64,000 bases of DNA, taken from positions 35,121,380 to 35,185,379 of the forward strand of contig NC_092646.1 of the NCBI RefSeq assembly GCF_039555335.1. The letters run 5' to 3'. The notes beneath the pieces were generated by a model that searched no databases, had not been told where the DNA came from, and saw nothing but the letters and a program-made list of their open reading frames with translations. Source of the DNA: Amphiura filiformis. Its lineage: Eukaryota; Echinodermata; Ophiuroidea; Amphilepidida; Amphiuridae. Of this stretch, positions 1 through 64,000 are shown piece by piece; positions within the stretch are counted from its first letter, which is position 1, and every line of letters starts with the position of its first letter. The translations under genes were made by a program, and so were the position numbers.

Positions 1-31
1 GTGCTAATTTAAAGTTTAAGCTTGATCGTTA

Positions 32-114
32 TTGTTTCTTTGTAAGCCTGCGGCGCAACCTTGAACAATATTGTCTCTTTGTAAGCCTGCGGCGCAACCT
101 TGAACAATATTGTC
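32..114. repeat. Two-copy 39-bp tandem repeat
   Basis: A unit starting TCTTTGTAAGCCTGCGG occurs at 37 and again at 76, so the period is 39 bp. I see no gene in the first 250 bases. Confidence 0.85.
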
Positions 115-249
115 CTTGAGATATTCCATAGTGTCGCACATTTAATATGTGATCCTGTCTTCTGGAGTACAAGAGTATACTTTCACATGATACTTAATAT
201 GTGATCCTAATACAGTATCTCATATTAGTTTTCATATTCTCCTACCCAC

Positions 250-620
250 TATGGTTGACACAGGCTAGTGCTTAGACGAAGGTCAAACGTGACTGGATGT
301 TATGCTGATGCTAATGGTCGTTTTATATTTGCAGTAAGTTATCCAAAAACGTTTTTGAATGTTATGAAAACGTTTTATACCTATTATACACTTTATTTAA
401 CCCCGACATTTAAATGTTTCCTCGCAACCTTTTCTAACCTTTTGCAAATGATGTCGAAAATCTTTTGTATTTGCTGGGGCAACACCAAAGAATTACATTC
501 AAGCGAAACTACTTGATTCATTCACTGCCGTGACAATTGGAATATTATTGTTAATCTGATAGGAGGCTAATACTTCAGAATAACAATGACATACGAATAC
601 GAATACGAAAACAGAAACTG
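250..620. repeat. Left end of duplicated block A
   Basis: The motif GCTTAGACGAAGGTCAAACG at about 270 recurs at about 50403. The following sequence, with AAAACGTTTT-type motifs, the CATTCAAGCGAAACTACTTG motif and an AGGAGG motif, recurs at 51110-51350. Copy A is rearranged relative to copy B: a CGAATACGAAAACAGAAACTG stretch lies inverted at the far end. No gene is supported here. Confidence 0.7.
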
Positions 621-779
621 AAAAGCTAAAAAGACCCTTGGTCGGAAGTTTGTAAAATTAGATTCTCTACGGTGTTCAATCGATACGATTGCAGACACAG
701 CAATCGGATTTGGTTATGACGGAGTACGGTAATAAACAATTTAAAGCAGGCTTATTCAAAATGAAGTAAACTCTCGTCT

Positions 780-1450
780 GTGGTGCTTTTGTACAAAATC
801 TATAAGAAATCCACTGTAAATGAAAATGTCATTGAAAAGAGAACAGTCTCAACCTCTAAATTAAAAAAGAATTGTTGATAACTCGAGTTAGACTCGTTTG
901 AATAAAATCACCCATTTCTGTAGCTGCACACGGTTTCACGTACCATCCACGTAGGCGCTATTTTCAGATGCAAAATACATGATGGGGCTGCAGTTTGTAT
1001 GAGTACCTCCTCGTAGAACCATGGTAACTCTTATTAGGTAGTTAGGTATATTTGCAACACATGCATAACTCTAGTAATACTTGGAATCTAATCCGCTGTG
1101 GGAAACTGAAGACGAAAGAGACGATGAACTTCACGGGGACACTGAAACTATGTTGCCATAATTGAGGTGCCATATTGTACTGGCCCGTTTCTATGTGTGC
1201 AGTGAAAAAGGATAACATTGAATTTGAAAAATTAAAAAGAACTGTTGAGGCCCGTCTTGAGGCCGTGATGTACCATGATCATGACTACATTCATGGGAAG
1301 TAAAACCGTGTGCAGCTACTACAAAACAGGGTGGTTTTTGAGTATAACTCTTGTTTGGTATAAACAAAGACAACATTATTATTTTCTTCATTTAGACGTT
1401 GAGACTCTACTCTTTTCAATGATATTTTCTTATAGATTTTTTACTATAGT
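780..1450. repeat. Inverted-repeat element (foldback-like)
   Basis: Sequence at about 820-935 is found inverted at about 1295-1430. Examples are AATGTCATTGAAAAGAG against CTCTTTTCAATGATATT, and AGCTGCACACGGTTT against AAACCGTGTGCAGCT. This implies a degenerate palindromic element of about 650 bp. I found no target duplication and no coding sequence. Confidence 0.5.
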
Positions 1451-1844
1451 ACCTTATACCAGATAGAGTGTACAGTACAGTGGCACGTTTTCAAAACGGT
1501 GTGTGTGCGTGTGCGGGGTGGACGTGTCTCGATTGCCCCCACTGTTCAACAATTTTCGGCTCCCTTCGCTCACCGTAATAGGTAATTCCCAAATTTCCCC
1601 CGATTGGGTACATTTCCCCCGACTGACTGACAAAAGTGGTGGGGTGGGGGTGGGGCATGTGCCACCCGGCCGCCACTCCCACCCTTTGCTCACGCCACTG
1701 AGAGTGTACTTCATTTTAACTCACCATGTAATACATTAAAAAATGAATGGCACTTTACTTTGGGCATTATTTATTGCATCTGTGAATTTTGTTCGTTGTG
1801 AACAATTGCAACTAAAAATGAAGGTGATTTACTCACGCTTTATT

Positions 1845-1877
1845 GACGTTTCACCACTATACTAGTGGTTTCGTCAG
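1845..1877 (-). ncRNA. Hammerhead-ribozyme-like core
   Basis: The minus strand reads CTGACGA, then a perfect 6-bp stem ACCACT/AGTGGT with a 5-nt loop, then GAAACGTC. These are the three conserved parts of a hammerhead: CUGANGA, stem II, and GAAA followed by a GUC cleavage triplet. The ACGU between GAAA and GUC is self-complementary, so activity would need a dimeric fold. Stem I pairing is weak. Such motifs are known from Penelope-like elements and satellites. The block-B copy (55044-55076) has lost the first C. Activity is not shown by sequence. Confidence 0.45.
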
Positions 1878-1916
1878 ACTGGCGACTCATGACATCAGAA
1901 TGTTTTTAGGACTTTT

Positions 1917-2338
1917 TTGGAGGGAGGGCGAGTTAGCGCAGCGGTAGTTCCCTCGCTTTGCACCACTGAGGTCCCGGGTTCAAGCCCCGGCGCGGCCCAA
2001 GGACTCAGGTGCACTTGGTTTATCCCGATTCCATGTTCGCTCTCGCAGGTTTTCTCCGGGATCTCCGGTTTCCTCCTGTATCGCAAAAATCGGTGATTAG
2101 TTGTTTGGTTATCAAAACTTCCTTCACCCAATGGAATTTGGGGAGCTGCACAGATAATTGGTGGATGTTACAATCTAAATGCGGATAGGTGTGCGCCGTT
2201 CGGCAGCAACCTAGTTGATGTGACCTGATTGTAATGATTCAACGTTGCAGCAAAATTACAGCGCTTTGAGTCCTTTAAGATCTGGAGAAAGGCGCTTTAT
2301 AAATCCAAAAATTTATTTATTTATTTATTTATTTATTT
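1917..2338 (+). mobile_element. tRNA-derived SINE
   Basis: A box-A-like motif TTAGCGCAGCGG sits near 1933 and a consensus box B GGTTCAAGCCC at 1977-1987, the spacing of a Pol III tRNA promoter. A body with TTTTCTCCGGGATCTCCGG follows, then GGCGCTTTATAAATCC and a (TTTA)n tail at about 2310-2336, as expected for a SINE mobilised by a LINE. The corresponding position in block B (about 55115) is uninterrupted, so this is an insertion. The exact target duplication is unclear because both borders are T-rich. Confidence 0.85.
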
Positions 2339-2698
2339 TTTGTCCTCATTTAGGGGATAGGCCATATTTTAGACCTATTTCCATTTATTACCAGTTGTAA
2401 TGTTTCCTTTAAGTTCTGCGTTCTAATGTTGCCAGTCAGATGAAACCACTAAGTGTAGTTGGAGTTGTTCACAACGACCAAATTGCACAGTTGAAATAAG
2501 CATTGTTCAAAAATTATTGATTTTAAATTTTAACAATATGAACAATGTCCAAGTACATATCAAATTTAGCTTATTGAATCTTATGAAATTTGACACCGTA
2601 CGTATGTCCTGTCTATTGGAGAATATGTATACTGTACATTTTCCTGCTTACCAACATTTTATTACTGGCTGTCATTCAAAACATGACGTTACCATAGT

Positions 2699-2930
2699 TT
2701 AATACTCTATCACAGTTATATTCTCAGCCTGTGGCCCCTTTTCTCCTGTACTAATTTCAAATGAAACCCTTTGTCCTTCCTTAAGCGTTTTGAAACCATC
2801 GGTATTGATCTGCCGAAAATGGGCGAAGACATCTGCACCTCCATCGTCTCGAGTAATGAAGCCAAAGCCCTTTTCCTCATTAAACCATTTCACTGTACCT
2901 CTGTAGGTCGGTTCTCTGCGACTATCAGCT
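2699..2930 (-). CDS. Bacterial-type cold-shock domain, copy 1 (partial; probable terminal exon)
   Basis: The frame encodes a full single cold-shock domain: [15 protein letters not shown] (RNP1), then DVFAHF (RNP2), then [14 protein letters not shown] and [12 protein letters not shown] before the stop. This matches the roughly 67-70-residue CspA family of nucleic-acid-binding, RNA-chaperone proteins. Animal Y-box and Lin28 domains differ in the loop after RNP2. No in-frame ATG precedes the domain. Instead TTTCTTTCACAG at the upstream border looks like a 3' splice site and is conserved in copy 2, so this is probably a last exon starting near residue ADSRREP. The two copies differ by 15 amino-acid changes but only about three silent ones, so relaxed selection or decay is possible despite intact frames. 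Confidence 0.7.
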
Positions 2931-3173
2931 CTGTGAAAGAAACCGAGACAAATTATAAATAAGTTTCACATCATTATGTCGTTTTACAGAACTGGCAGTC
3001 CAGTTATTCTGCTTAGCCGAGTGTCTTTTTCATATCATGATATATATATGAGACCTGCACTTTTAGTAGGGAGGCTACTTTGCCTTTCTCGGTCGCAGTG
3101 CGGCTGCAGGGCTCCTAACCTTGTCGACGGACCAATAACATCCCATTCCCACAGGGCTGCGCATTTCATTTCA

Positions 3174-3322
3174 TGTGACACGATCAAGCAAAATCAGTCG
3201 GAACTCGGAAATATTAAATTTTCAATTTCTTATAGGATAGTAAAAAGCATTTACAAAGCTGGATTTTGCAGAAAATTCAATATTCCCGAGTTCCGACTGA
3301 TTTTGCTTGATCGCATCACATA
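3174..3322. mobile_element. Foldback MITE (family of 39477-39733)
   Basis: About 40-bp inverted ends, TGTGACACGATCAAGC at left and GCTTGATCGCATCACA at right, continue inward through CAGTCGGAACTCGGAAATAT. The same ends flank 39477-39733. It is non-coding. The adjacent 3323-3666 stretch holds no recognisable gene. Confidence 0.75.
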
Positions 3323-4069
3323 TGAGGCCTTATAATTTTAGTAGGCAAGCTAACTTTGTCGACCGAGAACACCCTAGGGAACACCCCCTCCCCACAGGCC
3401 TACGCATTTACAGCTGCATGTGTTGTGTTTGTCTACTGCGCATTTATGAATTGAATACCTGAGTGGAAGAAGGGCCCAACTCCATCAAAACAGTTTTTGA
3501 GATATTAAGAAAAAACTTAATATTTGGAAAAGTTTTATAGACAGAACATCTTCAGGGGACCTTTAATACATGAACATACAGTATTACACATGATGCACTT
3601 ATGGTCCATGGCAAGCCCGATTCGACCTTTGTGGCATTAAACCCAGTTAACAGGAAATTAATCCAGTAAAGTCGTGTTCACACAGTCGGACTTAAATCAC
3701 TTATTACCGGTCTTAAATTACGTCGGTAATAGTATCGGATATAAGTGGCAGTGTGAATTAGCGTCGGATATAACTATATCCGACGTAATGTGCTTTAAAT
3801 CCGACAATTTGTTCACACAGTCGGACTTAAATTACGTCGGTAATAGTATCGGATATAAGTGGCAGTGCGAATGAGCGTCGGATATAAAAAAAATTACTAT
3901 ATCCGACGTTATGTGCTTTAAATCCGAAAATTTAAGGCTGAAGATGACCAGGGTTAAGAGCTGTTAAAACCGATCGAAACATTACGTCCGGTAATAGTTA
4001 TTACGTGTGGACATGCAGCACTATTGGGCTGTCGGATATAACTGCGAGTATATCAATTTTAAGCAGAGT

Positions 4070-4427
4070 CATAGGCGTAGATCCGGGGGATAGGGGGGGG
4101 GGGGATAAATCTTAAAATTTTGCCAGGGGGATGATGGTGCATATTTCCCCCCCCCAATGTTGACGCCTGATAATGGGTTTCTGACCAAATTTACCTCATA
4201 TTTGCCCATTTTTTGCCCCAAAAGTGCAAATTTTCGCGCGCTTCACGCGCATTCTACTTTTACACCATTATTTCATCGGTTTAGCTTCAAAATAGCAAAA
4301 TTTTACGCGCGCTTCGCGCACAATTGAACCAAAAACTTAATCTGTCGCCAAAAGGTGCTGGATTGACTATACTTGAATTTTTTTGCAACTCCACCCCCCC
4401 TATGTCAAAAAGAAATCTACGCCACTG
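4070..4427. mobile_element. hAT-like MITE nested in the Harbinger relic
   Basis: The ends CATAGGCGTAGAT and, inverted, CAGTGGCGTAGAT are flanked by an exact 8-bp duplication AGCAGAGT (4062-4069 and 4428-4435), the length made by hAT transposases. The interior is G/C-tract-rich and non-coding. A related fragment with CAGTGGCGTAGATTTC lies at 10545-10870. Confidence 0.88.
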
Positions 4428-4456
4428 AGCAGAGTAATTTACTGCGTGATGTCATC

Positions 4457-4776
4457 ATGGCTGCAGCTGCAAATATTAATATAAATAAACGCAATAGAGG
4501 GGTCAATTGGAATGACAAGGAAACATTGGCTATCCTCAAAATTTGGAGAGACACGGAAAGTATTTCTGGGATAAAAAAAAAGCTTTGGGAGGAGATAGCC
4601 ACGCTATTACATGACAAGGGGGTCCCCATACGGTCGGGGGAGCTAAGAGAGCAGATACATACTAAGATAAAGGCACTGAAAACTCTCCATCGCACCCTCC
4701 AAGATCGGGTGAAAAGTTCAGGCGCAGGAGCAATTGGGATGACCTACACGAGTTTCTAGGGGGGAACCAAATGTAA
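4457..4776 (+). pseudogene. Myb/SANT-like DNA-binding protein, frameshifted
   Basis: From ATG at 4457 the frame gives a basic start, then RGVNWNDKETLAILKIWRD, then KLWEEIATLL, then REQIHTKIKALKTLHR, the three-helix pattern of Myb/SANT-like (Myb_DNA-bind_4 type) domains. After SSGAG near 4725 the frame is broken. The neighbouring frame continues with NWDDLHEFLGGNQM and stops at 4774-4776, which fits the usual W-x-x-L-D-x-x-L-G motif of this family after its Ser-Gly stretch. A single-base indel is the simplest explanation. Its position inside TAA-flanked inverted repeats makes it the Myb-like partner protein of a PIF/Harbinger element, which helps the transposase bind the ends, rather than a host gene. 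It is probably non-functional. Confidence 0.65.
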
Positions 4777-5266
4777 ACACTCCAGAGGGCTCAGTGGGGG
4801 GGCAGTTTGGCCCTGGATGTAGATGGAGATGACATTTATTAAGCCATAAGCATGATAACAGAAAGGCATGCAATTAGATTTTATAAGATGATTAGGTGGT
4901 CCCAAATATACGGAAAGAAAAATAGGGGGTGTCATAAAATATTTTTGATATCTAGGGAGTCGCAACACAACATGACTACAGATAGTTTGTTTATTTTATT
5001 CCAAAAGACTGATGCCTGTTTGGGGGGGGGGGTGCAGACGGTGGGGGCCATAAAATCTTTGCTGACGAAATAGGGGAGGTCGCAATTTTATTGAAGCCGG
5101 CTTTTTGTAAATTTGGGACCCCCAAGAAAAAAATAGCATGATGATGGGAGTCATTGTTATTTTTCTATTTTTGTCATTTTTTCAAAGATGTCCACCATGT
5201 AGGGCCTACATGTATAAAATGCGATATAGAGCTAAGTCTACTGTAAAATGGGACTACTTTGTCAAA

Positions 5267-5288
5267 CTAAAATAATAATAATAATAAT

Positions 5289-5378
<90 letters not shown>

Positions 5379-5403
5379 AATAATAATAATAATAATAATA
5401 ATA
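5267..5403. repeat. Compound (ATA)n-(ACA)n-(ATA)n microsatellite
   Basis: An uninterrupted trinucleotide tract changes from AAT to AAC and back to AAT. It produces long Ile/Val or Tyr/Cys reading frames that are not genes. Confidence 0.98.
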
Positions 5404-5942
5404 GAACCTACATAAATACAAAATTGGTCTGAATTTTGGAACTTTTGAATTTGCATTTTTCTTACATGACATACCTACCGCATTGTCTGCAATTTTTTTT
5501 CTAAAGAGGGGCGTTTATTGAAAGTGAATTTTCAGTGAAAAAATTTAAAATCGGGTTACATTTTCTGATGATGCTCATGTAGAAAGGAGGGATTTATGAC
5601 CGGTAATAGGCTTATCGGACATAACACGTCGGACATACGCTGGCGAAGTTACGCAATTTATCGGATTAATTACCATAGCAATAGGTGAAAACAATTTTGA
5701 ACATATAGATTGAATACAATACTGGTCTTTTCAAAGATACTTATCTTACAGGTGCAAGTAATCAGCGTGATTCACCTATTGCTATAGTAGTTAATCCGAT
5801 TATTACGTATGTTCGACAGCGTATAGCGCTATTGCCGACAAATGTGGACGCGCTAAGGGATTAGCGGAAATATTTAATTCGATCGGACATAAGCCTAGAT
5901 AAAATATTACCGGTAATAAGTGCATGTGTGAACACAGCTTAA

Positions 5943-6215
5943 ATCGATTCAGTAAAGCAAATAAGCTCATGCATTCGATCACTAACGGCAACCAGCTTCG
6001 GTCGATTACCCCAGCTGCAGCGTGTGTAAACTCTAATTTGCATAGAGGCTGTACGTGAAATTATTGATTTGCTCCAAACAAAGGATTTGAACCGGTGCAC
6101 GTAATCATGGCGCAGTGCAGTCCATTCAATCAAATGTTGTCATCAACCTATTTGATCCCAGTGCATTGTTATGTGTGTGAGACGAACTGTCGCGGTTGCT
6201 TGCAATCAAACAAAC
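5943..6215. repeat. Dispersed repeat with box-B-like motif, inverted copy at 28018-28190
   Basis: The stretch around 6060-6190, with the TGATTTGCTCCAAACAAAGG motif and the AACCTATTTGATC motif, reappears inverted at 28018-28190. On the minus strand it carries CGGTTCAAATCC, a box-B-like motif, but I see no convincing box A or cloverleaf. It may be a SINE relic. Confidence 0.5.
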
Positions 6216-6375
6216 GATGTCTTATGTATTACTTTGTTCCGTGATGAAAATCGTGATGTTTTATTTAATCACTCTCGAAAAATGTATTTCTTTTGTAGGC
6301 CTATTACTTTGTTTTGTGATGAAAATCGTGATGTTTTATTTCATCACGCTTTAAAACAAACGATTTCTCATGTAT
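6208..6375 (+). repeat. Two units of a hairpin minisatellite
   Basis: Two units of about 70-80 bp each carry CGTGATGAAAATCGTGATG then TATTTCATCACG, which can fold on itself. Three more units lie at 8285-8495. Confidence 0.75.
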
Positions 6376-6414
6376 ACACCAATCCGACTTCGCCATTACT
6401 GCGGTGTCCCCGAT

Positions 6415-7258
6415 CATGGAAGAAAGAGATGAGAAGGAACCACAACGACTTCGATCGGCCAAGTTTTAATCCGCTTATCTATTGACGCATGAAAAGAAAA
6501 GCTATCAATGGTACTTCCTTTCATGTATAGTCCATTTACCGCGGTCGATGCTTGTCGAAATCATTACTGGAAAAAATTTATAACAAACCCATCCACGAAC
6601 AAACAAACGCTACCCAGAAGTAAGATTATGGAATTTCACTGATGCTCTGATCATGTATAGTAGCTTTGTTTTGGGATCTACAGTCAAACTGTTTTCTTGA
6701 TCGTGTTGTGTAGAAAATGTCCTATAAAACATCGAAAAGGTCATCAAAATCGGCCGTTTTTTTGCTGAGTTTCATCTTTAGCAAATAAGGTAAGATTTTG
6801 GTGACTTTTTCGATGGAAAATAGATGTAAAATGTTCTTAAATAATGCACAATGTTCCGGTTGAGTCCGGTACATGAAACCTGTTTAATTTAATAGTTTAT
6901 ATGTGTATAATCGTAACTAGCTAACTCGTTTTAGTGCCAAAGACTGCCAACTCTGAGAAAAAAGTCATCAAAGTTCGGGAAAATTGGGCAAAATGGAAGA
7001 AAAAGATGTAGGCCATCAATGACCGATGATCACGTCACCAGAGAAAATCCTTGCACGGAAGGTCATTAGTTCAAATCATGCTTCAGACACGCTCCAGAAG
7101 ACATGCAAATACATGGAATACAATACCAATCACCTATTTAACGCGGGGTATTGATCAAAGTAAATCCTCATGAATAACAATGTCAATTAAATGTCGGTAA
7201 AGGGAGTGGACAAAGTGAATGCGTTCGTTGTGGTTCCTTCTTATCTCTTTCTTCCATG
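6415..7258. mobile_element. 844-bp inverted-repeat transposon with 7-bp duplication, copy I
   Basis: About 34-bp inverted ends start CATGGAAGAAAGAGAT. They are flanked by exact CCCCGAT at 6408-6414 and 7259-7265. It is non-coding. The second copy (19570-20413) is also 844 bp with its own 7-bp duplication. Known superfamilies with 6-8-bp duplications include P, Dada and hAT. I cannot assign it. Confidence 0.92.
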
Positions 7259-7265
7259 CCCCGAT

Positions 7266-8284
7266 GTAAAACTGCGGTGTCCCGAGGTCGGGGGTTCCAC
7301 CTTCCACCCATTATTTATTGCGTGCTACACAGAATTGTATCCGGGAATTGTACACAACAGTGATATTCAATACACGATCATACGTATTGAATTACGAATT
7401 AAATCTCCCGCTCTGGTACATCTGTGCAGAGAAGATGATAAAAGAGGAGGTCGCTCGCTGCTCACATCAAATAAATAATGTGTGCATCCGCCTATTGATG
7501 GAAACAATGATCTAATCCGATTGATCAACTAATACGATAAGTGGCTTTGCGAGTCAAGACTGTATAGCTCTAAACGGCGCATGCCTGGATATCAATTTGT
7601 TACGTCAGTTGACCGCGAAATATAATTTCTGTATTGTTTGGCATGACCGGCTGCTAAGTTTGACCCGAGATCCCTGTGAAAAAGACCATCTTTTTGGATC
7701 CAAATAGCATGTTTGGACACGTTTGGACACAAAACGGGAGTATATGGAGAAACTGACACGAGTTTGAATTACTGATTACACTAGTTTTAAGTTTCCGTAA
7801 ACTGCCGCAAATATTCAAATGGTTATCATTTAAATTTCTTTTCCTTTGACCTTATATTAATTTTACTGGAAAATTAATTATGCTTGAACTTCCATAACTT
7901 AACAAAACTTTTGATTTTTTTAATGGGAGTTGCGATATATATAATGCTTTTTCACTCGTTTAAAATCATGGTCACCCTGGTTAGAATTATTTTTTAAAAG
8001 AAAAAACATGATTCTGACTGCGAAATTGGTAATTAAACGATGTACTTCCGTGTGTGGAATATTTTCTCCACTAAGAGAACTACCGAATCAGTCGAGCGTG
8101 TGGCGGATGAACAGATCACCACAAAGAAAGTTTCAAGTAGTGTTTTAAGTACCCCAAACAAAGAAAAGTGAATGGAGGTTAACTGTGGGTAATCGGATTA
8201 TATGTTCGAGCGATCTCCTCTTTTCTCATCTTCTCTGATCTGTGTTACCGTCAATAGAGGGCCAAATACAGTAAACGCTTCTCG
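7266..8284. other. No gene recognised
   Basis: AT-rich sequence with short open frames only. I see no conserved motif, RNA gene or clear transposon end in it. Confidence 0.6.
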
Positions 8285-8495
8285 GATTGGTGTATTACTT
8301 TGTTTCGTGATGACAATTTTGATGTTTTATTTCATCACTCACGAAAAAATGATTTCTTATGTATTACTTTGTTTCGTGATGAAAACCGTGATGTTTTATT
8401 TCATCATCACGCTCTAAAACAAACGATTTCTTATGCATTATATTTGTTTTGTGATGAAAATCGTGATGTTTTATTTCATCACGCTCTAAACAATA
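8285..8495 (+). repeat. Three units of the hairpin minisatellite
   Basis: Three units of about 65-70 bp share TTTCGTGATGAAAA and TTATTTCATCACG. They match the units at 6208-6375, about 2 kb upstream. Confidence 0.8.
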
Positions 8496-8576
8496 ATTAT
8501 AGTTACATGCATTTCAAGAAAAAATCTTATTAAAACGGTAGGCCCTATGTTGTTTAGAAAAATGTAGAAAGTGATG

Positions 8577-8593
8577 ATGATGATGATGATGTC

Positions 8594-8635
<42 letters not shown>

Positions 8636-8662
8636 AATGATAATGATGATGATGATGATGAT
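8577..8662. repeat. (GAT)n microsatellite
   Basis: An imperfect GAT tract with single GTC and AAT interruptions. The opposite strand reads as a poly-Ile frame, which is an artefact. Confidence 0.97.
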
Positions 8663-9848
8663 GTCTCCAAAAGTGTCCCGGGTTTTTTTATATCTATTAA
8701 TAAGGCACTTCAATAATCAATAATCAGTCCCGTGACGGCCTCCGCTAACTAGCTACTAACTTGGGTTTATGGGTGCTGATATTTCATGTTCACTGTCACT
8801 TATTTATCAGAAAAGTGCGACCCTTTGTCAATCACCTACAGTACCCAATTTCGGCATACTATATAAGAAACTCATCATGATGATTGCCAGAGAATAGTTT
8901 AAATGTAGCTTGTACCGTTTTTTTGTGGCATCCTTCAGAAGTGAGCGGTCCGATACCAATATTTTCGGTCAAATCTCCATTCAATTAACACGGGGAGTTG
9001 GCTAGCTATGCCTTGCCCTCACTCATATTTTACAAAAGTGCGACTATTTCTGAACATCTAACATAGCTGTAATTTTAGGTCATGTTAGAGAAATATATTT
9101 GCTAGAAGTTTAGAGAATAAGCTAAATATTGGCTGGTTATTTTTCACACAGTGATGTTAACTAGGCAAGTGCCCATTCTTCCAACATACATCATTTGTAG
9201 AGGTCACGCGTCAATGGGGAGAGCACTGTGTATTGTGTATAGGAAAACGGACAGTAACTGCAGTATGATACATTCAAAATTATATGTGATGTTTGCATGA
9301 CAAAGGTACAGGTCTTAATATGAGCTGGAGTTCCCTTCTTCCACTAATATACTGCAAGTGCCAGTTCCGTAAAGCTGATGTGCTATAAATAGCTACAGAA
9401 ATTTGGAAATTATCCATTAATTGGACAAGTAGAGGCATGTAATATTTAACAAGAAAGTTTATTTCAGTGAAAAGCAGATTACATGGATGAACGAAATGCC
9501 ACTTTAACCCAATATGTGTGGAAGAAGGGTCTAACTGGGTCCTCCTGGGTAAAAAATAGTCTATTGTTAACCCTATTTTTTTCACCAACGCCTTCCGTCT
9601 ACCGACGGCCTTACATCAACTGACGGCCATGACGAGGGGGGGGTCCATCGGCCCCTGGCTCCCCCACTGGCTACGCCACTGCCTCCACTCAGGTATTCAA
9701 TTATGCTGTTCTATACGCCGTAGAAGTGACGTCATAATCGGATTAACTACCGGTACCATAGCAATGGATGGATACAATTTTATATGCATGCAATCAACGT
9801 ACTGGAGGGTCTATTGTTCTATTGTGTCCGATTTGAGCGCTGACATAT
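8663..9848. repeat. Dispersed repeat fragments
   Basis: The part at about 9130-9265, with GGTCACGCGTCAATGG and GGACAGTAACTGCAGTATG, recurs inverted at 12340-12480 and direct at 21060-21200. The part at about 9730-9790, with the ATCGGATTAACTACC motif and CATAGCAATGGATG, recurs at 5660, 17050, 17520 and 21460. No gene is supported. Confidence 0.7.
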
Positions 9849-10274
9849 TCAGTCCCAGAACAACGCCAAATATGGATTAAAAGACCTTTGACCTTGGATG
9901 TACAACAGCATGTTATGATCTAATGGGAAACTGTGCACATCAACAAACACCATTTCTATCAAAAAGGCAACGGCCGATATAATTTGAAACCACATAAATT
10001 ACTAGAGTTGGTTCTTCTCTTGGATTTGGACCAAGCTTTAGAATATCGAATGTTGCGTTTTGAAATAAAACAAACCAGAAATTTATCACCCATTGTAAAA
10101 GATATGGCACATGTACCGAATACATGTACATACATTGGTTGACCTTGTGGATTTCCTGGCCCAGCCATGCTAACCACATAAGGAGATTATACGATTAACC
10201 TAGTGCAGCTATTGTCATAGCAGGGTATTATTATGTAATACTCCTGATCCATATTTGGCACTCTCTTGGACTGA
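9849..10274. mobile_element. 426-bp inverted-repeat MITE, copy A
   Basis: Inverted ends start TCAGTCC and include GCCAAATATGGAT about 15 bases in. The host sequence GCGCTGACATATTGGAAAA is intact at 14828, so the insertion duplicated TAT. The inverted copy at 28565-28990 is also 426 bp. A frame of about 70 codons starting MAGPGNPQG stays open in both copies, but the copies are nearly identical, so this is weak evidence for coding. Confidence 0.9.
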
Positions 10275-11214
10275 TATTGGAAAATGTTGCCACTCAATAT
10301 TCATGAGAGTGTACATTCAACGTCCAGTTATCGAAATTGGGTGACTTGTGTTTGGCAGGTGTGAAATATATCTGACTGGGTGTTTTAATTACGTAACGTA
10401 TTAAGGTTTTGGCGTTATTAAATGGTTGCCTAGTGCTGTTACATGCTTAGATTCTATAATAATAACTATTATTTTCTTTATTCATTCCTTTCTTTTCCTT
10501 TCTCTGCACTTATATATTCTTTCTTATGCACACACTTAAGCAGTGGCGTAGATTTCTTTTTGACAGGGGGTGGTGGATTTTTAAAAGTACCCGGTACAGT
10601 GAACCTTATGGTACAAATGCGCGGGAAAATTTTAGCATAGGCCTATTGAAACTAAACTGGTGAAATATGGGACAAAAGTGGAATTAATTAGCGCGAAGCG
10701 CTAAAAATGGCATTTTATGGCTAACATGGCCAAATATGAGGTTAATTTCGACAGAAACCAATACACAGACGTCAATATTGGGGGGGTGATTATATCGACC
10801 ACCTCCTTGGCAAAATATTGGGGGATTTATCCCCCCCCCACACACACACACAGTGTGGACAACCTGTATGATAAATATAAATTTAATACTCCGTTGGTGA
10901 GCGACGGGCGAGTGGTATTTCACCGAACGCAAGAAAAGGAGTTCTATCTGATTGGCTAGCAATCGATCGCTAAATCGCTCAATGGTGAACTACAAACTTA
11001 AAATGGAGCGATGTATTCAATTCGATTGAAATCTATTAATCTATTATTGACGTAGATAAAGAGAGTGGTACAGTGTGTCATAATGTGCATTGTATTATAG
11101 ATTTAGCACCTGGATCTGACATGGTTTCCTTTATATAATTTATTTCTCAAACAGTTGAATATATCAAAATTTTAACTGTGGATTTCAAAATCGTTACATC
11201 AAAATTGCAGTTAA
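10275..11214. repeat. Fragments of a dispersed repeat family and a hAT-like piece
   Basis: 10275-10520 matches the centre of the palindrome at 14830-15060 (TTCATGAGAGTGTACATTC and GGGTGACTTGTG). 10545-10870 is related to the hAT-like MITE at 4070, with an end CAGTGGCGTAGATTTC. 10875-11100 matches 34700-34890 in inverted orientation. There is no gene. Confidence 0.65.
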
Positions 11215-11657
11215 ACATATCCACAGCAAAATACCGGTCCTCACTAATTAGTGTATTTAATTTCCAGTTAGTGTATTAAAAACCTGGGATTTACCTGACA
11301 ACAAATAAAATTTTCTTGTAATAGAAATATCATATGGGATACTGATATGGTAGGCCGCAACCGCCACAACGTGGAGCTGCTACGCGAGGCTGACTTTTTC
11401 CTCCGTGGATTCAAATTGACCAATCATGTTAGAGTTTTTCATTACTCGGAGGTAAAACTTACCAATCAAGTACAACTTACTCATTACGTGTAGCGAATTT
11501 ATTCATTAAGAATTTGCCAGACGAGCTTCGCGTAGTTTGCAATATATCCTCGGTCACGAAAGTTATGATTCAAAAAGTAGTTAATGAAAAGTACGAACCG
11601 ACTTATTATTAAGATGGACATGCACTCATAAGAAACTCATACAGTATTGAACATAAC

Positions 11658-12146
11658 TAAAGTCTGCACAAAAAGTAACTCAGCTGTTGTAAATACGCCT
11701 ATAGCTTCAGAACTAATAATTGTTTCCATAATATTTCAACATAGAAAGAAGGACGATTTATTTACGCGCATTTTGATACCCCATTTGTCCAATTTCGTTC
11801 AATATTAACATCACAGCAGTGTTTTTAAAGAAAATTACCCGAATTTAAAAGTTGCAGCTATTTGTATTGATTTGAAGTCAGCGCGAAGATAAATGGAGGG
11901 TGTTACTTGCCACAATGCTTGTGTAAAAACCATTGATCGCTGTAAACTGCAACTTTTCAATTCGGGTATTTTTGTTTAAAAGCAATACTGTGTTGTTAAT
12001 ATTGAGCGACATTTGACAAATGGGGTATCAAAATGCGCGTAAATAAATCGTCCTTCTTTCTATGTAGAAATATTGTGGAAACAATTATTAGTTCTGAAGC
12101 TATAGGCGTATTTATAACAGCTGAGTTACTTTTTGTGCAGACTTTA
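11658..12146. mobile_element. 489-bp foldback element
   Basis: Arms of about 200 bp, starting TAAAGTCTGCACAAAAAG, read inward through GAAGGACGATTTATTT and are mirrored at the right, with a short divergent centre. It is non-coding. Confidence 0.85.
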
Positions 12147-12459
12147 TATAGCTAGGCAGAGTGGTGGTAAACCATGCACACAATTCTGCGATCTGCAGTG
12201 TATCGCCGGGAGCTAATTTGTACAACTGGCACGGCGTGGCCTGTGCTATAAACTGTCTGGTATCATGCTTGATACGACAGAATTCGACCTTCAGCAAACC
12301 AGTTCGGTTTACTTAATATACTAGTAGTAGGCCATACATACTGCAGTTACTGTCCGTTTTCCTATACACAATACACAGTGCGCTCACCATTGACGCGTGG
12401 CCTCTACAAATAGTGTATGTTAGAAGTATAGGCCATTGCCTAGTTAACGTCACTGTGTA

Positions 12460-13000
12460 AAAAATAACCGGCCAATATTAAAAGTACTCTTCTGAAATTC
12501 TAGAAAAATATAGTTTTGTAACATGTCCTAAATTTTTAGCTAATTTAGATGTTTGGAAATATTGGTAATTTTGTGTTTTATGAAGGATATGTAAACGACA
12601 GATAACACCAAAAAATATGAAGAAATTATTTCTAAACCGTGTTAAGTCTGCAAACCATTATGCTTCTCATTTTCAAGATCGCTGGTTAACAATAAGCAGA
12701 CTATTGTCTCATTTCGTAAACAAAAGCCCACACAGTATTGTTACCTTGCGTTCGCTTTATTATCGTTCACCCAACTGAAACTATAATACCAGCTCATTGC
12801 TCATTGCACAGGTAAAACAGAAACATGTGCAGTTTGTATTTAACCAGAGAAGATCTGATGTAACATAGTTTAGCTCTTTTCAATGAGTGTTATCTTGGTT
12901 TAATAGCTTTTAATGGGGTTTAAGTCCTTCAAACGGGTCGTGGTGAATTCTACTGTAGACATGACTGCATCATGATTAATTTAAAGTCAACAACATTCAA
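12460..13000. repeat. Inverted copy of 20640-21190
   Basis: Shared motifs include AATACCAGCTCATTGC against GCAATGAGCTGGTATT, and GTGTTATCTTGGTTTAATAG against CTATTAAACCAAGATAACAC. It lies inside the 2-kb element. It is non-coding. Confidence 0.8.
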
Positions 13001-13825
13001 TAATATGATCACCGTGATAGTATGACAGTATCAGTACCGTGGGTGTCAGTGATCCTGGCCTGACACAGTAGACAAACAAACAAACAAACACGCAACACAC
13101 ATGACACATGCATGCAAGGGTAACATTGACTATACACTAATCAAACAATGGTATTGATCCTGTACAACTGGTCGTGGTTTATTTACATTCGATTCATTTA
13201 TAATCCCCATAGTAAACATTAATTTTGTCAAGAGTTTTCTCTCTCTGGAACGAGGATGTATCCACTGGCTACGCGTAATGAAAAGATCTAACATGATTGG
13301 TCAATTTAGCTCCGCGAAGCGAAAAATAAGCTATGCGTAGCAGCTCCACGTTGTGGCGGTTACGGCTAGCCATACACTGATCATGCGAAAATCGTAAAAA
13401 CATAGAATAGAAACTGTGTGGCAGGCTCTCTGGAATTTCATATCGTATGCTTAGCCTGAGTCTCGAACAAATGTAGCTGCGTAGCTGATGAAAAACGAGA
13501 GGATTCATCGTACTATCACGGCAATTTTTGACACGAAGATATAGGGATGATGACGCTGTGCCCCACCCACCCCGATCTACGCCTATGTAATTTAGAGCCC
13601 TGTGACTCCATCGCTCTCCTTCTCCCCTCTTCCTTTTTTTGTCTTCCTCCCCTCCCCTACAATCTCGATCACCCATCCGCTTCTCCTCTTTTCACCTCTC
13701 GACCCCTCATTCACTACCTAAATTGGACTGGCTTTTAAAATGGATATTCGTGATATTAAGAAATCCATTTGATTTTATTGAACAGGCCTATAACCAAGGA
13801 GGATAGATAGAAAAGAGAGGAAATA

Positions 13826-15822
13826 GATTACGTAATGCTTTGTTCCTTTGATGCCGATTAGAGATTACGACAGGCTATTCATAAAAGTGGTACCATTGTT
13901 TCGAACAAAGGGCAGTGAATGGGTTCCGCCATTAAATTGGTCACTGATCCGGCATCATATTAACGCTTTACCCAACAGGCGAGTATAAATAAGTGACCAC
14001 AATACAGTCATGTGTAAGGGCAGTCATGTATAAAGTGGTACCATTGTACTCACGTATCCCAAATGTGCGCTTGTGCGGGTCTGAAGTCTATAATGGAGGC
14101 TTTAGTTGTCGATGTAATCTTTTTTATCACCCACCTGACTTTAGACGCTTCGTTTAAATAAATTGAATGCCCCTGCTGATCGACTACACATCAGAATGTA
14201 TTAGCTGCCAGGTTCACATTTCTATAGTATTCTATAATGGTAATCGCTGTGTATACATGTAAGTATAAGTATAGGCCTATAAAGTTTTTTTCACAAATGT
14301 CCATTTATCTTTTATTTTAAGAAGGAGATTGGCATAGAAATAGCGGCGGTGGAAGGGGGTGGGGCAGATTCTCCCCTGTGAGAAGTCTTGAGAGGGGATA
14401 TGAGGGAGGAAAAGGGGAGGAGGGATATGGAGAATGAGGGGGCCTACTGGAAGGGAGAAAGAGGACAAATGAAGAGAAAGAAATAATGAGAAGTAAATAA
14501 AATAATAGAAAGATAAGGACATATTTATATTGGAATGACAGGGAGAGTGAGAGAGGACAAAAAAGAAAAGAAAGAGGGGGAAGAAGGCAAGAGAGAGAAG
14601 GATGGCGAGGGAGTGATAAAGTTAGTGTAGGCCTAGGAAAGAATAAATGCAGAGAAAGAAAAGAAAGGAAAATAAATGTAATAATAATTATTATAAAACT
14701 TAACACATAACAGCACTAAGCAGCCATTCGATGACATCAATGCCGTTGTGCGTTACGTAATTAATGTTGTCATGGTTATAGGCAACGCTCTGCAGGGTCT
14801 ATTGTTCTATTGTTTCCAATTAGAGCGCTGACATATTGGAAAATGTTGCCAATCAATATTCATGAGAGTGTACATTCAACGTCCAGTTTTCGAAATTGGG
14901 TGACTTGTGCTTGGCAGGTGCGAAATACATCTGACTGGGCGTTTTAATTACGTAACGAATAAAGGCATTGAAATCATCGATTGGCTGCCCAGTGCTGTTA
15001 TGTATTTAGTTATTATATAGGCCTAATAATTATTATTAAAATGTATTCATCATTCCTTTCTTTTTCCTTCTATGTACGTATTCTTTCCTAGGCCTACACG
15101 TTATCACTCCCTCGCTCTCCTTGTCCCCTCTCACCCTCCCTCTCTCATTCCCATCATTTTCCTTATATTTCTATTAATCTACTTGTCTTTATTATATTTT
15201 TTTTCATTTCTCCCTTCCTCCAGCCCTCTCTCATTCTCCATTTCCCCTCCTCCCCTCTTCCTCCCTCCTCCCCTCCCAAGACCCCTCCCCTCTTTGGGTA
15301 CGCCACTATTTCTATACCAATCTCCTTCTTAAAATAAAACTAAATGGACATTTCTTAAAAACAACCTTTATAGGCATATACTTATACTTACTTGTATACG
15401 TATAGCGATTACCATTAAAGTGTAATATAGATATGTGGAAATGGCTGCAGCCTTCATGCATTTTAATGTGTAATCGATCAGCAAGAGCATTCAATTTATT
15501 TAAATGAAGCGCCTAAAGTCAGGTGGGTGGTAAAGATGATTGCATCGACAGCTAAAGCCTCCTTTATAGACTTCAGACCCACACAAGCACACATTTGGGA
15601 TACGGGAGAACAATGGTACCACTTTACACATGACTGCCCTTACACATGACTGTATTGTGGTCACTTATTGATACTCGCCTGTTGTGTAGAGCGTTAATAT
15701 GATGCCGGATCAGTGACCAATTTAATGGCGGAACCCATTTGTTCGAAACAATGGTACCACTTTTATGAATAGCCTGTCGCAACTTCTAATCGGCATCAAA
15801 CGAACAAAGCATTATATAATCT
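13826..15822. repeat. About 2-kb palindrome (inverted duplication)
   Basis: The left arm at about 13826-14757 is mirrored at about 14946-15822, with a spacer of roughly 190 bp. Arm landmarks are GATGCCGGATCA/TGATCCGGCATC, GGTACCATTGTTTCGAAC, and purine-rich tracts opposite pyrimidine-rich tracts. A third, direct copy follows at 15990-16990. Long Leu/Ser/Pro frames over the pyrimidine-rich strand are compositional, not genes. Confidence 0.85.
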
Positions 15823-15989
15823 ATCGCGACTCTATTTCTATTTAAAGCTCTTTGCATGCAATCATAGTTTGAATACAATACCGCTCTTTCCAATGATACT
15901 AATCTGACAGGTGCGAGTGATTAGCATTTCTTTGACATCTATGGTTCAATGTATCGGTACCATGGAGCTATTAAAGATGGAGAGTCAAT

Positions 15990-17110
15990 AGATTATGTAA
16001 CGCATTGTTCACTTGTGCCTATTTGAAATCTGACAAGCTATTCATCGAAAGGTACCTTTTGTTTGGGACAAAGGGCTTCCGCCATTAAATCGGTAAGCTG
16101 ACCCGACAGTGTATTAACGCTTTACCAGCAGGCTACTGTCAATAAGTGATCAAACGAAAGTCGCGTGAAAGCGCTTACTGGAACGAAAAGTACCCTTTGT
16201 TGTCATACCACCCAAGGGTGTGATTGAGTAGCCGTAAGCACAAAAGGCACACATTAGCCGCTGATGCAGTTCGTTGTCACCCCACTGACTGTAGGTGCTT
16301 CATTTAAATAAATTGAATGCGCTTGCTGAATGATTACACATCAAGGCTGCCATGTCTGCATGTCTAGTACTGTATAATGGTAATAGCTACGTATACATGT
16401 AACATATAATAAGTATACCGGTATAGGCCTATTATAAAAGTTGTTTCACAAATTGACATTTTATTTTATTTTAAGAAGGAGAATGTCATAAACAGTGGCG
16501 TACTGAAGGGGGGGGCAGCTCTTTGTGAGAGGTCTTGGGAGGGGATGAGGGAGGAAGAGGTGGAGGAGGAGACATGAAAAATGAGAAAGGGGCTGGAGGA
16601 AGAGAGAAAGAGGGACAAAAAGTATGAGGGGATGGAGAAGGGAGGGAGATAAGAGAGTGATACTTTAGCAAGGAAAGAATAAGTACAGAGAAAGGAAAAG
16701 AAAGGAATGACAAATAAATGTAGGCCTTATAATAATTATTATAGAAACTAAACACACCCCCCCCCACATAGGCCTAACACTAACAGCACTATAGGCAGCC
16801 ATTCGATGATGTCAATGCCTTTATGCGTTACGTATTTAAAACGCCCAGTCAGATGTATTTTACACCTGCCAAGCACAAGTCACCCAATATCGAAAAATTG
16901 GTCGTTGAATGTACACTCTCATGAATATTGATTGGCAACATTTTCCAATATGTCAGCGCTCAAATCGGACACAATAGAACAATAGACCATTCAGTGAGCT
17001 GATCGGTACCGCGTGAACGTTGTAGTGCGGGGCGATATAGTCAAAATATTGTATTCATCCATTGCTATGATAGTTAATCCGATTGACTACGTCACTTCTA
17101 CGGCATATAG
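15990..17110. repeat. Third copy of the palindrome arm
   Basis: Direct orientation relative to the left arm. It shares ACGCTTTACC, TTAAATAAATTGAATGC, TTTTAAGAAGGAGA and the AATATTCATGAGAG region (inverted here). It ends in the TTAATCCGATTGACTACGTC motif also at 17540. It is diverged and non-coding. Confidence 0.75.
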
Positions 17111-19562
17111 TGCATGGGGATGATGGCCGGTTACAACTGAGGAGGACCTCCTGTGAAAAAATATCACGAAAAATATCAATCTGCACTAATACACTTATTG
17201 GTGTAGCCTGTCAGTATGAATAGCACCGTACTTATGACATTTCATTTCTATACCGCCACTAATAATCTTTATTCATCACGTCTATTGGCCCATTTTCTTA
17301 CATTGAACTATTATAGGAACTTACATCAATGATAACCAGCGTACACCACAAGACCCCAGAAAAAGAGCATAGGCTCACGTCAAGTCGTCTGTACACCTGT
17401 CTTCAATCATAATATATTGAATACAATATACCGCTCTTTTCAAAGAGACTAATCTTACAGGTGCAAGTGATTAGCATGAACCGCATGGACGTTTTAGTGC
17501 GGGCGATATAGTCAAAATTGTATTCATCTATTGCTATGGTAGTTAATCCGATTAACTACGTCACTTCGCCTGCGTATAAACGTATTCTGTTAGGGAGTAG
17601 CCTGCATTAAACAATTACAATTTCAAACTTTGTGATTGGCAATATACCGGTAGGCCTACATTAAAAAGTATGCATGGGTGACACCCAGGGGCGATTGTAG
17701 TATTTGTTTCCTAGCTACATCATAATTTTGATTGTTTCCGGTTGCCGTAATTTAACACGGAATAAAAGCAAAACTCACTGAAAAATAACATTTGTTGAAA
17801 AATCAAATGATTTTAGGGAGTGTTCAGAAATACTTTGGTGGGGAGACAATATATTTTTTCGTGTTACAAATTTTTAACCCCTCCCCCCTAATAATAATTA
17901 TGTTTCGTTCGGTAGCCGATACAAACGGAAACTACTCTGTCCCTTAATCAAACGTCTATTATCTACATGTAGGGATGACCAATGAACCATCAACTTGATT
18001 AGAACACTCCCATAGACATGCAGGGAGCTCAACTGTGCACTGCTTGCACAGACATTTCTAAATTGAGCTCATTCTTTTATTTTTCATAATTTTTCTGTAT
18101 GTTTTGTAACTATCTTGCAAATTACAGCAACATAACTTATTTCATTTTCCTGTAAGTGCGAGTCAAAATTGGTCCATCGTCACAGTGCGCTTAATTGCCA
18201 GTGGCTGAGTTCAGCACTGCTCAAGAATGGCACAAAATATTCATGTCAATAAGATCAGGTAAACAACGTGGCCTACTGAGCTGTAATTTGGCAGAGTTGC
18301 CAGTAATACCTCTACCATACCCTCTGTAAAAAGGTTAAAAAATTGAACAAGTAGATCTTGAGTTACAAATTAAATCACCAGCTTCCCTTTGGAATTTCCA
18401 TACTCCTTTCGAATCTTGCTAAGAAGACACCTTTCTGAACATAAATGTGAAGTTTCGTGCTCATTCGGTGTATTGTTCACCTGATTTCAACCCTAAACGT
18501 TTTCTTATATTTAGGCCTATACCATCTACAACTTGCTGCTGGCTATACCTTGTTTAGAACTTTCAAAAGAAGTACCTGAATGTGCAACCATAACTGTTTC
18601 AAAATAGCCCGCGAAAATCATGCAGGCAACTTCGAGGTCATGCATTGAATTGTATTGAATAAGGAATACTACGGGAACCAGCACCTTTACCTTTTGTTAG
18701 AAGTCACACATGAGCATGATGAGTGAAGTGGATAACCTCTATTGTTGTGAATGAGTCAATGACCTTCAATGACACTTAAGATTTTCTTTGCATACACCTA
18801 CTATTGGTCATATTAAACCCAATAACATTGACATTTTTGGTTGTGAAAAAAAAGTTCACCTGTACTTAGTGCAATTTTGATTTTGTGCCATATCGGCCAT
18901 CTTGGATGATTTTTGCCAAATGTTCTCTAAATGCATGATTTCAATGCCTCGGTTTGAAAAAATAATTTATGCTATTGACTAGTAAAGTGCCATTTCATAA
19001 GAAACCCCTTTGATACTTTCACAATATGCTTGTTTCATGTTTGCATAATGTTAAAATAAAGAAATATATAAAGGTAAATATATATGCTTATGCCAATTTT
19101 GCTCCCAATTGCTATTTTTGGACCTTGTCATTTCATTTCGTTCCAATGACCGGTCAGAATGGGAAACTTTGAAAATTCATAATTCGAAAAGTTTTTGACC
19201 GATGTTGACCATTTAACCACCAAAATACTTCTATTGATTAGTTCTATCCAGAAAACGATCTTTTGTAGCAATAGGGGCAACATGAAATTTTGATTGTTAT
19301 CCCTACTACATGTGCTCGTGAAATTACGTGAAATACGTATTTCAACATTATGACATTCACGGCTCGCTTTACATAGTGGATGTATTGGGTACCTAGTGGA
19401 TGTATTGGGGGTACTCGATTAGTAACCTGTCTTAATTAAAATGTGTTTTAAATGCAGATAGACCGTGTTTGCGACCGTTCTATCTGCAGTAATTCAATAA
19501 TATTTGACAGGAATTATCTCACGCAGTCGGGGTGTTGTGCTGTTAAGCCGTTTTAGGTCTCA
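17111..19562. other. Mostly unique AT-rich sequence, no gene recognised
   Basis: The 17400-17580 part is one more copy of the TTACAGGTGCAAGTGATTAGC / TTAATCCGATTAACTACGTC repeat. From 17600 to 19560 I find no long frame, RNA gene, transposon end or exon with good splice sites. This is the longest unexplained stretch. Confidence 0.55.
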
Positions 19563-19569
19563 CTCCAGG

Positions 19570-20413
19570 CATGGAAGAAAGAGATGAGAAGGAACCACAA
19601 CGACTTCGATCGGCCAAGTTTTAATCCGCTTATCTATTGACGCATGAAAAGAAAAGCTATCAATGGTACTTACTTTCATGTATGATCCATTTACCGCGAT
19701 CGATGCTTGGCGAAATCATTACTGGAAAAAAACTATAACAAACCCATCCAAGAACAAACAAACGCTACCCAGAAGTAAGATTATGGAATTTCACTGATGC
19801 TCTGAACATAATAGTAGCTTTGTTTTGGGATCTACAGTCAAACTGTTTTCTTTATCGTGTTGTGTAGAAAATGTCCTTTAAAAAATCGAAAAGGTCATCA
19901 AAATCGGCCGTTTTTTTGCCGAGTTTCATCTTTAGCAAATAAGGTAAGATTTTGGTGACTTTTTCGATGAAAAATAGATGCAAAATAATGTACAATGTTC
20001 CGGTTGAGTCCGGTACATGAAACCTGTTTAATTTAATAGTTTATATGTGTATAATCGTAACTAGCTAACTCGTTTCAGTGCCAAAGACTGCCAACTCTGA
20101 GAAAAAAGTCATCAAAGTTCGGGAAAATTGGGCGAAATGGAAGAAAAAGATGTAGGCCATCAATGACCGATGATCACGTCACCAGAAAAAAATCCTATAG
20201 AGTGCTTGCACGGAAGGTCATTAGTTCAAATCATCCTTCAGACACGCTCCAGAAGACATGCAAATACATGGAGTACAATACCAATCACCTATTTAACGCG
20301 GGGTATTGATCAAAGTAAATCCTCATGAATAACAATGTCAATTAAATGTCGGTAAAGGGAGTGGACAAAGTGAATGCGTTCGTTGTGGTTCCTTCTTATC
20401 TCTTTCTTCCATG
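19570..20413. mobile_element. 844-bp inverted-repeat transposon, copy II
   Basis: Same ends and orientation as 6415-7258. It is flanked by exact CTCCAGG at 19563-19569 and 20414-20420. Internal indels relative to copy I happen to cancel, giving the same length. Confidence 0.92.
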
Positions 20414-20639
20414 CTCCAGGTATGCACTTTATAGATGCTATAAAACCCTTATAAAGGCACGTAAACTTCAAAGATTACACGCAATAAATAGACACAATTA
20501 CATTTATTTTATAAGGACATGATATACACTGTGCAAAGTCGATTATGCAACCCATTTAACCCAATATAGAATATTACGAGACGTCATCATCGCGTCAAGC
20601 CCTTTCTGTCCAATATATATATTAACGCCCTATAACCAG

Positions 20640-21480
20640 GTCAGACCATCATCATGATGCAGTTTTGTCTAAAGTAGAATTCACCACGACCTTTGCAGGA
20701 CTTAAACCCCATGTAAAGCTATTAAACCAAGATAACACTCATTGAAAACAGCTCAACTATGTTAAATCAAATCTTCTCTGATTAAATCTACACTACACAT
20801 GTTTCTGTTTTACCTGTGCGATAATTGCAATGAGCTGGTATTATAGTTTCAGTTGGGTGAACGATTATAAAGCAAACGCCAGGTAACAATACTCCGTGGG
20901 CCTTTGTTTCCAAAATGAGACAATAGTCTGCATATTGTTATCCAGCATTCTTGAAAATGAGAAACATGCGAATATTTCCAAACACCTAAATTAGCTAAAC
21001 ATTTATAAAATGTTACAAAACTATATTTTCTAGAATTTCAGAGAGTACTTAAAATATTGGCCGGTTATTTTTCACACAGTGACGTTAACTGGACAATGCC
21101 CATATACCTATAACACACACTGTTTGTATAGGTCACGCGTCAATGGTGAGAGTACTGTGTATTATGTATGCGAAAATGAACAGTAACTGCAGTATGTTTT
21201 AATGACAATATGCTATTAACATAAGAATGGGATGGGGCACATGCAAATTACTAAGTGTCACATCCTGATTTATGTTCCTTGTCGTTGTGTATGAAATTTC
21301 ACATTATGCAGAGTTCATGTACTTCTCACTCGCACCTGTACGATTAGTGTATTTGTAAAGAGCAGTATTGTATTCCATTCATGATTGCATACATACACAA
21401 ACATGACAGGCAATGAGTGCAGTCTACTTATATAGTGCAGGGGAATACATTCAAAAATTGTTTTCACCTATCGCTATAGT
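20640..21480. repeat. Dispersed repeat fragments
   Basis: 20640-21190 is the inverted copy of 12460-13000 plus the GGTCACGCGTCAATGG motif. 21320-21480 carries the dispersed GTATTGTATTCC / CCTATCGCTATAGTAATTAATCC modules. It is non-coding. Confidence 0.75.
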
Positions 21481-21903
21481 AATTAATCCTGTCACATCAC
21501 TATATTTATACTGCAAATATAAATGTGCATAAGAACAATAATTATTTTTTATATTATAGTAACAAAAAGAACAGCCAAAAGAAAACTTTGCATTATAACG
21601 CTTGATAAGGGAAAAAAGGAAAGTCTGTACTTCAAGTATTATAACTCTTGTGAAGTTATAGGAATAACAAAGATCAAATATTGACTTCAAAGAGTTGCTT
21701 GGAGTTGCGTTTAGATTGTGCAAGCCAAAATTCCTTCCAAACTTTCGTGAAATATACAATACGTTTAACAACGTTTACTAACTAAGTAAGGGTATTGCAT
21801 TTGCCTGCAAAGGAAAATAAATTGGCCTGCAACGAAATTATTTCCATTTTAAGGACTATTCTTGTTGAATAATAAATCGTTGTCATTAAATAAACTCAGA
21901 AAC

Positions 21904-22044
21904 ATGAAAAACCCAACTGTACTGCTTATTGTCTGCTGTTTATTGACAATTTCCTATGCAAATGTCTATTTTAGCCTTTCAATTAAATTCCAACATCATA
22001 CCCATGCACAAAGTTCCTTATCTGTACAAAAGTATACACCACGG
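21904..22044 (+). CDS. Weak candidate: short signal-peptide ORF
   Basis: An ATG opens a 46-codon frame starting MKNPTVLLIVCCLLTISYA, which has the basic start, hydrophobic core and small-residue cleavage site of a signal peptide. It ends at CCACGGTGAGA, where GTGAGA could also be a splice donor. I see no homologue, second exon or duplicate to support it. It could be chance: a hydrophobic frame in AT-rich DNA is common. Confidence 0.2.
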
Positions 22045-22252
22045 TGAGAAATATGAGGCTATGATACCAGGTCTAACTTTAGTACCAGGGCCTAATATTA
22101 GACTAGGCTTCGGGAATCGTAAAATAAGTTAAACATATAGGTTAAGGCTTACGTCGGGACTAGTTCGGCTTATATCGGCTTAAGTTAAACCAGCTACGTT
22201 TGTTTTATTTTTGTTTTATTTTGCAAATCCTCACTGGCGGTGCAACGCCGAG

Positions 22253-24667
22253 CTACCTATAATAATAAAAATACACATCGATTTCAAACAATGGTTTGGC
22301 CGTTTGTAATTGACCGCATCAAGTAATGTAATATTAAACTTACATTTCATTTTCAGCTCTTTCTACGTCATGAAGAAGGTCAATCAAATCCAGTAGCTCC
22401 CTGTATTATTAAAATAGACGATGTTGATTGATTGAAGTTATGTTAAACAAATCCTATCAACATCTGATTATTTCTTAGGCCTATACTTTATCACCCCTCT
22501 CTCCTCTTCCCTTCTCCTTCTTTCTTTCTTTCTTTTCTCTTGTCTTCCTCCCTCTTGATCCCCTCGGTTTCCTTCTTTTAAACACCCCTCCTACTCCCTC
22601 TCTTGTCCCTGGGATTTTAAAATGGAAATTCGTGAAATTAAAAAACAAACAAACATTTGACTTAAATAAATAGGCCTATAACAAAATATACTACGAAATA
22701 TTTAAATTATAGACATATGACCACGTGCTTTATATTGGGACCCTCAGGACCAAGTGCTCAATCTCGCCGACTATTAAGTCAACGGCGTCTCGGAGCATTT
22801 CGATGGCTCTCCTGCTGTTTGTAGTTTTAAGACGCAACACGCCTATGAATTAATATAATGTAGCCATATCACTTGTTGCGAATTTGCGAGCAGTTATGGG
22901 CATCGACTTCACAACATCTTGCCATCTTCTTGCTCTGCCGTTTGTCATTCATTACTCGAAACCTTTATATTAATGTTTATTGTATACTGTGCCCAAAAAG
23001 TATCCTTACACTTAAATTTATTTTTTTAATAGATGCACTATCTAATCCTGCACATTATGACAACCCAATGAATCCAATGTGACCGCCAGAAGTTAAGTTA
23101 TACTCATATCATTAGGTCCAGTTTTAAATCGGGCAAAAGTTATATTTGTCTTTCTACATTGGTGTGGGATGATGCCTTGGTCAATAATTGATTCTTGAAA
23201 GGCATGATCTATTATTATAACTTTTGCAAAACACCAAAGTGTTATTTTTCAATAATATATTGATTCAGATAATGAAAAAAAAGAAAAAAAAACGGTGCCC
23301 CTCCCAATCATGGTCGGTGACCACCACCTTCTCTGGGTGAATCACGCTACGCCACTCTGTTCCCGTAACAGTTTGATAACTCCTTCGGTCGCCTTTATGT
23401 CTGCCATGTCAGGATACGGCGCTTAAGGATATACGAGGTATTGTTGGTCGAAGCAGCCAAAAAATTTCTACAAATCACAAAAGTTATATTTGTCTTTCTA
23501 CATTGGTGTGGGATGATGCCTTGGTCAATAGATTCTTAAAAGGCATGATTTGTTAGTATACATGTAGAGCTTATAGGAGCAAGAGCGGGTGCTGATGGTA
23601 GAGTGGCGTAGCGTGATTCACCCTGAGAAGGTGGATTTGGCATTAGAACATAAAAAGGACGTGGACAGAGCTTGTTCTAGAAAATACACCAGATCAGCAC
23701 GCAAAGTTTCTGAGAGCGAACAAAATAAGTCAGCTGTTGCTGACCATGCAGCAAGAAGCAAGCATTTAATTAACTGGGAGGAGTCGAGAGTTATTGATAA
23801 GGAGGAGGTACGTATCAAGCGATGGATAAAGGAATCCATATGGATCAGGAGGAGAGGAATAAATAACACCATGAACCGAGACGAGGGCACCTACAACCTG
23901 AGCAATCTCTACAACCCTCTGCTACAAAGCGACTCAAGAACTGGCAACACTAGGTCGTACAGTAGCAGAGCTTCATCACTACTCTGAAGAAATCCGACTG
24001 AACAAGACGGATGAAACGTCAGCTGGTGAGTTATTACCATCTATTCACCACAATAAATTGGTTTTGTAAAAACAATCTGTAATTATTTATTACATCGTAT
24101 ACCCTTAAGCGTTCTGTTTACTATCACTTAGGATTCTGTTCTTAACTTTCAATACCGGGATGGAATCCCGACCAGTGTCGTAGCTAGGGGACAAAGGGGA
24201 GGGGACTTGCCCTGGGTGCTGATTATATTGAAATTAGTATTATTTGTGCAAATTTGCATTATTTCAGGAATGGGGAAGGGGGAAGTAGGGGCGTCATTAT
24301 GTATCCTTGCCCCAGGTGCCACAACCCTTCTCAATGATAAAATATGAATGAATGAATATGAATGAATTCGGGTTCCCTGATCGTTTTGCTTTGTAATAAC
24401 TCATCTGCTTTGCTCTGCATTAGCACTGCAAGAGGAAGGGGAAGAACTGCAAGAGGAAGATAGAAAAGTATATGGCACAATACCTTACCAAATAGCGCAC
24501 GCCTCGATCATCATCATATCGAATCGCAGACAGTATGAAAGATAAGAAAAACAACATTATTTGCAAAACGTTTCCTACCTCAAATCTGTGGGTGCCGACT
24601 CAGCCCCGTTGAAAGCAGTGGCCACGATGGTCACGAGTAATAAAACATTGGTCAATGATGAAATCAT
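22253..24667 (-). CDS. Small secreted peptide precursor, gene A (3 exons)
   Basis: Exon 1 (24579-24667) encodes MISSLTNVLLLVTIVATAF then NGAESAPTDL and ends AG|GTAGGA. Exon 2 (22344-22400) lies between AATACAG and the donor GTAAGT and encodes RELLDLIDLLHDVERAENE. Exon 3 begins at 22256 after TATTATTATAG; it completes Met and is followed at once by TAG (22253-22255), with AATAAA 33-49 bases further on. The predicted precursor is 49 residues. Cleavage after AES would leave about 25 residues, strongly acidic and helical, with Leu/Ile/Val on one face. An acceptor-like TTTATTGCAACAG upstream of the ATG suggests an extra 5' non-coding exon. Gene B (58050-59678) has the same exons and phases, and its mature region is identical in amino acids. 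I recognise no family. Hormone, antimicrobial or other roles are all open. Confidence 0.65.
23125..23560. repeat. Direct and inverted repeats inside intron 1 of gene A
   Basis: About 85 bp with GTCTTTCTACATTGGTG and GGGATGATGCCTTGG occurs at 23135 and 23482. A separate motif, GGGTGAATCACGCTACGCC at 23335, is inverted at 23603. A piece of the TTAA family (ATACGAGGTATTGTTGGTCG) lies at 23432. It is non-coding. Confidence 0.75.
23642..23987 (+). pseudogene. Penelope-like element, C-terminal GIY-YIG-region fragment
   Basis: The frame reads ALEHKKDVDRACSRKYTRS, SAVADHAARSKHLINWEES, RVIDKEEVRIKRWIKESIWI, then NTMNRDEGTYNLSNLYNPLL. This His-rich, Trp-Ile-Lys-Glu-Ala/Ser and MNRDEG pattern is what I know from the C-terminal GIY-YIG endonuclease end of Penelope-like retroelements (Neptune-type). 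The GIY-YIG catalytic start and all of the reverse transcriptase are missing, so it is a 5'-truncated copy. It lies in intron 1 of gene A, opposite in strand. A hammerhead-like core follows directly, as in element ends of this class. Confidence 0.65.
23984..24020 (+). ncRNA. Hammerhead-like motif at the Penelope-like 3' end
   Basis: The order is CTGAAGA, then stem II ATCCG/CGGAT with its loop, then GAAACGTC. This keeps the CUGANGA and GAAA core with a GUC triplet, and the ACGU palindrome again implies dimer activity. Hammerheads are an established feature of Penelope-like elements. Confidence 0.55.
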
Positions 24668-24729
24668 TGTTACTCTCGCCAAAACTTGGAGATATCTGTT
24701 GCAATAAAATTACAGAAAATAATTTAATA

Positions 24730-25945
24730 GGAAAATTGACGAAAAACGGTTCCCCCCATCAGCCCCCTGTCATTGTCTCCCCCTCCCTATCCCTGTCCCA
24801 TAGGATGACTCACGAGCAACGGTTTCATAGGTTTGTGGTCCTAGTGCATGTGGAATGATATACCAAGCACGATTGAGTTCATTCTTTTCTGCATGGCTGT
24901 TTCTATTATTGACTTACGCCCCTATGGAATCAAGCCTTGAAAAATCCACTGCACCTTAAGCATGTTAAGCATCATTAATTTGATCTCGTGCGCTAGTTTG
25001 TAATGTTTGAATGTTACCATGTACCAGTGTATGGTACGTAAGCTTCTTCCCTTGTTTGCTATAAAATACAATTTTCTCTGAAAATAGTGATATTTGATAT
25101 TTAATATCACACACTATCATCGCTTGAATATGTGCTATCATGGAAATATCAAGAATATTCAAATAATTGAGTTTTTCAGGCTTTTCTTCAATTGCCCATG
25201 TTCGATTCAGAAGTGAATGCTAATAACCCAAATGGCCCAAGACTTTTTTTTTTGCCAGGATTATAGTTTACATGTAGTCCGAACTCGGGTTGGCTAACTA
25301 AACAAAAACACTTACCTAAACAGAAAATGGATTGCAGGGATGTGTACAGCCAGTTAAACTTGAATTGGATGGGAGACAAATAGCTGAAGCTACAATTGTT
25401 GAGCCAAATACGCAACCGTGATAGATTTCGTTTATGTATGTGGTATTTATAACTTATTCCAGCTTGTCAGCAATTGTTATGCATTTGAGTTCTAGACGTG
25501 AATTCCGACATTGGGTTGGTCAGTAATGTATTTAATATCCGTAAAGGCTATTTAAAGTTTGAATAGGGATTTTATCATTTGACCCTGAACTACATGTATA
25601 ACAAAAGAATCAAATATGCCCAATTCCAAGTCCAATTCCAAGTTTAATTCAATTATATCAACTTGTAAGCGCTCTTTGTTTATTTACCCTTCAATGGAGG
25701 CCCTGCAGCAAAAAGTACAAGGGTCTCTATGAATTCAGCAATGTGTGGACAAAGACAAACATAAAGGTCAATGGAATAATCCAGGGTTGAAGTGGCCAAA
25801 TAATAGTAAATTACTATATTTTACAAGGAATTACCTAAGTTAGAATCAATCAATCCCGTTGTTGCTATGTGCCTCCGATTGGTTCAAAGCGATTAAGCGT
25901 ATCGCGTCGACACGCACGCGCTGTGCCGTGTTATATCGTGTCATA
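24730..25945. repeat. Intergenic; repeat shared with 31890-32340 and 48375-48560
   Basis: 25265-25620 (GGTTGGCTAACTAAAC, CACTTACCTAAACAG, AGACAAATAGCTGAAG) recurs at 31890-32340. 25775-25945 (GTGGCCAAATAATAGTAAAT, GCGTATCGCGTCGACAC) recurs at 48400-48558. 24730-25260 shows no gene. Confidence 0.8.
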
Positions 25946-25948
25946 TAA

Positions 25949-26854
25949 GGGGCCGTCCATAATTTTCGCCATTTTCACTTACGTACAAAGCGTACGTAGC
26001 TTTTTACCCCCCTCCCTCCCTCGAGTTACGTACAAATAAAATGGCGAAGGATTTCCAAGAGTAGGCCTACTACTAATAGCAAAATTGAGATGGATTGGGG
26101 TTGTGGTTAAAGTTTAAGTTAAAGGTTTAGGTTTAGGGTTAGAGTTATATTAGTGTTCCATGATGACAGTTGGTTTTGGATTTATGTTTTTAAAGATAAG
26201 TTGAGAAATGCTGAAAAAACTTCCCTTTTAAACCATATTTTCTTGAAACGAAAGCCATCAATAATTAAAATATAGCTTAAAATGCAGGCCGAATCGAAAC
26301 TTAGGCCTAATTACTAATGCACTCCAAAATCTGTTGAACATCAGCAACTCTCTTTCCCACTAAGAACCACCGGGATCACATCATAATATGGGGATGGGGC
26401 AGGGCACATTCCTTTGACATGTTTGGTGTATGTTCTTGCAATTAAACTATGGGTTTCATGTCTTTTGTCGCAACAGTAACAATCCGCACTAGAGCCTTTG
26501 CTGCCATTGATAGCGCATATGCAAAATACTATTTTTGTAAGTTTTTGATACGAAATAAATGAAATAAATGAAGCATAATGTAAAATAGGACAACTGTGCA
26601 TATTAGACTCAAAATTAGAGAGAAAATTATTGTTTGCATGGCATGTTATTAATTATAGAAATTGTTAAAACGAATTGAACAATTTTAGGTCAATTAGTTA
26701 TAAATTATGAATAAAATATTGGAAAATGCCATAATTTTTGCTCAAATAAATCGCCATTTTTCTTACGTACACATGCCCAGGATTTTTACCCCCTCCCTCC
26801 CTCTTACGTACGCTTTGAACGTAAGTGAAAATGGCGAGAATTATGGACGGCCCC
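25949..26854. mobile_element. 906-bp Harbinger-like MITE, TAA duplication
   Basis: The ends GGGGCCGTCCATAATTTTCG and its inverse are flanked by TAA at 25946-25948 and 26855-26857. The inner ends carry ACGTACGCTTTG-type palindromes. A Cys-rich frame (minus strand 26341-26601) matches the frame in the second copy (30382-30882) but differs by a 1-base change in an A tract. Confidence 0.85.
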
Positions 26855-27112
26855 TAAGCTATTATTTAGGGAACAAACCAAAAGTTCGATGACGTCATAT
26901 AATCGACTTTTTCCATTTAGCAGTTTATAAAACCATAATTTTGGGGTCAAATATCGGTCAAAATTGATCTTTCGGTCTGGAATTCTCAATATTTCACATT
27001 TACGGACGGAGGGAACAGCCTCCAAACGAAAGCATATTCGTTTTATACGTCGTCGACCTTTTGCTTTGTTCCTTTATTTATATCTTTTCCCCTCCTCTCC
27101 CTCTCTTTCTTC

Positions 27113-27217
<105 letters not shown>

Positions 27218-27604
27218 CTTTTTCCTCTTTTTTCCTTGCGCTAGGGGGCGGGGCCCAAATAGCGCTAGAGGGCCCAAATAGCGCTAGGGGGCGGGGGCCC
27301 AAATGGACAATTTTTGCCAGGGGGAATTGCCCCTTCCCCCCCCCCCCCCCCCGGCAGCTACGCCACTGTATATTTGACCTTTGGAGCTTATGCATGCATG
27401 TACCATGTAATAAAAACTTCGAATAAACTGAATAAAAAATATAAACCTGACAAATGGCAATATATAAATCAATCAACGAATAGAAAATAAATAAATGAAT
27501 AATAAAACAGATAAATATATAAAGGAATAAATGAATGAATACACATTAATAATTAAAACATAAATAATTATAGATAAAATAAATATAATTATAGGCCCGT
27601 ATTA

Positions 27605-27826
<222 letters not shown>

Positions 27827-28017
27827 CTTGCTGAACTTATTATTTTCAAAAAAAGGAAATAAATGAGTTAAACCCCAAGTTTTTATCAAGCGTGTGTCCT
27901 CCAATTCTCTATTTTTCTTAAACATATTGAACGAATAGGCCGGCCTACTTCACAATTATTTTAGCTTGTGCATATGACGTATCATACCGCAAATATGGCG
28001 GACTACTCAAACCCATT

Positions 28018-28190
28018 CAACAAAAGCATGATTGCAATCGCGACAGTTCGCCTCACACACATAACAAATGCACTTCGATCAAATAGGTTGATGACAACAT
28101 TTGATCGAATGGACTGCACTGCATCATGATTACGGTGAAGGACACCGGTTCAAATTCTTTGTTTGGAACCAATCAATAATTTCACGCACA
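28018..28190. repeat. Inverted copy of 6060-6215
   Basis: It shares GCGACAGTTCG, AAATAGGTTGATGACAAC and CACCGGTTCAAAT. See the 5943-6215 entry. Confidence 0.6.
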
Positions 28191-28442
28191 ACCTCTATAC
28201 AAACATAGAAACGAATCGAGGTTAACCAGGACAATATCAAATGTAGTGATGACAAAAAGGAACAGATTGTGCGCATACAACCTACAGGTCAGTGAACTGA
28301 GCGTAAGAAGAAAACCGGGTATTATAATAGCATTAACACTCATAAGCAACTGAAGAGGATTAATAATCAATTTTGTTACGCAATACTGTTGTCAATTCCA
28401 ATCTAGAAGCTAGTGTTCTGGTAGCAGGTAGGAAAGCCACAT

Positions 28443-28509
28443 CTACTGACAGCTATTGATGATATTCAGTCAATCGGATTGGCTGAATATCATTAGTAGC
28501 TGTCAGTAG
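28443..28509. repeat. Strong isolated hairpin
   Basis: A stem of about 27 bp pairs CTACTGACAGCTA with TAGCTGTCAGTAG and continues inward, around a loop of about 12 bases. Confidence 0.85.
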
Positions 28510-28564
28510 GCGTGGTTAATCAGTTTGATATTTCCCCGACTTTCCGGGAAGGATATGTCGAATG

Positions 28565-28990
28565 TCAGTCCAAGAGAGCGCCAAATATGGATCAGGAGTA
28601 TTACATAATAATACCCTGCTATGACAATAGCTGCACTAGGTTAATCGTATAATCTCCTTATGTGGTTAGCATGGCTGGGCCAGGAAATCCACAAGGTCAG
28701 CCAATGTATGTACATGTATTCGGTACATGTGCCATATATTTTACAATGGGTGATAAATTTCTGGTTTGTTTTATTTCAAAACGCAACAGTCGATATTCTA
28801 AAGCTTGGTCCAAATCCAAGAGAAGAACCAACTCTAGTAATTTATGTGGTTTCAAATTATATCGGCCGTTGCCTTTTTGATAGAAATGGTGTTTGTTGAT
28901 GTGCACAATTTCCCATTAGATCATAACATGCTGTTGTACATCCAAGGTCAAAGGTCTTTTAATCCATATTTGGCGTTGTTCTGGGACTGA
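28565..28990. mobile_element. 426-bp inverted-repeat MITE, copy B
   Basis: Inverted and nearly identical to 9849-10274. Flanked by ATG on both sides, a 3-bp duplication. Confidence 0.88.
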
Positions 28991-28998
28991 ATGTAGAA

Positions 28999-29047
28999 GG
29001 ACCCACGCCTGACGGCGTGGACTATCGTACTAAATGGAGCGTGGTCC
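28999..29047. repeat. Small branched hairpin, also at 31832-31881
   Basis: Outer GGACC/GGTCC pairing and inner ACGCCTGACGGCGT hairpin. The second copy, at 31832-31881, keeps the same fold with base changes. Confidence 0.6.
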
Positions 29048-29117
29048 TATTTGAAGGACTAGCCAACCCGAGTTCGGACTACATGTAAACTACAATCCTG
29101 GGATACTTGGGTCATTG

Positions 29118-30300
29118 AGTACCATGCATTAAAATCGACCCCTTGTCCCCCGTACAATGTTGATTGGGTGGTGAGCAATATGGATTCAAGGAGGGTTCAG
29201 CTAAATGCAGAGCATTGTTTGAAAAACGTTAAAATTACGCGAATGAGATAACAGAGGGCATAATTATGATGCATCAAGTGTCACAACAGATTTTGTCCAG
29301 GATTGTAGCTTTCTTCTCTTTATATGCCCTTGATACTGGTAAATAAGTGATGAGTATGTGTGGTGGTTAGGTAGATTCACGGTGAGCATGGTGAGTTTAA
29401 AGAAGATGTCCAGCACATATTACTACGGTTGCATTAAGGGTAGACGAGGTATTGTTGGTCGAAGCAACCTAAAAATCGATTTTCATTATCTAGGTCAATA
29501 TATTATTGAAAATTAACACCTTGATGTTTTGCAAAAGTTCATTCTACAAATCGTATACTTTGCAAACTTGCTTAATTTATTGCTGTTAATTAGTTATGTA
29601 CGTTTTACAAAAGTGTTGTTGTTTCAGGCCTCTTTACAACGTAACTCAAGAACCGCATCACCTATAAAAGTATATCTGTGATATTTTAATTCTTCTACAC
29701 GCTCGCTATGAATGAGCAATGCAGTTTTTGCCAAAACTGCATTGCTCAATACCATTCGTAAGATGCTGTGAACTAAATATCAACAGTTTAAAATACTTTT
29801 ATAGGTGATGCGGTTCTTGAAGGTTGTATAGAGGCTATTTGAAACAACAAACTTTTGTAAAACGTACATAACTCATTTAACAACAATAATTAAGCAAGTT
29901 TAAAAGTATACGATTTGTAGAATGAACATTTTTGCAAAACATCAAGGTGTTATTTGTCAATAATATATTGATCTAGATAATGAAAATCGATTTTTAGGTT
30001 GCTTCGACCATCAATACCTTGTCTACCCTTAACGTTTAAAAATCAACGTGACGCGTAATCTAAAAAACACTTTTATTCATAAAACGTATTTTCAGTTGGG
30101 TAAAACACATATTTATTGATTGTCCCTACCGCCTGCGTTACGCGGTTATTAACATTAAAAAAGCTCCAATACTTTAACAATTATATACTTAGATGTGCTT
30201 TTTATATCATAACAAATCGCAATTATGAAAACTACAAACTTTTAAATTGAACATGATGATAATATATGTGACGTGTCATGTCAAAAGGAGACACTTTTGG
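29118..30300. repeat. Third anchor of the large duplication, copy A
   Basis: 29118-29437 and 30029-30300 match 60890-61540 in the same orientation (GAGTACCATGCATTAAAAT, CAAGGAGGGTTCAGCT, CACTTTTATTCATA, TATTGATTGTCC). The match is interrupted only by the TTAA foldback. Confidence 0.9.
29438..30028. mobile_element. 591-bp TTAA foldback element
   Basis: Arms of about 280 bp, starting GGGTAGACGAGGTATTG, meet at a near-perfect central hairpin GAGCAATGCAGTTTT / AAAACTGCATTGCTC. TTAA lies at 29434-29437 and 30029-30032. The paralogous site at 61248-61251 has a single TTAA and no insert. TTAA duplication is typical of piggyBac and Kolobok elements. It is non-coding. Single arms or ends lie at 23432, 32385, 49324 and 50085. 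Confidence 0.93.
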
Positions 30301-30381
30301 GCAGTTTATCAATTTTGAGGTTTTTACATATCTTAAATATAGAGATATTTTGCTCCACAAGCAAAGATATTGATTTCGTAA

Positions 30382-30882
30382 GGGGCCGTCCATAATTTTC
30401 GCCATTTTCACTTACGTACAAAGCGTACGTAAGAGGGAGGGAGGGGTAAAAATCCTGGGCATGTGTACGTAAGAAAAATGGCGATTTATTTGAGCAAAAA
30501 TTATGGCATTTTCCAATATTTTATTCATAATTTATAACTAATTGACCTAAAATTGTTCAATTCGTTTTAACAATTTCTATAATTAATAACATGCCATGCA
30601 AACAATAATTTTCTCTCTAATTTTGAGTCTAATATGCACAGTTGTTCTATTTTACATTATGCTTCATTTATTTCATTTATTTCATATCAAAAAACTTACA
30701 AAAATAGTATTTTGCATATGCGCTATCAATGGCAGCAAAGGCTCTAGTGCGGATTGTTACTGTTGCGACAAAAGACATGAAACCCATAGTTTAATTGCAA
30801 GAACATACACCAAACATGTCAAAGGGATGTCCCCTGCCCCATCCCCATATTATGATGTGATCCCGGTGGTTCTTAGTGGAAT
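30382..30882. mobile_element. Truncated copy of the Harbinger-like MITE
   Basis: It matches 26854 down to about 26350 inverted and starts GGGGCCGTCC after TAA. The other end is missing. A frame at 30596-30886 begins MQTIIFSLILSLI and contains CICAINGSKGSSADCYCCDK. It is open in this copy only. Confidence 0.8.
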
Positions 30883-30899
30883 GTAGTAAATATCAAACA

Positions 30900-33189
30900 G
30901 TCATAATTGGCGGTCATTTCAAATCATCCCCAAGTCAACGAGGTTTAAGAAAGTTCTCTCATTGTTAATTGTTGGTTATGCATACCTGTACAAAATACAA
31001 TGCCTGGTAACCCACCACTTGAACAGGATTTAGCAATATAAGCAAACAAAGACCAGAGCTATTAAAAGTTCTATAGCCATCTAAGGTAGAAGCTTATTAT
31101 CCACTTCAACAATAGGATTATTAATTAGTTTTTGACTATCGAAATGAGACGGATGTCGGGCCAGCTTAAGTTACCGATGAATATGACCTTCGTACACATT
31201 TTACACCGTAAATCAGAATACAATTTAGGGAATTTACGGCTCATTTGTGCTGCCGGGTCACATATGAATTCCTTAGACCCAGACAAATAATATGACATGT
31301 TTTGGTGAATTTGGAGCATCTTTATTTTTGTCCCTATATGACTATGAGCAATGAGCATGTAGGGTGTTTGAGGGTCTTTATTGAGGGTCACGGAGTTCCA
31401 ATATAGCTTGGTAGACAACAGTTTTTAATTCAGCATACCCGAATTAAACAAAACAATTTTGCGCGAACTTGCCACTTCATGACGTGATGCTTAAATAAGA
31501 CATTTCCAAAATAGAACCAGACATATATACCCGGCTAATATAATTATGTGAGCACTGCTTTTACAAAATAATTCAACATGGTATCACGATTTAGGCCTCT
31601 ATCGAAACTCAGCGACTTCAAAAGTGTGAAGTGTTTTGATCCATAAAATCTCAAAATCAATCGATTGAGATGATTAGCGTACTCGTCCCAGTTACATAAC
31701 AGATGTGGTTAAATGATGGGGCGGGGTTACCAACCATATTTGGAGTCATTGCGTTTTCATCAACTGGGTTGGTTCAGGTCACTGCTTATGGTATTCGAGT
31801 GCGCTGCTGGGGGTAGAGATCGAATCTATAAGGACCAACGCCTGACGGCGTTGATTATTGTGCCAAATATTGCGTTGGTCCTGTATGGACTAGGGTTGGC
31901 TAACTAAACAATAAACACTTACCTAAACAGAAAACGGATGGCAGGGATGGGCACGTACAGCCAGGTACTCTTGACTTGGATGGAGACAAATAGCTGAAGA
32001 AGCTTGAAGCTACAATTGCTGAGCAAAGACGCTACCGCGGTTGATCTCGTTTATGTATGTGGTATTTATAGCATATTCTAGCTCTTCAGCAATTGTTATG
32101 CATGTCAGTTCTAGACGTAAATTCCGACACTTGTTTCTCATTGGCTCGAAAGTTTGATTAACCACTCCCAGTAAAACCTATCGATGGAGCAATAGTAAGA
32201 CTAAGTGGTACGATGTAGTGGTACGATGTGGTCGTGGGACTCGGGCAGTTATTGCCGGTCCGTAACGATCCGTAAAAGCTTTTAAAATTTTGAATAGAGA
32301 TTTTATCATTTGACCCTGAACTTATAACAAAAGAATCAAATTTGCGTAACCAAGTCTTACATATCTACATTTTTTTGCTGCTTCGACCAACAATACAACG
32401 TATAACCATATTAAGCTAGTTTCGTTAACACTACAACACTAGAGAGGGGGCAATCACTAAATATGGATGACGGGGTTGTGCGGCAGCGGACGCCATTGTG
32501 AGTATAGAATAGCGGACGGTAGTTATACATGTAGTTAGTTAAAGTATATTTATAGTTCAACTGTAACGTGATATACATATGCCCATAAAATTGCTGAAGT
32601 AAAGAGAAAACTACCAATAGCATGATAAAAAACATAATACACGCTTTAAAATGAAAATAACAATAAGAGGCTAACAATTCTTATCATTGCGCTGGATACC
32701 AACATATTTGAGCATTGTAATTAAGTTATGTTAAGTTAAAACAATACAAATATCAGTCAACAACCTAGACTTTTCTGTAGTCCACTTGCCCATCGTACTA
32801 GTACATACTCGATCTATTGTATATAAAACACCGATTTGTATGAGTTTGATAGATTTTCCACATCTGATCTTTATAGTGACCATACTCCCTCTGTTTGTTC
32901 TATTTCCGAGTTTCTTTACCCGGGGTTTCGCGATCATCAATAAACCGGTAAATAGTTCAACAAGTGAGCCCTCATTATAATTATGCCAAGATCATTTGCA
33001 TTCGATAACATAGGTCATACGTATGCTACTTTACTTTTACTGTCAGTAATTATTTACAAACCTTTTTACGACCATTTATTGAATACTATGCCTATACGCA
33101 TTAATTACGATTTCAACTGAATGCTTTCATCATTATTAATAACATATTTTTACTGATCAAAAGTCAACTTTGACATAGTCTATCAACAA
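30900..33189. other. No gene; repeat pieces
   Basis: 31890-32340 is the second copy of the 25265 repeat. 32385 carries a TTAA-family end, inverted. 32540-32700 matches 46355-47040 in short pieces. The 31000-31700 and 32700-33180 parts show nothing recognisable. Confidence 0.6.
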
Positions 33190-33610
33190 CCCACAGCGTC
33201 ATCATCCTGATATCTTCGTGTCAAAAATCCTCTCGTTTTTCAACAGCTACGCATGGCGATTTTGTTCGAGATAGGCCGAGCGACTCAGGCTAAGCATACC
33301 ATTTACACAACATGAGATACCACAGAACCTGCCACAGAGTTTCTATTCTACGTTTTTACGATTTGCGCATGATCAGTACCGGGCGGTACCCCATATGATA
33401 ATGCCATTACAAGAAAATTCGATTTGTTGTCAGGTAAAACCCAGGTTTTGTTTCCAATACACTAACTGAAAATGCAATACACTAATTAGCGGCGATTGCT
33501 GTTTGCTGCCGATATATTTTACTGCATTTTATCCATAACGATTTTTCAATCGTTCATCAAAATTGTCATATATTTTTTTTGAGAATTACAATTATATAAG
33601 GGAACACGTG

Positions 33611-34630
33611 TATGGCAAGCCAAGGGGTCCAAACGCGTGGAACTGCTACGCGTAGCTTCTTTCTCGTTACGAGCAGTTGTTTGACCAATCAAAATAGTCA
33701 AATTTAATCACGTGGTTGGGTCGTTAGCTGCGCGTAGTATAGTGCTAGGTATCCTCTTTCACAATTATTATATCGTAATTAATTTACGGAATTAGCATAG
33801 ATAACGAGCGGGTAAGGAGGCCAAATCACAGCACGTGTCAAGAGAACATGTTGCTAATGCCTGGCTAAAATGACACAAAGCATATTTATTTAGTGTTTCC
33901 AAGTTTACACCGTGTTTAATAGCAAGTAACTTTATACTCGGGCTGTATTAGCGGTGCAGGGGATATGAAGGTCAAACAACAACTATTACTGATGTTAAGC
34001 GCTGTGTAAAGATATTGCAGGGAAAGCGATATCACATGCCACTGTGTAAATATGGAGAGAGTAAAATGGGTCATCATTTTTTTCGGAACGGGGGGGGGTC
34101 CTAAATTTACAAAACGTCGGCGTCAATAAAATTGCGGCCCTCACTATTTCGGCATCAAAAATGTTATGACCCCGACTCCCACCACCGATACACCTTACCC
34201 CCTAGACAGGCTAAAATTGTATTGAAATCAATCTTTTTGAATACAATAAACACACTAGCTGTAGTCATCTTGTGACTCCCTACATTTTATCATTATCAAT
34301 TTATGACCCCCTCCCCCTTATTTTTCTTTCTAAAAAAGTATGACCCCCCTATATTTGGGATCCCCTTCCGAAGAAAATGATAGCCCCCTAAATATAGAAC
34401 AATCATCATTCTGTTCAGATATTACTTTAATAGCACCTATACCATTTTTTGCTGATATACTACAGATATTTTAATTTACAAAAATTAACAACGTAATATT
34501 TGTGAGAGAGGATGTTTACATCAGCTCCACGTGTTTAAAACCGCAAATCTAATTGGTTAATAAGCTGCACGTAACGAGAAAGAAGCTACGCGTAGCAGTT
34601 TCACGCTTTTGGACCCCTTGGCTTGCCATA
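33611..34630. mobile_element. 1.02-kb inverted-repeat transposon
   Basis: About 65-bp ends start TATGGCAAGCCAAGGGG and include CTGCTACGCGTAGCTTC. They are flanked by CACGTG at 33605-33610 and 34631-34636 (6 bp). The outermost bases and duplication length match the 11346-13374 element, so the two probably share a transposase source. It is non-coding. Confidence 0.85.
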
Positions 34631-35094
34631 CACGTGTAGGTGCTGTATAGAATATTAAATCACATGTCTATAATACAATGTACATATCGACACACTATGC
34701 CACTTTCTTTATCTGCGTCAATAATAGAATATTGATTTCAATCGAATTGAATATATCTCTTCATTTTGAGTTTGTACTTTACCACTGAGCGATCTAGCGA
34801 TCGATTTCTAGCCAATCAGATAGGACTCCTTTTCTTGCGTTCGGTTAAATACCGTCGCACACCAACGGAGTATTAAGTTTATCTTACTATAAATAGGGGA
34901 ATGTTGTGGGTGTGTATATGTGAACGAACCAGTTCCGTCAGTTTCGATCCAAATGTCGCCAAATTCACACGGGAGATCGAGGAATATACGACAATGTGTT
35001 TAAAGTTTATTTGGTTGAAAACAGTCAAGTATTGGCCTCAAAATCAGTAAAAAAGTGAGTTTTTCGGGCAAATAATAGACCCCCTAGCTAAGGA
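34631..35094. other. No gene recognised
   Basis: 34700-34890 is the inverted copy of 10875-11100. The rest shows no gene. Confidence 0.55.
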
Positions 35095-38000
35095 ACTAAT
35101 TGCAACCGAATTTTTTTCACCACAATGCATTTCTTTGATGTCCCCAAAGTACCATATTAAAAGTCCCAAAATATCCAAGTATGGGAAAGGTGCCTAATTT
35201 GCATAAATCCAAAATGGCCGCTAAAATTTCAGAAAAATCTAAATTTTGATATACCTTCACTTCTAGATGGCCTATTACAATGATTTAACATTCTAAGAAG
35301 GGGTTTTTGGACACATCGAGTCTAATGGGATATGTTACAAAATGTTTACTCAGCAGCATCATTAGCATATTTTCAAAATGGCCGCCAAAATGTAAATTAT
35401 CTGTATTTTACACAGGAAACACATCATTTCGTATTGTAGAATAGCTTGGAACACCTGTAACATTTTTTTTCACCACTATAATCATTTGAGAACCCTTTAA
35501 TACTATACTAATAGTACCAAAGTATCCAAGTATCAAAAAAGATGATTAATTTGTATAAAAATCCAAGATGGCCACCAGCCAAAATTCAGAAAATGTAAAT
35601 TTTGACATAAATTATCTGTATTTTACACAGGAAACACATCATTTGGTATTATTTTGTAGAATAGCTTGGAACACCTGTAACATCGTTTTATTCACCACAA
35701 TAATCATTAGAGAACCCTTAAATACTATACTAATAGTACCAAAGTATCCAAGTATCAAAAAAGATGATTAATTTGCATAAATCCAAGATGGCCGCCTGCC
35801 AAAATTCAGAAAATGTAGATTTTGACATACCTTTACTTCTAAACATGCTAAATGGACTATTACAATGATTTAAGTTTCTAGGAATGGGTTTGTGGACACA
35901 ACCATTCTTATGGAATAGGATACCGTATAAACTGACCATAGAGAATGATCACTAGCATATTTTCAAAATGGCCATAGGCCTATTTACACAACCATATCAC
36001 TATGTACAACTACACTTGGAACAAATTTACAGTTTCTTTCAATACAATGTATTTGAGTTCCCCGAAACAACATTCTAAAAGTTCTCAAATATATATAGAA
36101 AAGTATGAGAAAGTATAGGAAAGATTTATTTGCATAAATGTATCCAAGATGGCCACCAAAATTACACAATCACAAAGAACACAATCTCATTGTTGATCGT
36201 TACTCTTCCCACACAAGAAAATCCATAAGTTAACTTGGAATTATCCCAATTGAAGGAAAATCAACCAAATTGACCATACCTTAATCAACCGGAAATGACG
36301 TAACTCCTTAAAAGACATCAGAGTGTAGAGAGGATCTGATGTTGGAAGTGACCATAACCTGGCAATTACTACCATCCACGTAAAATATGACACCAGTAAA
36401 CTGCTAGAGAGTGATGTTTTGACATACTTTAATGCTAAAATGGCGGAAGGTTCTATGCATTGGCTAAATTAGATGCTAATACTGATGTTGATGAAGTGTG
36501 GAATGTATTTGTTGATACCGTAAATAGAGCATCAGTAGAACACCTTGAATTCAGAATGAAGAAGAAGGCAGACTGGATCTCAACCGAGACAAAGGAGCTT
36601 ATTGACAAGAGAAAGGCAGTCAAACCAGCAATGGATAGTGGCTACCGTGAACTCAACAGGCACACAAGAGTTGCTTAAAAATGACAAAAAGACCTGGATG
36701 AGCAAGATTGCTGATGACTTGGAAGCCTAGCATCAAGTAAAAACAACATTGGTAAGAACGTTGAAAAGCAGCAGAAAGGCCTCGCCAAAGGAGAAATACT
36801 TAAGGATGAGGCTGCTCGACTGCGGAGATGGGCTGAATCTGTTGAAGACCTGTTCAACGCTGAAGAGCCTAGTGAGTAATTAAACTTCTCAAGGTTCAAT
36901 CCTTGCGAAGAACTGAAAATTGATATGGAACCACCAACCAGAGAAGAACTTGACAAGGCATTTAGCCTGCTCAAATGAAACAAAGCACCGGGCATTGATA
37001 ACATCCTCCCCCTCACTTCTCAAGGATGGTGGCATTCTACTGGACATTGCAGGCAAAATTTTCTTCACAATCGTACTTCTAAGAGTGAAGGATGACGCTG
37101 ACGTAAGAATAAGGGAAAACCAACCTGGTTTTAGGGACGCTCATGCCAGGATTAAATATTCTGCCTGAACCAAATCATCGAGAAATGTCTGAACCAACAG
37201 TTACCAAGCTTTAATTAACTTCATCGACTTTAAGGCTGCCTTTGACTCACCAACCCTCTCTATGGAAAATCCTACACATCTGTGGCATCCCAAGGAAGAT
37301 CATCAACATCATAAATAACTCTTATTATGCCACAAATGTGCGGTCAAATCAGAGGGCTTCCTTTCCAAATTCTTCGTCACTGGTGTAAGACAGACAGGAT
37401 GATATTTGGTCTCCACTGCTTTTTGGCCTTGCCATCGACTTCGTATAGAAAGCAAGAAAAGTATAACCCTTCTACCTAGGCGAAGCTTGAGGTACCCGGA
37501 GGTAACGCTGGTTGATCTAGACTATGCTGACATAGCCTTCCTAGAAGATTCTGATGCCAAGATGACAGATACAACTGAAGCCATCACTTGGTCGTTCGAT
37601 CTCAGCACCTTTGGTTCCAATGGGAAATGAAGGCTTCGTCAAGGTTATGGATCACTTTCAGTATCTAGGAGCATACTTTAGTGCTGATGGATCATATACT
37701 GAGGAGCTCAATCATAGGAGTGGCAAAGCATCTGGAGCTTTTAAAGAACTTGAGAAGGTGTGGAAGGACTGATATATCAATCAACTTAGACTTCAAGATG
37801 AAATTCTATAGTGCATGGTTCTCTCTACCATTCTATATGCTTCTGAATGCTGAACCCTCACTGAAAGAGATGAGTCCATATTAGATGCATTTGATATGAG
37901 ATGCCAAGGGAATATTCTCCGCATCAAATGGACCCAGCATATCACCAAACGACTTCATAAGATCATCAGTGACGAAACAACAGAAGCTCACTACTATTAT

Positions 38001-39355
38001 AAGAAAGCGATGCTTTCTGTGGTTTGGCCATCTGCACAGAATGGACGAGAGTCGCGTACGGCCCAAGAAAATCCAACCCATGAAAAGAGAAGACCTGGAC
38101 GCCCTAGGACAACTTGGAAGAGTGTTATTCAGAGGCACTTGGATAGACTTGGCACCAGGTGGTCTGTGGAAGAAGCTGAAATTGCTTCGGGCCACATGGA
38201 CGTTTTTCCTACGTAAGGCAGCAGGTGCAGAAATGCACGATGCTGACTGGTAGGTGTAGGTATTTCCAAAAGTCAACACCGTCACCCATTAATAGTTTCA
38301 TTACAATAGCTGAACTTTATATACCGTAATGTAGTTTGTGGATTCAAGGAATGTTTTGGGAGACATATCAGGTCAGAAAACAATTTTCAGATTATCGCTG
38401 CCATGAAATATGAATATTTCATAATGTAAATGCTTTACATTACACAAGTAGGCTTTTTTCTTTTCAAGTCAAAAATGTTAATGTATTACATTCAGGAAAA
38501 TTCTAGCAGTCTTCTGTCCCCACACTGCTCACAATGTTCTCTGAGAAATGCAGGATTCTACATTCTACATGCTCATACAAACATCATAATTATATACATC
38601 CTTGACAATCAAACAATTATACTGGTCACATCATGGTCATTAGGAAGTAAAGATATTTCAAAGTTTCTTTTTATTGATTTCGGCAGGTGGCCATTTTGGA
38701 TTTATGCAAATTAAGCACCTTTTGCAATACTTGAATATTGTGGAGCTGTTCATGATCCATTTGTGTAACCATTTCCCAACCTATCCCATAAGATCTGAAT
38801 CATTGTGTTAGGTCATTTTGAAGTGAAGATATATGTCAAAGTTGACATTTTCTGAATTTTGACAGGCAGCCATCTTGGATTTATGCAAATTAGGCATCTT
38901 TTTTATACTTGGATACTTTGGTACTTTTAGTCTGGTGTCAAGAGACCTCAAATTAATGTGCTGTGGTAAAAAAATAGGTTTCAATTGGTTCCAAGTAGAA
39001 TATTGCTGTTCTATCTAACACAAAATGATGTGTTACGTGTGTAAACAGATTTTGGCGGCCATTTTGAAAATATAACGATGATCTGTTAATGTAATCAATT
39101 TTTAACCTATCTATGATACTTGTTGTGTCCAAAACCCCCTTCCTAGAAAGTTAAGCCATTGTAATAGGCCATTTAGAAGTGAAGATATATCAAAATCTAG
39201 ATTTTTCAGAAATTTTGGCAGCCATTTTGGATTTATGCAAATTAGGCACCTTTCCCATACTTGGATATTTTGGGACTTTTAGTATGGTACTTTGGGGACC
39301 TCAAGGAAATGCATTGTGGTGAAAAAAATTCTGTTGCAATTAGTTCCTTAGAAAA
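35095..39355. mobile_element. Long inverted-repeat element with GATGGCC modules, split by a LINE
   Basis: AAGGAACTAATTGCAAC at 35091-35107 is mirrored by GTTGCAATTAGTTCC near 39333. Inward, modules reading TTTGCATAAATCC then AAGATGGCCGCC repeat on the left (35195, 35550, 35770, 36128) and in reverse on the right (about 38690, 38870, 39050, 39220). It is non-coding except for the nested LINE. Confidence 0.7.
36320..38270 (+). pseudogene. RTE/BovB-type LINE, decayed
   Basis: Fragments in several frames give the order of a non-LTR retroelement. The tail of the endonuclease region comes first, then the finger motif PTREELDKAF and NKAPGIDNI, then the core FIDFKAAFDSP, then LDYADIAFLED (the YADD box, one residue lost). 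The C-terminal part has LRWFGHLHRMDESR-like and AAGAEMHDADW, known from craniofacial-development-protein-2-like (BovB/RTE) proteins. Frames 36460-36678, 36920-37168, 37406-37630 and 37896-38253 are interrupted by stops and shifts. It ends at about 38270 with TGGTAGGTGTAGG. It is not functional. Confidence 0.8.
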
Positions 39356-39476
39356 TGCTAGATTTACTGGCCAATCGCGCCGTCGTTCACGGATGCGCGC
39401 GTGACTTGACTCGCACGCGGGTGCGCATAGCCAACTTGCACACGGGTACGGTTTATGGTATACGGGATGGACTATA

Positions 39477-39733
39477 TATGTGATGCGATCAAGCAAAATC
39501 AGTCGGAACTCGGAAATATTGATTTTGAGATATAGCCAAACAAAGTAAATATTTCCTTTTGTTTCCTCTTGTTTTGGAAACTCTTTAATTGCTCATATCT
39601 TTGGAACTGGTTGTTCAATTTCAATGGGGTTTTCTGGAAAATGCAGCTTTGGAAATGTTATTTACTATTCTGTAAGAAACTGAAAATTTGATATCTCCGA
39701 GTTCCGACTGATTTTGCTTGATCGCATCACATA
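39477..39733. mobile_element. 257-bp foldback MITE, TA duplication
   Basis: The ends TATGTGATGCGATCAAGC and its inverse continue to CAGTCGGAACTCGG and are flanked by TA on both sides. Same family as 3174-3322. Confidence 0.88.
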
Positions 39734-39775
39734 TACAGTTTTGGACTGTATATAAGACATTGTCCTGCATTAAAA

Positions 39776-40171
39776 TTGGCAGATGAACAGGAATCGGATT
39801 ACAGTGATGGAGATGGCGAAAGAGAAGGTTACGATCACGAAAACAGTGGGTATCGTGAGACTGATTTTCGCCAAAGAGAACAACATGATCGTAGCAGCGT
39901 TCCCATAAAGGAAAAGTATCGCGAAACTGGCTACCGCGAACAACAGCTTATGAGTTGCGATCTGATCGGTCGAGGTTCAGGAGCAGTTTGCTGTTTCTTG
40001 CTGGTGACATTAATAGTAGGAGCTGTGTCATTTGCTGGTTGGTTTGGTCCTTAGTGTGATATCTTTTGTGAGAGATGAGAGGGCTGGGTCACCTGTAAGC
40101 GTAGTGGATAATCGGCCAGTACCGACTGGGCAACCAGATGGTAACTACCCGGAAGATAATTGTGAGTATAA
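39776..40171 (+). pseudogene. Possible exon of a single-pass membrane protein, frame broken
   Basis: The first frame (to about 40054) encodes an acidic, charged start (DEQESDYSDGDGEREGYD), then REQHDRSSVPIKEKY, then a membrane segment GAVCCFLLVTLIVGAVSFAG, and stops just after. A second frame overlapping from 40032 continues with LVGLVLSVISFVRDE and PVPTGQPDGNYPEDNC, ending at a good donor TGTGAGTA. Together they look like one exon of a type II membrane protein (cytosolic start, helix, short outer stalk) with a one-base shift in or after the helix. There is no clear in-frame ATG, so it would be internal or decayed. I do not recognise the family. Confidence 0.3.
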
Positions 40172-40254
40172 CACCAAGATAACACATTCAATATACTTCT
40201 TCGTACAAAATGTTATGTTATAAAAGCCTATGTAAAATAAAAAACACAGCAAAT

Positions 40255-41420
40255 AGAACACTAAGGGGCTGTGCAATAATTATGAGTAAAATTTCCGAAC
40301 GGCTCGCCAAAAATCGCTTGACCCCCCTTAGCCCGCCAAAAAATCTTAGCCCCATTGTTGCCCCCCCTTGCACATGCCAAATTTTTGGGGTCCCAATTTG
40401 CAAACCTTAAATGGTCTAGATATATGAATCGAGCGCAGCGAGCAGGATAATTTGCAACGTCAATGTAATCAATGCAGGTACTTATCGCATTTTAAACCAT
40501 ATTATTTATTCGAAAGTTTTAGCATTTATATAAAAAATACTATAATAAATAGAAAGATTGGCTGGTCAGTAATAGTGAAACAAATTCAATCCTTCTATAT
40601 AAAATTATTTTAAAATAATTTTATATACTATTTTCATAAGGGAATAATTAGCTAAGCTTCGTATCTGCTCTGACACAATTTTCCAGGTACGCTGGGCAGG
40701 TACATTGTATGTGTGCATTTCATGAACCATGGAATTGGATAAACGGTTTATCTCTCTGTCAAGAAAGAGATGCTTTTAATTTTGAAGTTGATATTTACGT
40801 AGTACTATTATTTTGGGCATTTATTTCAAAACTATGGCTTGTAGGGTTTGATTTTAGAATAGCGTTAAGCGGAACCTAATTTCAGCAATAATAAGAGTAA
40901 ATATTGAAATATCAATGTAAATGTTGCTCATAAAATTATCTTAGTTATATATAATAATACCTCACGAATCTTCAGATCCTCATTAATCTTTAACATACCG
41001 TATATTGGATTTTGAAAAAAATTTAAGATATTTTGAATATTATTTCTATACACTATTTCCTTTTGGCTCCTTAAAGATTTCACATTCGACATTAACAGCC
41101 TGAGTGTATTAGAAATATATACATGATCATTATTGGAAAATTACCATATACTTTTTTAAAGAAACCATGAAATAATTGTGATTCATACACTCTTAGATAG
41201 CGAGAACCAATCAGAGCAAGAGAAAAATCCAAACCATGCATTGATTGTGTATAATGTGCTTCATTTGATTCATTTTCGGGCAGGTTGATGCATTTATATT
41301 TGGTTCTCTTTTACAATATGTTTAGTGATAATTTTGTTATAAAAACAGCAAAAATCACGTGTTTTTTCTTCTCATATATGAAATAGGTTAATGAACGGGT
41401 ATTACTTGTTGCTCGAGAAA
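40255..41420. other. No gene; one MITE end
   Basis: 40263-40400 starts TAAGGGGCTGTGCAATAAT, a MITE-like end with a TAA flank, and is followed by C-rich stretches. 40450-41420 is AT-rich with nothing recognisable. Confidence 0.5.
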
Positions 41421-41545
41421 TTAGACAAAATAATGCTTTTGCGCTGATATTGATGCATCTAATGTACCCCCCCCCTTCGAGGCTCGTGCATTAGACGCAT
41501 CAACATCAGCGCGCGTGCATTATTTTGTCTAATTTATCTACCTAC
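41421..41545. repeat. Inverted repeat
   Basis: AAATTAGACAAAATAATGC at left mirrors GCATTATTTTGTCTAATTT at right. The inner CATCTAATG also mirrors CATTAGACG. The whole is about 125 bp. Confidence 0.85.
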
Positions 41546-41827
41546 CTACCTACCTACCTACCTACCTACCTACCTACCTACCTACCAGTCAGCTTCATGC
41601 ATTTCTGCACATTCTGCCTGGCTCAAGAGATGCTTCCAAGTCCTACAATCCAAAGCTGCAACCTCAGCCTCCTTTACAGTCCACCCTAGATCCAGCCTTG
41701 AGATGTCTCTGTGAATGACGTCTCTCCATGCATGATGTCTTTGGACGACCAGGTTTGCGTTTCCCATGGGTTGGCTTCCAAAGATATAGTCCAGTAGCAG
41801 CAACCTCAAAGAAATGAGTTCGTTCAT
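41537..41827 (-). pseudogene. 3' end of the RTE-type LINE with (TAGG)n tail
   Basis: The minus-strand frame 41582-41827 ends with WTVKEAEVAALDCRTWKHLL then AECAEMHEADW, closely matching the C-terminus of the LINE at 38.2 kb. Directly after the stop comes about 50 bases of (GTAG)n. RTE-class elements end in short tandem repeats rather than poly-A, so the tract is the element's own 3' tail. The copy is 5'-truncated. Confidence 0.8.
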
Positions 41828-41939
41828 CCCCCACTACATACAAGGTTTGACACCATAGGTAGTTAGTATGGACCCTCTAGATCACTGCTAGGTAGGTAGT
41901 GGTCTCATATTGTGGTATCATTTTTTTTACAGGTCATTT

Positions 41940-43335
41940 TATATATGGACGTATAATCGCATAAAATCACAAAAAATAGGACAAAATTAAGGGGTAGGGG
42001 AGATATAAACTCCAAGAACTCAACTTGTACTCGTGATTTTGATTAAACAAAAACAGGTTTCATTTGAGCATATTTGGAAATATATAGTCCATAAATGAGT
42101 GGTAATCTGACTTTTTTAAAACCATGTGTGAAGTTTGACATTGACCTCAAATCTCACAACTATACCACTTTATATTTTCAAAATTGATAAAGTTTCCATT
42201 TTTAATTTTTTAATTTAAATTTTAATGTTCTATTTTGTTTTTAATGATAAGCATATCAAGGGAAACATTAATGTAACAGTTCCAATCATTATAATATGTT
42301 TGAGTTTGTTGGAGTGTCTGTGGGACGAGGTGTGTTGGGGGTGCGGGGTATACATAGGGTATGCGTGGGGATGAGGGGATGTATGTGGGGGTGTGTGTGT
42401 ACATGTCTTAATATGTCACTACACTGCACCAACTTCCATTTACAAAATCCGTTAAGTTTCCATTGATGTAATATTTTGAATATTTATGTGTAGGACGTGA
42501 GTAACCACTGGGAAAAAAGACAAAAAATGTTTTAAAAAACCAAAAAAACAACAACAAAAACTGATGTTGATTTCCCTCGTATATCAATATTATCAATATA
42601 TTATCAAAAATATTAAGGGTAGGGAAAATAAATCATCAGAACTCAATATTTTACTCATGATATTGACTTCATTTTGGTATCAATTCTATTCAATTCAATT
42701 CAATGTGTATCTAATTGATTGTTCTAACTTTCTAGTATCATTTTAAAGCAAAGCAACCATTAGTTGTCAGGCAGATATACAGACACTGTGAGGAAAAGGT
42801 AACTTTTCTATGTTTAACAGCGTAAATATGACAATATTAAGGGGTAGGGGAAATATAAACTGTCATAACTCAACTTTTACTCATGAAAATGAATTCATCT
42901 TGGTATCAAAATATATCTAAGTGATTGTTCTAACGTTCTAGTATCATTTTAAAGCAAAGCATCCATTAGTTGTCAGGCAGATATACAGTAACTGTGAGGA
43001 AAAGGTAAATTTTCTATGTTTAACAGCGTAAATATGACAATATTAAGGGGTAGGCGAAATATAAACTGCCATAATTCAACTTTTACTCATGAAAATGTGT
43101 TCATCTTGGTATCAAAATGTATCTAATTGGCTGTTCTAACTTTCTAGTATTATTATAAACAAAGCGATCATTAGTTGTCAGGTCAGAGGTAGTAACACAG
43201 AAACTGTCAGAAGAAGTCTTTTTTTTTTTTATATCTAGCAGCGTAAATATGACAATATTAAGGGGTAGGGGAAATATAAACTCAACTTTTACTCGTGATA
43301 ATGAATTCATCTAACGTTCTAGTATCATTAGTTGT
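41940..43335. repeat. 205-213-bp satellite-like tandem repeat
   Basis: The motif TTAAGGGGTAGGGGAAATAT recurs near 41990 (variant), 42615 (variant), 42838, 43045 and 43258. Intervening sequence (ACTCATGAAAATG, AGTTGTCAGGCAGATATAC, AACAGCGTAAATATGACA) is shared. Two inverted units follow at 43745-43905 and 45230-45390, flanking a LINE. Confidence 0.88.
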
Positions 43336-43337
43336 TA

Positions 43338-43732
43338 GGCCGAGTAAAAAAAAAAAAAACATGTTTCTCGTCCGTGCCCTCCTCCTTTTTTGAAGATTTT
43401 TCAAATTTCTTTTTATTTTGTAAACTTTCAGTTATAACTTGTTGAAAAAGATGTTTCAGAAGTTGAAACTTCTTTTACGGCTTTGTAAATGCATAATACA
43501 TCATTTCAGAAGAGTTTTGTGATCACTAGTGGGGCCTACTTCTCCAAACAATAAAATAAAAAGGGCCTCCTCCTTTTTCTCAGATATCAATCTGTATGTC
43601 GAATACCCAAAATATGGTGCCAAATACAGGTATTTAGTGTCGTTTTCCAATAAAAAATAGAAAATTAAAAGCCCCTCATCCTCCTAATTTTTAAAACCCG
43701 GACGAGAAACATATTTTTATTTTTACTTGGCC
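43338..43732. mobile_element. 395-bp TA-flanked element with GGCC ends
   Basis: The left GGCCGAGTAAAAAAA and inverted right GGCCAAGTAAAAATA lead into TGTTTCTCGTCCG. TA lies on both sides. The end design matches 52917-53706. Confidence 0.78.
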
Positions 43733-43905
43733 TAATATGTAGATACAAAGGAAATGTGAGAAAAAAATTGATACCAAAATGAATTCATTTTCATCAGTAA
43801 AACTTGAGTTTTGGTGATTTGTATGTCCCCTACCCCTTAATATTGTCATATTTTACGCTGTTAGACATGGGATATTAAAATTTTTCTCATATTGTATGTT
43901 TACAT

Positions 43906-45228
43906 TTGGGAATGAACTCCACTAAATGGTTTGAGTCATATCTGAATTGCAGATCTCAGATTGTTAATGTTAATGGCACAGACTACAACTCTATGGCTTT
44001 AACATGTGGAGTTCCATAGGGGAGTATCTTGGGTCCCATTTTGTTCCTTTGTTACGTGAACGACATGCCCAACTGTGTTGATTGTATGCTCCTTCAGCAT
44101 GCAGACGATAGCGCTCTTTTGGTTTCTGATAAAGATCTGTTAACATTGGGCAGCAGCTTAGCAAAAACCTGGAAAGCTGTAACAAATGGCTCATTGATAA
44201 TAAACTGTCTCTCCACATGGGTAAAACAGAACTCATTCTTTTTGGAACAAAACGTAAATTGAAGAATTGGCAAAATTATACCATTGAGTGTGAAGGGGAA
44301 ACAATTCATGCTACTCCCTCAGTTAAATACTTAGGTCTTACTATTGACCAGTGCTTGAATGGTGAAGAAATGGGTCTTGGTGTCATAAAAAATGTAAATT
44401 CTAGACTCAAATTTCTTTACAGACAGGCACAGTTTCTTGATCAAAATATCAAGAAAATTTTATGCTCTGCTCTTGTACTTTGTTTGTTTGATTATTCTAT
44501 TTCTTCTTGACATGCTGGCACACATAAGCAGATGAGTAAAAGCCTTCAAATTGCTCAAAACAAAGTTATCAGATTCATTTTAAATAAGAATTGCAGGTAC
44601 CATATTACAGAAGATGATTATTTTAAAGATCTTAATTTCCTTAACATACAAAATAGGGCAAAACAACTCAGGTTGAACCATGTTTTTGATATTTTTAATG
44701 AAGTTGACCCAGACTATCTTAGTTCAAATTTTACCAGAGTTTCAAACGTGCACCAATACAGTACCAGAAACAGTGCTCAAAATGTTCGTGTTCCAAAATC
44801 AACTACCATCACTTCTGGCTCTTTTTATTATAATGCCATTCAGGATTGGGCCAACTTACCAAGTGCAATCAAATCAATTTCTGATAAACCAAGTTTCAAA
44901 AAGTCTGTAAAAACTCATCTTTTTAACCAAATTTAGTTTCTAATGATTTTAATCATGTTTAAATACTTTTATACTTTTAATATTCACTTCTATATATTTA
45001 TTTATTTGTATGTTTTTGTTTTTATTTATGCCTTTTGCTCTTCTATGTATAAAGGACCCCTTCGGAAATAAGCCTTTGGGCTTAAAGGGTTATTCTGTGA
45101 TATCTCCTTGCTTTGTTTTTTATGTGTATTATCTGTTATTTATCTTAATGCATTTTATATCTATTTACCTTGTATTGTTGTATGTGCAATATTGAGATAC
45201 CGAATAAAATAAAATCAAATCAAATCAA
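43906..45228 (+). pseudogene. CR1/jockey-type LINE, 5'-truncated and frameshifted
   Basis: Reverse-transcriptase remnants run GSILGPILFLCYVNDMP-like (44012-44060, after an in-frame TAG), then ADDSALLVSD, then after a frameshift KYLGLTIDQCLN and KILCSALVLCLFDYSISS. After another stop, 44532-44936 gives LQIAQNKVIRFILN and FYYNAIQDWANLPSAIKS. This is the palm-to-C-terminal order of CR1/jockey-clade elements. A 3' part with ACCCCTTCGGAAATAAGCC follows and ends in an AATAAAATCAAATCAAATC tail at 45200-45228. It lies inside the satellite, between two inverted units. Confidence 0.82.
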
Positions 45229-45390
45229 AAATTTATACCAAATTGAATTCATTTTCGTCAGTGAAACTTGTGTTTTGGTGATTTGTATGTCCCCTTACCC
45301 CTTGATATTGTCATATTTTACGCTGTTAGACATGGGATATTAACATTTTTCTCATATTGTATGTTTAACTACCTGACAACTAATGGTTGA

Positions 45391-47827
45391 TATTTGAATA
45401 TTGACACATACGCATTGAGTTCAGATTTTGAGTTCAAGGTCCTACATGGGTCAAATAGGGTTGATGATTGAAAATCACTTAAAAATTCACCATTTGCTGC
45501 ATATTAAGCACTGTGATCATCAGAATAATGTCAAAAGGGCTCTAGCATTGTGTGCATAACATATTGTAATCAGATGTGGCTTAAACATGGAGGAGGGGTC
45601 TGTTGTGGCGTCAAAAAGCGTAATATTCTAAACTTAGTCCAATTTGAATGAGAATTTGTAAATGAAATCCTGATATGATTAAAAATATAATGGATGTCAT
45701 TTCAAGGTCACCAGAGGTCAACTAAAGGGAGAAATTAATCAAATTCAAAAGTTTGTTCAATTTGAATGGAGGTCAACCAAAGGTCACATTTTTTTTTATC
45801 AGATAGATTGGTATTAAACTTAGTGCCTACATTTTTTCATGAAAAATCATCAAATCATTTCAAGAACATTAGAGGTTATTTTGATCTTTCTGTTTGAAGA
45901 TATAATTTTGTTTCCCAAAAACACATAACAGGGGGGAAAATCAATACAAAGGGTCAAATATTCATATGATGGTGAAGTACATATCATTTGATTTATAATG
46001 TTTACTTCGAGGACTGTTAAATGTCAAAAATATTACTTTTTAATAATTTGTAATAAAACTTTTATCATATTGCGAATATCAAATTTCAAAAAACATTATT
46101 TGATATTAGAAGGATATTTCTCGTATTTAGAATGTCATTTGGTGTGTTTGATGTACTCCCAGGTCCCACAAAAATACTGTGCAAACGTCGCTCTCCGAGC
46201 CCTTTAGAATTTATAAAAAATGTACATACACCCAGTATACTGACTTAAAGGCATGCAAATGGACAGTCATATCTGATAATCAGAATCATGAAATCATTAT
46301 AATATTTTCTATTATATTCTATTGCATTACCATTTTATGCCGTTTGAGGCCAGGCTTCCCAGTTCTTATCATTGCGCGGCATGTACCAACACATTTTGAT
46401 GTGATGTGATGTGTAGTTGCACGTCACCTTTTGGCAAAATTAAATTTGTTTTGTTCTTTTTAGCCAGTTTTGGCAAAATGACAAATTTTTGGTTCTTTGC
46501 AGCCAGTTTTAATTTTGATAATTCAGGACGAATGTCTCCTCCCCCACATTTTAAGACGGATTGACACTAATGGTTAATGGTAAGTAATAAATATCAGCCA
46601 ACAACACTGATAATTGAATGTATGGCCTTTAGTGGCACCACCAGGTGTGTTTGTGTGGTACGTGGATGTGTGAGGGAGGTGTCTGAAAAATGTGCCTAAC
46701 TTCGCAATATCTCCCAAATTGAAATTTACCGATGACAGGGGGAGTTTTATAAACGCATGGAACATCAGAAGAAAGCTTATTTCAATTCCTATATTTAACT
46801 TTTTGACTATAATGCTGATCTCACAGAAACAAAGACTTTAGCGCTGTCAATGTCGATCTGTGTAGAACTGCTTCACAAAAGTAAAGTACTAAGGTGGCGT
46901 ACTTCCAGTTAGATTCACAGCAACGCCATTTTTAATATAGAAGAGCGGAATGGTATTTATAGTTCAGATATATTTATAGTTCAAATGTAACGTATACATG
47001 CCCACAAGATTGCTCAAAGTGAAGAGTAACATATTAACTGTATGATATGATACATAATACAGAATAAATTCACCTAATTTTAGATTTTATTGCATATGAA
47101 ACATACAAAAAAGTCATCTAATTTTTAGATTTTAATGCAAAACGTGCTTACCTTTAATGCATATGAAACATACAAAAAAAAAGTCATCTAATTTTTAGAT
47201 TTTAATGCAAAACGTGCTTAACTTGGCAATGTGTGATATATCTATGATTGGTTTGATGGGAGAGAGTTCTATAAATGTCATAAGGTATCCATTTTATGTT
47301 AGAAAAAGCATGGAAAAGATATACATTTCATATTAATACAGACCTTGCCTGTCATTCTTGTTGGTTGCGTGTGATGGCGGTATTTCGGGTTTAGGAACGA
47401 TACAACCTAAATGGATTCTTTCCCGCAGATTCGATAACGCATCCAGTTGTGTGATGACGGTATTTCGGGTTTAGAAACGAAACAACCTATGTATTTTCTC
47501 CCGCAGATTCGATAGGACATCCTGTTTATGCTTCTTTAAAGCTTTTTTCCTGTACATGTCATTAAATATTGTGAAAATCATAATCCACCTTTCAATGACA
47601 CAAATCCGCTAATACTATAAACCCAGTAAATGATTTCAATAAAACTTTCAACAAAAGTTTCAACAGATAGCATCATTTACATTTTTAAACATATTTTTTT
47701 TTAAATCAAAGGCTACTAGAATTAAAATAATTTGCTCGTATTAATTTAATTACAAAGTACTGTTTACTGATTTCTGGCACATTTTGGATTTCTGGCACAT
47801 AGATACATGGATCAGCCTGAACATAAG
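45391..47827. repeat. Intergenic with tandem and dispersed repeats
   Basis: 45975-46175 matches the 48660 palindrome family (TTTACTTCGAGGACTGTTAA). 47091-47220 is a two-copy 70-bp tandem (AAGTCATCTAATTTTTAG). 47369-47525 is a two-copy 80-bp tandem (CGGTATTTCGGGTTTAG). No gene is seen in 45391-45970 or 46410-46900. Confidence 0.7.
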
Positions 47828-47901
47828 GGCCTGAATAACTTAGTTGGTTTAAGCACTACGCCTAAAACGCAGGGTCACTGGTTCGAATCCCGCTTCAGAC
47901 C
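47828..47901 (+). tRNA. tRNA-like sequence (degenerate, UAA anticodon position)
   Basis: Ends GGCCTGAA and TTCAGACC pair with one mismatch. The D arm has CTTA/TAAG around GTTGGTT. The anticodon stem CTACG/CGCAG has one mismatch and a loop CCTAAAA, placing TAA at the anticodon (Leu-like), but U33 is C. Box B GGTTCGAATCC is perfect while the T stem pairs poorly. TTTTT follows at once, as for Pol III termination. A tRNA pseudogene or SINE head is more likely than a working tRNA. Confidence 0.45.
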
Positions 47902-48159
47902 ATTTTTCATTGCTATTCTGTTTAATTCATTATACTATAGATTCAATTAGCATACAAGGTTCAAAACCGATACAGTGTTTGCACAATAATTGGGACAAAA
48001 ACATCTTAATTATACTAAGTACATGTACAATTAGTGGGTTTTCAGCGGGTTTGCCGTCGGACAAGTTTAGAACTGTCAAGCTTTCGTCAGGAGTAGCTCT
48101 GACTTCTTCAGGACGTAGTACATAATAATGAGACACGTATGCCGCCCTTGCCTACTGAT

Positions 48160-48349
48160 GGCTCTGAAAAGAGCCGTTCACTGAAGACTGTCCCTTGAAC
48201 AGAGAACAAACAGATCTAACAGATCAAATCTGCTGTATTTAAAGGTTTGGTAGCTCTGAAAAGAGTCGTTCACTGAAGACCGCTCCTTGTCAACAGAAAA
48301 ACAAGCAGACCTCGCCTATCTGCTAAATTTGGTGGCTCTGAAAGAGTAC
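48160..48349 (-). promoter_or_regulatory. Histone-type 3' stem-loop (one canonical, two decayed)
   Basis: The minus strand at 48160-48175 reads GGCTCTTTTCAGAGCC, the exact 16-base stem and TTTC loop that forms replication-dependent histone mRNA 3' ends and binds SLBP. Decayed copies lie at 48252-48267 and 48334-48349, each with GTTCACTGAAGAC or similar next to it, so the unit is tandem. No histone coding sequence lies upstream on the minus strand. Confidence 0.55.
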
Positions 48350-48374
48350 ATGTTAAGTACATGTTGTTGGGAAA

Positions 48375-48560
48375 CAGGTCAGCATAATCTAGGGTTGACG
48401 TGGCCAAATAATAGTAAATTACTATATTTTACAAGGAATTACCTAAGTTACAATCGATCAGTCTCTTTGTTGCTATGCGCCTCCGATTGGTTCAAAGCGC
48501 TTTAGCGTATCGCGTCGACACACACGCGCTGTGCCGTGTTATATCGTGTCATATAACACG
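48375..48560. repeat. Second copy of 25775-25948
   Basis: It shares GTGGCCAAATAATAGTAAAT and ends in a hairpin GCCGTGTTATA / TATAACACGGC. Confidence 0.85.
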
Positions 48561-48659
48561 GCTAAAAAGAATCAATAAGATTACGGGGAACTTTTTTAGT
48601 ATTTATATTAAGATTGTCTCATGATATAACTGTTCAAGGGATGTGTCACCCACCTTTGC

Positions 48660-49235
48660 ACAGTATTTTTGTGGGCCTGAAAGCACATCAGACATATCGA
48701 ATTGCATTTCGAATACGAGGAATGTCCTTCTGATTGAAATTCGCGATATAATACCAATTTAAGGCAAATTATTAAAAATTGATATTTTAGAAATGTAATA
48801 GTCCTCGAAGTAAATTGTATAAATCTAATGACAATGTGCTTAAAGTGTATGTAGCTGGGATGAAAAGCCGTCCATCATATGTAAATTTTAACATTTCGTA
48901 TTGAAGATATAGATCTGTTTCCCCCAAACACCAAAAAAATAGGTCTCTTGTGGAAAAATGTATATGAATATGAATATGAAAGGTCAAAATTTTCAATTTA
49001 TCCCAGCTATATACACTTTAAGTACATATCATTAAAATATTAGATTTATAAAGTTTACTTCGAGGACTGTTAAATATCAAAAATTTCAAAAATATCAATT
49101 TTTAATAATTTGCCATAAATAGATTTATTGTATCGTGAATTTAAAAAAAAAATGAAATTTTTGATATTAAAAGGACATTCCTCGTATTCAGAATGCAATT
49201 CGATATGTTTGATGTGCTTAAAACGTTGCTTTAAG
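48660..49235. repeat. Palindromic element, family also at 45975 and 49795
   Basis: Arms of about 170 bp (CACATCAGACATATCGAATT, then CGAGGAATGTCCTT, then TAGTCCTCGAAGTAAA) mirror each other around 48830-49050. A further arm lies at 49795-50000. Confidence 0.8.
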
Positions 49236-50394
49236 AATCCGTTTTAACAACTTATCGTGTCAAGAATTAATTAAATTATACTTTAAAAAAACGGTTCACA
49301 TTTTATCCGAGTTATATTATAAAGGATATACGAGGTATTGCTTTTTTATTAATTTTTTTCCCAGTGTGTTTTATTCCCTGTACTTGGGGGGGGGGGAGCA
49401 AAGTACATCGAGATGAACCACCAGACCCCTGCTCGTAGATTACCTCACTTCAATACAATAGCAGCATCACGTTTTTTTTAATTTTCATTACACGAGCTCT
49501 TTTAATTGGCAACATATTTATAAGCGTACATGATCATTACATCTTCCAAATGATTTTAACTAAGAAAGGTGCAGGGTCTTATGGTCTTTCACCTTCTTTC
49601 CTAAATCAAAAAGGTTACCTTGTTACACTGTCATTTTATAGGGTAATAATCTTTTTACATGTTTTACATAATTAGTTGTATATCCATACAACATATTTTC
49701 ACTACTATATAGATTAACATGTTTCACTGTTAAATTAGTTATTCTGCTGATAGATTGATATTTTAGTATTGAATTAGACGGGGATAATGTATAAAGTATG
49801 GGGACTGTTAAATGTCAAACATTTCAATAATATAAATTTTTAATAATTTGCCCTAAAAGTTTTATTGTATCGCGAATTTAAAACAAAATCGAAATTATTT
49901 GATATCAGAAGGACATTCCTCGTATTCAGAATGCAATTCGATATGTCTGAGATGTGCTCTCAGGTCCCACTGATACTGTAAAAATGTTGGTTTAATAATC
50001 GCTTTTACAACTCATCGTGTCAAGAATCAATGAAATTATACTTAAACAAATCTGGTTCAAATTTTATCCGAGTTGTATTATAAAGGGTATACGAGGTATT
50101 GTTGGTGGAAGCAGCCAAAAATAGATTTTCATTATCTTAATCAATATATTATTGAAAAATAACAAGTTCATTCTACAAATCACATACTTTGAAATCTTGC
50201 TTGATTGTTACATTGCTTGTTGTTAATGAGTTATGTACGTTTTAGAAAGTGTTGTTGTTTCGCCCTCTTTACAACGTAATTCAAGAACCACAGGACCTAC
50301 AAAAATATATCTGTGATATTTGAATTCATCTACACGCTCGCTATGAAATGCCTAACCTTAAGGGCGTTTTTGATATGACTCTTTCAGTCCATAC
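49236..50394. repeat. Arms of the palindrome and TTAA families
   Basis: 49795-50000 is one arm of the 48660 family. 50085-50345 is one arm of the 29438 TTAA foldback without its partner. 49330-49790 shows no gene. Confidence 0.75.
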
Positions 50395-51553
50395 ATGCTA
50401 GTGCTTAGACGAAGGTCAAACGTGACTGTCTTTTTATCTTTTCAGTTTCTGTTTTCGTTTTCGTATCTCATTGTTATTCTGTTAGACCGCCTAGGTGTGA
50501 CCAATCTTTTTATTCTAGCCTTTTGTCACTAAGAAGTTGAAGAAAGTGAATATTCGTATTCGTTTTCGTAAGTTGTGTAAATTTCTGACTTCAAATCTCC
50601 AGGTAAGTAGGTACGTGCTCAAGAGAAGTGAATTTTACGGTCCAAAATTCACGAGAAATTATATAGCTTTATTTACTTGAGTGTACTTAGGCCAAGGCGT
50701 GACTTGCTCGCAAAAATAGCTAACATCTAAATACACTTAATCAGTGTTACCAAAGAGTGTCACGCATACTTGTGCGTGTGGTATACTTGTGCGTGCAATC
50801 ACGCAAAAATCGGTGATTATGATTATCTACGGAGATAAGACGTGGAAAGAATTTCGGCCCAAAACAGCTTAAAACTCGCGTGTATGGTAATATGCTCAGC
50901 AAACACAAAACGTTTTTAACACGTTTTGACGGGTTATATTTTGGATTTTCGGTTTTGGTAAAAACGTTTTAATAACATTAAATGTCGGGTTATATAAAGG
51001 TTTTAAAATGTTTTGTATGAAAACACACTACAAAAAAAATGTTAGAATGTCTTAAAAATGTTATTGTAAAATATTTTTGCAAACATTTTTTTATGTTAGA
51101 ATATTTGCAGTAAGTTATCAAAAACCGTTTTTGAAGGTTATGAAAACGTTTTTACCTTTTATTTACCCTTTATATAACCCGGCATTTAAATGTTTCCTGG
51201 CAAACGTTTCTAACCTTTTGCGAATGATGTCGAAAATGTATTGTGTTTGCTGAGGCAACACCAAAGAATTGCATTCAAGCGAAACTACTTGACTTCATTC
51301 ATTGCCGTAACAATTGGAATTGTTAATATGAGAGGAGGTTAACACTTGAGAAAAACAATGACAATTTTCGGCTCCCTTCGCTCACCGTAATAGCTAATTC
51401 CCAAATTTCCCCCGACTGACTGACAAAAGTGATGGTGATGGTAGTGGTGGTGGTGGAGGGGGGGGGGGGGGCGGTCCCCCTGGCCGCCAACCCACCCTTT
51501 GCGCACGTCATTACGAGTGTATTTCATTTTCATGATTTTGACTCACGATGTAA
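50395..51553. repeat. Left part of duplicated block B
   Basis: It matches 250-620 and 1540-1731 of block A (GCTTAGACGAAGGTCAAACG, GGCTCCCTTCGCTCACCG, GACTGACTGACAAAAGTG). AAAACGTTTT motifs at 50890-51250 are a relic of the 54563 element family. Confidence 0.75.
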
Positions 51554-51936
51554 TCTATATAAATAAAAGGAAGTCGCTAAATCTTGTCCAGAAGCAGTCT
51601 CCGAGATGCTTTCACTTTCAGCTCTGATTTATTCGTACATTGATCGGGTACATATTGCCATTAAACCATCTGACGTTCATTTTTGCAAAACTATTCAGTC
51701 ACTATGGAAATAACAAAAAAATTTTTCGGTTGCTAGGCCGTTGAGGTCAATAACCTTATGGGTCAGGTCATGACAGCAAACGCGTCAAAATGCAAGCGGT
51801 GTCCAACACGCGCGGTAAGTGGCGAGTCACGCACCTGCGCGTACACGGCACCATGGTTTCGCGCGCATTGCGGCGCATGGTATGGACGCATTTAATGTTG
51901 GCTTACCGCGTAGGCCTACGTTTGTCTGGGTGTGTA

Positions 51937-52916
51937 CGTGACTGACTGCTTCTCTGAGACAGTGGCGGATCCAGGAATTTGGAAGGGGGGCACACTCGGA
52001 AGTTTTTTGCCGCCACCTTTTTGAATGGCCACGTAGCACCATTGTGTCGCGCGCCGTGCAGCCGGCTGTGTCATCTTTATCGCATTGCGCACAACTTCCT
52101 CCTCGCCTGGTTACAATTGTAGCGTTGAGGAGTATACAAGCAGAAGCAGAAGCAGAAGTCCCCTCAGAATTGGAAACTGGGTCAAAGCAAAGGCCTTGAA
52201 GCCATTTCGGGGGATCATTGGGTGTAAGCTGATGTAAAGGGGGGGGGGTTTATTGGGTGACAGATTTGAAAAAAAGTCCACTTTTCAGATGGAATGTTAA
52301 GATTAAATGATAGGGGGAGTGGGTGAGCCCACTTTAGTGGAACTTGAAAGTCCACATTTTGGAAATTCTGCGACCCCGCAAATAAATCCTGGCTATAATG
52401 TAGGCCTAGCTTTTAACACGGGCTCGCTAAAATGTTTTGCTGCAACTTTAAAACATGATGACGTGACTGACTGCTTCTCTGAGACAGTGGCGGATCCAGG
52501 AATTTGGAAGGGGGCACACTCGGAAGTTTTTTGCCGCCACCTGTCTTGAATGGCCACGTAGCACCATTGTGTCGCGCGCCGTGCAGCCGGCTGTGTCATC
52601 TTTATCGCATTGCGCACAACTTCCTCCTCGCCTGGTTACAATTGTAGCGTTGAGGAGTATACAAGCAGAAGCAGAAGCAGAAGTCCCCTCAGAATTGGAA
52701 ACTGGGTCAAAGCAAAGGCCTTGAAGCCATTTCGGGGGATCATTGGGTGTAAGCTGATGTAAAGGGGGGGGGGTTATTGGGTGACAGATTTGAAAAAAAG
52801 TCCACTTTTCAGATGGAATGTTAAGATTAAATGATAGGGGTGGGTGAGCCCACTTTAGTGGAACTTGAAAGTCCACATTTTGGAAATTCTGCGACCCCGC
52901 AAATAAATCCTGGCTA
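51937..52916. repeat. 525-bp tandem duplication inside the Helitron
   Basis: The CGTGACTGACTGCTTCTCTG start at 51937 recurs at 52462. Each unit has AGTGGCGGATCCAGG, a (GCAGAA)3 run and GAGCCCACTTTAGTGGAAC. Further partial units follow at 53709-54170. The large minus-strand frame across it is chimeric, not a gene. Confidence 0.92.
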
Positions 52917-53706
52917 GGCCAACAAAAAAAAAGGTTTGTCTCACGAACACGCGCGCATAAGTATGTGAAAGCGATACAGCGCGTTTGTCTACGCGCTGAC
53001 CGCCTTTTTAAAGGTTTTTTTTTTTTCCCCGATTTTTCCGGTTCCCGATAGTTCGACCAACGTAAAAAAAATGAATTCCTCAATGTCAGAAAACCATCGA
53101 AAATGTCAGGCAGCGCGTATGCCATTAGTGTTGCAGATAGCCCGTAACCCACACCGTAGCCTCAGTCTCGCTAGTTTCACGCCATCCTTGCAACGGCACG
53201 GAGCGTAAAGCCGACGAAGCAAAGTGGATGCAATATAAAAGGACTTAGACTACGGAGAACTCTGCGATCGAGTGAAGCCATGTTGTTTTCATAAATTTTT
53301 GTATTTTTTGTAGCTGTTTTTTAACGAATTTTTTACCGTTTATTTCAACATGATTGTTCGTATTCGTATAGTTAAAACAGGGGGGACTGTGCTGAGGAAT
53401 TGGGCACTGCATCGGTGCGCCGATTCGGTTACAATGAATGCCCTAAAAAATGAGTTGGTGTCGGGGCGAAGAATTACAGAATATTAACATTGTAAATTTG
53501 TTGCTTCTCTTTCATTGTAAGACCACTTGTAGTTTTCCAATACCTGTCTTGTGATTTTCATTTGTCTCAGGCTAAAAAAAAAAAAAACAAAACAAAAAAA
53601 CGCATTAGCATAGCTTCTAAACCAAAAAAAAAAAAAAAAAAAAAAAAGCATAGCACTTAGCTTTTTTGGCAAATGTTCGTGAGACAAACCTTTTTTTTTT
53701 TGGCCC
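52917..53706. mobile_element. 790-bp TA-flanked element nested in the Helitron
   Basis: The left GGCCAACAAAAAAAAAGG and inverted right GGGCCAAAAAAAAAAAGG both run into TTTGTCTCACGAACA. TA lies at 52915-52916 and 53707-53708. The first tandem unit keeps the intact site GGCTATAATGTAGG at about 52391, confirming the 2-bp duplication. No transposase is present. Confidence 0.92.
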
Positions 53707-54562
53707 TATAATGTAGGCCTAGCTTTTAACACGGGCTCGCTAAAATGTTTTGCTGCAACTTTAAAACATGATGCTTACATGTTTTATACCATTATAACCC
53801 GAAATTGAAACGTTTTCTAGCAACCTGTTTAACATTAAATGAAAGGGGGGGGTTATTGGGTGACAGATTTGCAAAAAAGTCCACTTTCAGATGGAATGTT
53901 AAAATATAGCCAACAGAGTCGTTCAACTGTTCAGTATAGCCCGAAAAGATTAAATGATAGGGGGTGGGTGAGCCCACTTTAGTGGAACTTGAAAGTCCAC
54001 ATTTTGGAAATTCTGCGACCCCGCAAATAAATCCTGGCTATAATGTAGGCCTAGCTTTTAACACGGACTCGCTAAAATGTTTTGCTGCAACTTTTAAACA
54101 TGATGCTTACATGTTTTATACCATTATAACCCGAAATTGAAACGTTTTCTAGCAACCTCTTTAACATTAATGTTTTATGTTTGTTGGGATAAAGTTAAAA
54201 TCAACCATTTTGTCACGAGCTGTTTCAAAAGAAATCTGAGGGATTGAGTGAGTAACAACATTATCACAGGTCTGGATATTCACTTTAAGTTATATAGCTT
54301 CTTTAATATGACAGGAGCTAACATATATGATTATCAAGCTAACATGGTCATTACTATATATAGGCCTACATGCTATACTGGATGAATAATCTACACCAAG
54401 ACACCATGATTATCATCATCACCGTTTACCATGTTTACTAACCACTCCCGTGTACTAACCGCTCCCGTTTACTCAACTAGCGGGGACCCGCGCGAAGCGC
54501 GGGTCTCCCGCTAGTACATATAATAATGAATGGCACTTTACTTTGGGCATTATTTATTGCAT

Positions 54563-54977
54563 CCCAGCAAACACAAAAACGTTTTAAAAACGTTTTTAAT
54601 AAGTTATATTTTGGCGTTTGGTTTATATAAAAACGTTTTAATAACATTTAAATGTCGGGTTATATAAAGGTCATGAAAACATTTTAAAAACGTTATTGCA
54701 AATATTTTGGGCAAACATTTTTCGCAAAATATTTTTTCAACCCCAAAATAACATTCTGTTTAGAATGTTTTGTATCAAGTTTTCAAAAATGTTTTTGGAA
54801 TGTTATTAAAACCTTTTATAGCCTTTATATAATCCGACATTTAAATGATTTTTAATGTTATGAAAACGTTTTATACCCTTAATATACCCTTTATATATAA
54901 CCCGACATTTAAACGTTTTCTGACAACCTTTTATAACCTTTTGCGAATGATGTCGAAAACGTTTTGTGTTTGCTGGG
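54563..54977. mobile_element. 415-bp inverted-repeat element with AACGTTTT repeats
   Basis: Perfect 12-bp ends CCCAGCAAACAC / GTGTTTGCTGGG, with repeated AAAACGTTTT and ATGTCGGGTTATATAAAG inside. Block A has the empty site GCATCTGTGAATT at about 1777-1790, which implies a 1-bp (T) or 2-bp (TC) duplication depending on where the end is placed. Confidence 0.92.
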
Positions 54978-55315
54978 TCTGTGAATTTTGTTCGTTGTGA
55001 ACAATTCTAACTAAAAATGAAGATGATTTACTCACGTTTTAGTGACGTTTCACCACTACACTAGTGGTTTCATCATACTGGCAACTCATCACATCAGACT
55101 GTTTTTACGGACGTTCTTTGTCCCCATTGCTCTAGGCCATACTTTAGACCTATTTCCGTTTATTACTAGTTGTAACATTTCCTCTAAGTTCTAAGTTTTA
55201 TGTTACCAGTCTGATGAAACCACTCGTGTTGTTGGAATTGTTCACAAGAAACAAAATTCACAGTTGAAATCAGCATTGTTCAAAGATTATTTGTTTTTAT
55301 TTTGTAACAATAAAT

Positions 55316-55573
55316 GAAGACCTGAGCGCAAGAAGACCATAAGTCCATTTGGCCCCTCAACATGTATACACTAAAGTTGCGCATAGTTTTGCATAGTTTG
55401 GTAATGTCTTATACATGTTCAGGGGCCGTAACAAATCTTTCACAACCTTTCATGATGTTTTCACTCTGGAACATGTATTAAACATTATAACACCATATGA
55501 ATCTATACGTAACTTTAGTGTATACATGTTGAGGGGCCTAGTGGACTTACGGTCTTCTTGAGCTCAGGTCTTC
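55316..55573. mobile_element. 258-bp MITE with about 60-bp inverted ends
   Basis: The ends GAAGACCTGAGC and its inverse continue to GTATACACTAAAGTT / AACTTTAGTGTATAC with few differences. Absent at the matching point of block A (about 2537). The flanks AAT on both sides suggest a 3-bp duplication. Confidence 0.88.
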
Positions 55574-55744
55574 AATTATGAACAATGAATAAGTACATAT
55601 GAAATTTAGCTTATTGAAACTGATGAAATTTGACACCGTATTAAGTATGTCCTGCCTATTGGAGAATCTGTATACTGTAAATTTGTCTGCTTACCAACAT
55701 TTTATTACTGGCTGTCATTCATAATAATTATGATGTTACCATAG

Positions 55745-55970
55745 TTACTCTATCACAGTTATATCTCCAGCCTGTGGCCACTTTTCTCCATTCATAATTA
55801 CAAATGAAACCCTTTGTCCTTCCACAAGCGTTTGGAACCCATCGGTGTTGATCGCCTGAAAATGAGCGAAGACATCTGCACCTCCACCGTCTGGAGTAAT
55901 GAAGCCAAAGCCCGTTGAGTCATTAAACCATTTCACTGTACCATAGGACAGTTCTCTGCGACTATTAGCT
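55745..55970 (-). CDS. Bacterial-type cold-shock domain, copy 2
   Basis: Same domain as 2699-2930: [36 protein letters not shown], then [14 protein letters not shown] and stop. About 77% amino-acid identity to copy 1. The glycine of GEKGPQA is Trp here. The acceptor-like TTTCTTTCACAG lies at the same place. In this copy an ATG upstream (frame to 56011) reads [19 protein letters not shown] into the domain, so it could also be translated unspliced. Copy 1 has TGA right after that ATG, which favours the splice model. Confidence 0.65.
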
Positions 55971-56162
55971 CTGTGAAAGAAACGGAGACAAATTACAAAT
56001 AAGTTGCACATCAGATGTCGTTTTACAGAACTGGAAGTCCAGTTATTCTGATTAGCCGAGTGTCTTTTTCATATCGCCTACACCTTTAGTAGGGAGGCTA
56101 CTTCAATTTGACACAAATGATGGTGTGTTTTGCTATTTGATGGGCCAAAGCGCGCAAAGCGC

Positions 56163-56175
56163 AACATTGTGCTAT

Positions 56176-56259
<84 letters not shown>
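56163..56259. repeat. (AAT)n microsatellite
   Basis: Uninterrupted. It makes a poly-Asn frame that is not a gene. GCGCCTAATGCAAATGCC follows, resembling LINE/SINE tails. Confidence 0.98.
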
Positions 56260-56261
<2 letters not shown>

Positions 56262-56489
56262 GACAGATTTAATATAGCGCCTAATGCAAATGCCTATAGG
56301 CGCTTTACACAACATGCAGAAACAGATTAAAATAACTTAAACTACATAATAATAAACAAAATTTTATACAAGAACATCATAATCCACGCTGCTTCCCATG
56401 TGCCAAATAAAGAAAACGAGGAGGCACGACAAAAGGCACGTATGCAGCGACGAGGAGAATGACTTTAGTACATTATATTTCATAATATC

Positions 56490-57185
56490 AATTTATTTAT
56501 TTATTTATTTATTAAAACTTCTTTTGTCTGGGTTACAAAACGCAGTGTAATCACTGTTTTTCAGTTTGGCCAGGAGTCAAACTTAAAACATCAACATAAC
56601 CAATACATTACATTAAGTATAATCAAATTGCTCAATTTAACAAAATTAGACCAGCTAGGCATAAGATTTGCATACAAACAACAATGATATATAAAAAACA
56701 GTGATATTGCACTATAGGACATCATAAGGTGAAATTTACTTGCAAGCATATTTAAAATAACCAACTGTAGCTGGCAACGGATTTTTGGCTCTGGTAGGAA
56801 GTAGGTTAAAGGACAGTGCACCTCTGGAGGAAAATTTGGCAGAGGCACTTCGGTTATTTGGAGGGACAAGATTACCTTGGGATGCGGATCTTGTGGAGTG
56901 GCCATGACTGTTACTGACTGTGGAAAAGATGTTACATAAAGGCAGTGGGAGGATGTTACTATAAAGGCTCTTATAGACCATGATGTTAAGGTGGATATTG
57001 CGACGATCATCAAGTTTGTACCACTTCAAGGTATTTAGAAGCACATCAGTGGGATATCTGCGTGGGAGACCAAGAATTATTTTGCCATACCAGCAGTATT
57101 TTGTAACCTGTCAAGCGTTTTCAGTAGGGTCTTACCAGCATTTCCCCACACTGAGTCGCAGTAGTCCATGTGAGGTAAAATAAGA
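56490..57185 (-). pseudogene. CR1-like LINE, 3' fragment
   Basis: Minus-strand pieces give LLNTLKWYKLDDRRNIHLN, IMVYKSLYSNILPLPLC and FKYACK-stop, the C-terminal pattern after the reverse transcriptase in CR1-related elements. A (AAAT)n tail lies at 56493-56514. Only the last part is present. An internal stop lies upstream near 57130. Confidence 0.72.
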
Positions 57186-57414
57186 TCTTTATATCAATAA
57201 GCACATATTAAGCAAATATAATTATAAATATACACATATTTTAAAATATAGAATTGCACTACAACCCAAAAACAGCATATCGAGCACACCACTGCATGAA
57301 TACAATCAAAAAGCTGTGACCGACACAGGCGAAAACTTTTTTGCCCTATTTGGGTCCAAAATTCAGAAGAGAGATGGCACCCTTCAGTTATTTGGGGTCA
57401 CGTGATATATCAAG

Positions 57415-57450
57415 GGTATATAAACCGGTGCGCCGATCATTCTCTGCTCT
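57415..57450 (+). promoter_or_regulatory. Possible core promoter
   Basis: GGGTATATAAACCGG is followed about 20 bases later by GATCATTCTC, and TCACGTGA lies about 20 bases upstream. This is a plausible TATA box and start-site pair, but no gene is recognised downstream. A degenerate histone-like hairpin (GTGGCTCTGAAAAGACAC) lies at 57642. Confidence 0.3.
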
Positions 57451-58049
57451 GTCCGGAAAGGTCCAGAGAGCTTGCATAGTATTTGTTTGCGGGCAACTCA
57501 ATCCAAACCTCCACGTGGTGCCGGATGGGTAACGCTAACTTGGGCAATGGGGAACAGACTTGGATGCAAGGAAGTCAGCTAGCGGAGGATCATGTATAGT
57601 TTTGGCCACGTTCTAGCCCTTTCTCGGCTGACTCAGCCTGGTGTGGCTCTGAAAAGACACCGTTTGGTTTTTAAACACGCCTGCAATGAAATGAAATCTC
57701 CGTACGAGTTTACAGGAAGAGACATATACAACGTGGCATCAAGCTGATAGAAAATAACTAAGATGCAGTGAAGCATTATAACGCCCGATATAACGTTTTG
57801 TGATTGAATGAAGATATACAGGTGCAATGTGACAAAGGAGTGAGTACTGGCACAAATAACCTTATGAGTTGAAAGTGCCATTCAAATCTACAAAAACGAA
57901 AACCGAAATTCGTTGCTTTTCCATACCCGGCGACCGTCGAGGCAGGTTGATCATACCACTCTTCTGCACCAATTCCACTACTATATCATTCCCTGACCGA
58001 TCACCTGGATCCGTGCCCAGAACCCTAAATAAACGAATAAGACACCGGG

Positions 58050-59678
58050 CTACCTTTAATAGCAAAAATACACGTCGATTTCAACCAATGGTTCAAGTAA
58101 TGTAATGTTAAACTTACATTTCATTTTCAGCTCTTTCTACGTCATGAAGAAGGTCAATCAAATCCAGTAGCTCTCTGTATAAAATATTATTAAAAATAAT
58201 AGTGTAGGATTGACGATGTTTGTTTATTGAAGTTATGTTAAACAAATCCTATCACTTTATCCCCTTCTCCATCCCCTCTTTCTTTCTTTTTCTTCTTGTC
58301 GTCCTCCACTGTAGATCTTACCGCTATCCTTCAACACCCCTCCTATGTCCCTGGGTTTTTAAAATGGAAATTCGTGAAATTAAAACAACAACAACATTAA
58401 TTGAATAGGCCTATATATGGGGGTATCCAACAGTTTTTGACATCACCCAGAAGTAAAGGAGCAATATCGATGAAATTTTGTCAGTGTAATCACTGGTTCT
58501 TATGTACATTATGGTCCAAATTCTGTATCATTGCCCCCCGGTGCCACAACCCTTCTCAGTGTTTTGGGTTCCCTGATCTTTTTGCTTTGTTATAATTCCT
58601 CTGTTTTGCTCTGTATAAGAGGAAGAGGAATATAGAAAAGGATGTGGCACGATATCTTACCAAATAACTCACACCTGATCATATCGAATCGGAGACAGTA
58701 TGTAAGATAAGAAAAACTAGACTTAGCTGTGGTCTAACCCACGAACACAGCCGTGTTGTGACCCCTAATGACCTTTGACCCCAAAATATATGAAAACGCC
58801 CATAGACATTGGCTAATGTCAATGCATGGGTGCACGTGGCACCACTTTGCTATGTTACTTGTGGCAGAAGGGGCATTTTGAAGGTTTTTCGTCTCAGACC
58901 GGAAGTGACCCCTTAATGACATTTGACCCCAAATAAAAAATACCTCATATGAATTGGGTAACCACAATTCCTGTGTGAACACACCGTTACTGTCCTATGT
59001 TTTTCTTAGCAAATAAAATTTTTTGAAGGTTTTTCGTTTTATACCGGAAGTGACCCCTTAATGACCTTTGACCCAAATATGTGAGGACCCCATAGACACT
59101 GGGTAATAACAATACATGTGTGCAAGTGGTGTCACTGTCCTACGTAATTTGTGGGAGGAGAAGCATTTTAAAGGTATTTCGTTTTATACCGGAAGTGGCC
59201 CCTTAATGACCTTTGACCCTAAATAAAAATACCACATATACACAGGGTAACTACAATTTATGTGTGAACATACCGTTACTGTCCTATGTTTTTCTTAGCA
59301 AATAAAAATTTTTGAAGGTTTTTTGTTTTATACCGGAAATGACCCCTTAATGACATTTGACCCAAATCTGTGAGGACCCCATAGACACTGGGTAATAGCA
59401 ATGCATGTGTGCAAGTGGGGTCACTGTCATTCGTAATCTGTAGGAGAAGAAGCATTTTGAGTTGAAATCACGTTTTTGACCCCTATGACCCAGCGTGACC
59501 TTTGACCCCACGAGATTCATGTGACATGTAGGGGCATGGTCAATGACGTCACGGCTGTGTAACAACATTATTTGCCAAACGTTTCCTACCTCAAATCTGT
59601 TGGTGCCGACTCAGCCCCGTTGAAAGCAGCGGCCATGATGGTCACGAGTAATAAAATCTTGGTCAATGCTGAAATCAT
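58050..59678 (-). CDS. Small secreted peptide precursor, gene B (3 exons)
   Basis: Exon 1 (59590-59678) encodes MISALTKILLLVTIMAAAF then NGAESAPTDL, with donor AG|GTAGGA. Exon 2 (58118-58174) lies between TTATACAG and GTAAGT and encodes RELLDLIDLLHDVERAENE. Exon 3 starts at 58053 after TGCTATTAAAG, completing Met then TAG. Against gene A, codons 4, 7, 8, 15 and 17 (signal peptide) all change the amino acid. In the mature region only silent changes occur (CCC/CCA at residue 26 and AGG/AGA at residue 30). Intron 1 contains the ETS/DR1 repeat element, absent from gene A. Homology to gene A ends just after the stop, and no AATAAA is seen nearby, so the 3' end is uncertain. Confidence 0.62.
58717..59560. 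mobile_element. Inserted repeat element with ETS and DR1 motifs
   Basis: It is absent from gene A at 24552/24553. AAC flanks both sides. ACACAGCCGTG near the left end mirrors CACGGCTGTGT at the right. Inside, a unit of about 145-150 bp repeats. It carries ACCGGAAGTG (58898, 59043, 59188; variant 59332) and TGACCTTTGACCC (58769, 59062, 59207, 59496; variants 58918, 59351). Confidence 0.85.
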
Positions 59679-59739
59679 TGTTACTCTCGCCAAGACTTGG
59701 AAATATCTGTTGCAATAAAATTACCAAAAGAGTCAAATA

Positions 59740-60889
59740 AACTGGAATGTCCGTCACAGGGTGTAGGTAAAATTAAAAAATCAAAATATCATTCATGATT
59801 TCTTTTCACAGAATTCAAAGGCCCATTTTACTCTGTTATCTTCTATAAAATTTGCATCAAAATTATGTAACCATTTCATAATCTAACACATTTCAAGTTC
59901 CTTCACAACATCGTCATTCCAGAAGAAAACATACAGGGTGTTCCAAAAACAATTTAACCCAATTTCGAAGGTTGATATCTAAATGTTGAAAAGTCTGTTT
60001 CAATTTGTTGTTGCAAATTCCTAAAAACCATCCTTGGTGAACAAAATACAAATGGGGCACCAGTTTTAAATCAAAGGGTCAAAATTAGGGTTGGTCTACG
60101 CGTTAGCCTATTGGCTGCTGCGTCACATCACTTAGAATTAACTGCGCGTATGAATAGGGTCAAATTTTTACATCTCACTGTTGCTTTATTGTAATGATTT
60201 CTTACAAACAAAAAGGATCCGAATAATAGCTTAGATTTTCCATCGTATGTTCATTATCCTTGACTGTCTGGACATATTGTGAAATGGACAATTTTTGTGC
60301 ATTTTCAACGATGTCTCCACGTTCATTTTGTACGTGCAAAATCTTCAAAACTGGCTAAATACACGACCTCGCTTCGATACAGGAATAGATAGACGGGCGT
60401 ACCATCCCGGCGTTAGGCACGGTTGTTTGATTGGATCATTTATTAGTTTTTCAAACAAAACATCATGTATAACCAAATTTTAGGCTTAAACAGCGAAATG
60501 TGATATCGTGCTAATATATACATATGCTTTTGAGTCGTTCTCAACTTTAATTTCCCCTCTTTTACAAAATTATTCACTTTCATAGTATCTTTTAAAGCTT
60601 TTTTGGATATAAAATGAATGTATTAATGCCAAAATTGGTGGCGCTATTTAGTTACTGGAAATTACCATTTTCAACCTTTTAATACAAATAATTCATTTTA
60701 TTGTTTGATGTTATAAAACTTCTTTGTTGCTTGTTTCCCCTATTCCAGCTGTTTTAATGGCAGTATTAATCACATACCCCTTGCAAATAAAGAAATGTGA
60801 TTTAGGATAAATAGCGCCATCTATAGTTTGCATTTAGTTAATAATGAAGCCAATTGCATATACATCAAACAGCCGTGTGAGCAATTGAG
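59740..60889. other. No gene; inverted partner of 63665-63787
   Basis: CAGGGTGTTCCAAAAAC at 59935 looks like a DNA-transposon end. 60770-60885 (ATAGCGCCATCTATAG, GAAGCCAATTGCATATAC) is mirrored at 63665-63787. The rest shows nothing recognisable. Confidence 0.6.
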
Positions 60890-61540
60890 TACCATGCATT
60901 AAAATTGACTCCCTGTCCCATGTACAATGTTGATTGGAGTCATATCGCCAGCCGCGTTGCTGGGCCCGTCAACATTAGTTGGTGGGTGGGGAGCAATATG
61001 GACTCAAGGAGGGTTCAGCTGGATGCACAGCATTGTTTGAAAACGCCAAGTTAAAATTACGCGAATGGGAAAACAGAGGGCATAATTATGATGCACCAAG
61101 TATCGCAACACATTTTGTCCAGGATTGTAGCTTTCTTCTCTTTATAGGCCCTTGATACTGGTATATAAATGATGAGTATTGGTGGTTGTTAAGTAAATTC
61201 ACGGTGAGTTTTATGGAAATGTCCAGCACTTTTTTATTGTGGTTGCATTAATGTTTAAAAAATCAACATGACGAAGTTTACTAGCGCGTAATCTTCAAAC
61301 ACTTTTATTCATAGAACGTATTTTCAGTTTTGAGTAATTTGGATAAAACACACATTTATTGATTGTCCTACCGCCTGTGTTTCGCAGTTAACATTAAAAA
61401 TGCTCCAATACCAATTAACTGACCATGACACCACATTTAACAATTATAGACTAACATAATGATTTTAATATCATATTAACAAATCGCAAACTTTTAAATT
61501 GAACATAATTTTTATTTTGTACATATCATGTATGGAAAGT
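60890..61540. repeat. Third anchor of the large duplication, copy B
   Basis: It matches 29118-30300 minus the TTAA foldback. The single TTAA at 61248-61251 is the empty site. Confidence 0.9.
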
Positions 61541-62344
61541 ACACATTTTTAGAAAGCCTACATTATAAGGATTTGATATGTGAAAAAAAGCAAAGACAAT
61601 ATTCAGGGTGGGCAAAATTTATATAGGGTGTAACATAATAATATTTTTTAAATAAATGTAATTTAATAAACCCTGGTATTTTTCCCCCTGTGATGAATAA
61701 GTAAAAACAGATATTGATCTAGAAGGATGAAACAAATCACATTTGCTTAAGTTTCCTTCTGCTCAGTAGAGCAAATATTGAGAATACATGGTGATCCATT
61801 AAGCGGAGATGATTTTTGTTGCGTGATGACCAAAAAATCTAACTTCTTCATAATACATTGGGTTTTGTTGTGTGGTGACCAACAACACATATTAATCTTC
61901 TTCTATATTAATAATGTCTGCTCTATTTGATTATCAATATACCAAAACGTAGAAAGAAAGTATGAACAACGTACACAAAAACCCTGCAGAAAATGGGTCA
62001 AAATGTAGTAATTAAGTTTACTAGCGCGTAATCTTCAAACACTTTTATTCATAAAACGTATTTTCAGTTTTGAATAATTTGGATAAAACACATATTTATT
62101 GATTGTCCTACCGCCTGCGTTTCGCAGTTAACATTAAAAATGCTCCAATACCAATTAACTGACCATGACACCACATTTAACAATTATAGACTAACATAAT
62201 GATTTTAATATCATATTAACAAATCGCAAACTTTTTAATTGAACATCACATATTAATCTTCTTCTATATTAATAATGTCTGCTCTATTTGATTATCAATA
62301 TTCCAAACGTAGAAAGAAAGTATGAACAACGTACACAAAAACCC
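61274..62344. repeat. Local direct duplication
   Basis: 61274-61505 recurs at 62013-62246 (TTTACTAGCGCGTAATC, CAATACCAATTAACTGACC). 61885-61990 recurs at 62246-62344 (TTCTATATTAATAATGTC). It is non-coding. Confidence 0.9.
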
Positions 62345-62998
62345 ACCAGGTTAAGAGACACAGCCAGGCAAGAGTGGTTCGCCGATGTTTGCACACTTGA
62401 TAAATTATGTACATACCGAGAATTCAAAACTCTCCTTAATCCTGAAATATATTTGTTTTCTGTTGAAATTTCATCTCATAGAAAAGCCCTTAGCCGGTTG
62501 AGGTGTTCGAGTCACTCATTATTTATTGAGACGGGTAGAATTCAAAATATTGATAGAGAATGTCGCATTTGTGTCCTTTGTGAAACAGGGGATATCGAGG
62601 ACGAATTCCATTTTGTTCTCATTTGCAATTTTTTCACCAGCTTGCGTTTAAGATACCTGCCTGTTTGGGTTTTGACTCGTCCAACTCGTCAAAAGTTTTA
62701 TTCTTTAATAAATACTCAAGACTCGAACACTTTGGCAAGCTTAGCTGCATTTGTTTATCATGCATTCATTCTAAGAAATAGTGTAGTTAAAACTTAATCA
62801 TGTTAATGGTAATACTTTACATGTAAAAATTATTCATCAGTATACTGTTTTTCTCATACAAGTTATATAATTATTTAAAATAATTTGTGGTGTTGTTTGT
62901 GTATTTGTGATGCTTTATAATGCAAAATATTTTGTAATACTATGGGCCAAAGGCCTGATTGTATTTAATAAAATTGAACTTGAACTTGAACTTGAACT
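62345..62998 (+). pseudogene. LINE 3' fragment with 12-bp target duplication
   Basis: Flanked by ACACAAAAACCC at 62333-62344 and 62999-63010. The frame to 62797 ends with LSRLRCSSHSLFIETGR, then RICVLCETGDIEDEFHF, the C-terminal Cys/His motif after the reverse transcriptase of jockey/CR1-like elements. It ends with AATAAAATTGAAC and a (TTGAAC)n tail. It is 5'-truncated. The start of the reading frame upstream of 62345 is host DNA. Confidence 0.85.
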
Positions 62999-63010
62999 AC
63001 ACAAAAACCC

Positions 63011-64000
63011 TGCAGAAAATGGGTCAAAATGTAGTAATTAACAATTAATTAATAAGTTGCATAACATTCAAAACTGTTTATATCATGAACTAGATCTTGT
63101 ATCAAGAATACTATGTATGCAAATTGTGGTTCTTGCTACTTGTACTTTTCTAAATACTGCATTTCAAAGTAGCTCTCTTTTTGGGCTTTTTGTGTGTAAT
63201 TCCTATGTTGCGCAAATGTCCTCCGGCGCAATGTCCTCCGATCCCCCGTAACCTACCCAGACACTTTGATCCGCAACTCGTTCATTACTAATCCAAATAA
63301 TCTATAAATGGTCTTAAATGAAAGAGGAGATAAATAGCAACAAAATTTACTTCCATAATGGTATGTAATTCTGTACATAATTTAGATTGAACCATAAAAA
63401 ACCACTTCACACGAAACAAATACCCCATATTTGATAGCCCAGTTCATGACATGCGACCATGTAGGCAAAACATCCTCTCATCCATACTTAATACGTTGCG
63501 CAGGAATTATTATAAATGTAAAAATATCAAGCAACAAGAAGCTCTCATCCTTACAATTCAGAGGTGGCCCATGATGTTAATTGTTCTCATCACTCCCAAC
63601 ATATCTCAACACCAATTAATACCCCAGGTTCATTTGGATGTAAAATAGAGATTGCGATTGCCTACACGGCTGTTTGATGTATATGCAATTGGCTTCATTA
63701 TTAACTAAATGCAAACTATAGATGGCGCTATTTATCCTAAATCATATTTCTTTATTTGCAAGGGGTATGTGATTAATACTGCCATTAAGGTGGCTGTGTA
63801 CTCTCAGACATGCATGTAGCAAAAGTGCAATAACTTTGTAATTCATCGCGCAAGACATATAAAAGTATACATTTTTATGAAGGCAAGACATCAATAAATC
63901 TTAATATAAATACAGATTTGGGGTAAAAACAACAATTCTGAAGAAAATCACAAAAAGTGAGTTTTTGGCAATATTTGTTAGGTACATCATAACAAAAAAC
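63011..64000. other. No gene recognised
   Basis: 63011-63040 continues the repeat interrupted by the LINE. 63665-63787 is the inverted partner of 60770-60885. The remaining sequence is AT-rich without a supported feature. Confidence 0.6.

Follow-up and report, generated by a model that had tools for sequence, protein, structure and literature searches.

Two duplicated loci in a 64,000-nucleotide stretch of the Amphiura filiformis genome (the window) each carry, on the minus strand and in the same order, two short 5' exons and a third exon with a complete cold-shock domain (CSD) of bacterial type. Taken as a whole, this arrangement is best explained at each locus by a three-exon animal gene that probably encodes a secreted CSD protein. 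The initial annotation had treated the two 5' exons as an unidentified peptide gene of no recognisable family that ends at G|TAG and yields a bioactive peptide of about 25 residues. That interpretation is probably wrong: in the model favoured here the gene extends beyond G|TAG, the duplicated block running on in both copies to an exon of matching phase that carries the Pfam cold-shock domain.

Exons and gene model of the two loci

Direct reading of the sequence bore out what had been described for the 5' part of the genes. Exons 1 and 2, of 89 and 57 bases in each copy, are present where the initial annotation had placed them, with GT/AG borders and matching phases (Table 1), and a duplicated gene with a probable signal peptide and two short, correctly bordered exons is supported. 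A search of the window with the exon-1 peptide gave good scores at these two loci only (next E value 0.24), and in the DNA self-comparison of the window exon 2 paired with its counterpart in the other copy only. Directly upstream of the start codon, a 5' leader is as well conserved as the coding exons and contains TTGCAACAG. Since an AG (AACAG) lies within the upstream part of this leader in copy 1, an additional upstream 5' exon is possible.

Table 1 Features of the two gene copies in the window
Feature	Position	Strand	Observation or basis
Copy 1 conserved 5' leader, directly before start codon	24668..24713	-	2 mismatches in 46 columns vs copy 2
Copy 1 exon 1, probable signal peptide and start of acidic segment	24579..24667	-	hydrophobic core VLLLVTIVATAF
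Copy 1 exon 2, acidic leucine-rich segment, donor AT|GTAAGT	22344..22400	-	1 mismatch in 57 columns vs copy 2
Copy 1 start of the initially annotated exon 3 (G|TAG), alternative short end	22245..22256	-	12 alignable bases only
Copy 1 exon 3, cold-shock domain to stop codon	2699..2930	-	after acceptor TTTCTTTCACAG
Copy 1 polyadenylation signal AATAAA	2658..2663	-	36 bases past stop; aligned with copy 2 signal
Copy 2 conserved 5' leader	59679..59724	-	alignment to copy 1
Copy 2 exon 1, probable signal peptide	59590..59678	-	sequence and codon comparison with copy 1
Copy 2 exon 2, acidic leucine-rich segment	58118..58174	-	sequence read and joined frame
Copy 2 exon 3, cold-shock domain to stop codon	55745..55970	-	Pfam and joined frame
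Copy 2 polyadenylation signal AATAAA	55701..55706	-	39 bases past stop

The window was compared with itself by blastn (E up to 1e-5, 162 hits). Downstream of exon 2, on the same strand and in the same order in both copies, this comparison paired the blocks 3080-2537 and 56103-55577 with an 85% match, followed by smaller shared blocks whose order is likewise kept. Directly after the acceptor TTTCTTTCACAG, both copies have an exon with the CSD. The last codon of exon 2 breaks off after two bases (AT|) and is completed by the first base of the CSD exon, so that the phases fit in both copies, an agreement that by itself has a chance of one in three. Joined together, the three exons give open frames encoding 125-residue (copy 1) and 123-residue (copy 2) precursors, identical to each other at 100 of 124 aligned positions. 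The order within the precursor is a probable signal peptide, an acidic segment ending in Arg-Arg, the CSD and the stop codon, with an AATAAA signal shortly beyond it in either copy. Each locus is likely a three-exon animal gene with the CSD in its last exon, as judged from the sequence.

The CSD frame of copy 1 contains no Met at all, and a stop codon interrupts it 22 codons ahead of GTVKWF. It is therefore untranslatable alone from an ATG, and an upstream start exon would be needed. Exons 1 and 2 lie on the right strand in the right order and phase, and no self-comparison hit pairs 3080-22250 with 56103-58050, although a very short shared exon could escape blastn; these two exons are thus the best start-exon candidates in the window. 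Besides the two CSD exons, tblastn of the window (E up to 1) found no further ones.

Inside intron 2 of copy 1, on the opposite strand, lies a Myb/SANT-like frame at 4367-4756 (+) (PF13837, E 1.3e-08, above cut-off), perhaps transposon-derived. Several repeats were seen elsewhere in the window, and they seem ambulacrarian in type. An 845-base repeat at 6415-7259 and 19570-20414 (94.9% identity) resembles a non-autonomous DNA transposon, its inverted ends being some 34 bases long, and two repeat pairs, 9847-10281 / 28992-28558 and 26357-26855 / 30879-30381, lie in opposite orientation with 98.4% identity. A repeat block of 95-100% identity (51936-54170) falls within the downstream part of the copy 2 duplication. 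Broken retrotransposon-like frames occupy 44020-44936 (+); two of them resemble reverse transcriptase (RVT_1), but weakly (E 0.0026 and 0.065) and under the Pfam cut-off. Between the gene copies, at 39722-40051 (+), a 110-residue frame with a hydrophobic C-terminal stretch has a sub-threshold Pfam match only. The Pfam scan of neighbouring frames covered 10 of the 109 frames of at least 75 residues. RNA genes in the window amount to one ARAGORN tRNA call and one Rfam tRNA match, both unrelated to the gene.

The N-terminal region and the extent of the product

The 12-residue hydrophobic core encoded by exon 1 has a mean hydropathy of 2.79 in copy 1 and 2.83 in copy 2. It is followed by AES|APT, which we take to suit signal peptidase, making a signal peptide probable and its cleavage there a prediction. 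The 30 residues after the predicted cleavage, APTDLRELLDLIDLLHDVERAENEIADSRR in copy 1, are acidic (net -5) and have two arginines at their end, and this Arg-Arg is a possible second cut site. Within this region, the segment APTDLRELLDLIDLLHDVERAENE is unchanged between the copies, just as the initial annotation had said. That this segment is itself the product is not supported, as in the favoured gene model the frame continues into the CSD; a propeptide or linker is a likelier role for the supposed bioactive peptide of 25 residues. The amphipathic helix proposed for it is not exceptional either, its hydrophobic moment being reached in 1370 of 10000 shuffles of the 18-residue segment.

Codon comparison reproduced the counts from which selection on a processed peptide had been argued, namely five replacements with no silent change over codons 1-22 against no replacement and two silent changes in codons 25-48, yet the contrast is weaker than claimed, with a Fisher p value of 0.048 on seven changes. 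For the aligned precursors in full, dN and dS are 0.103 and 0.095. The copies differ at 7 of 146 columns in exons 1 and 2 together, which align without gaps, and at 58 of 641 columns in the aligned intron stretches, which have 22 gap openings (Fisher p = 0.098 for substitutions and 0.022 for gaps). This comparison modestly supports coding constraint on the two exons.

Two other assignments of these exons have to be weighed against the joined gene. The CSD exon might belong to another gene, or be spliced to another 5' exon, and encode an ordinary intracellular cold-shock protein, with the peptide exons as a mere neighbour. The well-known CSD proteins are indeed intracellular, intron 2 of copy 1 would have to span 19.4 kb, and in copy 2 the frame does contain a Met, which lies 23 codons ahead of GTVKWF and on the acceptor's intron side. 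We nevertheless consider a separate gene highly unlikely, given that order, strand and phase agree in both copies, that the self-comparison lists no other block common to them between the exon-2 and CSD blocks, and that the copy 1 CSD frame lacks a Met. The alternative that the 49-residue sequence is the complete precursor of a 25-residue secreted peptide, either as sole product or as a short isoform ending in exon 2 or at G|TAG, draws on the probable signal peptide and the unchanged segment. Reading through exon 2 (ATG TAA) and splicing to the initially annotated exon 3 (ATG TAG) give the same 49-residue product with Met49 last, and a short transcript ending at exon 2 is thus conceivable; a short isoform may come from early polyadenylation or from splicing. 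The acceptor AG of that exon 3 is kept in both copies, and in copy 1 AATAAA occurs at its bases 37 and 48. On the other side, the same exon can be aligned between the copies for 12 bases and no more, copy 2 has neither AATAAA nor ATTAAA in the 200 bases from its start, and the CSD exon offers a better continuation in both copies, which together leave the short precursor quite unlikely. The 49 residues have no Pfam or PDB match, and four peptide strings taken from them were absent from the open-licence PMC literature searched; neither result is an argument against a new peptide.

Type, divergence and ancestry of the cold-shock domain

In the joined three-exon gene, the domain in the last exon was identified by profile searches. 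Pfam PF00313 (CSD) matches copy 1 with 105.5 bits (E 1.3e-30) and copy 2 with 87.8 bits (E 4.3e-25), both above the gathering score of 27 and both covering profile positions 2-65 of 66. Copy 1 contains KGFGFI and VFAHF, and copy 2 contains TGFGFI and VFAHF, the first Lys being replaced; these are presumably the RNA-binding motifs of the domain, and binding is here predicted from sequence. Eleven bacterial NCBIfam models match, with CspE, CspA, CspC and CspD first, each below its own curated cut-off; against the CspE equivalog NF049933, copy 1 scores 118.3 bits and copy 2 scores 103.2, the cut-off being 120. The part after Arg-Arg is the whole CSD, with 71 residues in copy 1 and 69 in copy 2, and is acidic (net -3 and -6, respectively).

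Among PDB entries, copy 1 scores 96.9 bits with a Neisseria CSD (3cam) and 86.7 with E. coli CspA, against 50.1 with YBX2 and 37.7 with LIN28B. Its best eukaryotic match is Chlamydomonas NAB1 (2mqh, 67.7 bits); this domain and that of Arabidopsis GRP2 (8tg0, 57.5 bits) are intermediate in score between Y-box and bacterial CSDs. Copy 2 gives 88.0 bits with Salmonella CspE, 62.1 with 2mqh and 38.7 with YBX1. As a yardstick, the human YB-1 domain and CspE score 59.0 bits with each other. With 97 bits for Neisseria, 50 for human YBX2 and 68 for the best eukaryotic match, which is algal, the domain is of bacterial type, and copy 1 falls outside the Y-box type. When the CSD exon of copy 1 was modelled alone and without an alignment, five strands were obtained at a mean pLDDT of 69.8, and Foldseek ranked CspE and CspA first with TM of about 0.63-0.69; the predicted fold of this copy is accordingly described here as a five-stranded OB fold.

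The two CSD exons have diverged at about the intron rate, with 28 of 225 columns differing versus 58 of 641 in introns (p = 0.15). Within the domain dN is 0.140 and dS 0.114, a dN/dS of about 1.2; positive selection is not supported, the ratio being near 1. This exon shows two indels between the copies, a single codon ahead of the domain and a 4-base one at the stop codon, the latter causing the two copies to end differently. In copy 2 we noted K69T, G114W and N119D, where the copy-1 residue is found in 79, 79 and 76 of 80 bacterial rows, respectively, in a set that was chosen by similarity to copy 1 and is biased to it. Across the 15 differing domain sites within 67-119, to which the tally was limited by leaving out N-terminal columns misaligned by the one-codon gap, the residue favoured by these rows is that of copy 1 at 11 sites, that of copy 2 at three and neither of the two at one. 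Divergence at the intron rate and the change of near-invariant residues suggest that copy 2 may be relaxing or gaining a new role.

A genome scan of bacteria and archaea yielded many relatives; among the matches listed, 514 of 588 pattern matches encode one. The 80 loci retained have 60-76% identity to copy 1 in their best segment, and 47 of these, counted from titles, are from Vibrio, Photobacterium or close kin. We built a tree of 53 rows and 72 columns, for which the bacterial set was picked by similarity to copy 1 (46 of the 80 rows were left after removal of near-copies) and to which three eukaryotic rows (YBX1 among them), E. coli CspA and B. subtilis CspB were added. The three eukaryotic rows grouped together and both window rows lay apart from them. 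Few forks were resolved in this tree: 31 of 50 inner branches are open, a long-branch warning was raised, the two copies were not joined, and E. coli CspA and B. subtilis CspB fell with the eukaryotic rows. A bacterial ancestry of the CSD is likely from these comparisons.

The CSD could also be an ancient eukaryotic domain whose likeness to bacterial ones owes nothing to horizontal transfer into the animal lineage. A tardigrade cold-shock protein likened to bacterial ones does group beside Y-box proteins in its authors' tree, according to the excerpt of that paper (PMC6652013), the algal CSD reaches 67.7 bits, and trees on about 70 columns are weak. Yet the best bacterial bit score is nearly twice that of the Y-box proteins, and the three eukaryotic rows cluster apart from both window rows, so that we find such an origin rather unlikely. 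A different question is whether one or both copies are decaying under relaxed constraint on the CSD, copy 2 above all. The dN/dS of about 1.2, a Pfam score 18 bits lower in copy 2 than in copy 1, the 4-base indel at the stop codon and the preference of the bacterial rows for the copy-1 state at 11 of 15 sites, in rows that are themselves similar to copy 1, would all fit with decay. What speaks for maintained genes is that both frames and their GT/AG borders are intact, that the sole exon 3 indel before the stop region is one whole codon, and that exon 2 has one change in 57 bases; decay is unlikely on balance, though less so than an old eukaryotic origin.

Possible function and relation to known proteins

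If the three-exon gene is expressed and spliced as modelled, exon 1 would supply a signal peptide, probably cleaved after Ser24, and exons 1 and 2 the acidic leucine-rich segment, to which exon 3 would add IADSRRE (in copy 1) and then a complete CSD of about the size of CspA. The precursor would enter the secretory pathway and be cut at Arg53-Arg54, releasing a CSD of about 70 residues whose ligand could be single-stranded RNA or DNA, either extracellularly or within a vesicle. The acidic segment may serve as a propeptide, keeping the CSD inactive or soluble until cleavage, and the freed domain might, for instance, scavenge or sense nucleic acid that is extracellular or microbial. An extracellular nucleic-acid-binding role is possible, in our estimate at a little less than even weight. 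As for its origin, the CSD most likely came from a bacterium and would later have been fused to animal signal-peptide exons, before a tandem gene duplication. More tentative still is the full scenario, in which a captured bacterial cold-shock protein was rebuilt as signal peptide, propeptide and CSD, and its fast-diverging duplicates, once secreted, serve as effectors or sensors that bind nucleic acids, alongside an optional short isoform ending in the conserved acidic helix. A cationic antimicrobial role for the mature CSD was considered and dropped, the domain being acidic.

The predicted organisation has partial parallels in several known systems. Pre-pro antimicrobial peptides of echinoderms, the centrocins for example, have the same order of signal peptide, acidic prosegment, basic cut site and mature part, but the last part here is an acidic OB-fold domain and not a cationic or Cys-rich peptide. 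Bacterial proteins of the CspA/CspE type (PF00313) share the complete single CSD, with the identity to the 80 retained loci given above and the aromatic motifs kept; unlike them, the gene in the window has two introns and, by prediction, a probable signal peptide and an acidic segment, and its CSDs stay below the curated cut-offs of the 11 NCBIfam models.

The Y-box proteins YB-1 and DbpA are CSD proteins found outside cells (PMC11506473, PMC6158828, both in excerpt), but their CSD is of the Y-box type. In the excerpt of one report, DbpA has no bona fide secretory motif and exits cells non-classically, and both YB-1 and DbpA meet alarmin criteria and are proposed as danger signals (PMC11506473). 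The excerpt of the other describes YB-1 secretion as non-classical, while a figure legend states that DbpA may be secreted via the Golgi (PMC6158828). The cold-shock protein of the tardigrade Echiniscoides is likewise a short single-CSD animal protein likened to bacterial ones, but its authors place it beside Y-box proteins, and the excerpt of their paper mentions no signal peptide (PMC6652013). The CSDE1 entry in PMC3204972, as far as its excerpt goes, is unrelated. Among the open-licence PMC titles and abstract openings searched, neither a CSD protein with a signal peptide nor a bacterial-type CSD gene in an animal genome was described, which is no proof of novelty.

The best reading of the two loci, a secreted bacterial-type cold-shock protein in an animal, would represent a new architecture for a known domain. 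The case is also a caution that short 5' exons, taken by themselves, are easily mistaken for a new peptide gene. The CSD belongs to the most familiar nucleic-acid-binding domains inside cells, and one of bacterial type following a classical animal signal peptide would, if true, give the domain a new place and a new use. It would equally make a clean test case for the way in which introns and a signal for secretion are acquired by a transferred bacterial gene, and a protein built for export would permit a direct test of the extracellular danger-signal role proposed for YB-1 and DbpA.
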